From: Gammaproteobacteria bacterium
Lineage (GTDB): Bacteria; Pseudomonadota; Gammaproteobacteria; GCA-002705445; GCA-002716945
Assembly (NCBI GenBank): GCA_002716945.1
Contig: PBCF01000002.1
Span: 577,605-641,604 of the forward strand
Length of the DNA: 64,000 bases
Direction of reading: 5' to 3'
Within the stretch, counting starts at the first letter, position 1. Each line of letters starts with the position of its first letter. Position numbers and translations under genes: made by a program. A model generated the notes under the pieces. It made no database searches. It was not told where the DNA came from and was given only the letters and a program-made list of their open reading frames with translations. Positions 1-64,000 of this stretch are shown in pieces.

Positions 1-927
1 GACATTGGAATAATTAATTTTGTAAACACTTATTGAATCTTTAACGTCAATAGCCATTAAGTCATGGGCAACCCTTACATCTGATTTGTTTTTATCTAAT
101 TTTTTTACTTTAGCTAATATACTTTCGGGTGTTACGCCACCTAATGCCAAAATATGAGTCAAAAGAGTAAGTTTTGGTCTGGTTTTTTTTAGAACCTCGG
201 CTAACTCTAATGGTGTTGTATGATAATTCATCAATCCTTGTACTTTTGGATTATTTTTTCTTACCTTCATAGGGGCGTCAGCAATTTCATGTATTAATAA
301 ATCACATTCTTTCGCATGTTTAACAAGATTTTCTGAATAGTTTGTATCGCCCGAAATAATGATACTGTATTTACCATTCTCTACTTTATAACCAAATGCA
401 TGTTTAACCCCTCCCCCATGATCTACATGAAAAGCCGTTACTTTGAGATTGTCTTTTTTGTAAACTATTCCTGATTTAATTTCGCTGACACTGGTTTCGA
501 GGAAATTTTCTTGTAAATTTTCTGGTGGCGATGTTCTTATATGTATATCTTCTTCAAATGCTTCCTTAAGATTAGTTATAAAATGATTAGTTCCAATAGG
601 CCCATAAATTTGCATTGGCTCTCTTCTTTGAAAGACCCATCCAGTAAATATTAAATCTGCCATACCCAAGGTATGATCAGAATGCAGATGAGTCAAAAAA
701 ACGACATTTACATCTTGAAGGGGTATATTTGCTTGTTTTAACCTTATTACCGCACCCCTACCCACATCAAATAATAATTTATTTTGTCCAGACTCAACAA
801 GTATTGACTGTCCAAATCGTTCAATGCTCGGTCTAGGGGTTCCAGTGCCTAACATAATTACACGCATAATTTCAGCATTTACACTCAATGTAAATAGTAG
901 TAAAAAAGAAAGGGTTAGAATTCTCAT
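1..927 (-). CDS. Exported metallo-beta-lactamase-fold hydrolase, 3' end beyond window
   Basis: The frame is open from an ATG at 927 down to base 1, giving 309 codons without a stop, so the C-terminus lies outside the window. The first 18 or so residues (MRILTLSFLLLFTLSVNA) look like a Sec signal peptide, so the protein should be periplasmic. After it comes VIMLGTGTPRPS, then the metal-binding motif HLHSDH (HxHxDH), a later HVDHGGG stretch and an SGDTNYS motif. These are the signatures of the RNase Z/arylsulfatase-like branch of the MBL fold. A signal peptide argues against tRNA-processing RNase Z. Substrate unknown. The gene is divergent from fdhD with a 37-bp gap. Confidence 0.8.
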   Translation of the reverse strand, partial: MRILTLSFLLLFTLSVNAEIMRVIMLGTGTPRPSIERFGQSILVESGQNKLLFDVGRGAVIRLKQANIPLQDVNVVFLTHLHSDHTLGMADLIFTGWVFQRREPMQIYGPIGTNHFITNLKEAFEEDIHIRTSPPENLQENFLETSVSEIKSGIVYKKDNLKVTAFHVDHGGGVKHAFGYKVENGKYSIIISGDTNYSENLVKHAKECDLLIHEIADAPMKVRKNNPKVQGLMNYHTTPLELAEVLKKTRPKLTLLTHILALGGVTPESILAKVKKLDKNKSDVRVAHDLMAIDVKDSISVYKINYSNV

Positions 928-964
928 TTTCTTAATGTTAAGTTGTAATATAATTTAGCAGATA

Positions 965-1834
965 ATGGATAACACTGAAATAAAAAAACCGCAGATTTCT
1001 AATGCAAAAAGACCACGAACTAGTAAAATTAAAGTTCGTGATGAGCACAATGATGAGAGGGAATTTCCTGTTACTGGTGAATTACCGCTTACTATTTATG
1101 TAAATAAAAAAGAAGTTGTAACATTGATGACTTTAGGTCATTATCCTGAATCGCTTGTCATTGGTTATTTAAGAAATCAAGGTTTCATAAAAAAAATTGA
1201 TGATCTAGTATCTGTACAAGTAGATTGGGATGTAAATTCTGCGGTTGTTCAAACTACAAATCAAAACCAAAAACTTAATAACGAATTAACTCATAAAATT
1301 GTTACTTCTGGCTGTGGACAAGGCACAACATTTAGTGGTATTTGGGATGATTTGAAAAATAAAAAATTACAATCAAAACAAATCAAACAATCAACTATAT
1401 ACAAGTTATTAAAGTTATTACATGATAAAAATGAAATTTATAGACAATCAGGAGCTGTACATGGTTGTGCATTGTGCGATAAAGAGAAAATAATAGATTT
1501 TGTTGAAGATGTGGGTAGACATAACGCGGTAGATGCAATTGCAGGAAATATGTGGCTTGATGATATTGAAAGTACGGACAAAATATTTTATACAACAGGA
1601 AGGCTAACATCAGAGATGGTAATTAAAGTAGCACAAATGGAGATACCATATTTAATTTCAAGATCTGGTATTACTGAAATGGGTTTAACTGTAGCACAAG
1701 AAACAGGTGTTACTTTAATGGGAAGAGCTAAAGGAAAACATTTCTTGGTTTATAATGGTTCTGAAAATATAGAGTTTGATGATAAACCTGAACCAAGACC
1801 TGTGAACGCTCCAGATATATGGAAAAGAAGATAA
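965..1834 (+). CDS. fdhD: Formate dehydrogenase accessory sulfurtransferase FdhD, variant cysteine pattern
   Basis: FdhD carries sulfur from a cysteine desulfurase to the molybdenum cofactor of formate dehydrogenase. The 289-residue protein has the family hallmarks EDVGRHNAVD (181-190), FYTTGRLTSEM and ISRSGIT. The loop that usually holds CGxC reads SGCGQG here, with only Cys117. A different pair, Cys168 and Cys171 (HGCALC), follows. I recall a FdhD subfamily with this pattern, so I do not call it broken. No formate dehydrogenase is in the window, but moaA, moaD, moaE and moeB lie at 41.7-44.5 kb. Confidence 0.9.
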   Translation: MDNTEIKKPQISNAKRPRTSKIKVRDEHNDEREFPVTGELPLTIYVNKKEVVTLMTLGHYPESLVIGYLRNQGFIKKIDDLVSVQVDWDVNSAVVQTTNQNQKLNNELTHKIVTSGCGQGTTFSGIWDDLKNKKLQSKQIKQSTIYKLLKLLHDKNEIYRQSGAVHGCALCDKEKIIDFVEDVGRHNAVDAIAGNMWLDDIESTDKIFYTTGRLTSEMVIKVAQMEIPYLISRSGITEMGLTVAQETGVTLMGRAKGKHFLVYNGSENIEFDDKPEPRPVNAPDIWKRR

Positions 1835-1863
1835 ATAGAATTAAAATATATTTGAAAGTTACG

Positions 1864-2499
1864 CTATACTAATTTATTTGTCAGCTCGCCTATTCCTTCT
1901 ACAGAAACCTGAATAGTATCCCCTTCGTTCATTGGCCCTAAACCAGAATTTGTCCCGCAGGCAATAATATCACCAGGAAAAAGAGTCATATCTTTTGAAA
2001 GATAGCTTACAATTTCAAAAACATTAAAAAACATATCGCTTGTATTATAATCCTGAACAATTTTCCCATTCAGTTTAGATGTAACTCTTAAGTTCATTGG
2101 ATCTATATCGCTTACAACACATGGTCCAAATACCCCGAAAGTATCGAAGCTTTTTGCTCTCGTCCATTGATCAAATGTAGGATCTTTTTTAACTAAATTC
2201 ATTGCAGTTACATCATTTACACATGTATACCCAAGAATATAATCTTTAGCATTTTCGATTTCTACATTTTTACATTCTTTTCCAATAACAATTCCAATCT
2301 CACCTTCGTAATATATATCTTCAGAATAGAACGCTGGCTTTTCAATATCTACTCCACTTTCAATAAAAGTAGATATGGATTTATTAATATACAGCGGATT
2401 TTCTGGCTTATTGAGTCCCTTCTCCTTCGCTAATGTTTTATAATTGTTCCATAAAGCTAATATTTTGCTAGGTTTGATTTTATTTGATATTTTAGCCAT
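1864..2499 (-). CDS. Fumarylacetoacetate hydrolase-family protein
   Basis: This 211-residue single-domain FAH protein belongs to a family of metal-dependent hydrolases and decarboxylases acting on 2-keto acids (acylpyruvase, oxaloacetate decarboxylase, hydratase types). Metal ligands are visible as YEGEIGIVIG (Glu65 and Glu67) and VNDVTA (Asp96). The C-terminal GDIIACGTNSGLG and EGIGELTN motifs are typical. Length fits the FAHD1/YcgM type. It converges on fdhD with a 29-bp gap and diverges from the GT9 gene. The substrate cannot be read from the sequence; acylpyruvate or oxaloacetate is most likely. Confidence 0.82.
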   Translation of the reverse strand: MAKISNKIKPSKILALWNNYKTLAKEKGLNKPENPLYINKSISTFIESGVDIEKPAFYSEDIYYEGEIGIVIGKECKNVEIENAKDYILGYTCVNDVTAMNLVKKDPTFDQWTRAKSFDTFGVFGPCVVSDIDPMNLRVTSKLNGKIVQDYNTSDMFFNVFEIVSYLSKDMTLFPGDIIACGTNSGLGPMNEGDTIQVSVEGIGELTNKLV

Positions 2500-2555
2500 C
2501 TTGTTGTTTTCAAATAGAATATAATATTAAAAGAACAATTTTAAACTAAAAGAAA

Positions 2556-3569
2556 ATGAAACAAAAGAAAAGAGTGTTAATTATAAGATGCGGCCTATTA
2601 GGTGATACCGTGGACGCAACGTCGGTAATAAATCCAATTGTAGAGTTTTTTGGCAAAAATGTTGAAATTTCATGGGTTTCAAAACCAGAAAGTAGTCAGC
2701 TTTTTGAATTAGATGAAAGAATTAAAAAAGTTTATATACTTAGACATACTAAATTACCATTTTTTTTAAATGTAGATAAATTCTTGATAATTTTAAATTC
2801 TTTATTTAAACCATTCGATTTGATCTTAAATTTAGAAATTGGGAATAAATTTAATGATGTTGTAAGGTTTTCTCGTTCTCACTATAAAATTGGTATGCCT
2901 TATAAATACATTAATGACGATATTTTTGAAGAACACAGAGTTAATCATCAATTAAGAATTTTAAATGAATTTTTTTCTGGATATGACAAAAAATATGCAA
3001 TTCCATCAATAGTAGGTAAAAAGAAAAAAGAATTAGAAGATATTTTTCCTATAAAAAATAAATACATCGTCCTATGCCCTACAAATAGTCACTTTGAAAA
3101 TGAGAATTACCGTGGCTATAGATCGTGGCCAATAAAAAATTGGGTTGATTTAATAAAAAAAATATTAAAACAAACACAACTAAATATTTTATTAGTTGGA
3201 AGTAAAAACGAAGAAAAATATTTTAAAAACTTTTACCCACTAAATAGTAGAGTTTTTGATTTGTCTGGAAAAACAACTATATCAGAACTCATCACTATTA
3301 TGCAGCACTCTCAATGTGTTGTCGCAACTGATAGTGGAAGCGTGCATGTTGCAGGAGCATCCGCTAAAAATATTGTATCTATTCATGGGCCAACAAATTA
3401 TTTTCAATCAGCACCATATAAAACACCAATGAATAATATAAAAATAGCTACATTGAATCTTGAATGCAGTCCTTGCTATGATACGCAAGCAATAAAAGAA
3501 TGTCCTATAAATAAATGTATGTACGATTTAGACGCTGATACTATCTTTGATTATATAAAGTCTTTTTAA
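2556..3569 (+). CDS. Glycosyltransferase family 9 (heptosyltransferase-like)
   Basis: The 337-residue protein has the two-lobed GT9 layout: an N-terminal VLIIRCGLLGDTVDATS motif and a C-terminal donor-binding segment ATDSGSVHVAGA followed by SIHGPTNYFQSAP. Two cysteine pairs near the end (ECSPCYD, ECPINKC) also occur in many heptosyltransferases. The likely role is adding a heptose or related sugar to LPS core at the inner face of the inner membrane. It stands apart from the LPS block at 13-19 kb, and its acceptor is unknown. Its stop overlaps the stop of the convergent small membrane gene by four bases. Confidence 0.8.
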   Translation: MKQKKRVLIIRCGLLGDTVDATSVINPIVEFFGKNVEISWVSKPESSQLFELDERIKKVYILRHTKLPFFLNVDKFLIILNSLFKPFDLILNLEIGNKFNDVVRFSRSHYKIGMPYKYINDDIFEEHRVNHQLRILNEFFSGYDKKYAIPSIVGKKKKELEDIFPIKNKYIVLCPTNSHFENENYRGYRSWPIKNWVDLIKKILKQTQLNILLVGSKNEEKYFKNFYPLNSRVFDLSGKTTISELITIMQHSQCVVATDSGSVHVAGASAKNIVSIHGPTNYFQSAPYKTPMNNIKIATLNLECSPCYDTQAIKECPINKCMYDLDADTIFDYIKSF

Positions 3570-3820
3570 TTATTTTTCTTTTTGGATAAAAATCTCTCAA
3601 TATGTTTTAAGTAAGATTCGTTAGGTTTTTTGTTGAAATTTTTCTCTGACACTAAGTCTGATAAATCATATAGTTTTTTTTCAATTTTTTTAGAAATATC
3701 TCCATATCTATTAAAATCTCTTATAAGTAAAATAATAATAATTGCTAAAATTGGAAACATAACCTGGGAAGTTACAGTATAGGCATAAAAGAATAGTTCT
3801 AAATAACTATCACCAATCAT
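3566..3820 (-). CDS. Small membrane protein of unknown function
   Basis: I do not recognise this 84-residue protein. It has one strong hydrophobic segment (about residues 10-34, FFYAYTVTSQVMFPILAIII) followed by a charged Lys/Asp/Glu-rich tail of about 50 residues that could form a helix. It is therefore probably a single-pass inner-membrane protein. Its ATG overlaps the stop region of the upstream exported protein gene by four bases, so the two are probably translated together. That coupling supports it as a real gene despite its size. Confidence 0.6.
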   Translation of the reverse strand: MIGDSYLELFFYAYTVTSQVMFPILAIIIILLIRDFNRYGDISKKIEKKLYDLSDLVSEKNFNKKPNESYLKHIERFLSKKKNN

Positions 3821-4626
3821 TTCTTTCTTTTAGTCTCATCAATAAATTTATTCATATCAATATCTATAGAATCTTCTATTATTTGATTTTTATTTCTAGC
3901 TTCCTGCAAACTTATTTCATTTTTTTCATATAATTTCCAAATTTTTATTCTTTCATTCAAAGCGCGTTGAGTAATATTATAATGAGTTAACTGATATTTT
4001 TTCATTTGCTTTTTAAAAACATCCAAAGTAGAACTTCTGCTATCATGAACACATTGCAAGTATTTTGATGATTCTTGTAATGTCATGCCATTTTTTGATA
4101 GTTTTTTTAATTGAATTTGACCATCTGATGAAAATTCACATTTTACAAATAAGTCATATGATTTTGCCCTGGCTTCTGCAAAATTATATTCTGGGAATTG
4201 ATAATAGATGGTGTCTTGTATTAATTTATCATTGAGAATCAAATCATGATCCATATTGCTACTCAATATAACTTTAAATTCATTTTTTCCAATAGGCATT
4301 TTTTTTATAAAAAACCTTTTATAATAAATCCTTGTTACAAAATCTCCATTGATAAACAATTTTCCATATCCGCGCCAAGAGTTATTGTTTTTCATATCTT
4401 CTTCAGGAGTTAAATTGAAATTATCTATTATTGACTCTAATTGATAAAACGAACCTGTTCTATGAAGTTTGATTTTAACACTAGGAATTTTTTCTTGAGT
4501 AACTTCTACTGTAGGATTGTAATATTTTTTCCAAAATTCTATTCTATCATCTCTACTATGAGCATTTACATCAATTGATAAAAATACAAAAGCAAATAAG
4601 AATAAAAATTTGTTAACATAGTACAT
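3817..4626 (-). CDS. Exported protein of unknown function
   Basis: The 269-residue product begins with a clear signal peptide (MYYVNKFLFLFAFVFLSIDVNA), so it is predicted to be periplasmic or outer-membrane associated. The mature part is hydrophilic with many aromatic residues. Two cysteines (in VKCEFSS and LQCVHDS) could form a disulfide. The last 70 residues are rich in charged residues and probably helical. I cannot place it in a family. It sits between a Nudix gene and a small membrane protein gene and overlaps each by one to four bases, which suggests an operon. Confidence 0.65.
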   Translation of the reverse strand: MYYVNKFLFLFAFVFLSIDVNAHSRDDRIEFWKKYYNPTVEVTQEKIPSVKIKLHRTGSFYQLESIIDNFNLTPEEDMKNNNSWRGYGKLFINGDFVTRIYYKRFFIKKMPIGKNEFKVILSSNMDHDLILNDKLIQDTIYYQFPEYNFAEARAKSYDLFVKCEFSSDGQIQLKKLSKNGMTLQESSKYLQCVHDSRSSTLDVFKKQMKKYQLTHYNITQRALNERIKIWKLYEKNEISLQEARNKNQIIEDSIDIDMNKFIDETKRKK

Positions 4627-5210
4627 TATTTTTTCATTATAGTGTGAAAATGGATATCAATGTTACCTTTTTTCCTATCTTCAAGATAACATTTTAATGT
4701 TTGAGATATAACTGGAAAAGCTAAATCATCCCATGGTATTTCAGTTTCAGTAACCAACTTAATATCTTCCATTTCAACACCAGCTGAGAATTTACCATCC
4801 AATAAAGATCCATGATACATGATATATATTTGGCTGATGTGAGGTAGGTTGCATATTAAAAAAAGCTTGATGTCTTGTGATTTAGCACCTGCTTCTTCAA
4901 ATGTCTCTCTTAAAGCTCCTTCTTCAAGAGTTTCGTTATTTTCTAAAAACCCTGCAGGCAATGTCCAATATCCACATCTAGGCTCAGTAGCTCTTTTGCA
5001 TAGTAATATTTTGTCTTTATATGTTAAAAGACAGCCTGAAACAATTTTCGGATTCTCGTAAAAAATTGCACCACAAGCATCACATATAGCTCTTTCTCTA
5101 TTATCACCCTCTGGAATTCTTATAGAAACTTTTGAACCACAATGCGTGCAGTAGTGTTGCGTTATTTTATGTCTAATCAGATTATCATTCATGAAATCTG
5201 ATTCTAACAT
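4626..5210 (-). CDS. Nudix hydrolase with N-terminal zinc ribbon
   Basis: Nudix enzymes cleave nucleoside diphosphates linked to other groups. This one has an N-terminal zinc ribbon with Cys21/Cys24 and Cys43/Cys46 (CTHC, CDAC), then a complete Nudix box at residues 87-109 starting GFLENNETLEEGALRE and ending TFEEAGA. A zinc ribbon followed by Nudix is found in NADH pyrophosphatase (NudC)-like and COG1051 proteins. At 194 residues it is shorter than NudC and lacks that family's own N-terminal domain. An internal Met7 (5192) is an alternative start. Substrate not determined. Confidence 0.85.
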   Translation of the reverse strand: MLESDFMNDNLIRHKITQHYCTHCGSKVSIRIPEGDNRERAICDACGAIFYENPKIVSGCLLTYKDKILLCKRATEPRCGYWTLPAGFLENNETLEEGALRETFEEAGAKSQDIKLFLICNLPHISQIYIMYHGSLLDGKFSAGVEMEDIKLVTETEIPWDDLAFPVISQTLKCYLEDRKKGNIDIHFHTIMKK

Positions 5211-5226
5211 TATCTATACGTAATCA

Positions 5227-5418
5227 CTATTGTACTTGAACGTTTACTGCTCTTTTACCTTTTGGACTCTCTTCCTCGTCGTAAGAAACTTTATCGTTTT
5301 CTTTCAAGGTTTGTGTTGTATCTGATTGGTGAACAAAGATATCTTTGTCGCCCTCATCAGGTTTGATAAACCCAAAACCTTTGACTGAATCGAACCACTT
5401 AACTATTCCTGTTTTCAT
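5227..5418 (-). CDS. Cold-shock domain protein (CspA family)
   Basis: This is a single 63-residue cold-shock domain with both RNA-binding motifs: KGFGFI (RNP1, residues 14-19) and DIFVHQS (RNP2). The N-terminal [15 protein letters not shown] is nearly canonical. Such proteins bind single-stranded RNA or DNA and melt RNA secondary structure. It is the first gene of a leftward run ahead of the Nudix gene. An 88-bp stretch separates it from tRNA-Glu and should hold its promoter and leader, but I see no convincing -35/-10 pair there. Confidence 0.93.
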
Positions 5419-5506
5419 TTTTACTCCATGGCTAATAGTACTTGATTATTAGGATAAAGCAATAAAATTTAATATATAAAATAATAATGTATGTTTGTAA
5501 GATAGC

Positions 5507-5579
<73 letters not shown>

Positions 5580-5615
5580 TAATTAGTATTATCATAAAGA
5601 ATTAACAAGTTTTTT

Positions 5616-5621
5616 ATTATA
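5616..5621 (-). promoter_or_regulatory. Possible -10 element for tRNA-Glu
   Basis: A perfect TATAAT lies on the minus strand 36 bases upstream of the mature 5' end of tRNA-Glu. No good -35 hexamer sits 16-18 bases further upstream, so this rests on the -10 alone in an AT-rich spacer. Confidence 0.3.
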
Positions 5622-5670
5622 CCCAGTAATTTAATAAAATGATAACAAATATGTTGTAATTTGAGTTTGT

Positions 5671-6681
5671 ATGAAAAGAATTATTCCCTACCTGATATTT
5701 TTCGTCCTTGTTGTTTACTATGTGACAGCCCATCCTTCTCATTCGTGCTTAGGTAAAAAACCAACTACACATTTTTTTCAAGCGATGCAATGGGGTAACA
5801 TTTGCATTAGTAGCAAAAATATCTATGATTTTGACGATGTTAATGCCGAAAAAATTATTATACCAGCAAATCTTTACCTACCTAAAAATATTAAAAAACC
5901 TGTACCAGCTATTATCATGTCTCATGGCGCGGGCGGTATATTTCGTTTTCATCATAAATATAAAAAACTATTTTTAAGTAAAGGTTATGCGGTATTGATA
6001 ATTGATCATTTTCATCCACGAGGGAAAGTATTAGACAATAACTTTGTGGACATAACTGAGCCCATGATGATATATGATACTATCTCAGCATATAATTTAT
6101 TAAAAAAACATCCATCTATTTCAAATAAGATAGGGTATATAGGTTGGTCTAAAGGAGGAATAGGAACTGTTCTTTTGAAAGACAAAAGATTATTAGAAAG
6201 ATTTAATCTTAATGAAAATAGTTTTAGTTTCATGGCTGGTATATATACGTTTTGTGGTTTTTCTTTTGAAAATGAAAATATTTCAAAAACCCCCTTTTTA
6301 TTAATTAGTGGAAGTGCAGATACAATTACACCATCAAAATTGTGCAAAAACATGTCCATAAAATTTAGAAAAATACATAACACAGAGTATGTTGAGATAA
6401 ATGACGCACATCATGGTTTTGATAATTATGCTTTCTATTTAGGAGCGTATATACCTTGGCAACCAATAATAACTGATTTCTCGAGCAATTGTGTTATTAA
6501 GATTAATGATAATTTTCAAACCATGAATATATATGAAACATTAAAGCTAGATTCTGTTAAAAATAGATCTCTTTTTATAGAAACATGTACTGAAGACGGA
6601 GCTTATGTAAAATATCAACACAACGCAACAGAAATTACAGAAAAAAAATTATTACAATTTGTAGAAAATAATTTTAATTAA
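5671..6681 (+). CDS. Exported dienelactone hydrolase-like alpha/beta hydrolase
   Basis: The 336-residue protein has an N-terminal hydrophobic segment (residues 4-20) that acts as a signal peptide or anchor. An alpha/beta-hydrolase core follows. The oxyanion region is MSHGAGG (83-89), the nucleophile elbow is GWSKG with Ser160, the acid region is ISGSADTITP, and the histidine motif is DAHHGFD. This fits the dienelactone hydrolase family, whose members hydrolyse esters or lactones. A periplasmic location and a C-terminal extension of about 70 residues set it apart from cytoplasmic ClcD. Its stop shares a TTAA with the stop of convergent gltX. Confidence 0.8.
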   Translation: MKRIIPYLIFFVLVVYYVTAHPSHSCLGKKPTTHFFQAMQWGNICISSKNIYDFDDVNAEKIIIPANLYLPKNIKKPVPAIIMSHGAGGIFRFHHKYKKLFLSKGYAVLIIDHFHPRGKVLDNNFVDITEPMMIYDTISAYNLLKKHPSISNKIGYIGWSKGGIGTVLLKDKRLLERFNLNENSFSFMAGIYTFCGFSFENENISKTPFLLISGSADTITPSKLCKNMSIKFRKIHNTEYVEINDAHHGFDNYAFYLGAYIPWQPIITDFSSNCVIKINDNFQTMNIYETLKLDSVKNRSLFIETCTEDGAYVKYQHNATEITEKKLLQFVENNFN

Positions 6682-8039
6682 TTTAATTTTAGAATTAGCG
6701 TCTTAAAATTATTTAATCTATCCAGTGTTTTATTAGATCCAAGTGTAAAACTTAAGTCATCAATAGAAGGAGATTTTAATCTTCCAGTTAGAGCCAATCT
6801 TAAGACTGGACCTACTTCTGAAAATTTCAGATTTAATTCTTTAGAAATATACTTAAGTATATTGCTCAAGTTCTCCTTTTTTGAAAAATCTGTTTTTTCA
6901 AATTTAGCTATAGATTTATCTAAAATATTAATCATTTTTTCCGTATTAAATTTTTTTATTAATTCTAAATCATAAGATAAATTTTCATCAAAATAATATG
7001 ATAAACTCTCAGCAATTTTTTTGAGACTAAATTCTCTTTCTATTCCTAATTCAAGAATTTTTTCTAAATATTTTTCATCTTTTACTGTAATATTTGCATC
7101 TTTCAAATACGGCATTATCATCTTTCTTATATTCTCTATACTATTATTTTTTATGTAATATTGATTTAGCCAATTTAATTTATCATAGTCGAATATTGCA
7201 GCAGATTTTGTTACTTTATTTAAAGAAAATAATTTGACTAGTTCATTCATAGAAAAAATTTCTTTATCCCCATGCGACCATCCTGTTCTTGCAAGATAAT
7301 TAATAATAGCTTCACTTAGGTACCCCTCATCAAGAAAATATTTTATATCAACAGCCCCATGACGTTTTGATAATCTTTTTCCGTCTTTCCCATGTATCAT
7401 AGGCAGATGAGCAAATTCAGGGATTTTTGGATTCAAAGCATTAAAAAGATTAATTTGAACTGCTGTATTGCTTAAGTGATCATCTCCTCTTATTATATGA
7501 GAAATTTGAAACTCTATATCATCAACAACCGACGTTAAATTATAAGTAGGAATACCGTTAGATCTTAATATAACAACATCATGAAATGTTTTTGGATCGA
7601 AATTAATGTCACCATGAATTTTATCATTCACTATTATTTTTTTGTTTTTCTGATTTTTGAATCTAATGACATGGTTAGGTTTATTTAGTCTGTTATCATA
7701 TTGTATATTTAAATCTGTTCCTTTTGTTTTTTCAGTTATCTCAATTTCATCATAATAAGCAAAATTATTATTAAGTAATTCTTCTATTTTATCGATGTAA
7801 ATTTCGAATCTTTTTGACTGATAAATAATATTTTTATCAGATGATAAACCTAAGTTCTCTAACGCGCTTATTATAGATTCTGTATATTCTTGTGTGCTTC
7901 TAGATGTATCTGTATCGTCTATTCGAATTAAAAATTCACCTCCATGATTTTTTGCATATAACCATGAAAACAGTGCTGTTCTTACACTACCAATATGTAA
8001 CCAACCAGTTGGACTTGGAGCAAATCTTGTTCGAATCAT
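6678..8039 (-). CDS. gltX: Glutamyl-tRNA synthetase
   Basis: This class I enzyme charges tRNA-Glu with glutamate. The HIGH motif is HIGS (15-18) inside RFAPSPTGWLHIGS, and the KMSKS motif is KRLSK (221-225) followed by RHG. IRGDDHLSNT is also typical. At 453 residues it is slightly shorter than the E. coli enzyme (about 471). The cysteine zinc site of the E. coli enzyme is absent near residues 95-115, as in many GluRS. It lies two bases after pmbA and is probably transcribed with tldD-pmbA. Confidence 0.97.
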   Translation of the reverse strand: MIRTRFAPSPTGWLHIGSVRTALFSWLYAKNHGGEFLIRIDDTDTSRSTQEYTESIISALENLGLSSDKNIIYQSKRFEIYIDKIEELLNNNFAYYDEIEITEKTKGTDLNIQYDNRLNKPNHVIRFKNQKNKKIIVNDKIHGDINFDPKTFHDVVILRSNGIPTYNLTSVVDDIEFQISHIIRGDDHLSNTAVQINLFNALNPKIPEFAHLPMIHGKDGKRLSKRHGAVDIKYFLDEGYLSEAIINYLARTGWSHGDKEIFSMNELVKLFSLNKVTKSAAIFDYDKLNWLNQYYIKNNSIENIRKMIMPYLKDANITVKDEKYLEKILELGIEREFSLKKIAESLSYYFDENLSYDLELIKKFNTEKMINILDKSIAKFEKTDFSKKENLSNILKYISKELNLKFSEVGPVLRLALTGRLKSPSIDDLSFTLGSNKTLDRLNNFKTLILKLN

Positions 8040-8041
8040 AC

Positions 8042-9364
8042 CTATAATGTCATTTTAAATTCATCAACTATGGCACCAGGTAATGTAGAACTATAAGAAG
8101 ATCTGCCTTCATAAGTACTACAATCCATAAGCATATCTTGATTGTTAGTTAATCCAAATAAATTGTCACCTAATATATTATATATAGTTTCATCAAATCT
8201 CATGGTATTGATTGGACCAATAAACTCACCGTCTTTTACTTCAAAACAACCAAATCTAGTTAAACCAGTAACTCTGGCATTATTCTTATCTGAAAAATTT
8301 AAATACCATAAATTGCTTATATAGATACCATCTTTAAGATATTCGGTAATTTTGTCATCGGGAATATTTCCTGGTTTAATTTCTATAGAAACAGGAGATT
8401 CATAGTATTCTGCGGCATTATGATCTACTGAATATTCTAAAGCTGATCTTGGTGATATTAATGAAGTATTAAATTGCCCTGATCTAATTAATTCAATTTT
8501 CTCTGGTTTTATAAAACCATCTTCATGGAAATTTGGAGCGATACCACTCGATAAATCTTCTGTAATTGTCACAACTTCGTTTAATTGTTTATCTCCTTTA
8601 GTCATTAAGTGTAATGGGCTGGAACCTATCTTGTTGGCTTTATAGCTAAAGCCACCCCAAGACATCATATCTATGATTTCGTTAAGAGCTGAAGGTGACA
8701 AATAAACTCTTTGCAAACCAGGTTTTAGTTTTATTTCTTTATTATCAAGAACAGATAATTTCAATTTTCCTTCATCAAGAATTTTTTTAAATCTACTGTA
8801 ATCCCATTCAGTTCCGGCATAGTTTTGCTTTATAGCTTTATCATTATTGTTGTACAATGACCAATCAAAATTGAATGAAGTGCTCTCATGCCAGTTAAAC
8901 TGACCAAAGGAGTTAGCGAAACCTCTATAAATATTTCCAGAAGAATAAATTCCGACTAATTCTTCGTTGCTAACATAGTCGAGCACATTTTGCAGAATTT
9001 CTTGATTGTTTATTTTGCTATTGCAGTTTGATGTAAATGATGACTGCTTCTTTTTAGAATATAGCAAATATGGATCTGTAGACAGTTCAGGCATTTCTCT
9101 TCTGAGATAATTAAGAGATTTCATCAATATTTCTGTATCTCTATCAATATTTCCACTCAATCTTAAAGAGGATGTGTGAATTTTCCCTTTATGAATAAGA
9201 CTTAGACTTAAATCTAATTGTTTAACATTCCCGGCCTGTCTTATTTTTGAATGATTTAATCTAACAAAATTGCTAACTTCAGCATCAAAATTGATAATCA
9301 TAACTTCATCATCATGAATTTCATGTAAAATCTTTTTCGAAATACTTTCGAAGAATTCTTTCAC
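8042..9364 (-). CDS. pmbA: TldE/PmbA peptidase-complex subunit
   Basis: PmbA (TldE) pairs with TldD in a heterodimeric metalloprotease that trims unfolded peptides, such as microcin B17 precursor and CcdA in E. coli. The 440-residue protein shows the family C-terminal region (GIYISNLWYLNFSDKNNARV, then TRFGCFEVKDGE). It lacks the HExxxH zinc motif, as expected for the non-catalytic partner. It starts at the last base of the tldD stop, so the subunits are translationally coupled. No RiPP precursor is visible nearby, so a general peptide-clearing role is more likely. Confidence 0.93.
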   Translation of the reverse strand: MKEFFESISKKILHEIHDDEVMIINFDAEVSNFVRLNHSKIRQAGNVKQLDLSLSLIHKGKIHTSSLRLSGNIDRDTEILMKSLNYLRREMPELSTDPYLLYSKKKQSSFTSNCNSKINNQEILQNVLDYVSNEELVGIYSSGNIYRGFANSFGQFNWHESTSFNFDWSLYNNNDKAIKQNYAGTEWDYSRFKKILDEGKLKLSVLDNKEIKLKPGLQRVYLSPSALNEIIDMMSWGGFSYKANKIGSSPLHLMTKGDKQLNEVVTITEDLSSGIAPNFHEDGFIKPEKIELIRSGQFNTSLISPRSALEYSVDHNAAEYYESPVSIEIKPGNIPDDKITEYLKDGIYISNLWYLNFSDKNNARVTGLTRFGCFEVKDGEFIGPINTMRFDETIYNILGDNLFGLTNNQDMLMDCSTYEGRSSYSSTLPGAIVDEFKMTL

Positions 9365-10797
9365 TATAACCCTCCAAAAACTTCGATGTTATCAAATAAA
9401 CACATTGGAGTGGAATGACCTACAAACATAGTTTGATTAGGTTCGCCTTTTCCGCAATTAGAAGTTCCTAATATTTTTTGCGAATCTTTATTCCCTATCA
9501 TGGTTAAATTATGCCAAAAATTTTCGGTAACACCTCTGTAACTCGGATTTTTAACTATTCCTTTTAATTCGCCATTTTGAATTAAAGTTCCTTTTTCACA
9601 ACTAAATTGAAATTTATTTCTTTTATCATCAATAGACCATGAATTATTAGTTTCTAGTAATATTCCATCATCAATTGATGAAATCATATCTTTTTCTGAA
9701 TAATTGCCAGGTTCAATGTTGATATTGCCCATCCTGTCTATGGGAGGTCTATTCCAATTGCTTGCTCTTGAACAAGCAACATAATCCAGCCCAGTTCTTT
9801 GACCTGAAATATGACCACCAATAGGTCTAACTAGAAGTCCATCTTTGATTAAATATTCTTTGGAAGCTTCAGTTCCATCATCATCATAATTATATGTTGC
9901 TAATTGTGACTCTAAAGTAGGGTTAAAAGTAACATTTAAACATTTAGAACCATATTGATATTCTCCAAACATATCCAAAGTCACAAAGCTTGATCCAGCA
10001 TAATTTCTTTCATCACCAAGAATTCTATCTAGCTCAAGTGGATGTCCAATTGATTCATGGAGTTGAAGAATCATTTGATCGGGCGCTATTAGAGTTTTCA
10101 TATTTTTATCCGGACAATTAGGGGACTTTGCTAATTGAATAGACTCTTCAGATAGCTCTGCAGCCTTTTGATTCAGATTTATAGTATCTAAAAAATCGTA
10201 ACCTACTTGCCTTGCATGAGCATGACCACCATATGTCCTTGTTTGTATTTCTTTTTTATGAGCGGCAGAAACAACAACTTGAGGTAATAAAAATGAAATT
10301 CTTTGTCTGAAATGAGAATCATTAGTATCAATAAATAATGTCTCTATTTTTTTATATCTCAAACTTGCACCCCAGTTTGATATAGTAGACTTTGATTTGA
10401 GAATTTTATTAAGATTTCTCAAATAATCTATCTTGTCTTTAGTTGAAACTTGCATCCAATTAGTCTCTTCTTTTGTGAAATAGTTTCCTTGAACTTGCTT
10501 TATACGTTTGTAGTCAGGAAGGAATGTTGTTTTATTTTTAGTAAATTTACTCCATTCTATAGCTTCATTTATTGCCGATTTAATTCCATCCATAGTTAAA
10601 TCACTTGAAGAACCATAACCTATTCCACCTTGATTGATTATAGATACCATTATTCCATCATCTTCAGAAACTGTAACAGGTTCTACAATATTTCTGGTAA
10701 CAGATATTGTATTTACAAACTGATTAACAAATCTGAAAGAACAGTAATCTACGTCTGGCAGGAGCTGTTTTACTTGGTTTATAAAGTCTTCTTTCAT
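9364..10797 (-). CDS. tldD: TldD metalloprotease, catalytic subunit
   Basis: TldD is the zinc-bearing subunit of the TldD/TldE protease. The active-site motif HESIGH is at residues 247-252, followed by HPLELDRILGDERNYAGS. Total length is 477 residues from the ATG at 10797, near the 481 of E. coli. An in-frame GTG at 10818 would add seven residues. I prefer the ATG because MKEDFINQVKQLL aligns with the normal TldD N-terminus. It is divergent from arsS across a gap of only 34 bp. It heads the tldD-pmbA-gltX run. Confidence 0.95.
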   Translation of the reverse strand: MKEDFINQVKQLLPDVDYCSFRFVNQFVNTISVTRNIVEPVTVSEDDGIMVSIINQGGIGYGSSSDLTMDGIKSAINEAIEWSKFTKNKTTFLPDYKRIKQVQGNYFTKEETNWMQVSTKDKIDYLRNLNKILKSKSTISNWGASLRYKKIETLFIDTNDSHFRQRISFLLPQVVVSAAHKKEIQTRTYGGHAHARQVGYDFLDTINLNQKAAELSEESIQLAKSPNCPDKNMKTLIAPDQMILQLHESIGHPLELDRILGDERNYAGSSFVTLDMFGEYQYGSKCLNVTFNPTLESQLATYNYDDDGTEASKEYLIKDGLLVRPIGGHISGQRTGLDYVACSRASNWNRPPIDRMGNINIEPGNYSEKDMISSIDDGILLETNNSWSIDDKRNKFQFSCEKGTLIQNGELKGIVKNPSYRGVTENFWHNLTMIGNKDSQKILGTSNCGKGEPNQTMFVGHSTPMCLFDNIEVFGGL

Positions 10798-10831
10798 GAT
10801 AATATTAAATTGTAACACTAGAGAGTATCTA

Positions 10832-11791
10832 ATGCATGATGTTTACCAATTAATTAAAAATTCAGATTTCCCTGTTATTTTTAGGGATGAATTAAAATGT
10901 ATACAAATTAATATGGGCTACAGATGTAATCAATCATGTGTTCACTGTCATGTTAATGCTGGTCCTAATAGAAATGAAATGATGGACAGAAAAACTGTTA
11001 ATGAAATTATTAATTTTATTTCAAAAAATAATATAGACAAAATTGATATAACTGGAGGTGCTCCAGAACTAAACCCCTATTTTACATATTTAATAGAAAA
11101 ATCAAAAAAACTTGGTTGTCATGTAATAGACAGGTCAAACTTAACAGTCCTGCTAGAGCCTGGTATGAATTCATTAGTTAATTTTTTAAAAAAATATAAT
11201 GTAGAAATTATTGCATCTCTTCCGTGCTACTCATCTGAAAATGTAAATCAACAAAGAGGAAAAGGTGTTTTTGAAAAAAGTATATGCGCTTTAATAAAAC
11301 TAAATAATATAGGCTATGGAATAAACAAAAAGTTGCCGCTCAATCTTGTATACAATCCCCAAGGTGATAACTTGCCAGGTAATCAAAAATTGTTGGAGAA
11401 TCAATATAAATCATATTTATACAAAAAATATAAAATAAAGTTTAACCGCCTTTATACCATTACAAATATGCCCATATCAAGATTTGGGAGTTATTTAATA
11501 TCAAAGGGTAAATTTCATACTTATATGAATTTATTGAAAAATACTTCAAACACAGATCATCTAAATAATGTTATGTGTAAAACACTTATAAGTATTGATT
11601 ATAAAGGATATGTCTATGACTGCGATTTTAATCAAATGCTGAATATGGGGATTTCTGGGAGAAAAAAATTACATATATCAAAATTATCAATCCAGGATTT
11701 ATATAAAAAAAGTATCAAGACCGGTGAACATTGTTATGGATGTATTGCGGGCAATGGGAGCAGCTGCGAAGGTAACTTAAAAAATGATTAG
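10832..11791 (+). CDS. arsS: ArsS-type radical SAM protein (arsenosugar biosynthesis)
   Basis: The 319-residue protein has the radical SAM cluster CNQSCVHC (Cys32, 36, 39), then DITGGAPEL and VIDRSNLTVL. Further ArsS signatures are ASLPCYSSENV, LNLVYNPQGDNLP and a C-terminal HCYGCIAGNGSSCEG, probably a second Fe-S site (DUF3641). ArsS is proposed to transfer a 5'-deoxyadenosyl group to dimethylarsenite on the way to arsenosugars. The ATG at 10832 is chosen because GAGAG at 10821-10825 gives good spacing; an upstream ATG at 10796 would run into tldD. The next two genes are the family's usual glycosyltransferase partners. Confidence 0.88.
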   Translation: MHDVYQLIKNSDFPVIFRDELKCIQINMGYRCNQSCVHCHVNAGPNRNEMMDRKTVNEIINFISKNNIDKIDITGGAPELNPYFTYLIEKSKKLGCHVIDRSNLTVLLEPGMNSLVNFLKKYNVEIIASLPCYSSENVNQQRGKGVFEKSICALIKLNNIGYGINKKLPLNLVYNPQGDNLPGNQKLLENQYKSYLYKKYKIKFNRLYTITNMPISRFGSYLISKGKFHTYMNLLKNTSNTDHLNNVMCKTLISIDYKGYVYDCDFNQMLNMGISGRKKLHISKLSIQDLYKKSIKTGEHCYGCIAGNGSSCEGNLKND

Positions 11792-12449
11792 CATAGTTAT
11801 ACCTACATACAACGAAGAACAATATATTGTTAAAACTCTCAATAATTTAAATCAACTTAAAAAAGACTTAGAAATTGAAATAATTTTAGTTGACGGAAAT
11901 AGTTCTGATAATACAGTCAAAATTTCAAAAAATTTAGTAGATAAAGTTATCATGAGCAAAAAAGGAAGATATATACAACAGAATTTAGGTGCACAAAGCG
12001 CAAATGGTTCAATAATTCTATTTTTACATGCTGATACTATCGTAACTAAATCTGGATTAGATATTCTTATTGAAAAAAAGAATAATTTTATGTGGGGCTT
12101 TTTTAAAATATCTTTCGATACAAAAAACTTTAATTTTTTTATATTAAAAAAATGTATTAATTTTAGATCTATAATTTTCAAATATGGAACAGGAGATCAA
12201 TGTATTTTTGTCAATAAAGATTTATTTAATGAAATTGGTGGCTTCCCATCAATTGCTTTAATGGAAGATGTAGCACTCTGTCGTATTCTTAAAAAAAAAT
12301 ATAATCCACTAATTATAAATGAAGTAGTAAGTACATCTACCAGAAAGTGGAGCAATGAAGGATTTATAAAAACTATATTAAAAATGAGATTACTAAGACT
12401 TATGTATTATCTTGGCTTTAGTCCATCATTTTTAGAAAAATACTACTAA
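11784..12449 (+). CDS. Family 2 glycosyltransferase, TIGR04283 type
   Basis: This 221-residue GT2 enzyme has the nucleotide-binding start SIVIPTYNEEQYIVKTL, VDGNSSDNT, a DXD-like HADT and an acceptor-side GDQCIFVNKDLF with GGFPSIALMEDVAL. The last segment and the short length match the TIGR04283 family that accompanies arsS. It overlaps arsS by eight bases, so the two are coupled. Its sugar donor and acceptor are not known experimentally; addition of or to the ribose moiety of an arsenosugar is the family proposal. Confidence 0.82.
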   Translation: MISIVIPTYNEEQYIVKTLNNLNQLKKDLEIEIILVDGNSSDNTVKISKNLVDKVIMSKKGRYIQQNLGAQSANGSIILFLHADTIVTKSGLDILIEKKNNFMWGFFKISFDTKNFNFFILKKCINFRSIIFKYGTGDQCIFVNKDLFNEIGGFPSIALMEDVALCRILKKKYNPLIINEVVSTSTRKWSNEGFIKTILKMRLLRLMYYLGFSPSFLEKYY

Positions 12450-12450
12450 C

Positions 12451-13035
12451 ATGAATTCTATCAATATATTCTCCAAATGTCCTTATAGTTCAAAGTGTAA
12501 AACAAGACTTAGAAATTTATTAAATAAAGATGAAAGGAGTTTTTTATCTAAGTATATGTTAATAAATATACTCGATGAAGTAACAAACACAAATCACTCT
12601 ATAATAAATCTTTGGATATATCCTCATTTCAATCATGTATTTTTTACCGAAATTAAAAAAAAATATAAAGTTAATCTGTATAGGCAGGAAGGTAGTAATT
12701 TATCTGAAAGATTGAATCATTGCCTCTATAACCAATCATCTATCCATCAAAAAGTAATTATTTTAGGATCAGATATCCCAACCTTAAATCACAGAATTAT
12801 TGCTGATGCTGTCAAATCATTAAATTACAAAAAATATGTAATAGGACCAAGTAAAGATGGTGGTTTTTATTTATTGGGTAGCACAATACATCGTAATAAT
12901 ATATTTAATACATTTCATACAGAAAAAATTAGATTTACAAATATCATAAATACTATCACTACGAATAACCATGATTATATTTTATTAGAAAAATTAAAAG
13001 ATATTGATACAAAAGAAGATTTACTTACTATTTAA
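12451..13035 (+). CDS. DUF2064/TIGR04282-type nucleotidyl/glycosyltransferase
   Basis: The 194-residue protein shows the MobA/CofC-like fold of DUF2064: IFSKCPYSSKCKTRL near the N-terminus, then LSERLNHC, VIILGSDIPTL with the Asp pair, and IGPSKDGGFYLLG. TIGR04282 proteins of this kind are adjacent to TIGR04283 enzymes and ArsS in many genomes. It starts one base after the GT2 stop, completing a three-gene operon. It converges on and overlaps the WaaE-like gene by 15 bases. Biochemical role unproven. Confidence 0.82.
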   Translation: MNSINIFSKCPYSSKCKTRLRNLLNKDERSFLSKYMLINILDEVTNTNHSIINLWIYPHFNHVFFTEIKKKYKVNLYRQEGSNLSERLNHCLYNQSSIHQKVIILGSDIPTLNHRIIADAVKSLNYKKYVIGPSKDGGFYLLGSTIHRNNIFNTFHTEKIRFTNIINTITTNNHDYILLEKLKDIDTKEDLLTI

Positions 13036-13815
13036 TTTTTTTTTTGGAAAATGAGTTTTAGGGTCGACATTATTATCATATAACTCATTTAACTTTACAT
13101 ATTTCATGTATGTATTAAACATTGTTGTTATGGCAACAGTGATACCATCTAATCCTTGGAAGATTCCACCTTTTAAAAAAAGTTTTTTAAAGAGTGCAAA
13201 AAATGCATGTGTTATAGGGCGAATTCTAGATGCTTTTACTCCTTCTGAATGTAATGTTTTCGCACTCTCAGAACTGTAAAAATTTATTTTATCAATCCAC
13301 TCTTTATAAGAAGTATATGTATGGTGGGTGATATGGTAATCAGACTTAAATTCAGATTTAACCGGAATATATGAATGTGATGTCCTATCAACATAATTAG
13401 TAATTTTTTTATTATATAGTCTTATAACTCTATCAGGATAAAACCCTGCCGCTTTAATCCACCTGTTTCCACAATAATTTCTTCTTTTAAAAGAATATCC
13501 ATCGTAGTTGCTATTATCTAAATCAAGAGATTTAACAAATCTGATTAAATCATCTTCTAGTTTTTCATCTGCATCTAAACTAAAGACCCATTTATTAACA
13601 GCAAACTCAGATGCAAATATTTTTTGTGGTCCATCACCCAAAAAAGGTTGTTCTATTACTTTGGCTCCCATATTTTTTGCAAGTTCACAGGTTTGATCCT
13701 TGCTTATTGAATCTACAACAATTATTTCATCACAAATATTTTTCAATGATTGTATACATTCTTTAATAGTTTTTTCATTATTTAATGTTATGACTGTTCC
13801 AGTTATTTTGTTCAT
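13021..13815 (-). CDS. WaaE/KdtX-like LPS-core glycosyltransferase (GT2)
   Basis: This 264-residue GT2 protein has VITLNNEKTIKECIQSL, EIIVVDSISKDQT, the LDADEKLEDDL metal-binding motif and PDRVIRLYNKK, which are typical of the WaaE/KdtX family. In enterobacteria WaaE adds beta-glucose to inner-core heptose. The sugar here is not certain. It overlaps the stop region of the upstream GT4 gene by four bases, and the two appear to form a leftward pair. Confidence 0.82.
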   Translation of the reverse strand: MNKITGTVITLNNEKTIKECIQSLKNICDEIIVVDSISKDQTCELAKNMGAKVIEQPFLGDGPQKIFASEFAVNKWVFSLDADEKLEDDLIRFVKSLDLDNSNYDGYSFKRRNYCGNRWIKAAGFYPDRVIRLYNKKITNYVDRTSHSYIPVKSEFKSDYHITHHTYTSYKEWIDKINFYSSESAKTLHSEGVKASRIRPITHAFFALFKKLFLKGGIFQGLDGITVAITTMFNTYMKYVKLNELYDNNVDPKTHFPKKKLNSK

Positions 13816-14894
13816 AGAGTATCTAAATATTTATTTATGGTTTGAAAATGTAAATCATAATTATACTTAATATCAGCAAAAGCTTTACCTTTTTTAGAAA
13901 AATTTTTTCTTAATAATGTATCTGTTTTGATTTTAAGTATCTTTCGAGAAAGATCTTTAGAATTTTTTGGCTCAAATAATAGGCCGTTTTGTCCGTCTTC
14001 TATAATCTCGGGCACTCCTCCAGCATTACTACCAATTACAGGTACCTGCATTATCATTGCCTCTGCCAAAACTAATCCAAATGTTTCTTCATATGTAGGT
14101 AGTATTATAAGATCAACATATGGCATAATTTTCATTGGTTCGTTAATAAAGTTAATAAATCTAATATATCTCTTTAAATCATTATCAGCAATTAACTTAT
14201 CAAGTTTAGATTTATAGTTTTCATCCATTACATGTCCAATGCTCAATAGTTGTATTTCTTCGGATTTTAATTCTTTAATAGCATCTATAACTAAGTGCTG
14301 TCCTTTTTGTTCTTCAACTCTGGAGAATAAACCTATAGTAAATAAACTAGTATTGAGATTAATTTTTTCAAAATACTGATTCTTTCCATGTATATCAATT
14401 TCTGTTGGCTTGTAAATTCCATATGTTAATATTTGTATTTTATTATTTTTAATTGGATAATATTTTTGAGCTTCAATTTTAAGTTTTTGAGTAATAACCA
14501 AAACTAAATCTATATATTTAAAAAGAAAAGAATGATAAAAATCATTTTTGTACCTAGTTATTTTCATTTGTCTATAATAGATTAATAATAATTTTTGCTT
14601 AGACAAAATCTTTATTAAAACTGAAAATAATATATCTTTTGACCAACTTACATGTATAACATCTATTTTGTTTTGATTTATAAATTTAGAGATTTTGAGA
14701 GCATAATATAAGATATTAAATATGCTAATTTTACTAATAGCTATCCTTGAATCAGGAATACGCTTTTCTATCTCCGAATTTTTTCTACAAACAGCACTTA
14801 CAGAATTATCCTTATAATAATTAACCATTTTTGTGAAATACAATTCTAAGCCGCCTATATCAGGAGATGTGCAAATTGCTAATATTTTTTTCAT
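13812..14894 (-). CDS. Family 4 glycosyltransferase
   Basis: The 360-residue protein is a GT-B fold GT4 enzyme. The N-terminal ISPDIGGLELYFTKMV-like region (here CTSPDIGGLELYFTKMV) is the acceptor side. FSRVEEQKGQHLVIDAIKEL and the ETFGLVLAEAMIMQVPVIGS motif with E-x7-E bind the nucleotide sugar. NAGGVPEIIEDGQNG is also canonical. The location in an LPS-core block suggests transfer of a core or outer-core sugar. It diverges from the UDP-xylose synthase gene across 78 bp. Confidence 0.82.
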   Translation of the reverse strand: MKKILAICTSPDIGGLELYFTKMVNYYKDNSVSAVCRKNSEIEKRIPDSRIAISKISIFNILYYALKISKFINQNKIDVIHVSWSKDILFSVLIKILSKQKLLLIYYRQMKITRYKNDFYHSFLFKYIDLVLVITQKLKIEAQKYYPIKNNKIQILTYGIYKPTEIDIHGKNQYFEKINLNTSLFTIGLFSRVEEQKGQHLVIDAIKELKSEEIQLLSIGHVMDENYKSKLDKLIADNDLKRYIRFINFINEPMKIMPYVDLIILPTYEETFGLVLAEAMIMQVPVIGSNAGGVPEIIEDGQNGLLFEPKNSKDLSRKILKIKTDTLLRKNFSKKGKAFADIKYNYDLHFQTINKYLDTL

Positions 14895-14926
14895 AAATTA
14901 AGTATAAAAATGGTAAAAAAAATAGT

Positions 14927-14932
14927 TATAAT
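14927..14932 (+). promoter_or_regulatory. Probable -10 element for the UDP-xylose synthase operon
   Basis: A TATAAT sits 40 bases before the ATG at 14973, in the 78-bp gap between divergent genes. The region 17 bases upstream is AT-only and no clear -35 hexamer is visible. Confidence 0.4.
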
Positions 14933-14972
14933 GTATTGTAGAGTTTTCGAATACATAAATAAATAATAATCA

Positions 14973-15908
14973 ATGAAAAAAATCCTAATTACTGGAGGAG
15001 CTGGCTTTATAGGTTCCCATTTATGCAAAAAACTTCTTGATGAAGGCAATGATGTGCTATGTTTGGATAATTATTTTACTGGTACAAAAGAAAATATAAA
15101 GGAATTATCAGATAGTCCATATTTTGAAACTATAAGACATGATATATGTTTTCCGTTATATGTTGAAGTTGACCAAATATTTAATCTAGCTTGTCCTGCC
15201 TCTCCTATACATTACCAACATGATCCTGTTCAAACTACAAAAACAAGCGTGCATGGCGCCATAAATATGTTGGGTCTTGCAAAGCGAATCAATGCAAGAA
15301 TATTACAAGCATCAACTTCTGAAGTTTACGGAGATCCTGAGACCCATCCTCAAGATGAGAAATATTGGGGGAATGTAAATCCAATCGGTCCTAGGAGTTG
15401 TTATGATGAAGGGAAAAGATGCGCAGAAACATTATTTTTTGATTATTACAGACAACATAAGCTCGATATAAAAGTTGTAAGAATTTTTAATACATATGGA
15501 CCAAAGATGCATCCTAATGATGGAAGAGTTGTAAGTAACTTTATTATGCAAGCATTAACAAATAAAGATATTACAGTTTTTGGTGACGGAAAACAAACCA
15601 GATCATTCTGCTACATAGATGACATGGTTATTGGTTTAAAAAACATGATGGATTCGGATGAAGGAATAATTGGCCCCATAAATTTAGGCAATCCTACAGA
15701 ATTAAAAATTATTGATTTAGCAAAATTAATAATTAATATGACAAATTCTAAATCTAAGATCATTCACGCTGATTTACCAAAAGATGATCCGGTTAGACGC
15801 AAACCGGATATATCTATTGCTAATAAAACATTAAATTGGAAACCTACTATTGAAGTGGAAGATGGTTTAAAAGAGACAATAAAATTTTTTCAAACACAAA
15901 TAAAATAA
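14973..15908 (+). CDS. UDP-glucuronate decarboxylase (UDP-xylose synthase)
   Basis: This short-chain dehydrogenase-type enzyme converts UDP-glucuronate to UDP-xylose. The NAD-binding [10 protein letters not shown] is at residues 8-17. The catalytic triad region is STSEVYGDP with Thr115 and Ser116, then Tyr144 and Lys148 in CYDEGKR. The [15 protein letters not shown] stretch is diagnostic for UXS rather than other epimerases. At 311 residues it lacks the membrane anchor of eukaryotic enzymes. It implies a pentose in the LPS or a glycan. No UDP-glucose dehydrogenase is in the window to make the substrate. Confidence 0.93.
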
Positions 15909-15910
15909 AA

Positions 15911-16924
15911 ATGGACTTAAAAAACAAAAAATTCCTCCTTGTAAGGAATGATAAAATAGGAGATTTCATGCTAATTTGGCCAGCAATTTCCTATCTAAAG
16001 AAAAATTTGGGAAATTGCCATATAACATGTTTGGTGTCAAAAGATGTTGAAAGACTAGCCGGTAAATGTAATAACATTGATGAAATTATAACTGATCAAA
16101 GTTTAGCTAATTTAAAAAAAATAATAAAAGAAAAGAAATTTGACGCATCAATATCATTCTTTTCTACATTTAGAATTGGATATCTTTTGAAATCTTGTGA
16201 AATACCTTTAAGGATTGCGCCAGCAACTAAAATGGCACAGTTTTTTTACAATCACACACTTAAACAAAACAGATCCCAATCAAAAAAACCGGAACATGAA
16301 TATAATACAGATTTAGTTGTAGAATTATTAGATAAATATCAAGTTGTAGATTTTGAACCTATGGATGAACCTCCATATCTTCAACTGGATGAAAAAGAAT
16401 CCAGAGACTATAAAAGAGATTTCTGCAATATATATAAAATTAATCTTGATAAAAAAATATTGTTCATTCATCCAGGGTCTGGTGGTTCTTCTAAAAGTTT
16501 ATCTATTGATGACTATGTGGCTATTTGTAAAGGTTTGAGGAGCTTTGATGATTATAATTTTATAATTCATCACTCAATAACTGAAAAAAAATTAGCTTCT
16601 GAATTATTTAATAAACTTGATAAAATAACAAATGTAAAATTAATTAGACCTACACATAACATAGATGCTTTGTTAAAAAATATAAATTTATGTGATGTAT
16701 TTATTTCTGGATCTACAGGTCCTTTGCACATTGCTGGAGCATTGAATAAGAAAACAGTGGGATTTTTCCCATCCAAAAGATCTTCAACACACTTAAGATG
16801 GGAAACTATCAATAATTCAAGAAGACGATTACATTTTACAGATTTAGGTGGAAGATTCAGAAATATAAAAATTGATGAAAATAGAACAATTCTTGAAATT
16901 CAAAAATTTATTGGTGTCTCATAA
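15911..16924 (+). CDS. Glycosyltransferase family 9 (heptosyltransferase-like)
   Basis: This 337-residue GT9 protein begins FLLVRNDKIGDFMLIWPAI and has the donor-site segment HPGSGGSSKSLSIDDY, then SGSTGPLHIAGALNKKTVGF. It lies two bases after the UDP-xylose synthase gene and is surely co-transcribed. It converges on waaF with a six-base overlap. It is the second of three GT9 enzymes in the window and is most like the general ADP-heptose:LPS heptosyltransferase group; the exact acceptor is unknown. Confidence 0.82.
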   Translation: MDLKNKKFLLVRNDKIGDFMLIWPAISYLKKNLGNCHITCLVSKDVERLAGKCNNIDEIITDQSLANLKKIIKEKKFDASISFFSTFRIGYLLKSCEIPLRIAPATKMAQFFYNHTLKQNRSQSKKPEHEYNTDLVVELLDKYQVVDFEPMDEPPYLQLDEKESRDYKRDFCNIYKINLDKKILFIHPGSGGSSKSLSIDDYVAICKGLRSFDDYNFIIHHSITEKKLASELFNKLDKITNVKLIRPTHNIDALLKNINLCDVFISGSTGPLHIAGALNKKTVGFFPSKRSSTHLRWETINNSRRRLHFTDLGGRFRNIKIDENRTILEIQKFIGVS

Positions 16925-17923
16925 AATTTTATCTATTTCATGAATAACATTTTCAGAAGTAATTGAATTAAGACAATTAAGATGTTTAAGTGGGCATTCA
17001 CGTTCAAAACATGGGCTACAAGACAATTCCTTATATATAACTTTGCTATCCCCATCATCAATCAACGGTGCTGTATAATCTGGAGATGAAGATCCAAATA
17101 ATGAGATGATTTTAGCATTTACAGATGCGGCAATATGCATTAACCCAGAATCATTTGATACAACAACAGCTGCACAAGATAACAAGTTTACAACTTCTTG
17201 AAGAGATGTTCGATTTATCAAATTATGCACATTTTTATGATTTGCAAAAGCAGATGAAAAAGATTTTAGCATCTCAGGATCTTTCCCAACAATATATATT
17301 GGATAATTTATAGATAAATGCGCTATTAATTCTATCCATTTTTCAATTGGCCATCTTTTTGCCGGACCAAATTCAGCATCAGGACAGAAGAATAAATTTT
17401 TTTTGTTATTATCTAAATTAAATTTTTTTATAGTTTTTATTCTACAATCAGAATCTATAGTAATCTGAGGTTTTAAATTATAAGAGTATTGTGAATCTAA
17501 TAATTTTAAATACCTATTTACCATAGATAATTGGTGTTTAACTAATTTGTAATGTCGATTTAACAATAAAAATCTCAGCTCTGTAGAGTAACCAACTCTA
17601 ATTGGTATTTTTAGAAACCAAGGAATTAATGCAGATTTAAAGCTATTTTGTAAAACAAAGCATTCATTATATTTATGATTAGAAAGTTTTTGTGATAATT
17701 TAATTCTTTTTTTTAATCCTAAAACCCCATGAGGTATTGTAAGTTCATATATATTCTTTATCTCTGGCATCATTTTAGCTAGAGGGATTAAATCTCCTTT
17801 GATAATTAAATCTATTTCGCATGATTCATTTAAATTTTTGAGCTGTTTATAGACTGCTTGAGAAATTATAAAATCCCCTATCCAGGCTGGTGCAACAATT
17901 AAAATATTTTTATTAGCTACCAT
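16919..17923 (-). CDS. waaF: LPS heptosyltransferase II
   Basis: WaaF adds the second heptose to the LPS inner core from ADP-heptose. The 334-residue protein has ILIVAPAWIGDFIISQAV at the N-terminus, PDAEFGPAKRWPIEKW and SNDSGLMHIAASVNAKIISL. SSPDYTAPL and a cysteine-rich CSPCFERECPLKHLNC end follow. These match heptosyltransferase II closely. It overlaps the end of hldD, which makes its ADP-heptose donor, by 11 bases. Pairing of donor synthesis and transfer supports the assignment. Confidence 0.92.
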   Translation of the reverse strand: MVANKNILIVAPAWIGDFIISQAVYKQLKNLNESCEIDLIIKGDLIPLAKMMPEIKNIYELTIPHGVLGLKKRIKLSQKLSNHKYNECFVLQNSFKSALIPWFLKIPIRVGYSTELRFLLLNRHYKLVKHQLSMVNRYLKLLDSQYSYNLKPQITIDSDCRIKTIKKFNLDNNKKNLFFCPDAEFGPAKRWPIEKWIELIAHLSINYPIYIVGKDPEMLKSFSSAFANHKNVHNLINRTSLQEVVNLLSCAAVVVSNDSGLMHIAASVNAKIISLFGSSSPDYTAPLIDDGDSKVIYKELSCSPCFERECPLKHLNCLNSITSENVIHEIDKIL

Positions 17924-18875
17924 TAGGTTGTGATAACCAATCTATATATTTTTTTACACTTTCATTTAAACTAAAGAACTTTTTCTCATATCCAACATTT
18001 CTCAAACTTGAAATGTCTGCTTTAGTATAAGCTTGATATTGTTTTTCAAGATTTTTTGGAAAATCAATATATTCTATTTGTCCACTATCAAAATTCTCTA
18101 TTACTGCATTTGCCACATTATTAAATGTATTACTTTCTCCAGTTCCGACGTTGTATATACCAGAAATATTTTTATTATTCATAAACCATAATTTGATTGC
18201 AATAGTATCATCTACAAATATAAAATCTCTTTCTTGTTCACCGTCAGTATAACCATGACTACCTTCAAAAAGATTAATAATTTTATTAGATTTCATTTGA
18301 TGATAAAAATGGTAAATGACGCTAGACATTTCTTTTTTATGACTCTCTCTTGGGCCAAAGACATTAAAATATCTTAATCCTACAACTTGTGTATCTATAC
18401 GATCTTTATATTCTCGATAATATTGATCAAATTTATATTTTGATTCAGCATAATGATTTAGAAAACTTTCATTCTTAGGGTCTTCAGAAAATTTTGTTCC
18501 TGATCCATAAACCGAAGCTGACGATGCATAAATAAAATTTGTACCTGAATTAGCACAATAATGTAAAAGTTCTTTGGAATAATCAAAATTTGTATCCATA
18601 ATATAATCTCTATCTTGTTCAGTAGTCTTAGAACAAGCACCAAGATGAAATATTAAGTCAATTTTTTTTGTATAATCTTTTGTATTATTTTTTATATCTT
18701 CTAAAAATTTTTTATTGTCTACGCAGTCTATGTAATTAAGATTATCAAGATTATTAAATTTTTCTGTATTACTATTCAGTTCTTCAACAACGAGTATATT
18801 TTCTTCTCCAAGATTATTCAATGAACTTATCAAGTTGCTGCCAATAAAGCCTGATCCGCCTGTTACAATTATCAT
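17913..18875 (-). CDS. hldD: ADP-L-glycero-D-manno-heptose 6-epimerase
   Basis: HldD interconverts the D,D and L,D forms of ADP-heptose, the last step in making the LPS heptose donor. GGSGFIGSNL (6-15) binds NADP. The family-specific HLGACSKTTEQD and MDTNFDYSKELLHYC are present, with catalytic Tyr142 and Lys146 in HYAESKYKFD. Length 320 fits (E. coli about 310). The other ADP-heptose genes (gmhA, hldE, gmhB) are not in the window. It leads a two-gene unit with waaF and diverges from purE. Confidence 0.94.
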   Translation of the reverse strand: MIIVTGGSGFIGSNLISSLNNLGEENILVVEELNSNTEKFNNLDNLNYIDCVDNKKFLEDIKNNTKDYTKKIDLIFHLGACSKTTEQDRDYIMDTNFDYSKELLHYCANSGTNFIYASSASVYGSGTKFSEDPKNESFLNHYAESKYKFDQYYREYKDRIDTQVVGLRYFNVFGPRESHKKEMSSVIYHFYHQMKSNKIINLFEGSHGYTDGEQERDFIFVDDTIAIKLWFMNNKNISGIYNVGTGESNTFNNVANAVIENFDSGQIEYIDFPKNLEKQYQAYTKADISSLRNVGYEKKFFSLNESVKKYIDWLSQPNGS

Positions 18876-18939
18876 GATTAAGATATACTCAAATTTTTAT
18901 TTATTATATAAAACAAACATCAATTTGACTAATAAAAGA

Positions 18940-18957
18940 TGATAAGTATTCTTATCA
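18940..18957. promoter_or_regulatory. Palindrome overlapping the purE -35 element, possible operator
   Basis: The sequence TGATAAGTATTCTTATCA is a perfect 7-bp inverted repeat around a 4-base centre. Its right arm coincides with the proposed -35 hexamer TTATCA of purE, so a protein bound here would block that promoter. It does not match the E. coli PurR box as I know it. It could also act on the divergent hldD. Confidence 0.4.
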
Positions 18958-18980
18958 AATATTTTAAAAACTGATACAAT
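18952..18980 (+). promoter_or_regulatory. Promoter of purE-purK with extended -10
   Basis: TTATCA (18952-18957) and TACAAT (18975-18980) are separated by 17 bases, and TG lies one base before the -10, giving an extended -10 element. The predicted start of transcription, about seven bases on, falls on or next to the purE ATG at 18987. The mRNA would then be leaderless or nearly so. Confidence 0.55.
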
Positions 18981-18986
18981 GTGTAG

Positions 18987-19484
18987 ATGAATAAAAGCAC
19001 TAAGAAAGTTGCTATAATCATGGGATCAAAATCTGATTGGCCAACCATGACAAACGCAGCACAAATGCTAGACAAGTTAAAAATAAAGTATGAATGTAAA
19101 GTAGTGTCAGCACACAGAACACCAGACTTGTTATATAAATTTGCATCTTCAGCAGCAGAAAATGGAATAGAAGTAATTATAGCTGGAGCTGGAGGATCTG
19201 CACATCTTCCAGGTATGACTGCCTCCAAAACGCATATTCCAGTAATTGGAGTCCCTATCAAAACAAAAAATTTAGAGGGTATGGACTCGCTTTTATCCAT
19301 CGTACAAATGCCTGCAGGAATTCCAGTTGGCACCGTAGCAATTGGCAAAAGTGGGGCAATTAACGCTGCTTTATTAGCTGCGAGTATATTGAGCAATAAA
19401 TATCCTGACATAAAAACAAAATTAAAATCATATAGGACTAATCTAACAAAAACTGTTTTAAAAAGCGGAGATCCAAGAAAGTAA
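18987..19484 (+). CDS. purE: N5-carboxyaminoimidazole ribonucleotide mutase
   Basis: PurE moves the carboxyl group of N5-CAIR to carbon 4 in purine synthesis. The 165-residue class I protein has [12 protein letters not shown] (10-21), the catalytic SAHRTPD with His43 and [13 protein letters not shown] little over 25 residues of mostly basic C-terminal tail follow the core. It is followed after one base by purK, its classical partner. No Shine-Dalgarno sequence precedes the ATG, consistent with the leaderless promoter proposed just upstream. Confidence 0.97.
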
Positions 19485-19485
19485 G

Positions 19486-20568
19486 ATGCGTATTGGTATT
19501 TTAGGAGGCGGTCAACTAGCAATGATGATGGTTGAGACAACTCAGCATTTAGATTTAGAATATATTGTAGTTGATCCAGCAGAAAATCCTCCCGCATCAA
19601 AATTCACAAACTGTATACGAGCTGAATTTGATGACAAAAAAATGCTGGATATGCTGATAAAAGAATGTGATGTTGTAACTATAGATTTTGAGAATGTACC
19701 TGCAGAATCGCTTGAATACTTAGAAACAAAAATTCAAGTATTTCCGAGTTCGCAATCTCTTCGAATTTGTCAAGATAGGAAAATGGAAAAAGAATTATTT
19801 ATAAAAAATAATGTCAAAGCTGCTGAATATCAAAATGTCTCTTCATTAGAAGATTTAAAAAATGCTGTAAAAAATATTGGAAAAGATTCAATTCTTAAAT
19901 CAAGAAAATTTGGTTATGATGGAAAAAATCAATTTATGATTCAAAATAATGATATTGAAAAAATTTGGATAGATTGCAAAAAAATACCATCTATTCTAGA
20001 AAAGAAAATTAATTTTAAAACAGAATTATCATTAATTGGCGTCAGAGACCAGAAAAAAGAAATAGTTTTTTATCCATTAGTTGAAAATATACACAAGAAA
20101 GGAATACTTCGTATTAGTGTTTCAGATTATGGAAATAATGATTTACAAAATCAAGCAGAAAAGATTCTAAAAAAAATAATGGAAAGTTTAGATTATATAG
20201 GAGTTCTAGTAATAGAATTTTTCCTCACTTCTGATGATGTACTTATAGCCAATGAGATGGCTCCAAGAGTTCATAATTCTGGCCATTGGAGTATAGAGGG
20301 TGCAAACATAAGTCAATTTGAATCACATATAAACTCTATAATAGGTGTAAAAAATACACAAATAAAAATCATTAAAAAATCAGCTATGATAAATTTATTG
20401 GGGACATTACCTAAATTTGATAAAATATATAAATTAGATAATGTTTTTATTCATAAATATAATAAAAAAGAGAGAGCTAATAGAAAGTTAGGTCATATAA
20501 CTATTATTGATGATAATGATCAAAACTTAAAAAAGAAAATAAATAGTATAGAAAATATAATTAATTAG
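19486..20568 (+). CDS. purK: N5-carboxyaminoimidazole ribonucleotide synthase
   Basis: PurK uses ATP and bicarbonate to carboxylate AIR, giving the substrate for PurE. The ATP-grasp protein of 360 residues starts RIGILGGGQLAMMM, has FENVPAESLEYL and the ATP-grasp core KSRKFGYDGKNQF. The EMAPRVHNSGHWSIEGANIS motif is unmistakable. It lies directly after purE. Its TAG stop overlaps the stop of the convergent cupin gene by four bases. Confidence 0.97.
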   Translation: MRIGILGGGQLAMMMVETTQHLDLEYIVVDPAENPPASKFTNCIRAEFDDKKMLDMLIKECDVVTIDFENVPAESLEYLETKIQVFPSSQSLRICQDRKMEKELFIKNNVKAAEYQNVSSLEDLKNAVKNIGKDSILKSRKFGYDGKNQFMIQNNDIEKIWIDCKKIPSILEKKINFKTELSLIGVRDQKKEIVFYPLVENIHKKGILRISVSDYGNNDLQNQAEKILKKIMESLDYIGVLVIEFFLTSDDVLIANEMAPRVHNSGHWSIEGANISQFESHINSIIGVKNTQIKIIKKSAMINLLGTLPKFDKIYKLDNVFIHKYNKKERANRKLGHITIIDDNDQNLKKKINSIENIIN

Positions 20569-20897
20569 ACAGTTCTTTTTCCGTCGAAGACACAAACAAA
20601 ATAACAACCTTCAGGGCCGGCATGCACTCGGTGAAATACACCATCTTCTATTAATACAGTATCACCAGCTTTAACATCTATTTTTTTTTCATCTAATTCC
20701 ATTTGACCACTACCGCTAACAAAAAAATATACCTCCTCTTGACCCTGGTGATCATGACCAGAGGTACTCTTCATTGGATTCAAATTTGTACTACTTACGA
20801 CTAAATTCTTTAGTAGTGTATTATCTTTCACAATATATCTATCGTCTTCTTTAGTAATTACACCGCCAATATCATTTATATTAATTAAAGTGTTCAT
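20565..20897 (-). CDS. Small cupin-domain protein
   Basis: The 110-residue protein is one cupin barrel. Motif 1 is GHDHQGQEEVYFFVSGSGQM, with His and Glu metal ligands, followed by a motif-2-like segment IEDGVFHRVHAGPEG. It is therefore probably a metal-binding isomerase, dioxygenase or sugar-binding protein; the substrate is not evident. The start overlaps the panD stop by four bases, so it is translated with the pantothenate gene panD. A link to pantothenate is only positional. Confidence 0.78.
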   Translation of the reverse strand: MNTLININDIGGVITKEDDRYIVKDNTLLKNLVVSSTNLNPMKSTSGHDHQGQEEVYFFVSGSGQMELDEKKIDVKAGDTVLIEDGVFHRVHAGPEGCYFVCVFDGKRTV

Positions 20898-21271
20898 TTT
20901 GCTAAATTTATATAATTCTTGTTCTGAATAATCTGATTCTTATCGTCTACATAAATAATAGTAGGTTTATGATTAACAATTTCATCTGTATTTAATTGAA
21001 TATAAGAACAAATGATGATTTTATCTTTGATTTTAACTTTATGGCACGCAGCGCCATTAACACAAATAATTCCCGATTCTGCCTTTCCAGGTATTGCGTA
21101 TGTTGATAATCTCTCTCCATTTGAAATATTATAAATATCAATTTTTTCATAAGGTTTGATACCACATGCATTTAATAAAGAAATATCTATCTCACATGAT
21201 CCTTCATAATCAATTCTAGAATCAGTGACCGATCCTTTGTGAATTTTTGAATTTAAAAATGTCTTAATCAT
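20894..21271 (-). CDS. panD: Aspartate 1-decarboxylase precursor
   Basis: PanD makes beta-alanine for pantothenate. It is a pro-enzyme that cuts itself between Gly24 and Ser25 to form a pyruvoyl group, and the site YEGSCEID is intact. INGAACHKVKIKD-like sequence (VNGAACHKVKIKDK) is also typical. Length 125 matches the family. It is near panC and panB on the same strand, with 55 bp between panC and panD, so panD may also have its own promoter. Confidence 0.96.
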   Translation of the reverse strand: MIKTFLNSKIHKGSVTDSRIDYEGSCEIDISLLNACGIKPYEKIDIYNISNGERLSTYAIPGKAESGIICVNGAACHKVKIKDKIIICSYIQLNTDEIVNHKPTIIYVDDKNQIIQNKNYINLAK

Positions 21272-21326
21272 AGAAGTAATAATACTACTACATTAGTATC
21301 TTGTCCAATTTGAGAAACTATGAATT

Positions 21327-22169
21327 TCAATTAAATGATAAATTGTCTATCAATCTAACACCAGAAATATATCCAGCATAAAACAATCTATATTTGAAAT
21401 TTATATCTGAATCAATAATGTCTAGTCCATGAATATCATATAAATCTTTAGTTTCAATTACTTCACAATATTCTGTCTCAATCAACTTATCAATTTTATC
21501 TTCAAAATATGATAATATTTGATGTTTTATATTTGATTTCATTGTATATTCTTGCATCAACTTATAAATACTAGAAGCTATTTTTTTTTGATTTTGAGTT
21601 AATAAATTATTTCTGGAACTTAATGCCAGACCATTTAAATCTCTTATAGTTTCGCATTCATTAATTTTTATATTTAATTTATTTTTTTGAATTAAAAATT
21701 TAATTAATAATAATTGTTGATAATCTTTTTCCCCAAAAAAGACATAATCTGGCGAAATAATATTGAATAATCTTAGGACTATTTTGTAAACTCCTATGAA
21801 ATGATTTGGTCTATATTTCCCACATAGAATTTTAGTAAAACCGTCTGGTAATGTGTCTATAATAGGTAGATCGTCTAAAATATTTTCATCTGGTAAGAAT
21901 AAACAATCTATATTTTGTGTCTTCAGGCACTCTATATCTTTATCAATTTTTCTTGGATAAGCATCAAAGTCTTTTGTATTATTAAACTGTAGCGGATTTA
22001 TAAAGATTGATACTATTTTTTTTGAAACAATTGATTGGGATTTTTTTATTAAACTTAAATGTCCATTATGGAGATTACCCATTGTTGGGATAAAAGAAAT
22101 TATATGATTTTCATTTTTTAAACGATGAATATGATTTTTTATTTCTTCAATTTTTGTAATAATTTTCAA
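21327..22169 (-). CDS. panC: Pantothenate synthetase
   Basis: PanC joins pantoate and beta-alanine with ATP. The nucleotide-binding PTMGNLHNGH is at residues 28-37 and the KMSKS-like segment is represented by ALSSRNNLL. FINPLQFNNTKDFDAYPR and VFFGEKDYQQLLLI are family signatures. Length 280 is normal. It follows panB after two bases, and together with panD gives a complete pantothenate branch apart from ketopantoate reductase. Confidence 0.96.
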   Translation of the reverse strand: MKIITKIEEIKNHIHRLKNENHIISFIPTMGNLHNGHLSLIKKSQSIVSKKIVSIFINPLQFNNTKDFDAYPRKIDKDIECLKTQNIDCLFLPDENILDDLPIIDTLPDGFTKILCGKYRPNHFIGVYKIVLRLFNIISPDYVFFGEKDYQQLLLIKFLIQKNKLNIKINECETIRDLNGLALSSRNNLLTQNQKKIASSIYKLMQEYTMKSNIKHQILSYFEDKIDKLIETEYCEVIETKDLYDIHGLDIIDSDINFKYRLFYAGYISGVRLIDNLSFN

Positions 22170-22171
22170 TT

Positions 22172-22945
22172 TTAAAATTTGTGTTTATTTTTTGTTTTAT
22201 TGATATATTTTTTAATTTTAGTTTTTATATCACTATTTTTGAAAATATCATTATTAATGAATTTTGGAACACCATTATAACTTATACCTAATAAATCATA
22301 TAAAACTAAGATTTGACCGTCACAATTATTGCCTGAACCAATCCCAATTACAGGTATAGATAATTTTTGACTAATGGTTTTAGCTAAATCCGATCCAATG
22401 CATTCAGTTATCAATAAACTTGCTCCTGATTTTTCAATAGCCAGTGCTTCATTCATAATTAATATCTTTGATTCATTGGTTATGCCAACTTTTTTATACG
22501 GTGTGTTTTTTTTCTTGTATTGAGGTCTGATGCCAATATGACCGCAAACTTTTATATTTTTTGATACTAGGAATTTTATAATACTGAGATGATCTAAAGT
22601 ACTTTCAATTTTTATCATGTTTGCGCCACAATTAATTAACTGTAAAGCATGATGTAGGGCTTCTTTTTTTGTCTTATAAGTATCAATAACCATATCAGAA
22701 ATCAAATAGGCATTTTTAATGCCTTTTTTAACAGACTTGGTGTGATATATCATTTCGTCTTGAATAACATTGTGTGTGCTTTTGTCACCTTTCACTACTT
22801 CCCCAAGAGAATCTCCAACTAGAATGATATCAATACCCAATTTATCGAGAATTGACGCAAAACTGGCATCATATGCGGTTAAACATGATATTCCAATGTT
22901 TTTTGCTTTCATCTGCTGAATATTTTTTAGGCTTTTTCTCGGCAT
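22172..22945 (-). CDS. panB: Ketopantoate hydroxymethyltransferase
   Basis: PanB adds a hydroxymethyl group from methylene-THF to ketoisovalerate. The 257-residue barrel protein shows SCLTAYDASFASILDKLGID, VGDSLGEV, an AHIGIRPQ-equivalent GHIGIRPQYK and GIGSGNNCDGQILVLYDLLG. The usual H-G-T motif following VGDS is replaced by a similar KGDKSTHNV. It lies between the deoxynucleoside kinase gene and panC, as in many gammaproteobacteria. Confidence 0.95.
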   Translation of the reverse strand: MPRKSLKNIQQMKAKNIGISCLTAYDASFASILDKLGIDIILVGDSLGEVVKGDKSTHNVIQDEMIYHTKSVKKGIKNAYLISDMVIDTYKTKKEALHHALQLINCGANMIKIESTLDHLSIIKFLVSKNIKVCGHIGIRPQYKKKNTPYKKVGITNESKILIMNEALAIEKSGASLLITECIGSDLAKTISQKLSIPVIGIGSGNNCDGQILVLYDLLGISYNGVPKFINNDIFKNSDIKTKIKKYINKTKNKHKF

Positions 22946-22953
22946 TTTTATAT

Positions 22954-23589
22954 TTATTTAGTTGGATTAAAATATTGTTTACCTTTAATGTTTTTACTTA
23001 TTTCTTCAATTAATAAATCATAATCTTTACTATTATTAACATCAACATCAGAAGTATTTATTATTAAAAGTGGTGAATCAGAATAATTATGAAACAATTT
23101 TGTATATGCATCATTTATCTTAGAAAGATAGCTAGTAGTTATATTCTGTTCATATGGAATACCTCTAGATTTTATCCTGTCTACTAAGGAAGAAACAGTA
23201 GATTGTAAATAAATAACTAAATCTGGTTTTGGGGAATTTAATCTAAACAATTCATATAATCTCATATACAATTTAAATTCATCTGAATTTAATGTATTCT
23301 CTGCAAATAATTTATCTTTAGCAATATAAAAATCAGATATGAAAAATTTTTCATTGATTTCATTTTGTTTTTTTTCTGAGAATTGTTCTGATCTTTGAAG
23401 TAAAAAATATAATTGGGTAATGAACGCATATTGCTTGGGCTTCTCATAAAATTTTTCCAAAAATGGATTATTGGAAAAATCTTCTAATAAAAGACCGCTG
23501 TTGAAAGTATTAGAAAGTTTAGTTGCTAAAGTTGTCTTTCCAACTCCAATTGGTCCTTCGACTACAATGAATCTTTTTTTTGTATTCAT
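22954..23589 (-). CDS. Deoxynucleoside (deoxyadenosine/deoxyguanosine-type) kinase
   Basis: This 211-residue P-loop protein has GPIGVGKTT (12-20), the LLEDFSNNPFLEKFY region that binds the nucleoside, an ISDFYIAKD (DRS-like) segment and an RIKSRGIPYEQ lid. These belong to the deoxynucleoside kinase family that salvages deoxynucleosides. The same gene is found between folK and panB in many gammaproteobacteria. The precise base preference cannot be read from the sequence. Confidence 0.88.
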   Translation of the reverse strand: MNTKKRFIVVEGPIGVGKTTLATKLSNTFNSGLLLEDFSNNPFLEKFYEKPKQYAFITQLYFLLQRSEQFSEKKQNEINEKFFISDFYIAKDKLFAENTLNSDEFKLYMRLYELFRLNSPKPDLVIYLQSTVSSLVDRIKSRGIPYEQNITTSYLSKINDAYTKLFHNYSDSPLLIINTSDVDVNNSKDYDLLIEEISKNIKGKQYFNPTK

Positions 23590-23592
23590 ATT

Positions 23593-24048
23593 CTAAATTT
23601 TTTTTAAATATTTAAGTAATCTACCATATTTAGGAATATTAAATCTATAATTAGTAATTTCATAAAGCGGTATTAATACAAATGATCTAAAAATCATTTC
23701 TGGATGAGGGATTGTAAGTCGATTAGTAGATATTTTTCTACTATTAAAAATAAGAATATCTAAGTCTAGAGTTCTTGGTCCCCATTTTTTTTGTCTCTTT
23801 CTATGGTGTTTTGATTCAATAATTTGCAAATGATCTAAAAGCTCTTCTGGTTCTTTAGTAGTCTGGACTTTTATTACTGCGTTAATATATTTTGGCTGAT
23901 AACTATATCCTAAAGGATCTGTAGAATATAGTGATGATTTTTTTATAACTCTGGTTCCATTCAAATGATTTATTTGGATCATGCCTTTGCGAACATGATA
24001 AATTGGATGATTTTTATTACTACCTAAAGCTATAAATACAGTGTTCAA
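23593..24048 (-). CDS. folK: 6-hydroxymethyl-7,8-dihydropterin pyrophosphokinase
   Basis: FolK transfers pyrophosphate to hydroxymethyl-dihydropterin in folate synthesis. FIALGSNKNHP, SSLYSTDPLGY, YINAVIKVQT and the core RKKWGPRTLDLDILIF are all conserved, and IPHPEMIFRSFVLIPLYEI closes the domain. Length 151 is standard. It is upstream of the kinase and panB. Together with folE2 and queD elsewhere in the window it shows active pterin metabolism. Confidence 0.96.
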   Translation of the reverse strand: MNTVFIALGSNKNHPIYHVRKGMIQINHLNGTRVIKKSSLYSTDPLGYSYQPKYINAVIKVQTTKEPEELLDHLQIIESKHHRKRQKKWGPRTLDLDILIFNSRKISTNRLTIPHPEMIFRSFVLIPLYEITNYRFNIPKYGRLLKYLKKI

Positions 24049-24054
24049 AACCAG

Positions 24055-24399
24055 TTAATTAATTTTTTCTTTGATGCGTGCAGATTTTCCTGATCTTTCT
24101 CTTAAATAGTATAGTTTTGCTTTACGTACATCGCCTTTCCTTTTGACTTTAATATCTGCAATTATTTTGCTGTGTAATTGAAAAACTCTTTCTACACCTT
24201 CTCCATAAGAAATTTTTCTAACGGTAAAAGATGAATTGATTCCTCTATTTTTAGTAGCTATAACAATTCCCTCAAATGTTTGTATTCTTTCTCTTTTACC
24301 CTCTTTAACTTTGACATGAACTTCTACAGTATCGCCACTAGAAAATTTATCAAAATTATTCAATTGAGATGATGTTATTTTGTCAATTATTTTGCTCAT
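24055..24399 (-). CDS. rplS: 50S ribosomal protein L19
   Basis: L19 lies at the interface of the ribosomal subunits. I start it at the ATG at 24399, giving 114 residues, the normal length. A further upstream ATG at 24447 would add 16 non-homologous residues inside trmD. The motifs [40 protein letters not shown] and [19 protein letters not shown] are canonical. The start overlaps trmD by 17 bases. It closes the rpsP-rimM-trmD-rplS operon. Confidence 0.97.
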
Positions 24400-25132
24400 G
24401 ATTTTGTCGTTTATATTCTTCTTTGTATTCTTCAAGGAGTTTATCATCTTCTTTTGAAAGTTTCACGTTTTTTAGTAACTCAGGTTTTTTCAACCAAGTT
24501 GCTCCTAGAGCTTGCTTCCTTCGCCAACGAGAAATTTCTTCGTGATTTCCCTCTAATAATATACTGGGCACTTTTTTATTATCTATTGTTTCAGGTCTTG
24601 TATAATGAGGATAATCTAGTAAATGGTTCTGATAAGAATCTAATTTTATAGAATTTTCATCATCCACTGCGCCAGGTAATAGTCGTGTAACACCTTCAAT
24701 AATCAACATACTCGGAATTTCACCGCCAGAGACAACATAATCACCGACAGAAATTTCCTCATCTATTAAATCATCAATTACTCTTTGGTCTACACCTTCA
24801 TACCGACCACATAAAAGAGTTATGTCTTTCAAATTAGATAGTTCAGACATTTTCTTTTGATTAATAGTTTCTCCCTGTGGTGAAGGAAAAATAATTCTAG
24901 ATTTTTTTTTAATTGATACGATAGCATTGTATATAGGTTCAAATTGCATAACCATTCCTGGGCCACCTCCATAAGATTTATCGTCAACTTTATTATGTTT
25001 ATTAATTGAAAAATCTCGTAAGTTAATTACATTCATAGATAAAATTTTATTCGTTATTGCTCTTTTTATAAATCCTGTTTCTTTGAATGTATTAAAGATT
25101 GTTGGGAAAATAGTTATTATATTAAAATTCAT
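24383..25132 (-). CDS. trmD: tRNA (guanine-N1)-methyltransferase
   Basis: TrmD methylates G37 of tRNAs and prevents frameshifting. The trefoil-knot SPOUT enzyme shows [38 protein letters not shown] and [20 protein letters not shown], the SAM-binding knot. [18 protein letters not shown]-like sequence is present (here [13 protein letters not shown]). Length 249 is normal. It overlaps the rimM stop by four bases. Confidence 0.97.
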
Positions 25133-25626
25133 GGTAATTTTATTAAGATTGTGTTTTCTTCATCTTTTATTTGTACGATAAATTCTTTGACAAATGGAAC
25201 TAAAGTATCATTGCTTTTTTCGCTCTTAACCAATAATACATCATTAGCATTAGTTGCAAATAATGAATCAACAATACCAATAAAATTATTTTCTGTGGTG
25301 ATTACTTTTTTCCCAATTAAATCATGCCAATAATATTCACCCTCTTGAGTTTCTGGAAGTAATTTTTTTTTTGTATATATATCAGTATCTTTATAAATCT
25401 CAGCGTCATTAATATCTTCTATAGATTTAATTTGCATAACGAGCTTTTTTTTAATAAATTTTGATTTTACTATCTTAACTTGTTCTAATCTCTCAGATTT
25501 TTTGATATACAAATCATATTTAAAAATATTCTCTAAAGGATGTGTATAAGATATTATAGAGAGCCAACCTTTGATTCCATGTGTTGTTATAATTTTACCT
25601 ACAACAATATAATCATTGTTTGACAT
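25129..25626 (-). CDS. rimM: Ribosome maturation factor RimM
   Basis: RimM helps assemble the 30S head around S19 and 16S rRNA. The 165-residue protein has IVVGKIITTHGIKGWLSIIS at the N-terminus and YYWHDLIGKKVITTENNFIG with a C-terminal VPFVKEFIVQIKDEENTILI barrel. Sequence is more divergent than its neighbours, which is common for RimM. Its place between rpsP and trmD settles the identity. Confidence 0.95.
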   Translation of the reverse strand: MSNNDYIVVGKIITTHGIKGWLSIISYTHPLENIFKYDLYIKKSERLEQVKIVKSKFIKKKLVMQIKSIEDINDAEIYKDTDIYTKKKLLPETQEGEYYWHDLIGKKVITTENNFIGIVDSLFATNANDVLLVKSEKSNDTLVPFVKEFIVQIKDEENTILIKLP

Positions 25627-25638
25627 TGATAAATTATA

Positions 25639-26088
25639 TCATTTTTTGGTTTTGGCTGGTTCTTCAGCTTTTGCTTCTTCTTTGGCTGGTTGTTCAGCTT
25701 TTGCTTCTTCTTTAGCGGGTTCTTCAGCTTTTGCTTCTTCTTTAGCGGGTTGTTCAGCTTTTGCTTCTTCTTTGGCTTTTCTAGCTTTTCTAGCCTTAGT
25801 TTTTTCTAATTCTTTTGCTTTAGCATCCGTACGATTATCAATATTTTTTGGGTCTAAAGTATAATTCTTTAAAAGTTTAACACGATTGCTAAGTTGAGCT
25901 CCTTTAGAAACCCAATATTCCAATCTTTCCATATTAAGTTTGATTCGATTTTCAGATTCGAGCAATGGATCATAGCTGCCTATCCTTTCAAGACATTTAC
26001 CATCTCTTTTATCTCTTTTATCAATTACCACAATGTGGTAATAGGGTTTTTTTCTAGCACCACCGCGTGCAAGTCTTACTCTTACCAT
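25639..26088 (-). CDS. rpsP: 30S ribosomal protein S16 with repeat tail
   Basis: The first 80 or so residues are a standard S16 (MVRVRLARGGARKKPYYHIV, ERIGSYDPL). The ATG at 26088 is chosen over an in-frame TTG at 26103 because S16 always starts M-V-x-I/V-R-L. After a basic linker (KAKELEKTKARKARKAK) comes a tail of four decapeptides, alternately EEAKAEQPAK and EEAKAEEPAK. Normal S16 proteins are about 80-90 residues, so this 149-residue version nearly doubles the protein. The tail is acidic and alanine-rich, and is likely helical or disordered on the solvent side of the 30S subunit. Confidence 0.96.
   Translation of the reverse strand: MVRVRLARGGARKKPYYHIVVIDKRDKRDGKCLERIGSYDPLLESENRIKLNMERLEYWVSKGAQLSNRVKLLKNYTLDPKNIDNRTDAKAKELEKTKARKARKAKEEAKAEQPAKEEAKAEEPAKEEAKAEQPAKEEAKAEEPAKTKK
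25651..25770. repeat. Four tandem 30-bp repeats within rpsP
   Basis: Four consecutive 30-base units (25651-25680, 25681-25710, 25711-25740, 25741-25770) differ at only a few positions. The first two carry GGCTGG and the last two AGCGGG, while units 1 and 3 differ from 2 and 4 by one base (TTC versus TTG). This looks like duplication of 30 bp and then of 60 bp. Because 30 is divisible by 3, the reading frame is kept and each copy encodes ten residues. Confidence 0.95.
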
Positions 26089-26118
26089 AGTTTTTTCTGT
26101 CAAATTAAAATCAAGGAG

Positions 26119-26124
26119 ATTATA
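26119..26124 (-). promoter_or_regulatory. Probable -10 element of the rpsP operon
   Basis: TATAAT on the minus strand lies 30 bases upstream of the rpsP ATG and would place the transcript start near 26112. The hexamer 17 bases upstream (TAACGT) is a poor -35. The rest of the 204-bp gap to the rightward YpjD gene (26104-26307) holds no gene I can support, only an 11-codon frame at 26221. Confidence 0.45.
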
Positions 26125-26307
26125 TCACTACTCAATGGTCTACGTTAGTATTTTATCCATAAAATGAGAAAATAACATAATGTTACTATTTTTATAGGAA
26201 AAATTTGATATTATCATAGGATGGGAGTAAATGAATTACCTAGATTTCGTATATAAATGAAATAACATGCTAAAAATAAACGAATAATTCAGATTATCTC
26301 ATTAAAA

Positions 26308-27102
26308 ATGGAACTATTACCAGTAATTATAGCGTTGATGTACATAGTATTAACTCTGATTGTACGCACGATGCTCATGAATGAAATAAATATAGATTTA
26401 TTGAAGAAGTTTTTTAATATCCTAGTGCATATAAATTTTTTGCTTTTTGTATTTTATTCATATAATACAATATATCCTACATACGGTTTAGGTTTTAGCT
26501 TTATACAATCCTTGCTGCTTACCTTGCTAATTATAAATATATTTTTTTTGCTTTTTATGTTTCAAAAACAAATATATCATCTAGGGTTAATTTTATTTCC
26601 ATTAACTGCGTTTGTCCTAATAATGTCTCAATCAATTGAAGATATTTCAAATACTCAAAAGGTGATTCCAGAAGGTTTGCAATTACATATTTTAACTTCT
26701 TTCGCTTCTTATGGGCTTTTAGGCCTAGCAGCAATACAAGCCCTATTACTTAATTATCAGGAGAAACAATTAAAAAATGTTACTAACTCAAAATTTCTAG
26801 CATCATTGCCTGCTATTGAAGTAATGGAAAAAATTATGTTTGATTTAATAGCTCTTGGTTTCATGTTGCTCACTTTATCATTGTTAAGTGGCGCCCCATT
26901 TGTAATACAAAATAGTAATTTACATGTTATGCAAAAAATACTTTTTTCATTAATTGCATGGCTCACTTTCGCTTATCTTTTATATAAAAGGTTTTCAAAT
27001 GGTGTTCGTGGCAAAAGAGCCATAAATATAACATTCAGTGGAATTATTTTTCTATTCATTGCTTATTTGGGTACTAAATTGTTATTTGAATTTCATATTT
27101 AA
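26308..27102 (+). CDS. YpjD/CcsA-family inner-membrane protein
   Basis: The 264-residue protein has about eight hydrophobic segments and the CcsA/HemX-like region LQLHILTSFASYGLLGLAAI, followed by further membrane spans. It belongs to the cytochrome c assembly family and matches the YpjD type. In gammaproteobacteria ypjD usually lies between ffh and the CNNM gene yfjD. Here the CNNM gene follows after nine bases, but ffh is missing from the other side. Function is uncertain; heme handling or Mg/Co transport regulation have been suggested for relatives. Confidence 0.82.
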   Translation: MELLPVIIALMYIVLTLIVRTMLMNEINIDLLKKFFNILVHINFLLFVFYSYNTIYPTYGLGFSFIQSLLLTLLIINIFFLLFMFQKQIYHLGLILFPLTAFVLIMSQSIEDISNTQKVIPEGLQLHILTSFASYGLLGLAAIQALLLNYQEKQLKNVTNSKFLASLPAIEVMEKIMFDLIALGFMLLTLSLLSGAPFVIQNSNLHVMQKILFSLIAWLTFAYLLYKRFSNGVRGKRAINITFSGIIFLFIAYLGTKLLFEFHI

Positions 27103-27111
27103 TATATTGAC

Positions 27112-28359
27112 ATGACTGACTTAGATATTAATAGTTTATTTATTATTCTTATAATCTTATTGTTTTTATCAGCATTTTTCTCTGGTTCTGAAACATCATT
27201 GATGAGTGTGAATAGATATAAGCTTAAACATAAACATAAAGAAGGTGATAGATCAGCGAAAAGAGTTTTGTTTTTAGTAAATAATCCCGACAAAACACTT
27301 GGACTAATTTTATTACTAAATAATTTTGTCAATATTCTAGCATCAGCTATAAGCACAGTTATTGCAATTAAACTATATGGCGATTCTGGCATTGCTATAT
27401 CAGCTGGCGTTCTAACTTTTGTAATATTGGTTTTTTCTGAAGTAACACCAAAAACATTTGCTGCTCTTTATCCTGATAAAATTGCTTACCCTGTTTCTCT
27501 GTTTTTTTATCCGGCTTTGAAAATTTTTTATCCAATCGTATCTATTATTAATTTCTTTTCTAAATCTTTGTTATTACTTTTTGGTGTAAAAGATAAAAAT
27601 ACAGCATTTGAATTACTAACTAAAGATGAAATTAAAACTATAATAAAAGAATCTAGTTATAAGCTTCCTAAATTTTATGAAGAGATGATTGTTAATTTAT
27701 TAGATTTAGAAAAAGTCAAAGTAGAAGATACTATGATTCCAAGAAATGAAATTATTAGTATAGACATTAATAACAAAATAGATCAAATATCAGAAATAAT
27801 TCTAAATTGCAAACATACAAGAATTCCTGTTTATAAAGATGATCTAAATACTCTAGAAGGATTTCTCCATAAAAGAAAAGTTATTGAAATTTTAAAAAAT
27901 GGAGATATAACAAAAGAAAAAATTTTAGAAAGTTTAAATCCTGCTTATTTTATACCTGAAGATACATCACTACTAAGTCAGCTTATTACCTTTAAAAAAG
28001 AAAAAAAAAGAATAGGTTGTGTTGTTGATGAATATGGTGATGTAAAAGGAATGGTAACATTAGATGATATACTTGAAGAAATAGTAGGCGAATTTAATAC
28101 AACTGACAAACAAACTGAAATACAGAAAATATCCGAACAATCATATTTGATTGATGGCTCTGTGAACATTAGAGAAGTAAATAGGATGCTTGTATGGAAA
28201 CTTCCAGAATCTAATGCAAAAACAATTAATGGCTTGATATTAGAATATTTAGAAAATATTCCTACACAAGGAACATCATTCCAAATAGAAAATTATCATT
28301 TTGAAATAATTAATATAAAAAATAATTTCGTAAAGAATGTAAAGATTACAAAAAAATAG
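27112..28359 (+). CDS. CNNM/CorB-family (HlyC/CorC) membrane transporter
   Basis: The 415-residue protein has a DUF21 membrane domain in residues 1-150 (FFSGSETSLMSVNRYKLKH, FVILVFSEVTPKTFAAL). Two CBS domains follow (MIPRNEIISIDI; IGCVVDEYGDVKGMVTLDDI), then a C-terminal CorC/HlyC transporter-associated domain. This is the YfjD/CorB architecture, linked to magnesium and cobalt efflux. CBS domains usually sense ATP-Mg. It is co-oriented with the YpjD-like gene. Confidence 0.92.
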   Translation: MTDLDINSLFIILIILLFLSAFFSGSETSLMSVNRYKLKHKHKEGDRSAKRVLFLVNNPDKTLGLILLLNNFVNILASAISTVIAIKLYGDSGIAISAGVLTFVILVFSEVTPKTFAALYPDKIAYPVSLFFYPALKIFYPIVSIINFFSKSLLLLFGVKDKNTAFELLTKDEIKTIIKESSYKLPKFYEEMIVNLLDLEKVKVEDTMIPRNEIISIDINNKIDQISEIILNCKHTRIPVYKDDLNTLEGFLHKRKVIEILKNGDITKEKILESLNPAYFIPEDTSLLSQLITFKKEKKRIGCVVDEYGDVKGMVTLDDILEEIVGEFNTTDKQTEIQKISEQSYLIDGSVNIREVNRMLVWKLPESNAKTINGLILEYLENIPTQGTSFQIENYHFEIINIKNNFVKNVKITKK

Positions 28360-28371
28360 TATATTACAGAT

Positions 28372-28584
28372 ATGACAAATAAAACAAAAAACCCTCTTTC
28401 GACGTTCGAAAGTGATTTAAAGAAGATGCAATCTATCCTTGAGGAAATTGAGTCTAAAGATTTAACTTTAGAAGAAATAATTAAAAAATATCAAGAAGGA
28501 ATAACACTATCTAAAAGATGTGAAGAGGCTTTAAAGGAAGCTGAACAAAAAGTTAAATTAATATCTGATAAGTCAAAAAAATGA
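28372..28584 (+). CDS. xseB: Exodeoxyribonuclease VII small subunit
   Basis: XseB is the helical small subunit of exonuclease VII, which degrades single-stranded DNA. The 70-residue protein shows STFESDLKKMQSILEEIESK, then LTLEEIIKKYQEGITLSKRC and LKEAEQKVKLI. Length and pattern are typical. It overlaps dxs by four bases, although ispA normally lies between them. The large subunit xseA is not in the window. Confidence 0.95.
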   Translation: MTNKTKNPLSTFESDLKKMQSILEEIESKDLTLEEIIKKYQEGITLSKRCEEALKEAEQKVKLISDKSKK

Positions 28585-30470
28585 AATCAAAATATACTTT
28601 ATTAGATAAAATTGATCTGCCAAATGATTTGAAAAATTTAGGTATAAAAGATTTAGAATCATTATCAGTAGAATTAAGAAACTTCATTTTAGATAGTGTA
28701 TCTAAAACAGGAGGACATCTTGCATCTGGTCTTGGTGCGGTTGAATTGACCATCAGTTTACATTATGTATTTGACACACCAAACGATAAAATCATTTGGG
28801 ATGTAGGCCATCAATGTTATCCACATAAAATTTTAACTGGTAGAAAAAATTTGATGCATACACTAAGAAAAAAAAATGGCCTATCTGGTTTTTTAAAAAA
28901 AACTGAAAGCGAATATGATTGTTTTGGAGCTGGGCATTCTAGTACCTCTATAAGTGTTGCTATAGGCTATGATTTAGCTCTTAAAATGAAAAATGAAAAT
29001 AAAAAAGTAGTTGCTGTTATTGGAGATGGTGGTTTAACTGCTGGTATGGCCTACGAAGCAATGTGTCATGCTGGAGACATAGATTCTGATATTTTAGTTA
29101 TTCTAAATGATAATGATATGTCAATCTCTCCAAATGTTGGTGCCATTCATAAATATTTAACAAGAATGCTAAGTGGAAAAACTTTTTCATCAATTAAAGA
29201 CAAAAGTAAGAAAGTTTTTAATAAAGTAAAAATAATTGAAGATATAGCAAAAAAAGTTGAAACAAGTGCAAAAAAATTTATTACTCCGGGTCATTTATTT
29301 GAAGAAATTGGATTTAAATATTATGGGCCTGTAGATGGTCATGATATACCTAATCTTGTAAAAATTTTAGCAAACTTAAAACTACAGAAAGGGCCGAGGA
29401 TCCTACATATAATTACACGTAAAGGCAAAGGTTATAAATTAGCTGAAGATAATCCAATAAATTATCATGGAGTAACCCCATTTGATGTTAAAAGTGGAAA
29501 AAAGAAAAAGAATAAAATAGAAAATAAATTAACATACACTAATATATTTAGTGAGTGGATAACAAATAAGGCTAATAATAATGATAATTTAGTAGCTATA
29601 ACACCTGCGATGAGAGAGGGGTCTGGTTTAGTAGAATTTGAAAAAAAATTTCCCGATCGTTATTTTGATGTAGGAATAGCAGAACAACATTCTGTAACTT
29701 TTGCGGCAGGATTAGCTGCAGAAGGTATGAAGCCAATAGTTGCCATATACTCTACTTTTTTACAGAGAGCTTATGATCAAGTAATACATGACGTGATGAT
29801 ACAAGAATTAGATGTTTTATTTGCAATTGATCGTGCTGGATTGGTAGGTGCGGATGGTGAGACTCACCATGGCATTTATGATATATCTTATTTAAGAATT
29901 CTTCCTAAATTTATTGTAATGACACCTTCCAATGAACAAGAAATGTGGAAAATGTTGAATACAGGTTTTGATTATAAGGGTCCGGCCGCAGTTCGTTACC
30001 CTAGAGGATACTCACTTGGTTTGTCTTTAGATAGTGATCAAAATAGGCTTGAAATAGGTAAAGCTAAAATAATCCGCGAGGGAATAAGTATTGCTTATTT
30101 AGTTTTTGGGACACTATTGCAAAACGTAATAAAAGTTGCTGGTGATTTAAATGCAACTGTTGTTGATATGAGATTTGTTAAACCCTTAGATCAAGAAATG
30201 CTAAATCATATATGTTCATCTCATGATTTGATTATAACTGTTGAAGAGAATTCAGTTTTAGGAGGAGCTGGCTCGGCGGTCAATGAATATATTTTATCCA
30301 AAAATCTTCCCAATCATGTCCACAATATAGGAGTTCCTGATCATACCATCTCACATGGCAGTCAAGATGAATTATTATCAGAACTTGGTCTAGACGAAGA
30401 TGGTATTTTAAAAACCTCACTCGAATTACGGAAAAATATATCAAAATTAAAAAAAATACATCATAAATAG
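28581..30470 (+). CDS. dxs: 1-deoxy-D-xylulose-5-phosphate synthase
   Basis: Dxs condenses pyruvate and glyceraldehyde 3-phosphate in the first step of the MEP isoprenoid pathway. The thiamine diphosphate site is visible: SKTGGHLASGLGAVEL (His46), GDGGLTAGMAYEAM (148-161) and LNDNDMSISPNVGA. The second half has YFDVGIAEQHSVTFAAGLA and DRAGLVGADGETHHG. Length 629 is normal. IspE of the same pathway lies at 62.8 kb. Stop TAG at 30468-30470 is 15 bases before the proposed queD start. Confidence 0.98.
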   Translation: MKSKYTLLDKIDLPNDLKNLGIKDLESLSVELRNFILDSVSKTGGHLASGLGAVELTISLHYVFDTPNDKIIWDVGHQCYPHKILTGRKNLMHTLRKKNGLSGFLKKTESEYDCFGAGHSSTSISVAIGYDLALKMKNENKKVVAVIGDGGLTAGMAYEAMCHAGDIDSDILVILNDNDMSISPNVGAIHKYLTRMLSGKTFSSIKDKSKKVFNKVKIIEDIAKKVETSAKKFITPGHLFEEIGFKYYGPVDGHDIPNLVKILANLKLQKGPRILHIITRKGKGYKLAEDNPINYHGVTPFDVKSGKKKKNKIENKLTYTNIFSEWITNKANNNDNLVAITPAMREGSGLVEFEKKFPDRYFDVGIAEQHSVTFAAGLAAEGMKPIVAIYSTFLQRAYDQVIHDVMIQELDVLFAIDRAGLVGADGETHHGIYDISYLRILPKFIVMTPSNEQEMWKMLNTGFDYKGPAAVRYPRGYSLGLSLDSDQNRLEIGKAKIIREGISIAYLVFGTLLQNVIKVAGDLNATVVDMRFVKPLDQEMLNHICSSHDLIITVEENSVLGGAGSAVNEYILSKNLPNHVHNIGVPDHTISHGSQDELLSELGLDEDGILKTSLELRKNISKLKKIHHK

Positions 30471-30474
30471 AATT

Positions 30475-30478
30475 GGAG
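30475..30478 (+). promoter_or_regulatory. Ribosome binding site that fixes the queD start
   Basis: GGAG, continued as GGAGAAAGG, lies seven bases before the ATA at 30486 and is one of the better Shine-Dalgarno matches in the window. It is poorly placed for the first in-frame ATG at 30561, which is 82 bases further on. It therefore supports initiation at ATA. Confidence 0.6.
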
Positions 30479-30485
30479 AAAGGCT

Positions 30486-30854
30486 ATATATACACTCACT
30501 ATACATACTGAATTTTGTTCTGCCCATATATTACATGGCCACCAAGGTGATTGTAAAAGAATGCATGGACATAATTGGAAAGTTGAAGTTGAAGTTTCTG
30601 GAAATAAACTAGATAATGTGGGAATGGTTATAGATTTTAAAGAAATAAAAAAATCAACTAATGAAATAGCTAAAAAGCTTGATCATCAATATTTGAATGA
30701 TTTAGAGCCTTTTAAGACTAAAAACCCAACTGCTGAAAACATCTCTGAATATTTTTATACACAACTATCAAAAATATTTAATACAAATGATACTAAAATT
30801 AAATCAGTAAAACTATGGGAAACTGATAGAGCGTCTGTAACATATACGGAGTAA
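30486..30854 (+). CDS. queD: 6-carboxytetrahydropterin synthase, apparent AUA start
   Basis: QueD converts dihydroneopterin triphosphate to 6-carboxytetrahydropterin for queuosine or other 7-deazapurines. Reading from ATA at 30486 gives (M)[20 protein letters not shown], matching the family start MYTLT. The zinc ligands His14, His27 and His29 (HGHNW) and catalytic Cys23 are then all present, and the length is the usual 122. The first in-frame ATG at 30561 would remove His14 and Cys23. No ATG, GTG or TTG lies in frame between the dxs stop and 30561. The C-terminal [15 protein letters not shown] and [12 protein letters not shown] are canonical. Confidence 0.85.
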
Positions 30855-30859
30855 TTATT

Positions 30860-31687
30860 ATGTCAACAACTAAAAAAAACATCAAAGTAATAACACAAAA
30901 AAATAATCTGCCTGATACACAAGGCTTGATTGATACCAGAAATCTACCAATTAATAAAGTTGGTATAAAAGATATATTACATCCAATGATAATTAAGCAA
31001 AGATCAGGTAAAAAACAGTCTACTATTGCTAAATTCAATATGTATGTCAATTTACCACACGATTTCAAAGGAACACATATGTCAAGATTTGTTCATATAT
31101 TAAATAACAATGAAGAACAAATTACTGTTAAATCATTCAAAAAAATGATAGATGAGATGCTAATAATTTTAGAGGCTGAATCTGGTCATATAGAGATGTC
31201 TTTTCCGTATTTTGTTAATAAAACTGCACCAGTTTCCAAAGTAAAAAGTTTATTGGATTATGAAGTCACGTTTATTGGAGAAATAAAAGATGGTCTTTCT
31301 AATATGAAAATTAAAGTGCTTGTTCCTGTAACTAGTTTATGTCCATGTTCAAAGAAAATATCTCAATATGGAGCGCATAATCAAAGATCGCATGTTACTG
31401 TGACAGCTACAATTAAGGACTTTATATGGATTGAAGAAATTATTGATGTAATTGAGAAAGAGGCTTCGTCTGAATTATATGGTCTGCTTAAAAGACCAGA
31501 TGAAAAATACGTTACTGAATTAGCGTACGACAATCCAAAATTTGTAGAAGATATGGTAAGGGATATAGCTGTTCACTTCAATGAAGATGATAGGATCACT
31601 GAATATGTTGTAGAGTCAGAAAATTTTGAATCGATACACAATCACTCTGCGTATGCTCAAATCCACAATGTTAAAGATAAAGTCTAA
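30860..31687 (+). CDS. folE2: GTP cyclohydrolase IB
   Basis: FolE2 (GCYH-IB) turns GTP into dihydroneopterin triphosphate, the precursor of folate and of the QueD product. The 275-residue protein shows [30 protein letters not shown], the conserved Cys in [19 protein letters not shown] and [15 protein letters not shown]. This type can use metals other than zinc, unlike FolE. GGAG stands eight bases before the ATG. It follows queD by five bases, so substrate and consumer are made together. Confidence 0.96.
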
Positions 31688-31689
31688 CC

Positions 31690-32787
31690 CTATCTAAGGC
31701 CAGAATACAAGCCTCTCATCATTTCCTCAGCTGCTTGCGTGCTGACTTGAACATAACTCTCATCTTCTATAACAATCATAGTTCCTTCAATATCTGGTTT
31801 TACCATCAACATATAAACTTCTGCATCATCTTTACCCCAAAATACAATTTTATCTAAGAAAGATTTTTCTTGTTTTTCTTGTTCGGTTAATGAAATTTTT
31901 ATTTCTCCCTCCGATTGATTTGATGAGACGACTTTTACTCCAAGTTGATCAACTGTTTTGATTAATTGCGGCCATACTCTCTCATAAATATCTGGGACAA
32001 ATAGTGAATACATACCATTTTCATCGGTTGATAAAAAAGCCTTACCACGAACACCTGTAGCTTTGACAACTACGTATCCTTTAGATTTGGCTTCTTCTCC
32101 TCCCAAATAAATAAATAATCTAGATGTCATTTCCATTTCAAATTCAGGGTCTCTAGGTCGATTTTGCCATCTATACTCAGTATCACCATCAGTTGTAAAC
32201 TCTTTTCCATAATGTGTGATTATTATTTCAGTACTATTTGCCTTCTCAACTATTCTTGTTTTATAGCTATCTCTAGTTTCTGGTTCAACTAAGAGTGGCA
32301 AATATCTACCAACTATTCGTTGGAGTGTGCCTAATTGAGCTTCACTTAAATTTTCTACATAATCAGTTCTCATAGTCCCTAATGCAATATTATTTTGCAA
32401 AACTCTAAAACCTTCGTCTCGCCAAAACGCTATCAGTTTAGACCACAATTTTTCTTTATCAGTTTTATTAATCGATAGATAGGCATCTTTTCCAGATCTC
32501 AATAGTTCTATGCTGTCTAATTTTGTATCGACGGTAAATAATTCCATACCTTCTTGTTTAGCCAGTTCAGGAATTGAAACAGCGGATGGTGTCGATGGTG
32601 TGATAAGATCTGGCGGGACTTCTAAATCGAATTGTGTTTCATCGTAATCCACCCCAGTCTTATAAACAATTTTACTCTCTCTTGGATCTGAAACGATATT
32701 ATTATAATATTCAGTGATCGTGCCACATCCCATTAATGTGATACAAAGCGATAAAATCGTAGATTTTAATATAAAGTTTTTATTCAT
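31690..32787 (-). CDS. bamC: Outer-membrane assembly lipoprotein BamC
   Basis: BamC is an accessory lipoprotein of the BAM complex that inserts beta-barrel proteins. The 365-residue protein has a lipoprotein signal ending LMGC (Cys21). The conserved unstructured BamD-binding segment YKTGVDYDETQFDLEVPPDL follows, and then two helix-grip domains. It lies two bases after dapA, the gammaproteobacterial arrangement. Length is about 20 residues above the E. coli protein. Confidence 0.93.
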   Translation of the reverse strand: MNKNFILKSTILSLCITLMGCGTITEYYNNIVSDPRESKIVYKTGVDYDETQFDLEVPPDLITPSTPSAVSIPELAKQEGMELFTVDTKLDSIELLRSGKDAYLSINKTDKEKLWSKLIAFWRDEGFRVLQNNIALGTMRTDYVENLSEAQLGTLQRIVGRYLPLLVEPETRDSYKTRIVEKANSTEIIITHYGKEFTTDGDTEYRWQNRPRDPEFEMEMTSRLFIYLGGEEAKSKGYVVVKATGVRGKAFLSTDENGMYSLFVPDIYERVWPQLIKTVDQLGVKVVSSNQSEGEIKISLTEQEKQEKSFLDKIVFWGKDDAEVYMLMVKPDIEGTMIVIEDESYVQVSTQAAEEMMRGLYSGLR

Positions 32788-32789
32788 TT

Positions 32790-33668
32790 TTATTTTATTA
32801 TATTAGCTTTAATAAGTGACTCTTCAAGAGTTTTTTCAAATTTTTTATTCAACCATGTTAAAGGCAATCTTATTCCTTTTTGAATAAGTCCCATCCTATG
32901 TAAACTCCATTTCACTGGTATTGGGTTAGATTCTAAAAATAAATTATCATGCAAGATATCTAATACATCATTTATTTCCTTCGCTTTATCAGCATTGCCA
33001 TCAATTGCAAATTGACACATCCGATGCATTTCTAAAGGTGCTATATTAGCTGTTACAGAGATATTACCTTTAAATCCAATCAAAATATCATTTAATGCAG
33101 TTTTATCATCACCAGAATAAATTGAAATATTTTCGGAGCATTTTTCTAATAGTTCTATAGATCGTTGTTGATTCCCAGAAGCTTCTTTTATGCCGATAAT
33201 ATTTTTATGTTTGCTAAGTCTATATACAGTTTCTGGAAGTATATCTACAGATGTTCTACCTGGTACATTATAAAGAATCTGCGGTATATTAACTTCATCT
33301 GCAATTTTCAAAAAATGTTGATAGAGGCCTTCTTGACTTGGTTTGTTATAATAAGGCGTAACTAGAAGACAAGCATCTGCTCCTAATTCTTTTGATTTTT
33401 GCGTTAATTCTATAGCTTCGCTAGTAGAATTAGCTCCTGTGCCAGCTATAACAGGTATTCTTTTATTGACAATATCCAAAGTTCTCTGAATGACTTTGGA
33501 ATGTTCATTAAAATCTAAAGTAGCTGATTCACCAGTAGTACCAACACTAACAATTACATCTGTTTTATTAGAAATATGAAACTCTAGTAGTTTTTCTAAA
33601 GAATTAAAATCTAGATTGCCCTTTGAATCCATAGGTGTCGTTATTGCAACCATGCTACCTTTAAACAT
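32790..33668 (-). CDS. dapA: 4-hydroxy-tetrahydrodipicolinate synthase
   Basis: DapA condenses pyruvate with aspartate semialdehyde in lysine and diaminopimelate synthesis. The 292-residue barrel shows FKGSMVAITTPM, VGTTGESATLDFNEH, YYNKPSQEGLYQHF, LYNVPGRTSVDI and the Schiff-base lysine in GIKEASGN. SIYSGDDKTAL is also typical. It stands between perM and bamC on the same strand. Confidence 0.97.
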   Translation of the reverse strand: MFKGSMVAITTPMDSKGNLDFNSLEKLLEFHISNKTDVIVSVGTTGESATLDFNEHSKVIQRTLDIVNKRIPVIAGTGANSTSEAIELTQKSKELGADACLLVTPYYNKPSQEGLYQHFLKIADEVNIPQILYNVPGRTSVDILPETVYRLSKHKNIIGIKEASGNQQRSIELLEKCSENISIYSGDDKTALNDILIGFKGNISVTANIAPLEMHRMCQFAIDGNADKAKEINDVLDILHDNLFLESNPIPVKWSLHRMGLIQKGIRLPLTWLNKKFEKTLEESLIKANIIK

Positions 33669-33685
33669 TACTACCTCTTCTTAAT

Positions 33686-34744
33686 TTAAGTTTGGACATT
33701 TATTTTTGGCCAAATATTTAAAAGAGTATTTAAAAATACGGCAAGTGGTATAGCAAAGAAAACACCCCATATTCCCCATATAGATCCAAAAAATAGTATT
33801 GCTAGTAAGATAGCAAATGGGTGAATACTGACTGCATCTGAAAAGAGAATTGGAACAACGACGTTACCATCAATAACCTGAATTAAAACATGTGTAATCA
33901 TAATTATCCAAAAATCTGATGTTAACCCCCACTGAAAATATGAAACAAAAATAATGGGTATAGTTACTGCAATTGCGCCAACATATGGAATAATTACAGA
34001 TACACCACATAAAAAACTTAGTAATAATGTATATTTCAATCCAATCAGACCAAATATAATGAACGATGCAATCCAAACTATTATTATTTCAATAAATTTG
34101 CATCTAATATAATTACCAATTTTCATATCTAACTCATTATATGCTTTTTTAGTTAAATCTAATTTTTCGGGGAAAAAACGCTGGAACCATCCAAAAATTT
34201 GAGATTTATCATATAGTAAGAAAAAAATTAGTATGGGCACAATTAACATATAAATGATTAATTCAAATAAACTTCCAGCTGAAGATAGAGAACTTGCTAA
34301 AATATTTTTTCCAACAGTTGTTATTTCATTACTTATACTCAAAAATACACTATCAATTTGCGCAGGTGTAACTAAATTATCCTCTTCAAAAGTAACGCCT
34401 ATAAGTTCTTTACTCTTTTCAATTATAGCTGGAAGAGATTTTATCAAAACAGTCAATTGATCTAGCATTAAGGGTATTAATGTAAAAATTAAAAACATAA
34501 ACATAAACAAAAAAAGTAAAAAAACAATAATCACTGCGATTTTTCTGTCAAAATTGATATTATCTTGAAATCTTTGCACTAAGCCTTCAAGCATATAAGC
34601 CAATATTACTGCAACAAGAATTGGCACTACTGTTGAAAGTAAGATATATGTTATCAGAGTGGTAAATAGTATGATCAAGGCTAATGAAACTTGATTGGGA
34701 TCAGTTAAGTGACTATCGTACCATTCTTTGAAAAATTTAAGCAT
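33686..34744 (-). CDS. AI-2E/PerM-family transporter
   Basis: The 352-residue protein has about eight membrane spans in the PerM/YhhT pattern: a long N-terminal pair, a soluble helical region around residues 90-160, and a C-terminal GVSVIIPYVGAIAVTIPIIF with GNVVVPILFSDAVSIHPFAI. The family includes the AI-2 exporter TqsA, but most members have no assigned substrate. In many gammaproteobacteria it adjoins purM and hda. Here it precedes dapA. Confidence 0.9.
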   Translation of the reverse strand: MLKFFKEWYDSHLTDPNQVSLALIILFTTLITYILLSTVVPILVAVILAYMLEGLVQRFQDNINFDRKIAVIIVFLLFLFMFMFLIFTLIPLMLDQLTVLIKSLPAIIEKSKELIGVTFEEDNLVTPAQIDSVFLSISNEITTVGKNILASSLSSAGSLFELIIYMLIVPILIFFLLYDKSQIFGWFQRFFPEKLDLTKKAYNELDMKIGNYIRCKFIEIIIVWIASFIIFGLIGLKYTLLLSFLCGVSVIIPYVGAIAVTIPIIFVSYFQWGLTSDFWIIMITHVLIQVIDGNVVVPILFSDAVSIHPFAILLAILFFGSIWGIWGVFFAIPLAVFLNTLLNIWPKINVQT

Positions 34745-34858
34745 AGGATTTAGTGAAAATCTTTTTCATAAATTGCTTTTTCTATAATACCTATAAACAT
34801 GCTAAACTAAAACAGCTATTTGCAAAATATGTGAGATTAAATAAAGATAATATTAATA

Positions 34859-36112
34859 ATGAAGGCTTCAATTTTCCCTATATTCACTCTTAAAGATGAT
34901 CCGTCTGATGCAGAAATCTTAAGTCATAAGTTAATGATAAAGGCTGGATTAATTAGAAAACTCAATGCTGGGCTATATACTTGGCTTCCTTTGGGGATGA
35001 AACTAGTTTCTAAAATTTCGAAAATCATTATAGAGGAAATGAATAATATTGGTTCTATGGAAATTTTAATGCCCTCTATACAACCTGCTGATTTATGGAA
35101 AGAGTCTGAAAGATGGGATCAATACGGTCCTGAGCTTTTGAGAATTCAAGACAGACATGAGAGGGATTTTTGTTTTGGTCCAACATTTGAAGAAGTCATA
35201 ACCGACATAATAAGAAAAGAAATAAATAGTTATAAACAATTACCTTTAAACCTTTTTCAAATATCTACAAAATTTAGAGATGAAATTAGACCAAGGTTCG
35301 GCGTTATCAGAGCTAGAGAATTTATAATGAAAGATGCATATTCTTTTCATTCTAATCAAGAGTGTTTAAATGTAACTTATGAAAAATATAAATCCGCTTA
35401 CATAAATATATTTAATAGGCTTGGTCTCGATTTTAGAATAGTAGAAGCTGATAGCGGTAATATTGGAGGTAATGAATCCCATGAATTTCATGTTATAGCG
35501 GAAACTGGTGAAGATGATTTGCTTTTAGATGATTCTATGGTAGGTATGAATGTTGAAATAGCTAAAAGAAAATATGGACATGACAATATAGATGATATTT
35601 TAAAAGAAAAAAATTTAAAACATGTTAAAGGAATCGAGGTTGGACACATCTTCAAATTAGGTGATAAATATTCTTCGAAAATGAAAGCTATGATTAATAC
35701 TAAAGAATCCCAAAATATAAATATATTAATGGGATGTTATGGAATTGGTGTTACAAGAATTATAGCTGCAGCCATTGAGCAAAATAGTTCAAATGATGGG
35801 ATTATATGGCCTGAAGCATTAGAGCCATTTAAAGCAGTCATAGCTGCAATAGATGGTAATAAAAATTCTGAAATTAAAAAATATAGTGAAGAAATTTATC
35901 AAATGATTTCTAAAGATAATAATCTTGATATATTACTAGATGACAGAGATTTAAGGTTAGGTAACAAAATCAATGATTATGAACTTATTGGGATAAAAAA
36001 AATACTAATAATTGGTAAAGATGAAACTACCAATAAGACTATTACTTTAAAAATAAATAATGATAAAAAATTGATCCCTATTAACGAGCTTTTATCTTAT
36101 TTTTCGGATTAA
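34859..36112 (+). CDS. proS: Prolyl-tRNA synthetase lacking the INS editing domain
   Basis: This class II synthetase charges tRNA-Pro. Motif 2 is FRDEIRPRFGVIRAREF (139-155), with MKDAYSFH after it, and motif 3 is GCYGIGVTRIIAAAIEQ. The E. coli enzyme is about 570 residues; this is 417. The deletion lies between SHEFHV (208-212) and VGHIFKLG (261-268), where only about 50 residues replace the roughly 200-residue INS domain that edits Ala-tRNA-Pro. The catalytic and anticodon-binding parts are complete, so the gene is functional. This short form is known in alphaproteobacteria. Confidence 0.95.
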   Translation: MKASIFPIFTLKDDPSDAEILSHKLMIKAGLIRKLNAGLYTWLPLGMKLVSKISKIIIEEMNNIGSMEILMPSIQPADLWKESERWDQYGPELLRIQDRHERDFCFGPTFEEVITDIIRKEINSYKQLPLNLFQISTKFRDEIRPRFGVIRAREFIMKDAYSFHSNQECLNVTYEKYKSAYINIFNRLGLDFRIVEADSGNIGGNESHEFHVIAETGEDDLLLDDSMVGMNVEIAKRKYGHDNIDDILKEKNLKHVKGIEVGHIFKLGDKYSSKMKAMINTKESQNINILMGCYGIGVTRIIAAAIEQNSSNDGIIWPEALEPFKAVIAAIDGNKNSEIKKYSEEIYQMISKDNNLDILLDDRDLRLGNKINDYELIGIKKILIIGKDETTNKTITLKINNDKKLIPINELLSYFSD

Positions 36113-36113
36113 T

Positions 36114-36416
36114 TCAATCAAAAAAACGATAATCTTGCTGTGACTTATGTTGTTGGATAGCCATTTTAGCTTGATTTAAAGCTTCTTTAGCTAATTTTAT
36201 CGACACCTTATAATTTTTTTTCTCATGTTCACTTTTCGCTTTCTTTATAAGTTTCCTTGTTCCTCTCCATTCATTTTTGAGCTTTATAGCCTTACCATTA
36301 GCTATTTTAGCTTGAGAAATTATCCTTTCTGATTCTTGTTTACTGGATTTAACAGAATCAGCTGCATACACTGAAAAACAGAAAACTAATAATATGGAAC
36401 AGATTGTCTTTTTCAT
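36114..36416 (-). CDS. Small periplasmic helical protein
   Basis: The 100-residue product has a clear signal peptide (MKKTICSILLVFCFSVYAA). The mature part is alanine- and lysine-rich and almost certainly helical (AKIANGKAIKLKNEWRGTRK, KLAKEALNQAKMAIQQ). It resembles small DUF4398 or SoxXA-binding-type proteins, but I cannot confirm this. It lies three bases after the LysM gene and converges on proS. Confidence 0.62.
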   Translation of the reverse strand: MKKTICSILLVFCFSVYAADSVKSSKQESERIISQAKIANGKAIKLKNEWRGTRKLIKKAKSEHEKKNYKVSIKLAKEALNQAKMAIQQHKSQQDYRFFD

Positions 36417-36419
36417 AGT

Positions 36420-36830
36420 TTATTCTAATAAAAATCTTCTATCACTCTCTTCTTGATATCCAATTATCCATACACCTCTATTTTTTGCATGCATAATTGC
36501 TTTATCAAATAATAAATTATTTATGTTTGCTTCTATTATGAGATTTTGACCGGGAAAAATCAAATCAGCATCATAAATTGTATCATGATTGTGTTTATAT
36601 ATTATCGGCCAAAGAAATGGATTATTATAATATTTATCTGAAATATTCCACAAAGTTTCACCTGATTTAACAGAATGATAAGTCTTATCCTTTACAATAG
36701 GAGGAGATGAAAAAGAAGTTTGCCCTTCAATAGGTGCATAAGAAGTATCAATGAGTGAGCAATTAGAAATTATTAGAGAGAAAGATATTAATATGATAAA
36801 TTTCCTAAAAAGTTTTATTTTATGGCTCAT
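36420..36830 (-). CDS. LysM-domain envelope protein
   Basis: Starting at the ATG at 36830 gives 136 residues with a hydrophobic signal (FIILISFSLIISNC). The Cys may be a lipoprotein site, although Asn before it is unusual. One LysM domain follows: YHSVKSGETLWNISDKYYNN, then WPIIYKHNHD, DADLIFPGQNLII. LysM domains bind peptidoglycan. An upstream ATG at 36866 would extend into the divergent wrbA and add twelve residues before the signal, so I reject it. Confidence 0.75.
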   Translation of the reverse strand: MSHKIKLFRKFIILISFSLIISNCSLIDTSYAPIEGQTSFSSPPIVKDKTYHSVKSGETLWNISDKYYNNPFLWPIIYKHNHDTIYDADLIFPGQNLIIEANINNLLFDKAIMHAKNRGVWIIGYQEESDRRFLLE

Positions 36831-36849
36831 ATGGAATATCCTATAGTCA

Positions 36850-37416
36850 ATGGTCGACATTCTCATTTTATATTACTCTGTCAATGAATCAACTAAAAAA
36901 ATGGCTCGATTGATTTCTAGAGGAGTTGAGTCAGTTGATGGTGCAAGTGCCACTTTAAGAACAGTTGCATCTGAAAAAAATACTAATAAAAATTCCGATC
37001 CAATTGTAGATTTGAATGATTTGAAAAATTGTTCAGCTCTCATTTTAGGAAGTCCTACTCATTTTGGGAATATGGCATCACCACTAAAATCATTCTTAGA
37101 TAAAACAACTTCGGAATGGTTAAAAGGAACATTGTCAGGAAAGCCAGCGGGTGTATTTACATCTACATCAAGTATGCATGGCGGACAAGAAACAACATTA
37201 ATCTCTATGATGCTACCACTATTACATCATGGAATGTTAATTGTTGGTGTTCCTTATAGTGAAAAATCTTTAGTATCTACAAAAACGGGAGGTACTCCAT
37301 ATGGCCCAAGTCATGTATCATTTAATGATTCGAAAGAATTAAGCAATGACGAGAAAGAAATTTGCAAGTCGTTTGGAAAAAGAATTGCTGAAATTTCTAA
37401 AAAAATTCAAAACTAG
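36850..37416 (+). CDS. wrbA: WrbA-type flavodoxin-fold NAD(P)H:quinone oxidoreductase
   Basis: WrbA reduces quinones using FMN and NAD(P)H. The 188-residue protein has ILILYYSVNESTKKMARLIS for FMN phosphate binding, ALILGSPTHFGNMASPLKSFLD and TSTSSMHGGQETTLISMMLPLLHHGM, all diagnostic of WrbA. It shares a CTAG with the convergent hda stop. Confidence 0.93.
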   Translation: MVDILILYYSVNESTKKMARLISRGVESVDGASATLRTVASEKNTNKNSDPIVDLNDLKNCSALILGSPTHFGNMASPLKSFLDKTTSEWLKGTLSGKPAGVFTSTSSMHGGQETTLISMMLPLLHHGMLIVGVPYSEKSLVSTKTGGTPYGPSHVSFNDSKELSNDEKEICKSFGKRIAEISKKIQN

Positions 37417-38111
37417 TCTTTTTTATATTCCATTATTTTCTTTACAAAAGGTATCGTTATATTTCTTCTTTCAGATAGAGAACTATAATCAATTGCTCTT
37501 ATAACATTACATAAAAAAAATAAATCTCTTCTATAATTATTCATAATATAATCGCTAACTTTTTTTGTTAATTTAAACCCTCTTTCCGACGCAAATTTTT
37601 CTAGTACTTTTATTTTATTGATATCATTTAAATCTTTTATTTTAAAAATTAGATCCCATCTTAATCTAGATTTTAGATCTGGCAAAGTAAATTGTATATC
37701 TTCAATTGATATAGTAGTTGTTACCAAGATACTTTTATTGTTTAAAATAAAATCATTAACCAATGAGAACAAATATTCTTCATTTTCTGAGTTAACAATC
37801 AATCTATCTATATTGTCAATTATTAATATATCGAATTGTTCATGAGGTATAATTTTCATGCTATCGTATTCAACAAATATTATTTTTTTATTACTATGGT
37901 TTTTAATTGCTCTGCAAAGATGAGTTTTACCAGAGGATTTTTCACCTTGGAGCATAATAATATTCTCATTACTAGGTTTAGATGATGAAAATTCTATTAA
38001 TTTATCAATTAAAAATTCGTTACCCTCTGCAACAAAATTATCAAAATTTTTACTAGTAGCAAAACTATAATCTATAGGTAATTGATGTAGATTGTATAAA
38101 GTTTTTTTCAT
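37413..38111 (-). CDS. hda: DnaA-related regulatory protein Hda
   Basis: Hda, with the DNA-loaded beta clamp, stimulates ATP hydrolysis by DnaA and limits re-initiation. The 232-residue AAA+ protein has a clamp-binding-like QLPIDYSF near residues 10-17, Walker A GEKSSGKT (56-63) and Walker B DILIIDNID. Sensor region LPDLKSRLRWDLIFKI follows. It lacks the DNA-binding domain of DnaA. It is divergent from purM as in many gammaproteobacteria. Confidence 0.92.
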   Translation of the reverse strand: MKKTLYNLHQLPIDYSFATSKNFDNFVAEGNEFLIDKLIEFSSSKPSNENIIMLQGEKSSGKTHLCRAIKNHSNKKIIFVEYDSMKIIPHEQFDILIIDNIDRLIVNSENEEYLFSLVNDFILNNKSILVTTTISIEDIQFTLPDLKSRLRWDLIFKIKDLNDINKIKVLEKFASERGFKLTKKVSDYIMNNYRRDLFFLCNVIRAIDYSSLSERRNITIPFVKKIMEYKKD

Positions 38112-38137
38112 AGCTATATATATCTCATAGATTAATA

Positions 38138-38143
38138 TATAAT
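38138..38143 (+). promoter_or_regulatory. Probable -10 element of purM-purN
   Basis: TATAAT lies 20 bases before the purM ATG in the 52-bp gap with hda, which would give a leader of about 14 bases. The -35 region 17 bases upstream (TATATA) is poor. Confidence 0.4.
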
Positions 38144-38163
38144 TAAATTCAAGTTATTTAAAC

Positions 38164-39189
38164 ATGAAAAAATCATCTAATAAATTAACATATGCAAAAT
38201 CTGGTGTAGATATAAAAAAAGCTAATAAGCTAATAAATACACTAAAGAGTAAATCAAAGAACATAAAACCAAATATAATTTCACCTATAGGTGGCTTCTG
38301 CAGTCTATATAAGTTAGATAAAATCAAAAATCCAGTAATTGTGTCTGGAACTGACGGTGTAGGGACAAAATTAAGACTAGCAAAGATTTTAAGGAAACAT
38401 CAATTTATTGGTCAAGATCTTTTGGCTATGTGTGTAAATGATGTAATAACTTCAGGGGCAACTCCACTTTTTTTTCTTGATTATCTTGCTACAGGAAAAT
38501 TAGATTTGAATATACATTCTGCAGTTTTAAAAAGTATAAAAAATGCATGTAATAGATATAAAGTACCATTAATTGGCGGAGAAACTGCAGAGATGCCAAG
38601 TATCTATTCTGGATCAGATTATGATTTAGCTGGTTTTTGTGTAGGGATAGTTGATAAAAAAAATATTATCAATGGCAAGAAGATTAAAAATAAAGATATC
38701 ATAATTGGATTGTATTCTAATGGTATTCATGCAAATGGATTCTCTCTCATAAATAAGTTGGTTGAAAAGAAAAAAATTTTATTAAATAAAAAAATTAAAG
38801 GAAAGACAATAGGAGAAATATTGATAAAGCCAACTACTATTTATGCAGATATCATAAAAAAATTATTACCTCGTCTAAATGGTATTGCAAATATTACAGG
38901 AGGAGGTTTAACTGAAAATATACCTCGAATAATACCGGAAAATTTATGCGCCAAGATATATTTAGATAGTTGGAAATTTCCAAATATATTCAATTTAATA
39001 CAACAAAAAGCAAATTTAAATATAAATCAAATGTTAGAAACTTTTAATTGTGGAATAGGAATGATTCTAATTGCTCGAGAATCAGATGTAAAAACAATTT
39101 GTGATATCATAGAAAAGAATAAATATAATTATCAAATTATTGGGGCAATAGTAAAGAAAAATAAAAATAAGAGAATTATTTATGAATAA
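38164..39189 (+). CDS. purM: Phosphoribosylformylglycinamidine cyclo-ligase
   Basis: PurM closes the imidazole ring to make AIR. The 341-residue protein shows TYAKSGVDIKKANKLI, SGTDGVGTKLRLAK, LAMCVNDVITSGATPLFFLDYLATGK and GGETAEMPSIYSGSDYDLAGFCVG, then GLYSNGIHANGFSLI. It overlaps purN by eight bases. AIR is the substrate of the PurK/PurE pair encoded at 19 kb. Confidence 0.97.
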   Translation: MKKSSNKLTYAKSGVDIKKANKLINTLKSKSKNIKPNIISPIGGFCSLYKLDKIKNPVIVSGTDGVGTKLRLAKILRKHQFIGQDLLAMCVNDVITSGATPLFFLDYLATGKLDLNIHSAVLKSIKNACNRYKVPLIGGETAEMPSIYSGSDYDLAGFCVGIVDKKNIINGKKIKNKDIIIGLYSNGIHANGFSLINKLVEKKKILLNKKIKGKTIGEILIKPTTIYADIIKKLLPRLNGIANITGGGLTENIPRIIPENLCAKIYLDSWKFPNIFNLIQQKANLNINQMLETFNCGIGMILIARESDVKTICDIIEKNKYNYQIIGAIVKKNKNKRIIYE

Positions 39190-39814
39190 ATTAAATGTTG
39201 TTATATTAATATCAGGTTATGGCAGTAACTTAAAAAATATAATTAATTATAATAAAAAAAAAGAAATCAATATAAATATTACTTGCGTTATAAGCGATAA
39301 TGCTAATGCCAATGGACTAAAGATAGCTAGGGAAGAAAATATTGAAACTTGTTTAATAGATAATAAAAAAGAACTAGGACAAGAATTAGATAAAATACTA
39401 GCAAATAAAAAAATGGATTTGATTGTCCTTGCAGGATTTATGAAAATACTTCCACCTAATATAATTCAAAAATATTTTGGTAAGATTTTAAATATACATC
39501 CTTCACTCTTACCGAAATATCCTGGATTAAATACACATGAACAAGTAATAAAAAATAATGAAAGTGAACATGGAGCAACAGTTCATTTTGTAACTGAAAA
39601 ACTCGATGGTGGTCCATTAATTATACAAGGTAAAATAAAAATAAAGAATACAGACACAATAAAATGTTTAAAAGAAAAAGTGCATAAAATTGAATATGAA
39701 ATCTATCCTATCGCAATTAATTGGTTCCAAAAAGGATTAATAAAACAAGAAAAGAATTTTTTCATTTTTAAAAATAAAAGAATAGATAAGCCTATAGAGC
39801 ATATATTAGGATAA
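39182..39814 (+). CDS. purN: Phosphoribosylglycinamide formyltransferase
   Basis: PurN formylates GAR with 10-formyl-THF. The 210-residue protein has LISGYGSNLKNII, LAGFMKILPPNII, the catalytic NIHPSLLPKYPGLNTHEQ, and EHGATVHFVTEKLDGGPLI with the conserved Asp. Length is normal. It is translationally coupled to purM and followed after two bases by the DUF3108 gene. Confidence 0.97.
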   Translation: MNKLNVVILISGYGSNLKNIINYNKKKEININITCVISDNANANGLKIAREENIETCLIDNKKELGQELDKILANKKMDLIVLAGFMKILPPNIIQKYFGKILNIHPSLLPKYPGLNTHEQVIKNNESEHGATVHFVTEKLDGGPLIIQGKIKIKNTDTIKCLKEKVHKIEYEIYPIAINWFQKGLIKQEKNFFIFKNKRIDKPIEHILG

Positions 39815-39816
39815 TT

Positions 39817-40524
39817 ATGTATAAAATATTTATAATTATTTTTGCTCTTTTTTCAAATAATTTAAATGCTAAAGAATCATGGAGGGAATTTAACATACAA
39901 TATAATTTACAAAAAAGTGGTATAACTTTTGCTGTAAGTAATAACAAATTCTATAAGGAAAAAGATTATTGGTTTTTTGAAATTATCAGTAAAACTGCAG
40001 GCATAATGAAGCTCAAAGAAGATCATAGGTTTGAGAGATCAAAGTTCATTTTATCAGATAATAATTTAAAAACTTTATCTTATGTTTTTAAGGGTAAGAA
40101 GAAAGATAAATTAATTAACATTAGAACAGAAATTAATGAAGGTAAAAAGTCATTTAGCATAAAAAATGGCGTTGAAATTAGTCATGATTTAAATAAAAAT
40201 TGGTATGATAGATTATCAGTACAAATTGATCTAAGAGAAAAAATAAAAAATGGAATATATAACAATACGTATACTGTATTAGATAAAGGAAGAGAAAGAA
40301 TATATATATTTAAATATGTAAAGTCTGAAGAAATTGAAACTATTTTTGGTAAAACTAAAACAATTGTAATTCATAAAATTATCACCGAAAAAAATGATAA
40401 AATTAATAAAAGAAATACACTAACATGGTATGCCATTAATCATAATTTTATACCGGTGAAAATAGAACAATATAGAAAAAAATCATTAAAGTTTACAGCT
40501 GATATCAGCAAAATGATTAAATAA
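39817..40524 (+). CDS. Exported DUF3108-family protein
   Basis: The 235-residue protein has a signal peptide (MYKIFIIIFALFSNNLNA) and a beta-rich mature part. Motifs such as FEIISKTAGIMKLKEDHRFE, LSYVFKGKKKDK and TLTWYAINHNFIPVKIEQYR fit DUF3108. DUF3108 genes commonly follow purN in gammaproteobacteria. The fold resembles outer-membrane-associated lipid-binding proteins, but no function is established. Its stop adjoins that of argG without any gap. Confidence 0.8.
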   Translation: MYKIFIIIFALFSNNLNAKESWREFNIQYNLQKSGITFAVSNNKFYKEKDYWFFEIISKTAGIMKLKEDHRFERSKFILSDNNLKTLSYVFKGKKKDKLINIRTEINEGKKSFSIKNGVEISHDLNKNWYDRLSVQIDLREKIKNGIYNNTYTVLDKGRERIYIFKYVKSEEIETIFGKTKTIVIHKIITEKNDKINKRNTLTWYAINHNFIPVKIEQYRKKSLKFTADISKMIK

Positions 40525-41721
40525 TTATTTTTTTTTATTTTTTAATCTTGTTGAAATAACCTTGATAAATCCTTCAGCATCCTTTTGATTATAATCACCT
40601 GAATCTGATTCAAATGTTGATAAATCTTTACTGTATAAAGATTTATTAGATTGTCTTCCAAGAACTATAACATTTCCTTTATAAAGTTTTATCTTAACGA
40701 TACCTTCAACATTTTTTTGTGTTTGGTTGATCATATTCTGTAAAATCTCTCTTTCAGGACTAAACCAATATCCATTATAAATTAACCTAGAATATCTATT
40801 AACAGCATCTTCTTTTAAATGAAGAACTTCTCTGTCAAGTGTAAGTGATTCAATAGCCTTATGCGCTTTATGATAAATTGTTCCACCGGGAGTTTCATAA
40901 CATCCTCTTGATTTAATCCCTACATATCTATTTTCAACTATATCCAATCTTCCAATACCATGTTTATTTCCAAATTTGTTCAAACTTGCTAATATTTTTG
41001 CAGCGGTCATTTTTTTTCCATTAATTCTTATCATATCTCCATTTTTAAATTCTACTTCAATGACTTGAGGTGAGGATGGTGCGTCTTTTAAAGATTGAGT
41101 ATTTAACCACATAGATTCATCTGGCGCAGTTATAGGATCTTCTAATATTCCACCTTCATAAGAAGTATGCAGAATATTTGCATCCATAGAATAAGGGCTT
41201 TCTTTCCCTTTGTTATAATCTATATTAATCTTATTTAGTTTTGCATATCTAACTAGATCTTTTCTAGATTTAAATGCCCATTCTCTCCATGGTGCAATAA
41301 TTTTAATCTCTTTATTTAAAGAATATGCAGAAAGTTCAAACCTAACCTGATCATTACCTTTCCCTGTTGCCCCATGACATATATAATTAGTTTTTTCTTT
41401 TTTAGCAATTTCTACAAGTCTCTTACTAATTAGAGGTCTAGCGATCGATGTTCCTAAATAATACTCACCTTCATAAATGGCATTGGCTCTAAACATAGGG
41501 AATATATAATCTTTGACAAAAATTTCTTTCAAATCTTCTACATAAATTTTTTTAATTCCAATTTTTTTTGCTTTTATTTTTGCTTCTTTTATTTCTGAAC
41601 CTTGTCCAATATCAGCAGTAAAAGCAATGACATCGCATTGATATTTTTCCATCAACCATTTTGCAATTACAGATGTGTCTAAACCGCCAGAATAAGCTAG
41701 TACAACTTTAGTCGGTTTCAT
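40525..41721 (-). CDS. argG: Argininosuccinate synthase
   Basis: ArgG couples citrulline and aspartate with ATP. The 398-residue protein has the PP-loop [16 protein letters not shown] near the N-terminus, [26 protein letters not shown] and [20 protein letters not shown]. Length matches the short, 400-residue type of the enzyme. Its start overlaps the moaE end by 14 bases, an unusual neighbour for an arginine gene. Confidence 0.97.
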
Positions 41722-42172
41722 TTAATTCTTCTTGGTGATTTACATTTTGAGACTCAACCCATTTAAAACCATTAGAATTAGATTCTTTTTTCCATAAAGG
41801 TGCTTCAGATTTTAAAAATTCCATTATTTCTCTAGTAGCTTTGAATGCACTATCTCTATGTTCAGACCATGTTGCAACCAAGACAATTGGGTCTGATGGT
41901 TTTAAATCTCCAATTCTATGAAATATGATTCCGTCTATTAATTTAAATTTTTTAATGGCATTAGTTAAAATATCCGTCAAATATTTTTCCGTCATTTCTG
42001 GATAATGTTCAAGCATCATTGATTCAACTTCTTTATCATCATTGAAATCACGCATAGTGCCTAAAAAGACTGATGTTGCACCTATTTTTGGATCATTATT
42101 TAACTTTTCTCTTTTGTAGTTTACTAGTGCTACCCAAGGGTCAAATTGTTCGTTTATTATTTCTATCTTCAT
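41708..42172 (-). CDS. moaE: Molybdopterin synthase catalytic subunit
   Basis: MoaE with thiocarboxylated MoaD turns cyclic pyranopterin monophosphate into molybdopterin. The 154-residue protein has [54 protein letters not shown] and [18 protein letters not shown], which holds the catalytic lysines. It follows moaD after one base. Confidence 0.95.
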
Positions 42173-42173
42173 A

Positions 42174-42407
42174 TTAACCGCCTGTTACTGGTGGAAAGAA
42201 AGCAACCTCATCTCCGTCTTTTAGTTTATGCTTTTTGCCAACATATTCATGATTTACGGCTATCAATAATTTAGCTGGTTTATTTCTATCAGCAATTATC
42301 AAATCCCAAAGATCACTAACATCTGCTCCATCATTTAAGTCAAATATTTCACTATCTTTTCCAATCAAATCTCGAATACTAGCAAAATACTTAACATTTA
42401 TGTTCAT
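42174..42407 (-). CDS. moaD: Molybdopterin synthase sulfur-carrier subunit
   Basis: MoaD carries sulfur as a C-terminal thiocarboxylate. The small ubiquitin-like protein ends FFPPVTGG, the required Gly-Gly. I start it at the ATG at 42407 (MNINVKYFASIRDLIG, 77 residues) because this matches the family. An in-frame ATG at 42419 would lie almost at the predicted transcription start. Confidence 0.94.
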   Translation of the reverse strand: MNINVKYFASIRDLIGKDSEIFDLNDGADVSDLWDLIIADRNKPAKLLIAVNHEYVGKKHKLKDGDEVAFFPPVTGG

Positions 42408-42427
42408 ATCTTTGACCATGTATAATA

Positions 42428-42433
42428 ATTATA
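42428..42433 (-). promoter_or_regulatory. Probable -10 element upstream of moaD
   Basis: TATAAT on the minus strand sits 20 bases before the moaD ATG at 42407. No good -35 is visible. If real, moaD-moaE-argG would be transcribed apart from moeB-moaA. Confidence 0.38.
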
Positions 42434-42498
42434 AAACCAAGAACAATCAACAAAATTCATCATTAATTATCAAAATTCAAAGTTATATATAGACGTTT

Positions 42499-42762
42499 TT
42501 ATGTTTTTACTTTTCTTGCCATATTCCCAAATACAACTCCTATTGCAATAGCAACATAACAAACAATAGCAAACATCCAGTTCCCTGCTGTAATGCCTGG
42601 ATAAAATGGAGCCAATGGGAAAAACATAGCAGTTACAATAAACCACCCTGTAAAAGCTATAGCACCAAACTCTGGGACTACTTGAAGTAGTAATTCATAA
42701 CTAGCTAAGTAACCAGCAATTATTGCAACAATATAAAATAAATAACTTATTAATTTAAACAT
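42499..42762 (-). CDS. Small membrane protein in the molybdopterin cluster
   Basis: I do not recognise this 87-residue protein. It is very hydrophobic, with about three membrane segments (LISYLFYIVAIIAGYLASY; FGAIAFTGWFIVTAMFFPL; WMFAIVCYVAIAIGVVFGN). It starts four bases after moaA, so the two are likely co-transcribed. A 79-bp gap separates it from moaD. A transport or anchoring role near molybdopterin synthesis is only a guess from position. Confidence 0.62.
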   Translation of the reverse strand: MFKLISYLFYIVAIIAGYLASYELLLQVVPEFGAIAFTGWFIVTAMFFPLAPFYPGITAGNWMFAIVCYVAIAIGVVFGNMARKVKT

Positions 42763-42766
42763 TTAC

Positions 42767-43786
42767 TTATCCTCCAATATATGACATCTCAATTTTATTT
42801 CTTCTTTTATGATTTCCAGATTGCAATCTATTTTCAGAATATTTATCAATTCTAGTAGACCATATTTTTATAAAATGTGACAAGATTTCATCATCATTGT
42901 CTATATTTCTTAATTTATTAAGAAAATCATAACCCAGGCTAGAAAATAGACATGTAAAAAATTTTCCATCAGCTGATAGTCTTCCACGGTTACATGTACC
43001 ACAAAATGGTTCTGATACAGATGCAATAAATGCTATTTCTTGATCTTTTTCCATAATCCTATATTTTTGTGATGTCGAGTTTGCATTATCAGTCATTTTC
43101 TCAATAGTATACTTAGTGTTAATTAATTTCTTCATACTATTAGCTGTTATAACGCTCTCAATATTCCAATTATTAGTTTCACCTACATCCATAAATTCAA
43201 TAAATCTAAGCTGTATTCTCGGATCATTTAGATATTCAATCATAGGTATAATTTCTGAATCATTTATATCTTTAATGACGACCATATTCACTTTGACAGA
43301 GCCAAATACTTTGATGGCAATATCAATCGCTTCTAAAATTTTTGATTTGTTGTTTTTTAATGTATTAATTTTTTCTAAAGTAAAATCGTTAATAGAATCT
43401 AAACTGATAGTGATAGAATTAAGACCACTTGTTTTTAAATCTTGAGCTATGCTTTTATTTAATAGTGATCCATTTGTTGTTAAAGAAATTTCATTTATTT
43501 GTGCTCTTTCTCTTAATGAATATATAAGTCTATCTATATTTTTTCGTAATAATGGTTCACCACCTGTAAGCCTAATTTTTTTTAGACCAACATTTTTTAA
43601 AATTGTAGAAAATCTCACAATTTCTTCATATGACAACAAATTATTTTTAGATAAAAAAGTATAATCATGATTAAATATTTCATGAGGCATACAGTAACTA
43701 CATCTAAAGTTACATCTATCAGTTACTGAAATACGAAGATATTCTAATAATCTACCATGCTTATCTATAATATTTTTTTGGAACAT
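42767..43786 (-). CDS. moaA: GTP 3',8-cyclase
   Basis: MoaA is a radical SAM enzyme that begins molybdenum cofactor synthesis from GTP. The N-terminal cluster CNFRCSYC binds SAM's Fe-S, and the second cluster near the C-terminus is CGTCNRGRLSADGKFFTC. LRLTGGEP-like KKIRLTGGEPLLR and SITISLDSIN are conserved. It ends with GG after YI, as in active MoaA. The ATG at 43786 is preferred; a TTG nine bases upstream is an alternative. It overlaps moeB by 22 bases. Confidence 0.96.
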   Translation of the reverse strand: MFQKNIIDKHGRLLEYLRISVTDRCNFRCSYCMPHEIFNHDYTFLSKNNLLSYEEIVRFSTILKNVGLKKIRLTGGEPLLRKNIDRLIYSLRERAQINEISLTTNGSLLNKSIAQDLKTSGLNSITISLDSINDFTLEKINTLKNNKSKILEAIDIAIKVFGSVKVNMVVIKDINDSEIIPMIEYLNDPRIQLRFIEFMDVGETNNWNIESVITANSMKKLINTKYTIEKMTDNANSTSQKYRIMEKDQEIAFIASVSEPFCGTCNRGRLSADGKFFTCLFSSLGYDFLNKLRNIDNDDEILSHFIKIWSTRIDKYSENRLQSGNHKRRNKIEMSYIGG

Positions 43787-44547
43787 ACCTTGCAATTTGG
43801 GTCTTTATTTATTTTTATTTTTTTGAATGATAAATTTTTGGCATCTATCATTAATAATTTACTCTCCAACTTTTCACCAATATCAAGTAATACTTTTATA
43901 GATTCATTTGCTTGTATCGATCCTACGATTCCTGTCAATGTAGATAGAACTCCGTAGTCACTACAACTCAAATCATCATCACCTAAATCATTATATAAAC
44001 AATTATAACAAGGTGCATTTTTTTTATCATTTCTAAAAATTGAGATTTGACCCTCCATTTTTATGGCTGCTCCCATAACCAAAGGTTTTTTGTGTATTAA
44101 ACTCAATTTATTTATGTTATTTCTTGTTTTAAAATTATCTGTAGCATCTATAATTAAATCGCTATCTATAAAGTACTTGTTATCAGTAATATCGTTTAAA
44201 TCTTCTGAAATTCTATTTATATCTATATCTTGATTTATATCTCTCATTCTTTCAAAAGCAATATCTACTTTTCTTTTGCCAATATCATCGCCGTTATACA
44301 AAATTTGTCTTTGTAAGTTTGTTTGATCGACTATATCCTTATCTATTATAGTAATATTACCTATTCCTGATGATGCAAGGTAGTATGCAATTGGAGATCC
44401 AAGACCACCTAATCCAATTAATACAACATGTTTAGACATTAATAACTTCTGTCCCTCTATGTCAATTTCAGGCAACAAAATATGTCTATTATATTTTAGA
44501 AGATCTTTGTCAGATAAAGTAAAATCTTCAAGATTTTTTGTTTGCAT
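43765..44547 (-). CDS. moeB: MoeB/ThiF-type adenylyltransferase
   Basis: This E1-like enzyme adenylates the Gly-Gly end of MoaD so that sulfur can be attached. The 260-residue protein has RYNRHILLPEIDIEGQ-like YNRHILLPEIDIEGQK, VVLIGLGGLGSPIAYYL, VDQTNLQRQILY and two CxxC pairs for zinc (CYNC, CKVC). Position next to moaA and near moaD favours MoeB over ThiF. No rhodanese domain is attached. The nearby DUF1244 gene overlaps its start by 20 bases. Confidence 0.92.
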   Translation of the reverse strand: MQTKNLEDFTLSDKDLLKYNRHILLPEIDIEGQKLLMSKHVVLIGLGGLGSPIAYYLASSGIGNITIIDKDIVDQTNLQRQILYNGDDIGKRKVDIAFERMRDINQDIDINRISEDLNDITDNKYFIDSDLIIDATDNFKTRNNINKLSLIHKKPLVMGAAIKMEGQISIFRNDKKNAPCYNCLYNDLGDDDLSCSDYGVLSTLTGIVGSIQANESIKVLLDIGEKLESKLLMIDAKNLSFKKIKINKDPNCKVCSKKIL

Positions 44548-44815
44548 TGAATTTTTCTAGTTGTTCTTTTGTTGCTTCTTTTTGAAATTTTGATTTGTAT
44601 TCGCTGTATGGCATACCATAAATTATTTCTCTGGCGTCATCATAGCTAATATTGTCTCCCAATTTTTCTGACTCGCTAACATACCATTTTGAAATACAAT
44701 TGCGACAAAAGTTTGCTAAATTCATAAGATCAATATTCTGAACATCCGGATTATCTCGTAAATGTTTAACTATTCTATCGAAAGTAGCTGCTTTTATTTT
44801 TTCATCATTACTCAT
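44528..44815 (-). CDS. DUF1244-family small protein
   Basis: The protein, about 95 residues from the ATG at 44815, is a good match to DUF1244. It has FDRIVKHLRDNPDVQNIDLM, NLANFCRNCISKWYVSESE, then AREIIYGMPYSEYKSKFQKE. FCRNC is a conserved CxxC that may bind metal. The upstream ATG at 44833 would coincide with the predicted transcription start, so the shorter form is preferred. Function unknown. It overlaps moeB and leads that operon. Confidence 0.85.
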   Translation of the reverse strand: MSNDEKIKAATFDRIVKHLRDNPDVQNIDLMNLANFCRNCISKWYVSESEKLGDNISYDDAREIIYGMPYSEYKSKFQKEATKEQLEKFNANKKS

Positions 44816-44838
44816 ATTTACACCAAATTTCATTCATA

Positions 44839-44868
44839 CTTATATCCTATAATATTTTTTGGAATCAA
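44839..44868 (-). promoter_or_regulatory. Promoter of the DUF1244-moeB-moaA operon
   Basis: On the minus strand TTGATT (44868-44863) and TATAAG (44844-44839) are separated by 18 bases. Transcription would start near 44832, giving an 18-base leader for the ATG at 44815. Confidence 0.45.
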
Positions 44869-44912
44869 TACACTGTTTGTAAATGATAATATCTATAAAG
44901 GATATTATATGC

Positions 44913-45806
44913 TCATATTTTACGTATATCTTTCTCTGATATTTGTATGCCAATAATAACAACTACTAAGCCAATAATATAATTCCAAAATATTTTCTCA
45001 TTAAAAATTAACAATCCAAATATAATAGACCATATTGGTATTAAATAATTCATTATTGAGAGAAAAGTTGCTCCAGATGACTGTAAAATTTGAAAATATA
45101 GTATAGTTGCAATTGCAGTACAAAATACACCTAACAATAATATAGGTATAGACAAAAAGTCACTCATCTGTATATTATTGTTATCCTCTAAAAAAATTAG
45201 ATATATAAACATAATTATAGCTGATAAAAAAATTGTACCGGTTGATGCATTCAATGCATTGGTATTTTTATATTTCTTACCATAAACAGCTGCAAAAGAA
45301 TATAAAATTGCACCAAACATCACCATCAACTCAGACATTAACTCACTTCCGTTGGATTGATTCTCAATGTTTGAAGTATCTGGGGCGATTAAAATAATAA
45401 TACCAATAAAAGCTGTTATAAAACCAAACAATTTTTTTCTTGTCATAGCTTCATCATGTAAAAAAAAATGAGACAAAATTAATGTAGATATAGGCATAGT
45501 TGACATTAATATTCCAGCCATAGAGCTATCAATATTTTTCTGTCCATGAATAATTAATAAAAATGGTGCAACTATACCAAAGACACTCATAATAAAAAAA
45601 TAATTAAACTGCTTATAATTAAATTCCAATTTTCTAAAAATAATTATTAAAAGAAAGATTAAAATAATACTTCCTATAATCAATCTTCCAGCGACTATAA
45701 TTTCTGGACTATAGTTTTGTAAAGCAAGTTTATTTAAAGTAAATGCTCCACCCCAAATAGCAGATAAAACCATTAATAAAATCCAGTTTATTGTATATGA
45801 ATGCAT
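44913..45806 (-). CDS. EamA/DMT-family transporter
   Basis: The 297-residue protein has ten predicted membrane spans in two EamA repeats. WGGAFTLNKLAL and APFLLIIHGQKNIDSSMAGI are in the first; LLGVFCTAIATILYFQILQS, GATFLSIMNYLIPIWSIIFG and LLIFNEKIFW are in the second. Such proteins export amino acids, metabolites or drugs. The substrate cannot be inferred. Its downstream side shows an 8-bp AT-only inverted repeat (44886-44908) without a T-tract. Confidence 0.88.
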   Translation of the reverse strand: MHSYTINWILLMVLSAIWGGAFTLNKLALQNYSPEIIVAGRLIIGSIILIFLLIIIFRKLEFNYKQFNYFFIMSVFGIVAPFLLIIHGQKNIDSSMAGILMSTMPISTLILSHFFLHDEAMTRKKLFGFITAFIGIIILIAPDTSNIENQSNGSELMSELMVMFGAILYSFAAVYGKKYKNTNALNASTGTIFLSAIIMFIYLIFLEDNNNIQMSDFLSIPILLLGVFCTAIATILYFQILQSSGATFLSIMNYLIPIWSIIFGLLIFNEKIFWNYIIGLVVVIIGIQISEKDIRKI

Positions 45807-45834
45807 ATTAAGTTATCCTTTGCATATAATTATC

Positions 45835-46488
45835 ATGAAAATATTATCGATTAATATATCAGAACCAAAAAAAATCATTTTCAATGGTAAAGAACTTATC
45901 ACAAGTATATATAAAAAACCTGTAGATAAAAGTGTTGAATTAACAGATTTAGGCATTATGGGTGACCAACAGGCTGATCTTAAAGTTCATGGAGGTTATG
46001 ATAAAGCTGTGTATGTTTACTCGCACAAACATTACCAATTGTGGTCTGAAAAACTGAAAAGAAACTTTGATGAATTTGGATTGGTTGGTGAAAATTTAAC
46101 TATTGATGATTTTAATGAAGAAAAAATAAATATAGGAGATGAGTTTAGTATTTCAGACTGTATTCTTAAAATTACACAACCAAGAATTCCTTGTTACAAA
46201 TTAGGTATAAAAATGAATGACAGAAATTTTCCAAAAAACTTTTCACAAAGTGGTCGTACTGGTGCGTACATGAAAGTATTAAAAACTGGAAAGATTAGCC
46301 CTGGTGATTCGTTAGATTTGATAAAAAAAGAAAAAAATTCTATGAGTATATATGAAATTACTGACCTTCTTTATATAGATATTGATAACATTGATAAAAT
46401 GAAGAATGTAATACAGATAGATTCATTAACTGAAGAAATAAAAGAGAAATTTAGAGAAAGATTGATTAAACTTGGCGAATACATATGA
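45835..46488 (+). CDS. MOSC-domain protein (YiiM-like)
   Basis: MOSC domains handle sulfur or nitrogen groups on molybdenum cofactor or small molecules. The 217-residue protein has TDLGIMGDQQADLKVHGGYD, AVYVYSHKHYQLW, FGLVGENLTI and the conserved Cys in QPRIPCYKLGIKM. YiiM relatives reduce N-hydroxylated compounds such as 6-hydroxylaminopurine. The ATG at 45835 is preferred over an in-frame TTG at 45820. Its proximity to the moa block agrees with a molybdenum enzyme, but it is divergent from EamA and co-oriented with hisI. Confidence 0.86.
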   Translation: MKILSINISEPKKIIFNGKELITSIYKKPVDKSVELTDLGIMGDQQADLKVHGGYDKAVYVYSHKHYQLWSEKLKRNFDEFGLVGENLTIDDFNEEKINIGDEFSISDCILKITQPRIPCYKLGIKMNDRNFPKNFSQSGRTGAYMKVLKTGKISPGDSLDLIKKEKNSMSIYEITDLLYIDIDNIDKMKNVIQIDSLTEEIKEKFRERLIKLGEYI

Positions 46489-46715
46489 GAATTACTAATA
46501 AAGTAATTATTGATGATGGTCAAACAACTGTATCATGTTCCGGTGATAGTAAGAGTGGCACGCACCCTCAAATATTCCTCAACATAAATCCAAAAGATGG
46601 TAAAATAGAATGCTATTATTGTGGCAAGACTTTTTGCTGGAAATCAATTGCAAATATAAAAAAACCAATAAAAAAGCTTAAATATAAAAAAGGTGGCAAG
46701 AATGTTCTCAGATAG
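46485..46715 (+). CDS. CHCC zinc-finger protein
   Basis: The 76-residue protein has the zf-CHCC pattern: VSCSGD, then GTHPQIFLNINPKDGKIECYYCGK, giving Cys, His, Cys, Cys. The same domain is in the NDUFS6 subunit of mitochondrial complex I and in many small proteobacterial proteins. It is followed by a lysine-rich tail. It overlaps MOSC by four bases and hisI by 14 bases, so all three are probably one operon. Role unknown; no nuo genes are nearby. Confidence 0.82.
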   Translation: MRITNKVIIDDGQTTVSCSGDSKSGTHPQIFLNINPKDGKIECYYCGKTFCWKSIANIKKPIKKLKYKKGGKNVLR

Positions 46716-47157
46716 GAAATCAATAAAAGAGGTAGAGGAAGGATTAAAATTAAGTCCAAAATTTGATAAAAATGGACTGATACCTGTTGTAACAACTGAT
46801 TATAAATCTGGCAAGCTATTAATGCATGCCTATATGAATGATGAAGCGCTCAAATTAACAATTTTAAAAAAGGAAGCTCATTATTATAGTAGAAGTAGAA
46901 AATGTTTATGGCGCAAAGGCGCTACAAGCGGGTTTGTTCAGAAAGTTAAACATATCCTAATTGATGATGATCAAGATTGCATTTGGCTGCAAGTCTCTGT
47001 CACTGGAGATGCAAGTTGTCACGTTGGTTATCATTCATGTTTTTATAGAGAAATTAAAGTAATAAAAGGCAAAACCAAGCTATCGTTCACGGAAAAAGAG
47101 AAAACTTTTGATCCAGAAGATGTGTATGGAGATTCACCAAACCCAACAATCCTCTAG
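46702..47157 (+). CDS. hisI: Phosphoribosyl-AMP cyclohydrolase
   Basis: HisI opens the purine ring of PR-AMP in histidine synthesis. The 151-residue protein has LIPVVTTDYKSGKLLMHAYM, YYSRSRKCLWRKGATSGFVQ and the metal-binding DQDCIWLQV and ASCHVGYHSCFYR motifs. The ATG at 46702 is preceded by AAAGG eight bases upstream; a GTG at 46693 is an alternative. A short N-terminal extension precedes the core. The HisE domain is absent, so it is the monofunctional type. Confidence 0.95.
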   Translation: MFSDRKSIKEVEEGLKLSPKFDKNGLIPVVTTDYKSGKLLMHAYMNDEALKLTILKKEAHYYSRSRKCLWRKGATSGFVQKVKHILIDDDQDCIWLQVSVTGDASCHVGYHSCFYREIKVIKGKTKLSFTEKEKTFDPEDVYGDSPNPTIL

Positions 47158-47400
47158 TTATTGTAAATTATTGAAAGTTAAATTTTGACTGAAAAATCTG
47201 GCTAAAACTCCACATATATAAAATATTAAAATCAAGTAAATAGGTCCTAGCGTTCCCATTTCACCAAATAAGTACACAATTGATGGAACTAGACTATAAT
47301 TAGAAAAATATTGATATGTGAAATGATGAAATATTACTATAGGTATTAGAATCAAAGCCCCTATAATAATGTTTCTAAAAATATTTTTAATAACAAACAT
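47158..47400 (-). CDS. Small membrane protein, possibly DUF502-like fragment
   Basis: The 80-residue protein has two membrane segments (IIIGALILIPIVIFHHFTY; GPIYLILIFYICGVLARFF). Its pattern resembles the first part of DUF502 proteins, which are about 200 residues, and stops where the family continues. It may be a shortened member or an unrelated small protein. It starts 10 bases from the divergent RibD-type gene and its stop abuts hisI. No upstream partner on its strand. Confidence 0.55.
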   Translation of the reverse strand: MFVIKNIFRNIIIGALILIPIVIFHHFTYQYFSNYSLVPSIVYLFGEMGTLGPIYLILIFYICGVLARFFSQNLTFNNLQ

Positions 47401-47410
47401 TTTAATCTAT

Positions 47411-48268
47411 ATGAAATTAAGTATAACAAAAAATCAAGCTTGGTCACTAATTTTAGCAATTAAGTCTATATATGATATAAAAAATAATAAAAAAACACAG
47501 ACTTTCTATAGAAAAGTATCAAATAAAAAATTATCCCTAGTTTATGATTTTAATAAACACAGGATTATAAAAAGGAATTTCAATACAAATGATGAAGTAG
47601 ATGAATTATTTGACATCTATTTACCAATAGTTTTGAATAAGAAAAAAACACCGTATTTTATTGGACATCTAGCTCAAACGCTTGATGGGTTCATAGCAAC
47701 AACAACTGGTGAATCTAAATACATTAGTGATAAAAAAAACTTAGAACATATACATAGATTAAGAGCAATAGCTGATATCATAGTTATTGGATCACAAACT
47801 ATTTTATTAGATAACCCAAAGCTTACTACAAGACTAGTTGAAGGTACAAATCCAATTAAAGTCATTTTAGATCCAAATAATAAACTCATAAATAAAGCAC
47901 ATAAATATAAATGTATGAATAACAAAAGTATTTTATTATGTAGTAAACCTGGTAATGATAAAGTAAATTTTTATACGTTATCTATGAAAAATAATCAATT
48001 CGTTTCAGAAGATTTATTGAATATTTTCAAAAAACTCAATAAAAAGATTGTTTATGTTGAGGGTGGAGGTAAAACAATATCTTTTTTTTATAAAAATAAA
48101 TTTTTAGATAGAATGCATTTATGTGTTTCACCATCTATTCTTGGAAAAGGAAAATCAAGTTTTATAATAGACAAAAGATCTACTATAAATTTCTTTAGAA
48201 ATTTAAATGTAAAATTTTCTAAAATGGGGTCTGATATGTTGTGTGATATTAAACTCTCGATTTTTTAA
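47411..48268 (+). CDS. RibD C-terminal (reductase) domain protein
   Basis: The 285-residue protein has a DHFR-like RibD reductase domain from about residue 78: FIGHLAQTLDGFIATTTGES, HIHRLRAIADIIVIGSQTIL, DNPKLTTRLVEGTNPIKVIL and the VEGGGKTISFFY motif. In RibD the domain reduces a ribosylaminouracil with NADPH. Here the deaminase domain is absent and an unrelated N-terminal region of about 75 residues replaces it. No riboflavin genes are near. The neighbours make reduction of a pterin or similar heterocycle more likely. The ATG at 47411 is used because an upstream start would overlap the divergent gene. Confidence 0.85.
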   Translation: MKLSITKNQAWSLILAIKSIYDIKNNKKTQTFYRKVSNKKLSLVYDFNKHRIIKRNFNTNDEVDELFDIYLPIVLNKKKTPYFIGHLAQTLDGFIATTTGESKYISDKKNLEHIHRLRAIADIIVIGSQTILLDNPKLTTRLVEGTNPIKVILDPNNKLINKAHKYKCMNNKSILLCSKPGNDKVNFYTLSMKNNQFVSEDLLNIFKKLNKKIVYVEGGGKTISFFYKNKFLDRMHLCVSPSILGKGKSSFIIDKRSTINFFRNLNVKFSKMGSDMLCDIKLSIF

Positions 48269-49151
48269 ATGATAAGAAAATTAAAAACAGCCCGGGGATA
48301 GAACAAATTAAATTTAGTAATCCATAGATGATAGATACACTGATACTAGCACTTGCTGAAAGTCCAAGTAAAAAAGATACTAAAAGCGCAGTACCTTCTC
48401 TTACACCCCATCCTCCAATACTTATAGGTAAAGTCATTGAAAATAAAATAATTGGTGAAAATACAAAAAAAGCAAAGTAGTCTATTGTTAAATTGAGTGA
48501 TAATGCGGAAATAATATAGATAAGAATATACGTGATGACAACTAAAAATGAATAAAAAATATGATTCCAGAATATGGGACCAGAAAATATTAGATAGAAG
48601 TTTTTACCCATGATATTGTTAGAAATAAAGTTTTTAATTCTTTTCCCAAAAAGTATTTTTAATATTACAACAGAAAAAAAAACTAATAAAAATAGATACA
48701 TAAATGCTGTATATTTTTCATTAATAAAAAAATATATCGTTAAAGATATAATAAAAGTTATAAATAAGACTACTTGACCTGAAAGCCTTTCAAAAAATAC
48801 AGACTGGAATGATTTACCTAGCTCAAAAAAAGCTTTTTTTTCAGAACTATGATAGATTCTATAAATATCACCCACGACCCCACCAGGAAGTATATTATTT
48901 AGAAAGCTAGATATGTAATAAAATTTAAGAGAATATGAAAATGATATATTCAAATTTGAGAATCTAGATATGTATGCCCACCTATAAGCAGAAATGATAT
49001 ATTGGAAAATACTTAATAGGATAATCAATAATAAATATTTATACTCAATTAATTGAATAATTTTCAAAAAGTTTTTTCCATGATCTTTAAGAACTAAATA
49101 AAGTAAAAAAATAGATATAAAATATTTAAGAATGTTTAAAAATGTTTTCAT
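48249..49151 (-). CDS. UPF0104/lysylphosphatidylglycerol synthase-type membrane protein
   Basis: The 300-residue protein has about eight membrane spans and the family motifs YRWAYISRFSNLNISFSYSL, YYISSFLNNILPGGVVGDIY and LPISIGGWGVREGTALLVSF. This is the flippase-like transmembrane domain of MprF without its catalytic domain. Such lone proteins are suggested to move lipids or lipid-linked compounds. It overlaps the methyltransferase gene start region by four bases and converges with the RibD-type gene (20-base overlap). Confidence 0.85.
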   Translation of the reverse strand: MKTFLNILKYFISIFLLYLVLKDHGKNFLKIIQLIEYKYLLLIILLSIFQYIISAYRWAYISRFSNLNISFSYSLKFYYISSFLNNILPGGVVGDIYRIYHSSEKKAFFELGKSFQSVFFERLSGQVVLFITFIISLTIYFFINEKYTAFMYLFLLVFFSVVILKILFGKRIKNFISNNIMGKNFYLIFSGPIFWNHIFYSFLVVITYILIYIISALSLNLTIDYFAFFVFSPIILFSMTLPISIGGWGVREGTALLVSFLLGLSASASISVSIIYGLLNLICSIPGLFLIFLSFKKSRV

Positions 49152-50020
49152 TTCTTTATTATAAAATCATCATGTCCAACTATCAGTTTTGATGATTTAT
49201 TCTGTATGGATTTTAATCTAGAATGATACCATGATTCTAAAATGTCTATATTAATGTCATTTCTATTCTTCATTACACTATAAACAATTTGAAGAAATGA
49301 TTTTTGAAAATTAGTTGACCTGAGATCAGAAGATTTGATTCTCCACGTAGAATCAGCACTCTCTATTTTATAGTATTTTTTTTCAATTAATTGAGTTAAA
49401 TATTTTTTAAAATTACATCCCAATGCTGGACCAAAACCTTTATCTGTTTGCATATCTTTGATAAATATTTTGCTGATATATTTGTCATGAATATTTGTAG
49501 GATGCCATTGGATTTTCCCATTAAAACATAATGTAAATAATATTACTTTTTCAGAATTAAGATTTGATAATATTTTTCTAGTGATAGATTTAGATAATAA
49601 ATCAGAAACTGCAGAAAAACTTACAACATCAAAATTGTCTAATTTATCAATATAATCTAAAATATTATTATTCTTAATAAGAATATTGATACTTTCTTGA
49701 TCTTTATAGATTAATTTAAATTTATTTAAATATTTATTTCCTATAATTTTATAACTATTATTAAGTTTCTTTTTTAAAATATTATATATATGTTTCGTTA
49801 AAGCTTTATCGTGATCAATTAAATGTACATTTTTAAAGAAAACTTTATTTGATAAGCACCACCTTAAAAAAGATCCTGTTCCACATCCAAGATCCAGCAT
49901 TGATTTTTTTTTATTTAATATAATCAGCTTTTCATAGATAAATTTATTTCTAGAAGTGTTATCAAAAAACTCTCTGTCTTCGATCCATTTTAAAGTAAAT
50001 GTATTATTTTTTAATAGCAT
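49148..50020 (-). CDS. SAM-dependent methyltransferase
   Basis: The 290-residue class I methyltransferase has motif I MLDLGCGTGSFLRW (about 37-50), the acidic residue in HLIDHDKALTKHI and a motif IV-like FDVVSFSAVSDLL. The C-terminal region past residue 160 is not familiar. It is translated with the flippase-like gene downstream (four-base overlap) and the GT4 gene upstream (17-base overlap). Its target is unknown; position suggests a sugar or pterin intermediate. Confidence 0.8.
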   Translation of the reverse strand: MLLKNNTFTLKWIEDREFFDNTSRNKFIYEKLIILNKKKSMLDLGCGTGSFLRWCLSNKVFFKNVHLIDHDKALTKHIYNILKKKLNNSYKIIGNKYLNKFKLIYKDQESINILIKNNNILDYIDKLDNFDVVSFSAVSDLLSKSITRKILSNLNSEKVILFTLCFNGKIQWHPTNIHDKYISKIFIKDMQTDKGFGPALGCNFKKYLTQLIEKKYYKIESADSTWRIKSSDLRSTNFQKSFLQIVYSVMKNRNDINIDILESWYHSRLKSIQNKSSKLIVGHDDFIIKK

Positions 50021-51008
50021 ATAGAAATTTTCTTGCTGAATTCTTCCATGTGAATTGTTCTCTTGAGTATGAAGTTTTCATCTTATTTTTAGAATTTAGA
50101 TTGATAGAAATACTTTTGGCAAATTCATTAACATTGCCAGGAGAAATATAATCAACATTTTGGCTTTTCAATGTATCTCTTAGAACTGGTAAATCAGATG
50201 TAATTACTTTCAGTCCAAATATAGCTGACTCTAATAAAGCTATACCAAAACCTTCAAAATAAGTTGGCGAAACAAAAATTTTAGATTTTTTCATATATGA
50301 GATTAATTTTTTTTGTTTTAATGTTCCTAAGAATTGAATTTTATCTCCTAAATTATATTCACATATTTTCTTCTTAAGAGATGAGAAATATTTTTCATCT
50401 ACATTATAGTTCCCTATTATAAAAAGCTTCCAATTGCCTGGAATTTTAGACATAGCCTCTATCAAAACATCGTATCCTTTTCTTTCTATTATATTTCCTA
50501 TGCATATTACATTATTTTGATTTTTTTTATGCTTTTGTTTAAAGAATATATTGTCTATGCCCGGATTAACTGTAAAAATTTTTTTACGATTGCTAAGGAA
50601 TTTTTTTGTTTGTTTTTCAATATAACTACTAACAACAATTAGTTTATGGGAATGACTATATGTAATTCTTTCAGCAAAATAATTATTAATTAAAATCATG
50701 GGATTGTTTGCATTTTCTTGTGACGTTGGATGGTGTATAAGAAAGATAATTTCAAATTTTTTATTAAGAATAGGTATAACATTTTTCATAAAAGGTGCTA
50801 ATAAGGCATCTATACAAATAATACTATTATCAGGAATATTAAATACTTTGAGTAAAAGTTTTAACTTATTATGTTTTTTGTATTCATACGGTATAACATT
50901 TACTTTGAACATTTTCTTTTTTAATTCAGATACTATTTTAAAATCATACTTAGTGCCACCAGTAATAATATCTTTGAACACGGGAATAACAAAAAAGAAA
51001 TTTTTCAT
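50004..51008 (-). CDS. Family 4 glycosyltransferase
   Basis: This 334-residue GT-B enzyme has FFFVIPVFKDIITGGTKYDF at the N-terminus, a VCIGNIIERKGYDVLIEAM-like donor-lobe start (VICIGNIIERKGYDVLIEAM) and the YFEGFGIALLESAIFGLKVI motif with E-x7-E. It is therefore a nucleotide-sugar transferase. It lies two bases before the PTPS-like gene in the transcription order and overlaps the methyltransferase gene. It is separate from the LPS block by more than 30 kb. Confidence 0.85.
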   Translation of the reverse strand: MKNFFFVIPVFKDIITGGTKYDFKIVSELKKKMFKVNVIPYEYKKHNKLKLLLKVFNIPDNSIICIDALLAPFMKNVIPILNKKFEIIFLIHHPTSQENANNPMILINNYFAERITYSHSHKLIVVSSYIEKQTKKFLSNRKKIFTVNPGIDNIFFKQKHKKNQNNVICIGNIIERKGYDVLIEAMSKIPGNWKLFIIGNYNVDEKYFSSLKKKICEYNLGDKIQFLGTLKQKKLISYMKKSKIFVSPTYFEGFGIALLESAIFGLKVITSDLPVLRDTLKSQNVDYISPGNVNEFAKSISINLNSKNKMKTSYSREQFTWKNSARKFLYAIKK

Positions 51009-51010
51009 TA

Positions 51011-51403
51011 TTAAAATTTTTTAGTATATGACGCTGATGCGATATGTGATTCATTTAATATTGCTTTTATCGAAATTATATTAGCAATATTATTTTCTAA
51101 CTTATTTAAATGATTAGTAAATTCATCTACAATAACTTTTGCCATAAATTCTGTAGTAGTGAGTATATTTTTAAATTCTTCAATTTCATCTAAATTTTTA
51201 TAATTATATTTAGACAAAACTTCTTTCAAAATATTTGTTGCTTTTTCAATATCAATAACAACATTCTTATCATTTATATTGTCTGATGAAATTATTAAAT
51301 CAATTATATAAGTTACTCCATGTACATTTTGAGCTTTTCCAAAATATTGGTCTTTTAAGCTATGTGCTATAAACAAATAATCTCTTACTTTAACTTCAAA
51401 CAT
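51011..51403 (-). CDS. Divergent 6-pyruvoyl-tetrahydropterin synthase-like protein
   Basis: This 130-residue T-fold protein begins EVKVRDYLFIAHSLKDQYFG and continues KAQNVHGVTYIID. Position 14 has the first zinc His, His28 the second, but the third is Val30 (HGVTY instead of HGHxY/W), and the catalytic Cys of QueD is absent. From memory, similar HGxTY proteins exist in alphaproteobacteria in comparable clusters, so this is a distinct family, not a decayed QueD. A full-length normal queD lies at 30.5 kb. It is the second gene of a leftward run headed by the dehydrogenase. Confidence 0.83.
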   Translation of the reverse strand: MFEVKVRDYLFIAHSLKDQYFGKAQNVHGVTYIIDLIISSDNINDKNVVIDIEKATNILKEVLSKYNYKNLDEIEEFKNILTTTEFMAKVIVDEFTNHLNKLENNIANIISIKAILNESHIASASYTKKF

Positions 51404-51404
51404 A

Positions 51405-52382
51405 CTATTTATTATAATTTACAACCTTACAAAAAAAATTTTTATTTTTTGAATTTTTAAAGAAATTAGGTAATTTGTGGAATTTAATTTCATTTTTATC
51501 TATGAGATAATCTAATTTTTTATTATTTAATAAATTTATCGCGAAATCTCTTCTTGTTTTATTCGTCCAATTTTTTATTCTATTTTTTGAGATTTTGGAA
51601 ACTTGAGAAAAAATAATATTCAATCTCTTAGACAGATAATGTTCACCAAAATTGATTCTTGATTGATTTGTTCCATACCAACTTAAAATACAAATTGTTG
51701 CTTCATTTTCAGTGAATTTTCCTAATTTGTTGATAATTTTTGAATCTCCCGAACATTCATAGATGAAATTAGCCCGCATAGTCTTACTTAAAGATGTATC
51801 AAAATTTAAATCGAATAAATTAGCAATATTTTTCTTCTTCTTGTCTTTATCAATTATAACCACATCAACTCCAATTATTGAATTCAAAAGATATGCCATT
51901 AATATACCAACAATACCTGCTCCTATGACTACGCATTTGTCGCCTGAAGTTGGCAATGTATCCCATAATGCATTAATTGCAGTTTCCATGTTTGCTGTTA
52001 ATAAAGTTCTTTTCAATGGTATTTTTCTAGGAATCAAAGATACTTCACTTTCATTAATTGTGAATAAATTTTGATGAGGATATAGAGTAAATACATTTTT
52101 TCCTATATCTTTAGTTTCACCATCTATAATCTTACCTATATTTAAATATCCATATTTAACATCCGAACCAAAATCGCCTACCTGATATGGGCATCTCATA
52201 AGTTTCTTTTCACTTTTTGGAACTTTCCCGGCATAAACAATTTGTTCAGTACCATAACTAATTCCACTAAAAATAGTTTTAATTAAAACTTCACTTTTTA
52301 TAGGGCCACTAATTTGTTCTTTTTTTATATAACTTCTATTTTTTTTATTAATCCAAAATGATTCAACATTTATCAAACTCAT
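51405..52382 (-). CDS. Medium-chain dehydrogenase/reductase without catalytic Cys
   Basis: The 325-residue MDR protein has the nucleotide-binding VVIGAGIVGILMAYLLNSII around residue 150. At the position of the zinc-binding cysteine it reads SGISYGTEQ, as in BchC-like and other members that lack the usual catalytic Cys. A family link to BchC, a bacteriochlorophyll dehydrogenase, is possible, but no photosynthesis gene is present. It heads the leftward run dehydrogenase-PTPS-GT4-methyltransferase-flippase and is divergent from the CDP-alcohol phosphatidyltransferase gene over 35 bp. Confidence 0.82.
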   Translation of the reverse strand: MSLINVESFWINKKNRSYIKKEQISGPIKSEVLIKTIFSGISYGTEQIVYAGKVPKSEKKLMRCPYQVGDFGSDVKYGYLNIGKIIDGETKDIGKNVFTLYPHQNLFTINESEVSLIPRKIPLKRTLLTANMETAINALWDTLPTSGDKCVVIGAGIVGILMAYLLNSIIGVDVVIIDKDKKKKNIANLFDLNFDTSLSKTMRANFIYECSGDSKIINKLGKFTENEATICILSWYGTNQSRINFGEHYLSKRLNIIFSQVSKISKNRIKNWTNKTRRDFAINLLNNKKLDYLIDKNEIKFHKLPNFFKNSKNKNFFCKVVNYNK

Positions 52383-52417
52383 ATCATTATTTCCCTGTTA
52401 GTTATATTATATCTTGT

Positions 52418-53122
52418 ATGAAAATAATTCTATTTCAAGCAATATTTTTAGGTTACTTATATTTAACCTTAATGACATTGATATTTTTCTATAATACAAA
52501 ATATATTGATGCATTGTTAATGAATTCATTAATATACTTCATTATTTCATTCATTTTGTTCTTTATATTTTTAAAAATGAGAGAAAAAAGATTCTCTTAT
52601 GCTTGCATAATAACTTTCTCTAGAATGATTATTAATATAATTATATTTTCCCTGATTCTATTCTATGAAGAAATTTCTCTTGGTTATTTAATTGTAGTTT
52701 TAGCCTTAATCTCTCTTTTTCTTGATGGTTTAGACGGTTATTTGTCCAAATTATTCAATGAATCATCGAAATTTGGATCTGTATTTGATATGGAAACTGA
52801 TACGTTATTAATGTTAGTTTTAAGCTTATCTTTATATATGAATTTTAATAGTCATATATTTATCTTAATCATCCCCTTCTATAGATATTTATTTGTTTTT
52901 ATGCAAAAAAAAATTACTTTTCTTTCTAAGGATTTATCTGAAAGTTTCCTACGAAAATTCATCTGTGCCACAGTCACTCTTATGTTGATTTTATGCCATA
53001 TACCAGGTACCACTATTAATATCATTACTTATACTATTAATTTTGCAATTTTTCTAATTACATTTTCTTTCGCTAGAGATATAATTTGGTTATATAAAAA
53101 CAAAAATAATGGAAATATATGA
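52418..53122 (+). CDS. CDP-alcohol phosphatidyltransferase-family protein
   Basis: The 234-residue membrane protein has the family motif in the form DGLDGYLSK-x8-G-x3-D-x3-D (FLDGLDGYLSK, then FGSVFDMETD). All Asp and Gly residues needed for metal and CDP binding are present, while the common AR is replaced by SK. About six membrane spans surround it. These enzymes transfer a phosphoalcohol from CDP to an acceptor, as in phospholipid head-group synthesis. The ATG at 52418 is used; an upstream ATG (52358) would overlap the dehydrogenase gene. It is followed by yceI with an ATGA overlap. Confidence 0.85.
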   Translation: MKIILFQAIFLGYLYLTLMTLIFFYNTKYIDALLMNSLIYFIISFILFFIFLKMREKRFSYACIITFSRMIINIIIFSLILFYEEISLGYLIVVLALISLFLDGLDGYLSKLFNESSKFGSVFDMETDTLLMLVLSLSLYMNFNSHIFILIIPFYRYLFVFMQKKITFLSKDLSESFLRKFICATVTLMLILCHIPGTTINIITYTINFAIFLITFSFARDIIWLYKNKNNGNI

Positions 53123-53706
53123 ATATGAAAAAATTTTTATTAATCTACTTTTTTGTATTTTCTAGCTATACATATAGTGAAGAATATCAATATGAAATTG
53201 ATCAAAGCCATTTTGCTTTAGGTTTTTTGGTAGAGCATGCTGGTTATGCAAAAACATTAGGGATGTTTAGAGATATTTCAGGATCTTTCGTTCATGATGA
53301 ATCAAATAATAAAGTTAAAAACATAAAAATAATAGTTCAAACATCTAGTGTTTTTACTAATCATGAAAAAAGAGATGCACATCTGCGCAGCCCAGATTTT
53401 CTAAACTCTGATGAATATCCAGAAATGATTTTTACTGCTGACGAAATAAAAATTCAGAATAAAAATGCTTCTGTTGATGGTAATTTGACTTTGCTAGGTA
53501 TTACGAAACCAATAAAATTAGAAGCCAAAATAAATAAAATTGCAGAATATCCATTTAGAAGTGGGTTGTCAAAACCAATGGTTATGGGAGTATCAGCTAG
53601 AGGTAGTTTTAAGCGTTCTGACTTTGGTATGATGTATGCAATAAAAAAAGATTTAGTTGGTGACAACATAGATTTAATAATAGAATTTGAGGCTAGAAGA
53701 AATTAA
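53119..53706 (+). CDS. YceI-family periplasmic lipid-binding protein
   Basis: The 195-residue protein has a signal peptide (MNMKKFLLIYFFVFSSYTYS) and the YceI barrel: EIDQSHFALGFLVEHAGYAK, HEKRDAHLRSPDFLNSDEYP, GNLTLLGITKPI and MGVSARGSFKRSDFGM. YceI relatives bind polyisoprenoids. The start codon overlaps the stop of the CDP-alcohol phosphatidyltransferase gene as ATGA, which suggests translational coupling and a shared pathway. Confidence 0.92.
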   Translation: MNMKKFLLIYFFVFSSYTYSEEYQYEIDQSHFALGFLVEHAGYAKTLGMFRDISGSFVHDESNNKVKNIKIIVQTSSVFTNHEKRDAHLRSPDFLNSDEYPEMIFTADEIKIQNKNASVDGNLTLLGITKPIKLEAKINKIAEYPFRSGLSKPMVMGVSARGSFKRSDFGMMYAIKKDLVGDNIDLIIEFEARRN

Positions 53707-54375
53707 TTGAGCGACAAGATTAATCAAATTGATTTTCAAGACTTGAGAAATTATATCGATCGTATTGGTTATAAAGAATCTAACATTTTACAAGAGTTAA
53801 GAGCAGAGACAAAAAAAATTAGTGATTTATCAATCATGCAAATAGGAGCGATGCAAGGTTCTCTACTTCAATTTTTATGTAAGATTGGTAATTTCAAGAA
53901 ATGTATAGAAGTAGGAGTTTTCACTGGTTATAGTTCAATATGTATAGCGTCTAGTATAACCGAAGATGGCATTTTATATGCACTTGATAATAGTGAAGAA
54001 TATACAAATATTGCTAAAAAATATTGGGAGAGAGCGGGAGTAAATCATAAAATTAAATTAATGTTAGATGACGGCGTTTTATCGTTCAAAAAGCTCTTAG
54101 AAGAGGAACAAGAAAGTACATTTGATTTCATATTTATTGATGCAGATAAATCAAACTATCAACAATATTATGAATCTTCTTTGAAATTAATAAAACAGGG
54201 TGGTTTGATTGCTATTGACAATACAATATGGAAAGGCAGAGTTTTTGATAATAACGATCAATCAAGTGGTACTGATTCTATAAGAAAGTTAAATGATTTT
54301 ATATATGAAGATTCTAGAGTAGATCACTGTCTACTGACTATTTATGATGGAATGACATTATGCATAAAAAAATAG
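53707..54375 (+). CDS. CCoAMT-like O-methyltransferase, TTG start
   Basis: The 222-residue protein is a class I methyltransferase of the caffeoyl-CoA/catechol type. It has CIEVGVFTGYSSICIAS, ILYALDNSEEY, FDFIFIDADKSNYQQYYE and GGLIAIDNTIWKGRV. The only suitable start is TTG at 53707, directly after the yceI stop; the first internal ATG would delete about 40 residues of normal N-terminus. It overlaps the TrhO gene by 16 bases. Substrate unknown. Confidence 0.87.
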   Translation: MSDKINQIDFQDLRNYIDRIGYKESNILQELRAETKKISDLSIMQIGAMQGSLLQFLCKIGNFKKCIEVGVFTGYSSICIASSITEDGILYALDNSEEYTNIAKKYWERAGVNHKIKLMLDDGVLSFKKLLEEEQESTFDFIFIDADKSNYQQYYESSLKLIKQGGLIAIDNTIWKGRVFDNNDQSSGTDSIRKLNDFIYEDSRVDHCLLTIYDGMTLCIKK

Positions 54376-55064
54376 AAAATAATATTGTTATTAATTTTTA
54401 TATTTTTTTAAAAATGAATAATTTAAAAAATCTAAGAAATAATATAAATAAAATATTATTAATCAATAATATCAAAGGGACTGTTTATTTATCGAAAGAA
54501 GGTATGAATGCTAATTTATATGGTAATGATAGTCAGATTGATGTTGTTGTTGAAAAAATACAAAAATTAATAAAAATAAAATACATACATATTAATAAAC
54601 AAACTACCGATATTCAGGCATTTAAAAGATTAAAAGTAAAAATAAAAAAAGAAATTATCAAAGCAGGTTTTACAATAAATAAAGATGACATTGATAAATT
54701 CAAGTCATTAAATCCATATGAATGGCAAGAAATTTTAAACGAAAATGTCATTGTTTTGGATGTCAGAAATAATTTTGAATATTCATTGGGTTCATTTAAA
54801 AATGCAAAAAATTTAGATCTATTAAATTTCAGTGATTTAAAGGATAGAGAAAAATTATTAGATAATTTTGATAAAGAAAAAAAAGTGGCTATATTTTGTA
54901 CAGGCGGGATTCGTTGTGAAAAAGCTGCCATAATATTAGATAAATCTGGTTTTAAAAATATTGTTAAATTGCAAGGTGGTATAATCAATTATTTAAATTC
55001 GGATATAAAGAATTCTAAGTGGTCTGGAGAATGTTTTGTGTTTGATGACAGAATAACAGTTTAA
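54360..55064 (+). CDS. trhO: tRNA uridine 34 hydroxylase-type rhodanese (TrhO)
   Basis: TrhO (YceA) makes 5-hydroxyuridine at position 34 of some tRNAs. The 234-residue protein has an N-terminal KGTVYLSKEGMNANLYG domain and KKEIIKAGF. A rhodanese domain follows with VLDVRNNFEYSLGSF and the active-site CTGGIRCEKAAI. E. coli TrhO is about 350 residues; this one ends after the rhodanese domain, so the cysteine-rich C-terminal region is missing or reduced. Confidence 0.88.
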   Translation: MHKKIENNIVINFYIFLKMNNLKNLRNNINKILLINNIKGTVYLSKEGMNANLYGNDSQIDVVVEKIQKLIKIKYIHINKQTTDIQAFKRLKVKIKKEIIKAGFTINKDDIDKFKSLNPYEWQEILNENVIVLDVRNNFEYSLGSFKNAKNLDLLNFSDLKDREKLLDNFDKEKKVAIFCTGGIRCEKAAIILDKSGFKNIVKLQGGIINYLNSDIKNSKWSGECFVFDDRITV

Positions 55065-55691
55065 TTATTTTCTTTGTTTAAGAATATGATTCAATACTTT
55101 TTCATATTTCTTTTTATCGATAACGTCGGGGTGTTTGATGATATCTTTAATAGTGGAAATTGCTAGTTCAGGCTCATTAACTCTAATAGCAAAATCAAGT
55201 CTATCCAAATAAAAATTTATATTATCACCATTATCTAATTGAATTAATTTTGAGAAAGCTATCTTAATTTTATTTTTGTTAGCTTTTTCATCTGATAAAG
55301 TTAATACTGAAATATAATTCAACCAAATCTCTTTTTCATTAGGGTTGAGAGAGATAGCATTCTCATAAGCATCTATGGATTGGACATAACCTTCAATTAA
55401 CGAATATGATTTGGCTAATATAATCCAGCCGTCAAAATTATTTGGATTATTTGAGAGGTTTTTTTCTAAATTAGGTATATTTTCTCTTATCTTTGAAATT
55501 TTATCTCTTATATCTTTATGTTTAACCAATATATTTCTATATTGATTAATATCTTGAATATTAGATGTTGAATAAAATAAAAATGAAATTAAAAAAATAA
55601 ACGCTATTAATAATAAATATTGTTTATTTAAACTATTAAAAATTAAATAAAGATAGACAGCTAAAATAATAAACAATACAAAATAAATCAT
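55065..55691 (-). CDS. ccmI: Cytochrome c biogenesis TPR protein CcmI/CycH
   Basis: CcmI presents apocytochrome c to the heme ligation complex. The 208-residue protein has an N-terminal membrane hairpin (two hydrophobic spans in about residues 1-43), then TPR repeats beginning NNPNNFDGWIILAKSYSLIEG and AISLNPNEKEIWLNYISVLT. It is shorter than usual (CcmI is often 300-400 residues). It overlaps ccmH by four bases, so it ends the ccm operon. Confidence 0.82.
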   Translation of the reverse strand: MIYFVLFIILAVYLYLIFNSLNKQYLLLIAFIFLISFLFYSTSNIQDINQYRNILVKHKDIRDKISKIRENIPNLEKNLSNNPNNFDGWIILAKSYSLIEGYVQSIDAYENAISLNPNEKEIWLNYISVLTLSDEKANKNKIKIAFSKLIQLDNGDNINFYLDRLDFAIRVNEPELAISTIKDIIKHPDVIDKKKYEKVLNHILKQRK

Positions 55692-56089
55692 TTTCTAAGA
55701 TAGATATTCCTATATAAAAAATAAGACAATATAATTAAAAATATCAATGGACCTAACCATAGAATGATATTTTGATGTGAAAATGGTGGCTTATATAAAA
55801 TATAACTACTATATCTTTCAACTAAGAAATTTTTTATTTCTTTTTCGGATTTACCCTCTTCAACCATCTCTTTAATTTTATTTTTGAGATCAATAGCTAA
55901 AGGTGCTTCTGATTCTGCTAAATTTTGATTTTGACACACCATACATCTAGTTTCAGAAATTATTTGTTTATATAGCTGTTCTTGAATTAGATTGAATTTT
56001 TGTTCTCCAATCACATCATGAGAAAACAAAATATTATAAATACATATGAAATATAAAAACAAATTAATTTTCTTCATTAATTTTCTCAA
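55688..56089 (-). CDS. ccmH: Cytochrome c maturation thiol protein CcmH
   Basis: CcmH reduces the heme-binding cysteines of apocytochromes. The 133-residue protein has a signal peptide, the motif RCMVCQNQNLAES (Cys49 and Cys52), a helical segment IKEMVEEGKSEKEIKNFL and VERYSSYILYKPPF, then a C-terminal membrane span. An ATG at 56077 is an alternative start. It overlaps ccmG by 26 bases. Confidence 0.93.
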   Translation of the reverse strand: MRKLMKKINLFLYFICIYNILFSHDVIGEQKFNLIQEQLYKQIISETRCMVCQNQNLAESEAPLAIDLKNKIKEMVEEGKSEKEIKNFLVERYSSYILYKPPFSHQNIILWLGPLIFLIILSYFLYRNIYLRK

Positions 56090-56588
56090 TCATTGGTAAC
56101 AATTCTTCATAGTAAACCTGCTCTGATAAAGCTCCTATAAATTTTTTTCTTATGATGCCATTTTTATCAATTAAAAAAGTTTCTGGGACTCCATATACAC
56201 CTAGATTCATAGCATAGTTACCAAAATTATCATATAAAATAATTTCATATGGATTTCCATGAATATCTAGCCATCCATTCGCATCATCTCTTAAGTCTTT
56301 ATAATTCAAACCAAATACATTAATTATTTCCCTTTCTTTCAAATCTGCAATGTATCTATGTTCTCTTAGACATTCTAAACACCAGCTAGCCCAAACATTT
56401 AGGACAGATGCTTTATCATAGAAAAATTCTTGATTAATAATTTTTCCACTGCTTAATTCTTCTAAATTAAATGATGGTATTTGCTTTCCTATTAGAGGTG
56501 AACGTACAATTTTAGGATTATTATATACACCAAATATTAATATGGTAAATAAAACTAAAAAAATGATGAAGGGAAAAGATATTCTCAT
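56064..56588 (-). CDS. ccmG: Thiol:disulfide interchange protein CcmG/DsbE
   Basis: CcmG is a membrane-anchored thioredoxin-like protein that supplies electrons for heme attachment. The 174-residue protein has one N-terminal span and a thioredoxin fold with WASWCLECLREH (Cys70, Cys73). YGVPETFLIDKNGIIRKKFI contains the conserved cis-Pro. The CxxC middle is Leu-Glu, less common than P-T or V-P. It overlaps ccmF by four bases. Confidence 0.94.
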   Translation of the reverse strand: MRISFPFIIFLVLFTILIFGVYNNPKIVRSPLIGKQIPSFNLEELSSGKIINQEFFYDKASVLNVWASWCLECLREHRYIADLKEREIINVFGLNYKDLRDDANGWLDIHGNPYEIILYDNFGNYAMNLGVYGVPETFLIDKNGIIRKKFIGALSEQVYYEELLPMIEKINEEN

Positions 56589-58513
56589 GTTGTCCTTCTT
56601 TTCTTATTTCTATTTATTTGAAAATAAATACTCAATAATGCGCCTAATACCATAATTAAGGCTCCAAGCCAAACAAGTCTGACCAATGGTTTGTAATATA
56701 TCCTTACAGACCAACTATTATCATCTACTAAATTACCAAGGCTCACGTATAAATCACGACTTAAACCAGGTTGAATACCAGCTTCCGTCATAGGCATGCC
56801 AGATTGATTTGAAAAATATAATCTTTTTTCAGGGTTTAAAACTGAGATTAATTTTCCATCTTTGAAAACATTGAATTTTCCTTTCAAAGATTCGTAATTT
56901 GGTCCATCCTCTCTAAAAAATTTTTCAAATTCAAATGTATATTTATTGACTTTAATCGTATCACCAGTTTTCATAATTAATTCTTTTTCAATTTTATTAC
57001 TTTCTACAATTGTCGCTCCTAATGTAAAAATAGCTAGACCTATATGTGCAAAATACATGCCTATATTTTGCTTAAATCTATTACCAATGTGCATCCAAGA
57101 GAGGTTTTTAAACAAGTGTATAAACAAATTAATGGTTATCCAAAAAAATAAAAATAAACCTAACATTACATATAAATTTATTATGGAAAAAATAAGTATA
57201 AAAACAAGACTTGTTAATGCTATAAAAATGAAATTTATGGCAATATTCTTGAGGTTACTATTGTTGTCAAAACGGAGTGTAGGAATAACACCAGCAAGTA
57301 TAATCAGTGGAATCATTATAGGTAAAAATGTTAAATTATAATATGGTGTACCAACAGAAATTTTTTCTAGACCAAAAATATCTAGTATAAGTGGATATAT
57401 TGTGCCTAATAATACAGTGAATGTTGCTGTTACTAAAAGAATATTATTGATTAAAAAAAAACTTTCTTTAGAAATTAAATCGAAAGACTGATTATCTTTT
57501 ATTTTATCAGCATTTAAACTATATAAAAGTAGAGAAACCCCAATTATCAAACCTAAAAATATTAAAATAAATATTCCTCTTGTTGGGTCATTAGCAAATG
57601 AATGCACTGAAACTAATATCCCTGATCTGACTAAAAATGTTCCTAATAAACTCAATGAGAAAGCAAAAATGGCTAATAATATAGTCCAATTTTTAAAAAT
57701 ATTTTTTTGTTCTGTCATAATTAATGAATGTACTAATGCGGTTGACATCAACCAAGGCATGAATGAAGCATTTTCAACAGGATCCCAAAACCACCATCCA
57801 CCCCATCCTAATTCATAGTAAGCCCACCAACTACCTAGCGCTATTCCTAATGTAAGAAAACTCCATGATAATAATAGCCAAGGTCTAAGCCATGTAGCCC
57901 ATTCCTTTTTAAATTCTTTATGGATACAACAAGTCACAGCAAAACTAAATACAACTGATAAGCCTACATATCCCATATATAACATTGGAGGATGCACTAT
58001 TAATCCAAAATCTTGTAATAATGGATTTAAATCTCTTCCGTCAATTGGTACAGATAAATTTTTTTCAAATGGATCAGATGTAAATATTAAAAATAATAAA
58101 AAGCCAAAATTTAAAAATCCCATTATAGATAAAAAATTTTCTCTGAATTCTTTGTCTAATGATTCACTAGATTTGCTTACTAAAAACATCCAAAAACTTA
58201 ATATAAGACACCATAATAACATTGACCCTTCATGGCCCGCCCAAACAGCAGAGACTTTATAGAAATATGGTAAAGCAGAATTTGAATTGTCTGATATATA
58301 TTTAACTGAAAAATCATCAATTAAAAAAGAATAAATAAGACATAAAAACGATAATAATAAAATTGGGAAGTGCATCCTTGATGTAAGTGATATCAACCCT
58401 GCTGTATTTATATTTATTTTATATAAAATTGTTTTTGAGGATATAAGCAAGAATGAATTTAACATTGCTAATATTAAAAAGAAATAACCAATATATGACA
58501 ACTCATTAATCAT
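56585..58513 (-). CDS. ccmF: Cytochrome c heme lyase subunit CcmF
   Basis: CcmF transfers heme from CcmE to apocytochrome c. The 642-residue membrane protein has the WWD domain motif WGGWWFWDPVENASFMPWL, periplasmic histidines such as WAGHEGSMLLW and IVHPPMLYMGYVG, and TFLVRSGILVSVHSFANDPT. About 14-15 spans are seen. Length is normal. It is coupled to ccmE (four-base overlap). Confidence 0.96.
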   Translation of the reverse strand: MINELSYIGYFFLILAMLNSFLLISSKTILYKININTAGLISLTSRMHFPILLLSFLCLIYSFLIDDFSVKYISDNSNSALPYFYKVSAVWAGHEGSMLLWCLILSFWMFLVSKSSESLDKEFRENFLSIMGFLNFGFLLFLIFTSDPFEKNLSVPIDGRDLNPLLQDFGLIVHPPMLYMGYVGLSVVFSFAVTCCIHKEFKKEWATWLRPWLLLSWSFLTLGIALGSWWAYYELGWGGWWFWDPVENASFMPWLMSTALVHSLIMTEQKNIFKNWTILLAIFAFSLSLLGTFLVRSGILVSVHSFANDPTRGIFILIFLGLIIGVSLLLYSLNADKIKDNQSFDLISKESFFLINNILLVTATFTVLLGTIYPLILDIFGLEKISVGTPYYNLTFLPIMIPLIILAGVIPTLRFDNNSNLKNIAINFIFIALTSLVFILIFSIINLYVMLGLFLFFWITINLFIHLFKNLSWMHIGNRFKQNIGMYFAHIGLAIFTLGATIVESNKIEKELIMKTGDTIKVNKYTFEFEKFFREDGPNYESLKGKFNVFKDGKLISVLNPEKRLYFSNQSGMPMTEAGIQPGLSRDLYVSLGNLVDDNSWSVRIYYKPLVRLVWLGALIMVLGALLSIYFQINRNKKRRTT

Positions 58514-58968
58514 TTAACTATACTTTTTGAAGTTTCTTCCAATTGTTTTTTATTAATTTTAAGGCTCTCACTGACTTCGGGCGGCATATATGTTTCATCA
58601 TGTTTCGCTAAAACCTCTTCAGCAAGAAAAGAACCATCTGATAACAATTTTCCTCTAATTACTACACCTTGTCCCTCTCGAAACAAATCTGGTAATATCC
58701 CACTATATTTTACCAAAATTTTCTTCTCAAAATCAGTAATATAAAATTGTATATCTGTAGTTTTTTTACTAATAATCAGACTATTATTCACTACTACACC
58801 ACCTATTCTAAAAACATAACCTGGTGGAAATTCTGTTTGACTTATTTCAGATGGGCTTCTATAAAATAATAAATTTTCATTAAAGATTTTTATAAATAAA
58901 AAAAATAGAATAACTAATAGAAAAGAGATAATTAAAACATAATATATTCTAATAGTTCTTTTTTTCAT
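58510..58968 (-). CDS. ccmE: Heme chaperone CcmE
   Basis: CcmE holds heme covalently in the periplasm before transfer to cytochromes. The 152-residue protein has one N-terminal span, FRIGGVVVNNSLI, FREGQGVVIRGKLLSDGSFL and the heme-binding AKHDETYMPPEV, where His123 attaches heme and Tyr127 is a ligand. It follows the tiny ccmD gene by eight bases. Confidence 0.96.
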   Translation of the reverse strand: MKKRTIRIYYVLIISFLLVILFFLFIKIFNENLLFYRSPSEISQTEFPPGYVFRIGGVVVNNSLIISKKTTDIQFYITDFEKKILVKYSGILPDLFREGQGVVIRGKLLSDGSFLAEEVLAKHDETYMPPEVSESLKINKKQLEETSKSIVK

Positions 58969-58976
58969 GAAATTAA

Positions 58977-59096
58977 TTATTTCTTATTAAAATTAGTCAG
59001 GCGTTTATAATTTATATATAGAATTACTAGGTTAACTATCATTGATATTATGACGATAGCATATGAAGAAAATATATATATAAAATAATCTTTCAT
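58977..59096 (-). CDS. ccmD: Heme exporter protein CcmD (39 residues)
   Basis: A 39-codon frame runs from ATG at 59096 to TAA at 58977, ending eight bases before ccmE. The product has a periplasmic-side start (MKDYFIYIFSSYAIVI), one membrane span and a basic cytoplasmic tail (INYKRLTNFNKK). This is the CcmD plan: a short Tyr-rich start, one helix and Arg/Lys-rich end. CcmD helps release holo-CcmE from CcmABC. Position before ccmE is decisive. It is at the short end for the family. Confidence 0.82.
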   Translation of the reverse strand: MKDYFIYIFSSYAIVIISMIVNLVILYINYKRLTNFNKK

Positions 59097-59152
59097 TGAA
59101 TGAATGATATCGTATATATGTATAAATAAAAACTACAATAATTCTAATTTTA

Positions 59153-59226
59153 TGGCCATGGGTGGACTTGAACCACCGACCGCAGCGTTATGAGTGCTGT
59201 GCTCTAACCAACTGAGCTACATGGCC
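59153..59226 (-). tRNA. tRNA-Met (CAT), elongator
   Basis: On the minus strand 74 bases fold with acceptor GGCCATG pairing CATGGCC, D arm TAGCTCAGTTGGTTAGAGCA, anticodon loop CTCATAA with CAT, and T arm GGTTCAAGTCC. The 5' pairing and D arm are those of elongator methionine tRNA; a lysidine-modified tRNA-Ile is less likely. CCA is not encoded. Its 5' end is one base after the ychF stop codon. Confidence 0.93.
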
Positions 59227-59227
59227 A

Positions 59228-60331
59228 TTAAACATTAAATCTAAAAAAGATTATATCGCCATCTTTAACAACATAATCTTTACCTTCTTGTCTCCAGACG
59301 CCATTATTCTTTGCGCCCTGTTCACCATCATATTTTATATAATCATCATACGCGATGGTTTCAGCACGAATAAATCCTTTTTCGATATCAGTATGAATGA
59401 TACCTGAACATTGTCTAGCATTAAAATGTTTTTTTGCTGACCATGCTTTGGATTCTTTTTCACCTGAGGTATAAAATGTCTTCAACTCTAATAACGAGTA
59501 CCCTGTCTGAATAATTTGGTTTAGTGGCGATTGATTAATAATTGATTCATCAACACCTTCTATTTCTGAATTTAAACCAGAACGATATTCAGATCTTTCG
59601 TCTTCTGATAATTCTAAAATTTCTTGCTCATTAATTACATCTATAGGAACGATTGAAATATCTATATTTGATTTTTTGTTAAATATTACAATTTCATTAT
59701 TTGGAGTATTACTATTAATATTTGCAATTATAAACATAGGTTTGTTCGTTAAAAGTCTAAAGTCCGGAATAAGTTTCAAAACTTCCTCATTAATAATAGG
59801 CGAAAACTTATTTTGGTTTAAATGGTTTAAAGTATTAGATAATTCTTCTACAATTTTATCTTTATCTTTTTTTGAAAATTTATTTTTTTTGATTCTTTCT
59901 AAATATTTTTCCGTTGTTGATATGTCAGATAAAATTAGTTCTAAATTAATATCAGAAAAATCTTCAATGGGATTATAATTATCTTTTACATGTATAACTT
60001 TATCGTCTTTAAAAAATCTAACTACATGCGCAATTGCATCCACATTTTGAATGTGTGTTAAAAACTCATTACCAAGGCCCTCTCCTTTAGAAGCTCCTTT
60101 AATTAATCCCGCTATATCAACAAATTCAATTATTGGATGAATAATATTTTCAGATCTATTTATGTTTGCTAATACTTGCAATCTATCATCAGGAACAAAT
60201 ACATTGGCTGTGTTTGGTTCTATAGTGCAAAAAGGATAATTTTGTGCATCTATTTTTTGAGAAGTTAATAAATTAAAAATTGATGATTTACCCACATTTG
60301 GCATTCCTACCAAACCACATTTAAAACCCAT
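59228..60331 (-). CDS. ychF: Redox-regulated ATPase YchF
   Basis: YchF (OLA1) is an Obg-related P-loop protein that prefers ATP and acts on ribosomes and stress responses. The 367-residue protein has KCGLVGMPNVGKSSIFNLL, VEFVDIAGLIKGASKGEGLG, NVDAIAHVVRFF, and a C-terminal TGS domain with SGIIHTDIEKGFIRAETIAY. The G4 motif (FIIANINSN) replaces NKxD, as in YchF. It follows pth after four bases. Confidence 0.97.
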   Translation of the reverse strand: MGFKCGLVGMPNVGKSSIFNLLTSQKIDAQNYPFCTIEPNTANVFVPDDRLQVLANINRSENIIHPIIEFVDIAGLIKGASKGEGLGNEFLTHIQNVDAIAHVVRFFKDDKVIHVKDNYNPIEDFSDINLELILSDISTTEKYLERIKKNKFSKKDKDKIVEELSNTLNHLNQNKFSPIINEEVLKLIPDFRLLTNKPMFIIANINSNTPNNEIVIFNKKSNIDISIVPIDVINEQEILELSEDERSEYRSGLNSEIEGVDESIINQSPLNQIIQTGYSLLELKTFYTSGEKESKAWSAKKHFNARQCSGIIHTDIEKGFIRAETIAYDDYIKYDGEQGAKNNGVWRQEGKDYVVKDGDIIFFRFNV

Positions 60332-60335
60332 CTTT

Positions 60336-60920
60336 TTATTTTTCCCCGTTCAGGTGATTCATCAATTCTGAAAATTTATTTTCTAGAAAAAGATTTATAT
60401 TATTTATTATTAAATTCATACTCTCAATAATTTCTCTCTTTTGTTCTAACGTGGGTTTTCCTAAAACGTATGGTACTGTTTTATCTTTGTCGTCGGGCTT
60501 TCCTATACCAATTCTTAATCTCCAAAAATTTTTTGATCCAGTTTTCTCTATGATACTATTTAGCCCATTATGACCTCCGCTACCCCCTCCAAATCTTAGT
60601 CTTATTTTCCCATTCACTAAATCCAAATCATCATAAATAACAATCATATTCTCGGGTGTAAAATTACTGTTTCCTAAAATTTTTTTAATAGGTTCTCCGC
60701 TTTGGTTAACATAACTCAAAGGTTTTATTAATATTATTTTTTTATCATCATGACTAAATTCGGAAACTTCAGAATTATATTTTTTTGAGAACTTTAATGT
60801 TTGATTTAATTTTTCAGACATTAAGTCTAGAAACCAAAAGCCAACATTGTGTCTAGTGCTTAACAAGTTTTTATCTGGATTGCCTATGCCTACAAATAAT
60901 TGTAACGATTTATATTCCAT
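60336..60920 (-). CDS. pth: Peptidyl-tRNA hydrolase
   Basis: Pth frees tRNA from peptidyl-tRNA that drops off ribosomes. The 194-residue protein has FVGIGNPDKNLLSTRHNVGF with catalytic His24, KPLSYVNQSGEPIKK, VIYDDLDLVNGKIRLRFGGG and GHNGLNSII. Family motifs and length are normal. It lies between rplY and ychF, the classic order. Confidence 0.96.
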   Translation of the reverse strand: MEYKSLQLFVGIGNPDKNLLSTRHNVGFWFLDLMSEKLNQTLKFSKKYNSEVSEFSHDDKKIILIKPLSYVNQSGEPIKKILGNSNFTPENMIVIYDDLDLVNGKIRLRFGGGSGGHNGLNSIIEKTGSKNFWRLRIGIGKPDDKDKTVPYVLGKPTLEQKREIIESMNLIINNINLFLENKFSELMNHLNGEK

Positions 60921-60946
60921 ACAGTTGGCTAGTGTATATACCTAAA

Positions 60947-61702
60947 TTACTCTTTTTTAGCTTCAGATTTCTTATCTTCTTTGGATTCAGTTTTTGTATC
61001 ATCTTTAGAGTCTGTTTTAGATTCAGCTTTTGCATCGTCTTTAGCATCAGTTTTTTCACCTTCACCATCTTCTGCAGCCGCTTCATCACCTTCTTCTGAT
61101 ACAACTTCTTCCTCAATTTTTTCTTCTTTAGCAATGTAACAACTCACAATAGCCGTATCGTGTTCTTTGTCACTTGCACCAACTAGTTCTACCTCGCTAG
61201 GTAGTTTGATTTCTGTCATATGTATACTTCCGCCTACATCTAAATTAGTTACATCAACTTCAATATTTTCTGGTATATCTTTTGGAAAACAGCTTACTTG
61301 TATTTCAGTTATGATGTGAGATAGTATGCCACCTGAAGTTTTAACTCCTACACAAATTTCTTCTCCTATGAATTTAATTGGTACATTAACAGAGACTTTT
61401 TTATCTTGTCTAACAGCTAAAAAGTCAATATGCGTTATTTTAGATTTTTCAGGATCTCTCTGAAGTTCTTTTAAAATCACTTCTAACTTTTTCTTCTCTA
61501 GACTCAATTCAATAACATTACTATAGAAAGCGGTATCTTTAATTTGGTTAGTAAGTTCAAAACCATTAACAAGAATAGAAATATTGCCATCAGGTTCGCC
61601 ATAGATTTCTGCAGGAATCAGATTATTATCTCTATGTCTCCTCGATGCTCTTTTGCCGAATTCATTTCTTTTAGTTACTTCTAATTTAAATTGTGTAGCC
61701 AT
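60947..61702 (-). CDS. rplY: 50S ribosomal protein L25/general stress protein Ctc with long tail
   Basis: L25 binds 5S rRNA. The 251-residue CTC form has the N-terminal 5S-binding domain (RNEFGKRASRRHRDNNLIPA, KITHIDFLAV). A beta domain follows with VPIKFIGEEICVGVKTSGGI and SCFPKDIPENIEVDVTNLDV. After about residue 188 an extra tail of some 60 residues follows, made almost only of Glu, Asp, Lys, Ala, Ser and Thr (such as KDDAKAESKTDSKDDTKTES). It resembles in style the S16 tail. Its promoter appears to lie in the 34-bp gap after prs. Confidence 0.95.
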   Translation of the reverse strand: MATQFKLEVTKRNEFGKRASRRHRDNNLIPAEIYGEPDGNISILVNGFELTNQIKDTAFYSNVIELSLEKKKLEVILKELQRDPEKSKITHIDFLAVRQDKKVSVNVPIKFIGEEICVGVKTSGGILSHIITEIQVSCFPKDIPENIEVDVTNLDVGGSIHMTEIKLPSEVELVGASDKEHDTAIVSCYIAKEEKIEEEVVSEEGDEAAAEDGEGEKTDAKDDAKAESKTDSKDDTKTESKEDKKSEAKKE

Positions 61703-61727
61703 GACTATTCTCTTAATTTGTACTAGG

Positions 61728-61755
61728 ATTATACTACTAATCCATAAAAAGTGAA
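61728..61755 (-). promoter_or_regulatory. Promoter of rplY
   Basis: On the minus strand TTCACT (61755-61750) and a perfect TATAAT (61733-61728) are 16 bases apart. Transcription would begin near 61721, 18 bases before the rplY ATG. The -35 lies inside the end of prs. Confidence 0.5.
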
Positions 61756-62690
61756 CTAACAGATTCTTTATGATGGATTCTTCTAATTGTCTCAGCTAAC
61801 ATCTCTGAGACTGAAATTTGTCTTATTTTAGTAATTTTTTTTGTATCGTCTCTTAGAGGAATTGTGTCGGTAACAACAATTTCATCTAATTCAGATTTTT
61901 TTATATTATCGTTAGCCTTACCTGATAAGACTGGGTGGGTTATGTATGCTGTTACTTTTTTAGCACCTTTTTCTTTCAGTGCTTTAGCTGCATTGCATAA
62001 CGTACCAGCTGTATCAACAATATCATCAACAATGATACACGACATACCATTGACATCTCCTATAATTTGCATGACTTCTGAAACATTAGCGTCATCTCTT
62101 CGTTTGTCAACGATAGCTAAATCACAATTTAATTGTTTCGCAAGAGCACGAGCCCTAATAACTCCCCCTACATCGGGAGAAACTACCATCATATTATCAA
62201 GTTTCTGTTTATAAATATCTGCTACTAAAAGAGGAGTTGCATATATATTGTCAACAGGAATGTCAAAAAAACCTTGTATTTGATCAGAATGTAAATCAAT
62301 TGTTAATAATCTATCAATACCTATGCTTGTTATCATATTTGCTACAACTTTTGCTGTAATTGGAACTCTTGCAGATCTAACTCTTCGATCCTGACGTGAA
62401 TACCCAAAATAAGGAAGAACTGCAGTTATTCTATCTACAGAAGATCTTTTTAAAGCGTCTGTTATTATCAGTAATTCCATTAAATGATGGTTGGCAGGAT
62501 AGCATGTTGGTTGTATTACAAATATATCTTGTCCTCTTACATTCTCTTGTATTTCAACGGATATTTCACCATCGCTAAATGTATTAACCGATGCTTTACC
62601 AACAGATAGGTTTAGGTTTTCCGCAACATTCTGAGCTAGCTTCTCGTTGGAATTACCTGTAAATATCATTAATGATTCTTCGTTTTTCAT
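61737..62690 (-). CDS. prs: Ribose-phosphate pyrophosphokinase
   Basis: Prs makes PRPP for purine, pyrimidine, histidine and NAD synthesis. The 317-residue protein has [44 protein letters not shown], the flexible-loop and PRPP-binding [20 protein letters not shown], and THPVLSGKA. All catalytic motifs are intact. It lies 20 bases after tRNA-Gln on the same strand. Confidence 0.97.
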
Positions 62691-62710
62691 AAATCAATTC
62701 AATTTCATTG

Positions 62711-62782
62711 CTGGGGTGGAAGGATTCGAACCTCCGAATGACGGGATCAAAACCCGCTGCCTTACCGCTTGGCTACACCCCA
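62711..62782 (-). tRNA. tRNA-Gln (TTG)
   Basis: On the minus strand 72 bases fold with acceptor TGGGGTG pairing CACCCCA, D arm TAGCCAAGCGGTAAGGCA, anticodon loop TTTTGAT with TTG, and T arm GGTTCGAATCC. The discriminator is G and CCA is not encoded. It lies between ispE and prs, as in other gammaproteobacteria, and should be cut from their shared transcript. Confidence 0.97.
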
Positions 62783-62790
62783 AAATAACG

Positions 62791-63612
62791 TCATTCCCTA
62801 AATTCATAAGAACTAAGGCCTCTGACAATAACATGTTTGAAGTGATTTGGGACCAAATTACCAACTTCTTTCGCCCTCTCTAAATTATCAAAGCTTAAAA
62901 ACCACGTATCTCCAGTACCGCTCATTCTAGCTTGTCCATATTGAGATAACCAATCTCTCACTCTAGATACTGTAGGATATCTTTTCACGACCATACTTTC
63001 AAATATATTATTAGTTTCACCAGATAAAAAATCTTCCATAGTTTTCTTTTTTGGCTTGTTTTGATTTTTTATCAAGCCATACATTTCTCTAGTAGAGATA
63101 TTATTGTCACAAAATATAAGGAGATACCAATTATCGTTCAGAACAACTGGTAAAATTTTCTCACCTCTTCCTTCGACCCATGCGCTTTGTCTCTGTAAAA
63201 AAAAGGGTACGTCGCTTCCAATTTTTAATGCTAATTTCGTTAAATTATTTCTAGATTCATCTATATTAAAAATTCTTAATAAAGCTAGTAATATTGTTGC
63301 GGCGTTTGAACTTCCACCTCCAAGTCCAGATCCTATTGGTATATTCTTAACTAAATTAATATTGGCTCCAAAATTTTTTATTTGATATGCAGATTTAAAA
63401 AGACTTATCGCTTCTAAAATCAGATTATCTCTCTCTAATTGTTTTTTATTAGATGATAAAATAATTTCATTATCATCCCTTTTTTCAAGATTTATTTCAT
63501 CATAAAAATCTATTAATTGAAATATGCTTTGAATATTATAATATCCATCAGTTCTTTTATCTAAAATATTAAGAAAAAGATTGAGTTTTGCCGGTGATTT
63601 AAAATGAAACAT
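62791..63612 (-). CDS. ispE: 4-diphosphocytidyl-2-C-methyl-D-erythritol kinase
   Basis: IspE phosphorylates CDP-methylerythritol in the MEP isoprenoid pathway begun by Dxs. The 273-residue GHMP kinase has SPAKLNLFLNILDKRTDGYY, the ATP loop IPIGSGLGGGSSNAATILLA, LALKIGSDVPFFLQ and ARMSGTGDTWFLSF. Length is slightly below E. coli. Its start overlaps the upstream TPR gene by 14 bases, without the usual lolB between. Confidence 0.95.
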   Translation of the reverse strand: MFHFKSPAKLNLFLNILDKRTDGYYNIQSIFQLIDFYDEINLEKRDDNEIILSSNKKQLERDNLILEAISLFKSAYQIKNFGANINLVKNIPIGSGLGGGSSNAATILLALLRIFNIDESRNNLTKLALKIGSDVPFFLQRQSAWVEGRGEKILPVVLNDNWYLLIFCDNNISTREMYGLIKNQNKPKKKTMEDFLSGETNNIFESMVVKRYPTVSRVRDWLSQYGQARMSGTGDTWFLSFDNLERAKEVGNLVPNHFKHVIVRGLSSYEFRE

Positions 63613-64000
63613 TCTTATGAAGTGCTGTTAGTTTTTTCAATAATTTCAAATTTTCCGGATTATCCTCTATTGCTGATTTCATAACTTCTAGTGATTTTTC
63701 ATATAACCCATTTTTTAACAAAACTTCACAATAATGTTCAATAATTTCAGGATCTTGATTTTTATTGTATGCAGATTCTATATAATATAATGCATTATTA
63801 AAATCACCTTTTTTATATAATACCCAACCCATACTATCTAAAATAGCGTAATTTCCTGGATCATATTCTAACGCCTTACTAATATAGTTATATGCTTCAT
63901 CATAGCGTTCAGTATTAATTAATAAACTGTATCCAAGTGCATTCAAAGCAACAGAATTTCGACTATCTATTGATAAGATATGTTGTAAATCTTTTTCCAT
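63599..64000 (-). CDS. Tetratricopeptide-repeat protein, 5' part beyond window
   Basis: The frame is open to the right edge, so only the C-terminal 133 or so residues are seen. They hold three to four TPRs: NSVALNALGYSLLINTERYD, AYNYISKALEYDPGNYAILD, SMGWVLYKKGDFNNALYYIE and the ends PEIIEHYCEVLLKNGLYEKS. The codon at 64000 is ATG but is probably internal. TPR proteins upstream of lolB-ispE in gammaproteobacteria are usually near 550 residues and exported. Partner unknown. Confidence 0.75.
   Translation of the reverse strand: MEKDLQHILSIDSRNSVALNALGYSLLINTERYDEAYNYISKALEYDPGNYAILDSMGWVLYKKGDFNNALYYIESAYNKNQDPEIIEHYCEVLLKNGLYEKSLEVMKSAIEDNPENLKLLKKLTALHKNVSF

Follow-up and report, generated by a model that had tools for sequence, protein, structure and literature searches.

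Gene layout of the cluster

The cluster described here lies at positions 47369-53706 (taken from the open reading frame list) of a 64,000-nucleotide stretch of gammaproteobacterial DNA, referred to below as the window. It contains genes for a RibD-type reductase, a flippase-like protein, a methyltransferase, a GT4 glycosyltransferase, a PTPS-like protein, an MDR dehydrogenase, a CDP-alcohol phosphatidyltransferase (CDP-OH) and a YceI protein (Table 1). The families named in a preliminary description of this DNA were upheld by Pfam and HMM matches, the MDR protein lacking zinc ligands, and the leftward unit was spaced as that description had claimed, with overlaps of 4 and 17 bases and gaps of 2 and 1 bases. 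A catechol-O-methyltransferase-like gene abuts the YceI gene with zero gap and is syntenic in relatives of the same family. It was not found in the clusters of other taxa, and its membership in the pathway is doubtful.

Table 1. Coordinates and best family evidence for genes of the cluster and further genes of the window.
Feature	Position	Strand	Evidence or remark
Canonical QueD	30471-30857		motif CKRMHGH; separate from PTPS-IV, same genome
FolE2	30860-31687		directly after canonical QueD
Stand-alone RibD-C-type (pyrimidine) reductase	47369-48268	+	Pfam RibD_C, 1.4e-29
Flippase-like membrane protein, UPF0104 / LPG_synthase_TM	48249-49151	-	PF03706, 1.8e-36
Class I SAM-dependent methyltransferase	49148-50020	-	weak Pfam methyltransferase matches
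GT4 glycosyltransferase	50004-51008	-	PF00534 (Glycos_transf_1), 5.5e-32
PTPS-IV T-fold protein	51011-51403	-	Pfam PTPS, 5e-20
MDR-superfamily dehydrogenase, BchC-like, without Zn-ligand motif	51405-52382	-	bchC model, 3.5e-12
CDP-alcohol phosphatidyltransferase	ORF opens 52358, likelier start 52418, end 53122	+	PF01066 (CDP-OH_P_transf), 9.5e-12
YceI-family protein, periplasmic lipid/isoprenoid-binding type	53119-53706	+	PF04264, 1e-37
Catechol-O-methyltransferase-like enzyme	53707-54375	+	PF01596, 1.5e-66

Conservation and co-occurrence of the genes

The gene order was the same in 17 of 24 sampled genomes of the same family, including all of those at least 90% complete (10/10). PTPS and MDR were present in identical sets of genomes (32 of 398 Pseudomonadota genomes), for which the chance is about 1e-47, assuming independence. 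The cluster was observed in Proteobacteria, Bacteroidota, Actinobacteria, Acidobacteria and Myxococcota, and in a reduced form in haloarchaea. Carriers include Marinobacter, Kushneria, Salinicola, Variovorax, Methylosinus trichosporium OB3b and Haloarcula, and plasmid copies were also observed. The PTPS-like frame between MDR and GT4 appears disrupted in Haloarcula marismortui, and we therefore used the H. halophila copy for our reading.

MDR and PTPS were same-strand neighbours in 62 loci, and in 62 loci GT4 came directly after PTPS, with a median gap of -1. RibD was observed in 61 of 79 related loci, the flippase in 34 (32 of these no more than 4 kb from PTPS), RibA in 27 and a creatininase-family amidohydrolase in 19, and in 23 of the 79 (Gamma-, Beta- and Alphaproteobacteria) YceI and PTPS were at most 4 kb apart. 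Several of the genes were also found fused. The methyltransferase and GT4 formed a single protein in nine Marinobacter/Vreelandella loci and were adjacent in 40 others, RibA was joined to the RibD reductase in a mycobacterial relative (L122), and CDP-OH was joined to a sulfatase/LTA-synthase-like domain in three loci of Actinobacteria.

The genes constitute a conserved pathway and are more than a chance grouping, because their order is conserved in relatives and the PTPS and MDR genome sets are identical. The preliminary description had likewise taken them for a pathway-like unit and had named co-occurrence elsewhere as the check on this claim; the check was run, and the genes do co-occur across phyla, so the claim was not refuted. 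Its combination of a pterin-like heterocycle with glycosyl, methyl and lipid-type functions was also supported, a GTP-derived pyrimidine or pteridine precursor recurring jointly with these functions across phyla. GT4, methyltransferase and flippase families are frequent in envelope loci, and the cluster might on that account be read as ordinary envelope-polysaccharide or LPS genes and unrelated riboflavin and queuosine paralogues, joined by chance in a small genome. The exact PTPS/MDR co-occurrence, the order kept over several phyla and the gene fusions rule this out, leaving it with next to no probability.

PTPS-IV, its companion enzymes and the likely precursor

By sequence, the T-fold protein of the window belongs to the PTPS-IV subfamily of COG0720 and is a relative of Streptomyces coelicolor SCO6650 (PDB 3d7j), which matched PTPS-IV with an E-value of 8e-43. 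Its AF2 model (pLDDT 92.7) gave a TM score of 0.95 to 3d7j, compared with approximately 0.75 to E. coli QueD. An FGPAQ signature replaces CxxxHGH, with F21 conserved in 98%, G22 in 100%, P23 in 95%, A24 in 98% and Q25 in 95% of 74 members, and the window's own protein reads FGKAQ. Relative to QueD, the Cys is replaced by Ala24 and the third Zn-binding His by Ala30 in 97-98% of the 74 members (Val30 in the window), while His14, His28 and Glu118 are retained, the last in 98% of the members.

The loss of the Cys and of one Zn ligand would suit a heterocycle other than a pterin, in which the head group would be either the reduced 2,5-diamino-ribitylaminopyrimidine itself or a derivative of the lumazine or deazapurine type, and PTPS-IV would bind or tautomerise it. 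Products of GTP cyclohydrolase II are known to feed both toxoflavin and riboflavin. However, Glu118 and the T-fold pocket are retained in practically all PTPS-IV members, and the recurrent neighbours included no recognised deaminase, lumazine synthase or QueE/QueC; we regard a non-pterin product as improbable. Still less credible is a role for PTPS-IV in coenzyme F420 synthesis, whose sole support is a review asserting it with no data given (PMC5041015). No CofH above cut-off was found in the 32 PTPS-IV genomes, the CofH pieces of genome G265 lay in broken frames and scored 208 bits, below the 374-bit cut-off, and no F420 genes were prominent among the conserved neighbours found. The absence of CofH contradicts this role for Pseudomonadota, and we rejected it for that reason as very improbable.

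A neighbourhood of PTPS-IV with PF00925 and PF01872 was noted in 2017 for a node of 561 sequences, with no function given in the passages concerned (PMC5445326). Those passages name PF00925 as FolE2, whereas in the loci analysed here PF00925 is GTP cyclohydrolase II (RibA), and they make no mention of the MDR, GT4, methyltransferase, CDP-OH, flippase, YceI, creatininase or fusions. The window matches this neighbourhood by its RibD, with RibA absent from its cluster.

The best-scoring HMM for the MDR dehydrogenase was bchC, yet the score was 46.1 bits against an NCBIfam equivalog cut-off of 291. We looked for the catalytic Zn-ligand motif (Cys, GHE) and found no GHE and no conserved Cys, the conserved motifs being SxxSxGTE and PHQ. 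The nearest folds to its AF2 model (pLDDT 90.7) were alcohol, polyol and ketose dehydrogenases, including TarJ. The family is tight, with members matching at 8e-92 or better versus 6e-39 for the next Pseudomonadota match. The cluster reductase carries an N-terminal extension of approximately 90 aa, found in most cluster members, and had no Pfam match to a deaminase domain; its nearest solved relatives are riboflavin-pathway reductases. It is the second RibD_C copy of the genome, the other being a longer RibD (369-aa frame) at C4:289101 that adjoins a RibBX gene (C4:289-291 kb). The Cys-less RibBX form holds the genome's sole GTP-cyclohydrolase-II domain.

FolE2, the genome's sole type-I GTP cyclohydrolase, had been suggested as a possible source of the precursor. 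This suggestion was not sustained, since FolE2 adjoins the canonical QueD and is thus probably not the cluster's feeder, and in related clusters the cluster itself encodes a GTP cyclohydrolase II or the archaeal IIa enzyme. The latter stands in RibA's place, adjoining MDR, in two haloarchaea, a non-orthologous replacement. The Zn cysteines are intact in all 33 cluster RibAs (33/33), as are the conserved arginines. The Tyr required for deformylation is replaced by Met in the Streptomyces RibA alone, which has a creatininase gene adjoining it; creatininase was also found beside RibAs with Tyr, where no need for it is expected. With this single Met case, a strict pairing of creatininase with a formyl-retaining Met-form GTP cyclohydrolase II was rejected as not general. 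A 2,5-diaminopyrimidine derived from GTP is the likely start of the pathway.

Proposed pathway, putative lipid attachment and known systems

On balance we favour, with considerable reservation, a pathway leading from GTP to a glycosylated, methylated pteridine-type small molecule that is probably joined to, or exported with, a membrane lipid. We infer its reactions, their order and the identity of the product as follows. GTP cyclohydrolase II would open GTP to 2,5-diamino-6-ribosylamino-4(3H)-pyrimidinone 5'-phosphate, possibly via a formylated intermediate and a creatininase-family deformylase in haloarchaea and Streptomyces, and the lone RibD-type reductase would convert the ribosyl to a ribityl chain. 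The polyol-type MDR may then oxidise one ribityl hydroxyl, of which C2' is the simplest choice on chemical grounds. The resulting ketone would close onto the 5-amino group to give a dihydropterin bearing a polyol side chain, assisted by PTPS-IV, in which the pterin-anchoring Glu is retained and the Cys chemistry of QueD/PTPS is lost. Decoration by the methyltransferase and GT4 would follow. The CDP-alcohol phosphatidyltransferase may phosphatidylate a hydroxyl, and the flippase-like protein may then bring the product into the outer leaflet. Its handling in the periplasm may fall to YceI or, in other taxa, to cytochrome b561 or an LTA-synthase-like enzyme.

This reading draws on the identical PTPS-IV/MDR sets, the adjacencies, the recurrence of RibD, RibA and creatininase, and the fusions, and also on the replacement of RibA by IIa, the residue patterns of RibA and PTPS-IV, the polyol-like fold of MDR and a dedicated third CDP-OH gene, two others being located elsewhere in the genome. 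Counted against it are the lack of RibA in the window's cluster, in a genome whose sole GTP-cyclohydrolase-II domain belongs to the Cys-less RibBX form, the creatininase beside Tyr-type RibAs and the separability of the lipid module.

The motif DGx2[AS][RK]x8Gx3Dx3D is conserved in the CDP-alcohol phosphatidyltransferase family, and the window's enzyme retains D123, G124, D126, G127, G140, D144 and D148, with S-K in place of A-R. Strong relatives of this enzyme were absent from 14 of the 32 PTPS/MDR genomes and present in five genomes without PTPS/MDR, and the lipid module is partly separable from the core. The core (RibA, RibD, MDR, PTPS-IV, methyltransferase and GT4) might make a methylated pteridine glycoside that is soluble or secreted, beside an often co-located glycolipid function comprising the CDP-alcohol transferase, flippase and YceI. 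Pterin glycosides are known from cyanobacteria and green sulfur bacteria. Rhodobacteraceae SC52 carried the core but not the lipid genes, genome G378 had the core on a separate contig, the lipid module was observed without the core in family f129, and CDP-OH occurred in just 18 of 32 core genomes. Nevertheless, CDP-OH was found no more than 4 kb from PTPS in 39 loci of several phyla and adjoined the core in one haloarchaeon, and the methyltransferase was directly followed by the flippase in 20 loci. We consider a soluble product possible but rather unlikely; lipid attachment and export would be the roles of the module in the pathway that we favour.

More tentatively, and only as a minority possibility, the product may represent an unrecorded class of membrane lipid in several phyla and some haloarchaea, with a glycosylated, methylated pteridine head group made by a new GTP-cyclohydrolase-II/reductase/dehydrogenase/PTPS-IV route and serving in the periplasm, together with YceI or cytochrome b561, as a redox or light-absorbing carrier. 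No description of such a system was found in the literature on pterin lipids, pterin glycoside clusters, SCO6650 or the gene-name combinations. If correct, the proposal would provide a pathway for the solved but unexplained SCO6650 and for the PTPS-IV enzymes, whose hundreds of genes mostly bear queuosine annotations at present. It would also add a second route to a pterin-type ring, which departs from the riboflavin branch and not from GTP cyclohydrolase I, and might add a lipid head group with redox activity. The small gene set, culturable hosts and plasmid copies make the product experimentally findable.

Toxoflavin (toxA-E) and similar azapteridine clusters also employ a GTP cyclohydrolase II, a RibD homologue and a methyltransferase in a secondary pathway. 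They are not known to contain PTPS, MDR, CDP-OH or flippase, in distinction from the window's cluster. Sulfatase/LTA-synthase-like proteins, MdoH-like GT2, CDP-OH and GT4, as in LTA and osmoregulated periplasmic glucan systems, recur in relatives of the cluster, whereas the window's cluster has only CDP-OH and GT4 of these. The MDR is distant from BchC, far under its cut-off and in a family apart, and TarJ, a ribulose-5-phosphate reductase, is among its nearest folds. The cluster reductase shares the RibD_C domain with riboflavin-pathway reductases (the RibD C-terminal domain and the archaeal ArfC type) but stands alone, carries an N-terminal extension of its own and lacks both a deaminase domain and a riboflavin context. 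PTPS-IV differs from QueD and 6-pyruvoyl-tetrahydropterin synthase in the missing CxxxHGH and in the replacement of the catalytic Cys and one Zn-binding His by Ala, but shares with them the T-fold, two of the three Zn histidines and the pterin-anchoring Glu.

Gene content and distribution of the cluster

ORF calling placed all eight open reading frames of the proposed group where they had been described in the window, and Pfam and NCBIfam upheld their family identities. The tight leftward unit also stood, with five genes joined by overlaps of 4 and 17 bases and spacers of 2 and 1 bases. The CDP-alcohol phosphatidyltransferase (CDP-OH) probably starts at the position in the Table, since the genome-wide HMM match begins there. 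The genome is 1.09 Mb, the window has a GC content of 24-31%, and the closest named records among the matches listed were uncultured marine Gammaproteobacteria.

Of 24 genomes sampled from the window's family, 17 had the cluster. It was present in all ten with a completeness of 90% or more, and the seven lacking it were 68-89% complete. In the genomes that have it, gene order was unchanged, as were the flanks (HisI, MOSC, DMT, MoeB-like and MoaA on one side; OMT, TrhO and CcmI on the other). In a set of 398 genomes of Pseudomonadota, the 32 with a strong PTPS match (E < 1e-30) were identical to the 32 with a strong match to the MDR dehydrogenase, and the two genes adjoined. Such agreement has a probability of about 1e-47 if the two are independent and the kinship of genomes is ignored. 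CDP-OH was observed in 24 of the 398, with 18 of these inside the set of 32.

At least 588 PTPS relatives emerged when 84,980 species genomes were scanned. The best 80 of these loci included Marinobacter, Kushneria, Salinicola, Vreelandella, Chromohalobacter, Wenzhouxiangella, Variovorax, Thalassobaculum, alphaproteobacterium BAL199, Saprospiraceae, Actinobacteria, Acidobacteria, Gemmatimonadetes and Myxococcales, while plasmid records added Rhizobium, Agrobacterium, Methylosinus, Thiodictyon, Microbacterium and Streptomyces. Iterated HMMs were used to annotate 79 loci, ignoring kinship; most counts are lower bounds, with many contigs ending inside the cluster. We observed PTPS in 78, GT4 in 71 (unspecific GT4s among them), MDR in 69, RibD in 61, CDP-OH in 47, the methyltransferase in 45 (plus 9 fused), the flippase-like protein in 34, RibA in 27, YceI in 23, a sulfatase/LTA-synthase-like protein in 20, creatininase in 19, MdoH-like and FkbM proteins in 12 each, and cytochrome b561 in 5. 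Neighbors on one strand were MDR-PTPS (62 loci, median gap 15 bases), PTPS-GT4 (62), GT4-methyltransferase (40) and methyltransferase-flippase (20), the last three each with a median gap of -1 bases. The cluster is a real, widespread pathway; the genes were rightly grouped in the preliminary description, whose account of their nature as biosynthetic broadly held.

Table. Coordinates of features in the window, elsewhere in its genome and in other loci
Feature	Sequence	Position	Strand	Remark
Arsenosugar-type set	window	10796-13035	+	three genes in row: ArsS radical SAM protein (429 bits); TIGR04283 glycosyltransferase (235 bits, above cut-off); TIGR04282 protein (126 bits, slightly under cut-off)
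Canonical QueD	window	30471-30857	+	CKRMHGH; directly ahead of FolE2
FolE2	window	30860-31687	+
Proline--tRNA ligase	window	34859-36112	+	417 aa against 559-568 aa in usual models; match in two pieces
N-terminal extension	window	47369-47640	+	about 90 aa, common to cluster RibD reductases; no Pfam match
CDP-OH	window	open from 52358; likely start 52418	+
GTP-cyclohydrolase-II domain	C4, window genome	290964-291425		L167
CDP-OH, sulfatase, flippase, GT4, FkbM	L150, genome of family f129	738-9267		clustered; no PTPS-IV or MDR in genome
PTPS-like frame	L136, Haloarcula marismortui pHMA411	10946-11348		unannotated, between MDR and GT4; apparently disrupted

Probable starting material and proposed ring closure

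We infer from gene content that the starting material is a 2,5-diaminopyrimidine from GTP, on which the following lines agree. The fusions and REPLACEMENTS include one of RibA with the RibD reductase, from a Mycobacterium MAG (L122). In haloarchaea, Haloarcula halophila carries a row of CDP-OH, GTP cyclohydrolase IIa, MDR, PTPS and methyltransferase, and in Natrarchaeobaculum GTP cyclohydrolase IIa adjoins the MDR; this archaeal enzyme is no kin of RibA, yet also opens GTP, giving a formylated diaminopyrimidine. Lastly, at the position of E. coli Tyr105, 32 of 33 cluster RibAs have Tyr, and the Streptomyces cluster RibA has Met with a creatininase alongside. The S. coelicolor paralogue SCO6655, with the same Met, yields the formylated compound, and the creatininase-family archaeal ArfB strips the formyl group.

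The window cluster contains neither RibA nor creatininase, and a Pfam search of the genome found no canonical RibA. The sole GTP-cyclohydrolase-II domain lies in a RibBX-type protein (L167) in which all three zinc cysteines are absent, as in five of five aligned relatives (L168-L172). In that case riboflavin synthesis and the cluster pathway would share some source of diaminopyrimidine, or a gene was missed. FolE2, earlier suggested as precursor supplier, is the only type-I GTP cyclohydrolase found in the genome; that suggestion is probably wrong, as FolE2 follows a canonical QueD. No ATG, GTG or TTG start was listed near the expected QueD N-terminus, so its start may be unusual.

The MDR had no Pfam ADH_N match and no zinc-ligand motif, and carries conserved SxxSxGTE and PHQ motifs. 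The closest folds to its model (pLDDT 90.7) were those of alcohol, polyol and ketose dehydrogenases, among them TarJ and the dehydrogenases of sorbitol, xylitol and L-idonate. A polyol dehydrogenase would fit oxidation of a ribityl hydroxyl; we propose that a 2'-ketone would then react with the 5-amino group, closing the ring of a dihydropterin, and that GTP cyclohydrolase I would not be needed.

The lipid side

A link to the membrane and periplasm is suggested by the flippase-like protein, YceI, cytochrome b561 and the sulfatase/LTA-synthase-like and MdoH-like proteins. The cluster CDP-OH has the lowest Pfam score of the three CDP-alcohol transferases in the window genome and retains the active-site aspartates. 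Nine Marinobacter/Vreelandella loci carry a GT4-methyltransferase fusion, and three actinobacterial loci a fusion of CDP-OH with a sulfatase-like domain. CDP-OH relatives occur apart from the core in five f129 genomes, in one of which the L150 gene set is a separable lipid module, and some loci hold the core without lipid genes. The lipid side is thus modular, and for that reason attachment of the product to a lipid has about even odds; the lipid linkage first proposed ran ahead of the evidence. No description of the cluster or of a pterin lipid was found in the literature searched, which was mostly open-access.

The T-fold protein compared with QueD

The window T-fold protein belongs to PTPS-IV by the FGPAQ motif (FGKAQ in the window), assigned to this subfamily in a 2017 network study, which associates PTPS-IV with PF00925, read there as FolE2, and PF01872, and gives no function (PMC5445326). 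A 2016 review ascribes PTPS-IV to F420, without data (PMC5041015); for Pseudomonadota this role was rejected, CofH being above the cut-off in 0 of 32 PTPS-IV genomes. The nearest solved chain was SCO6650/3d7j, to which the AlphaFold2 model (pLDDT 92.7) aligned with a TM of 0.95, whereas E. coli QueD reached only about 0.75. Relative to QueD, the nucleophilic Cys is replaced by Ala24 and the third zinc His by Ala30, or by Val in the window; the residues retained are His14, His28, Asp51 and Glu118. In the haloarchaeal copy the stretch around the second and third His reads HSHHY, and the Cys is likewise absent. By these replaced and retained residues, PTPS-IV keeps the pterin pocket but not the chemistry of QueD.
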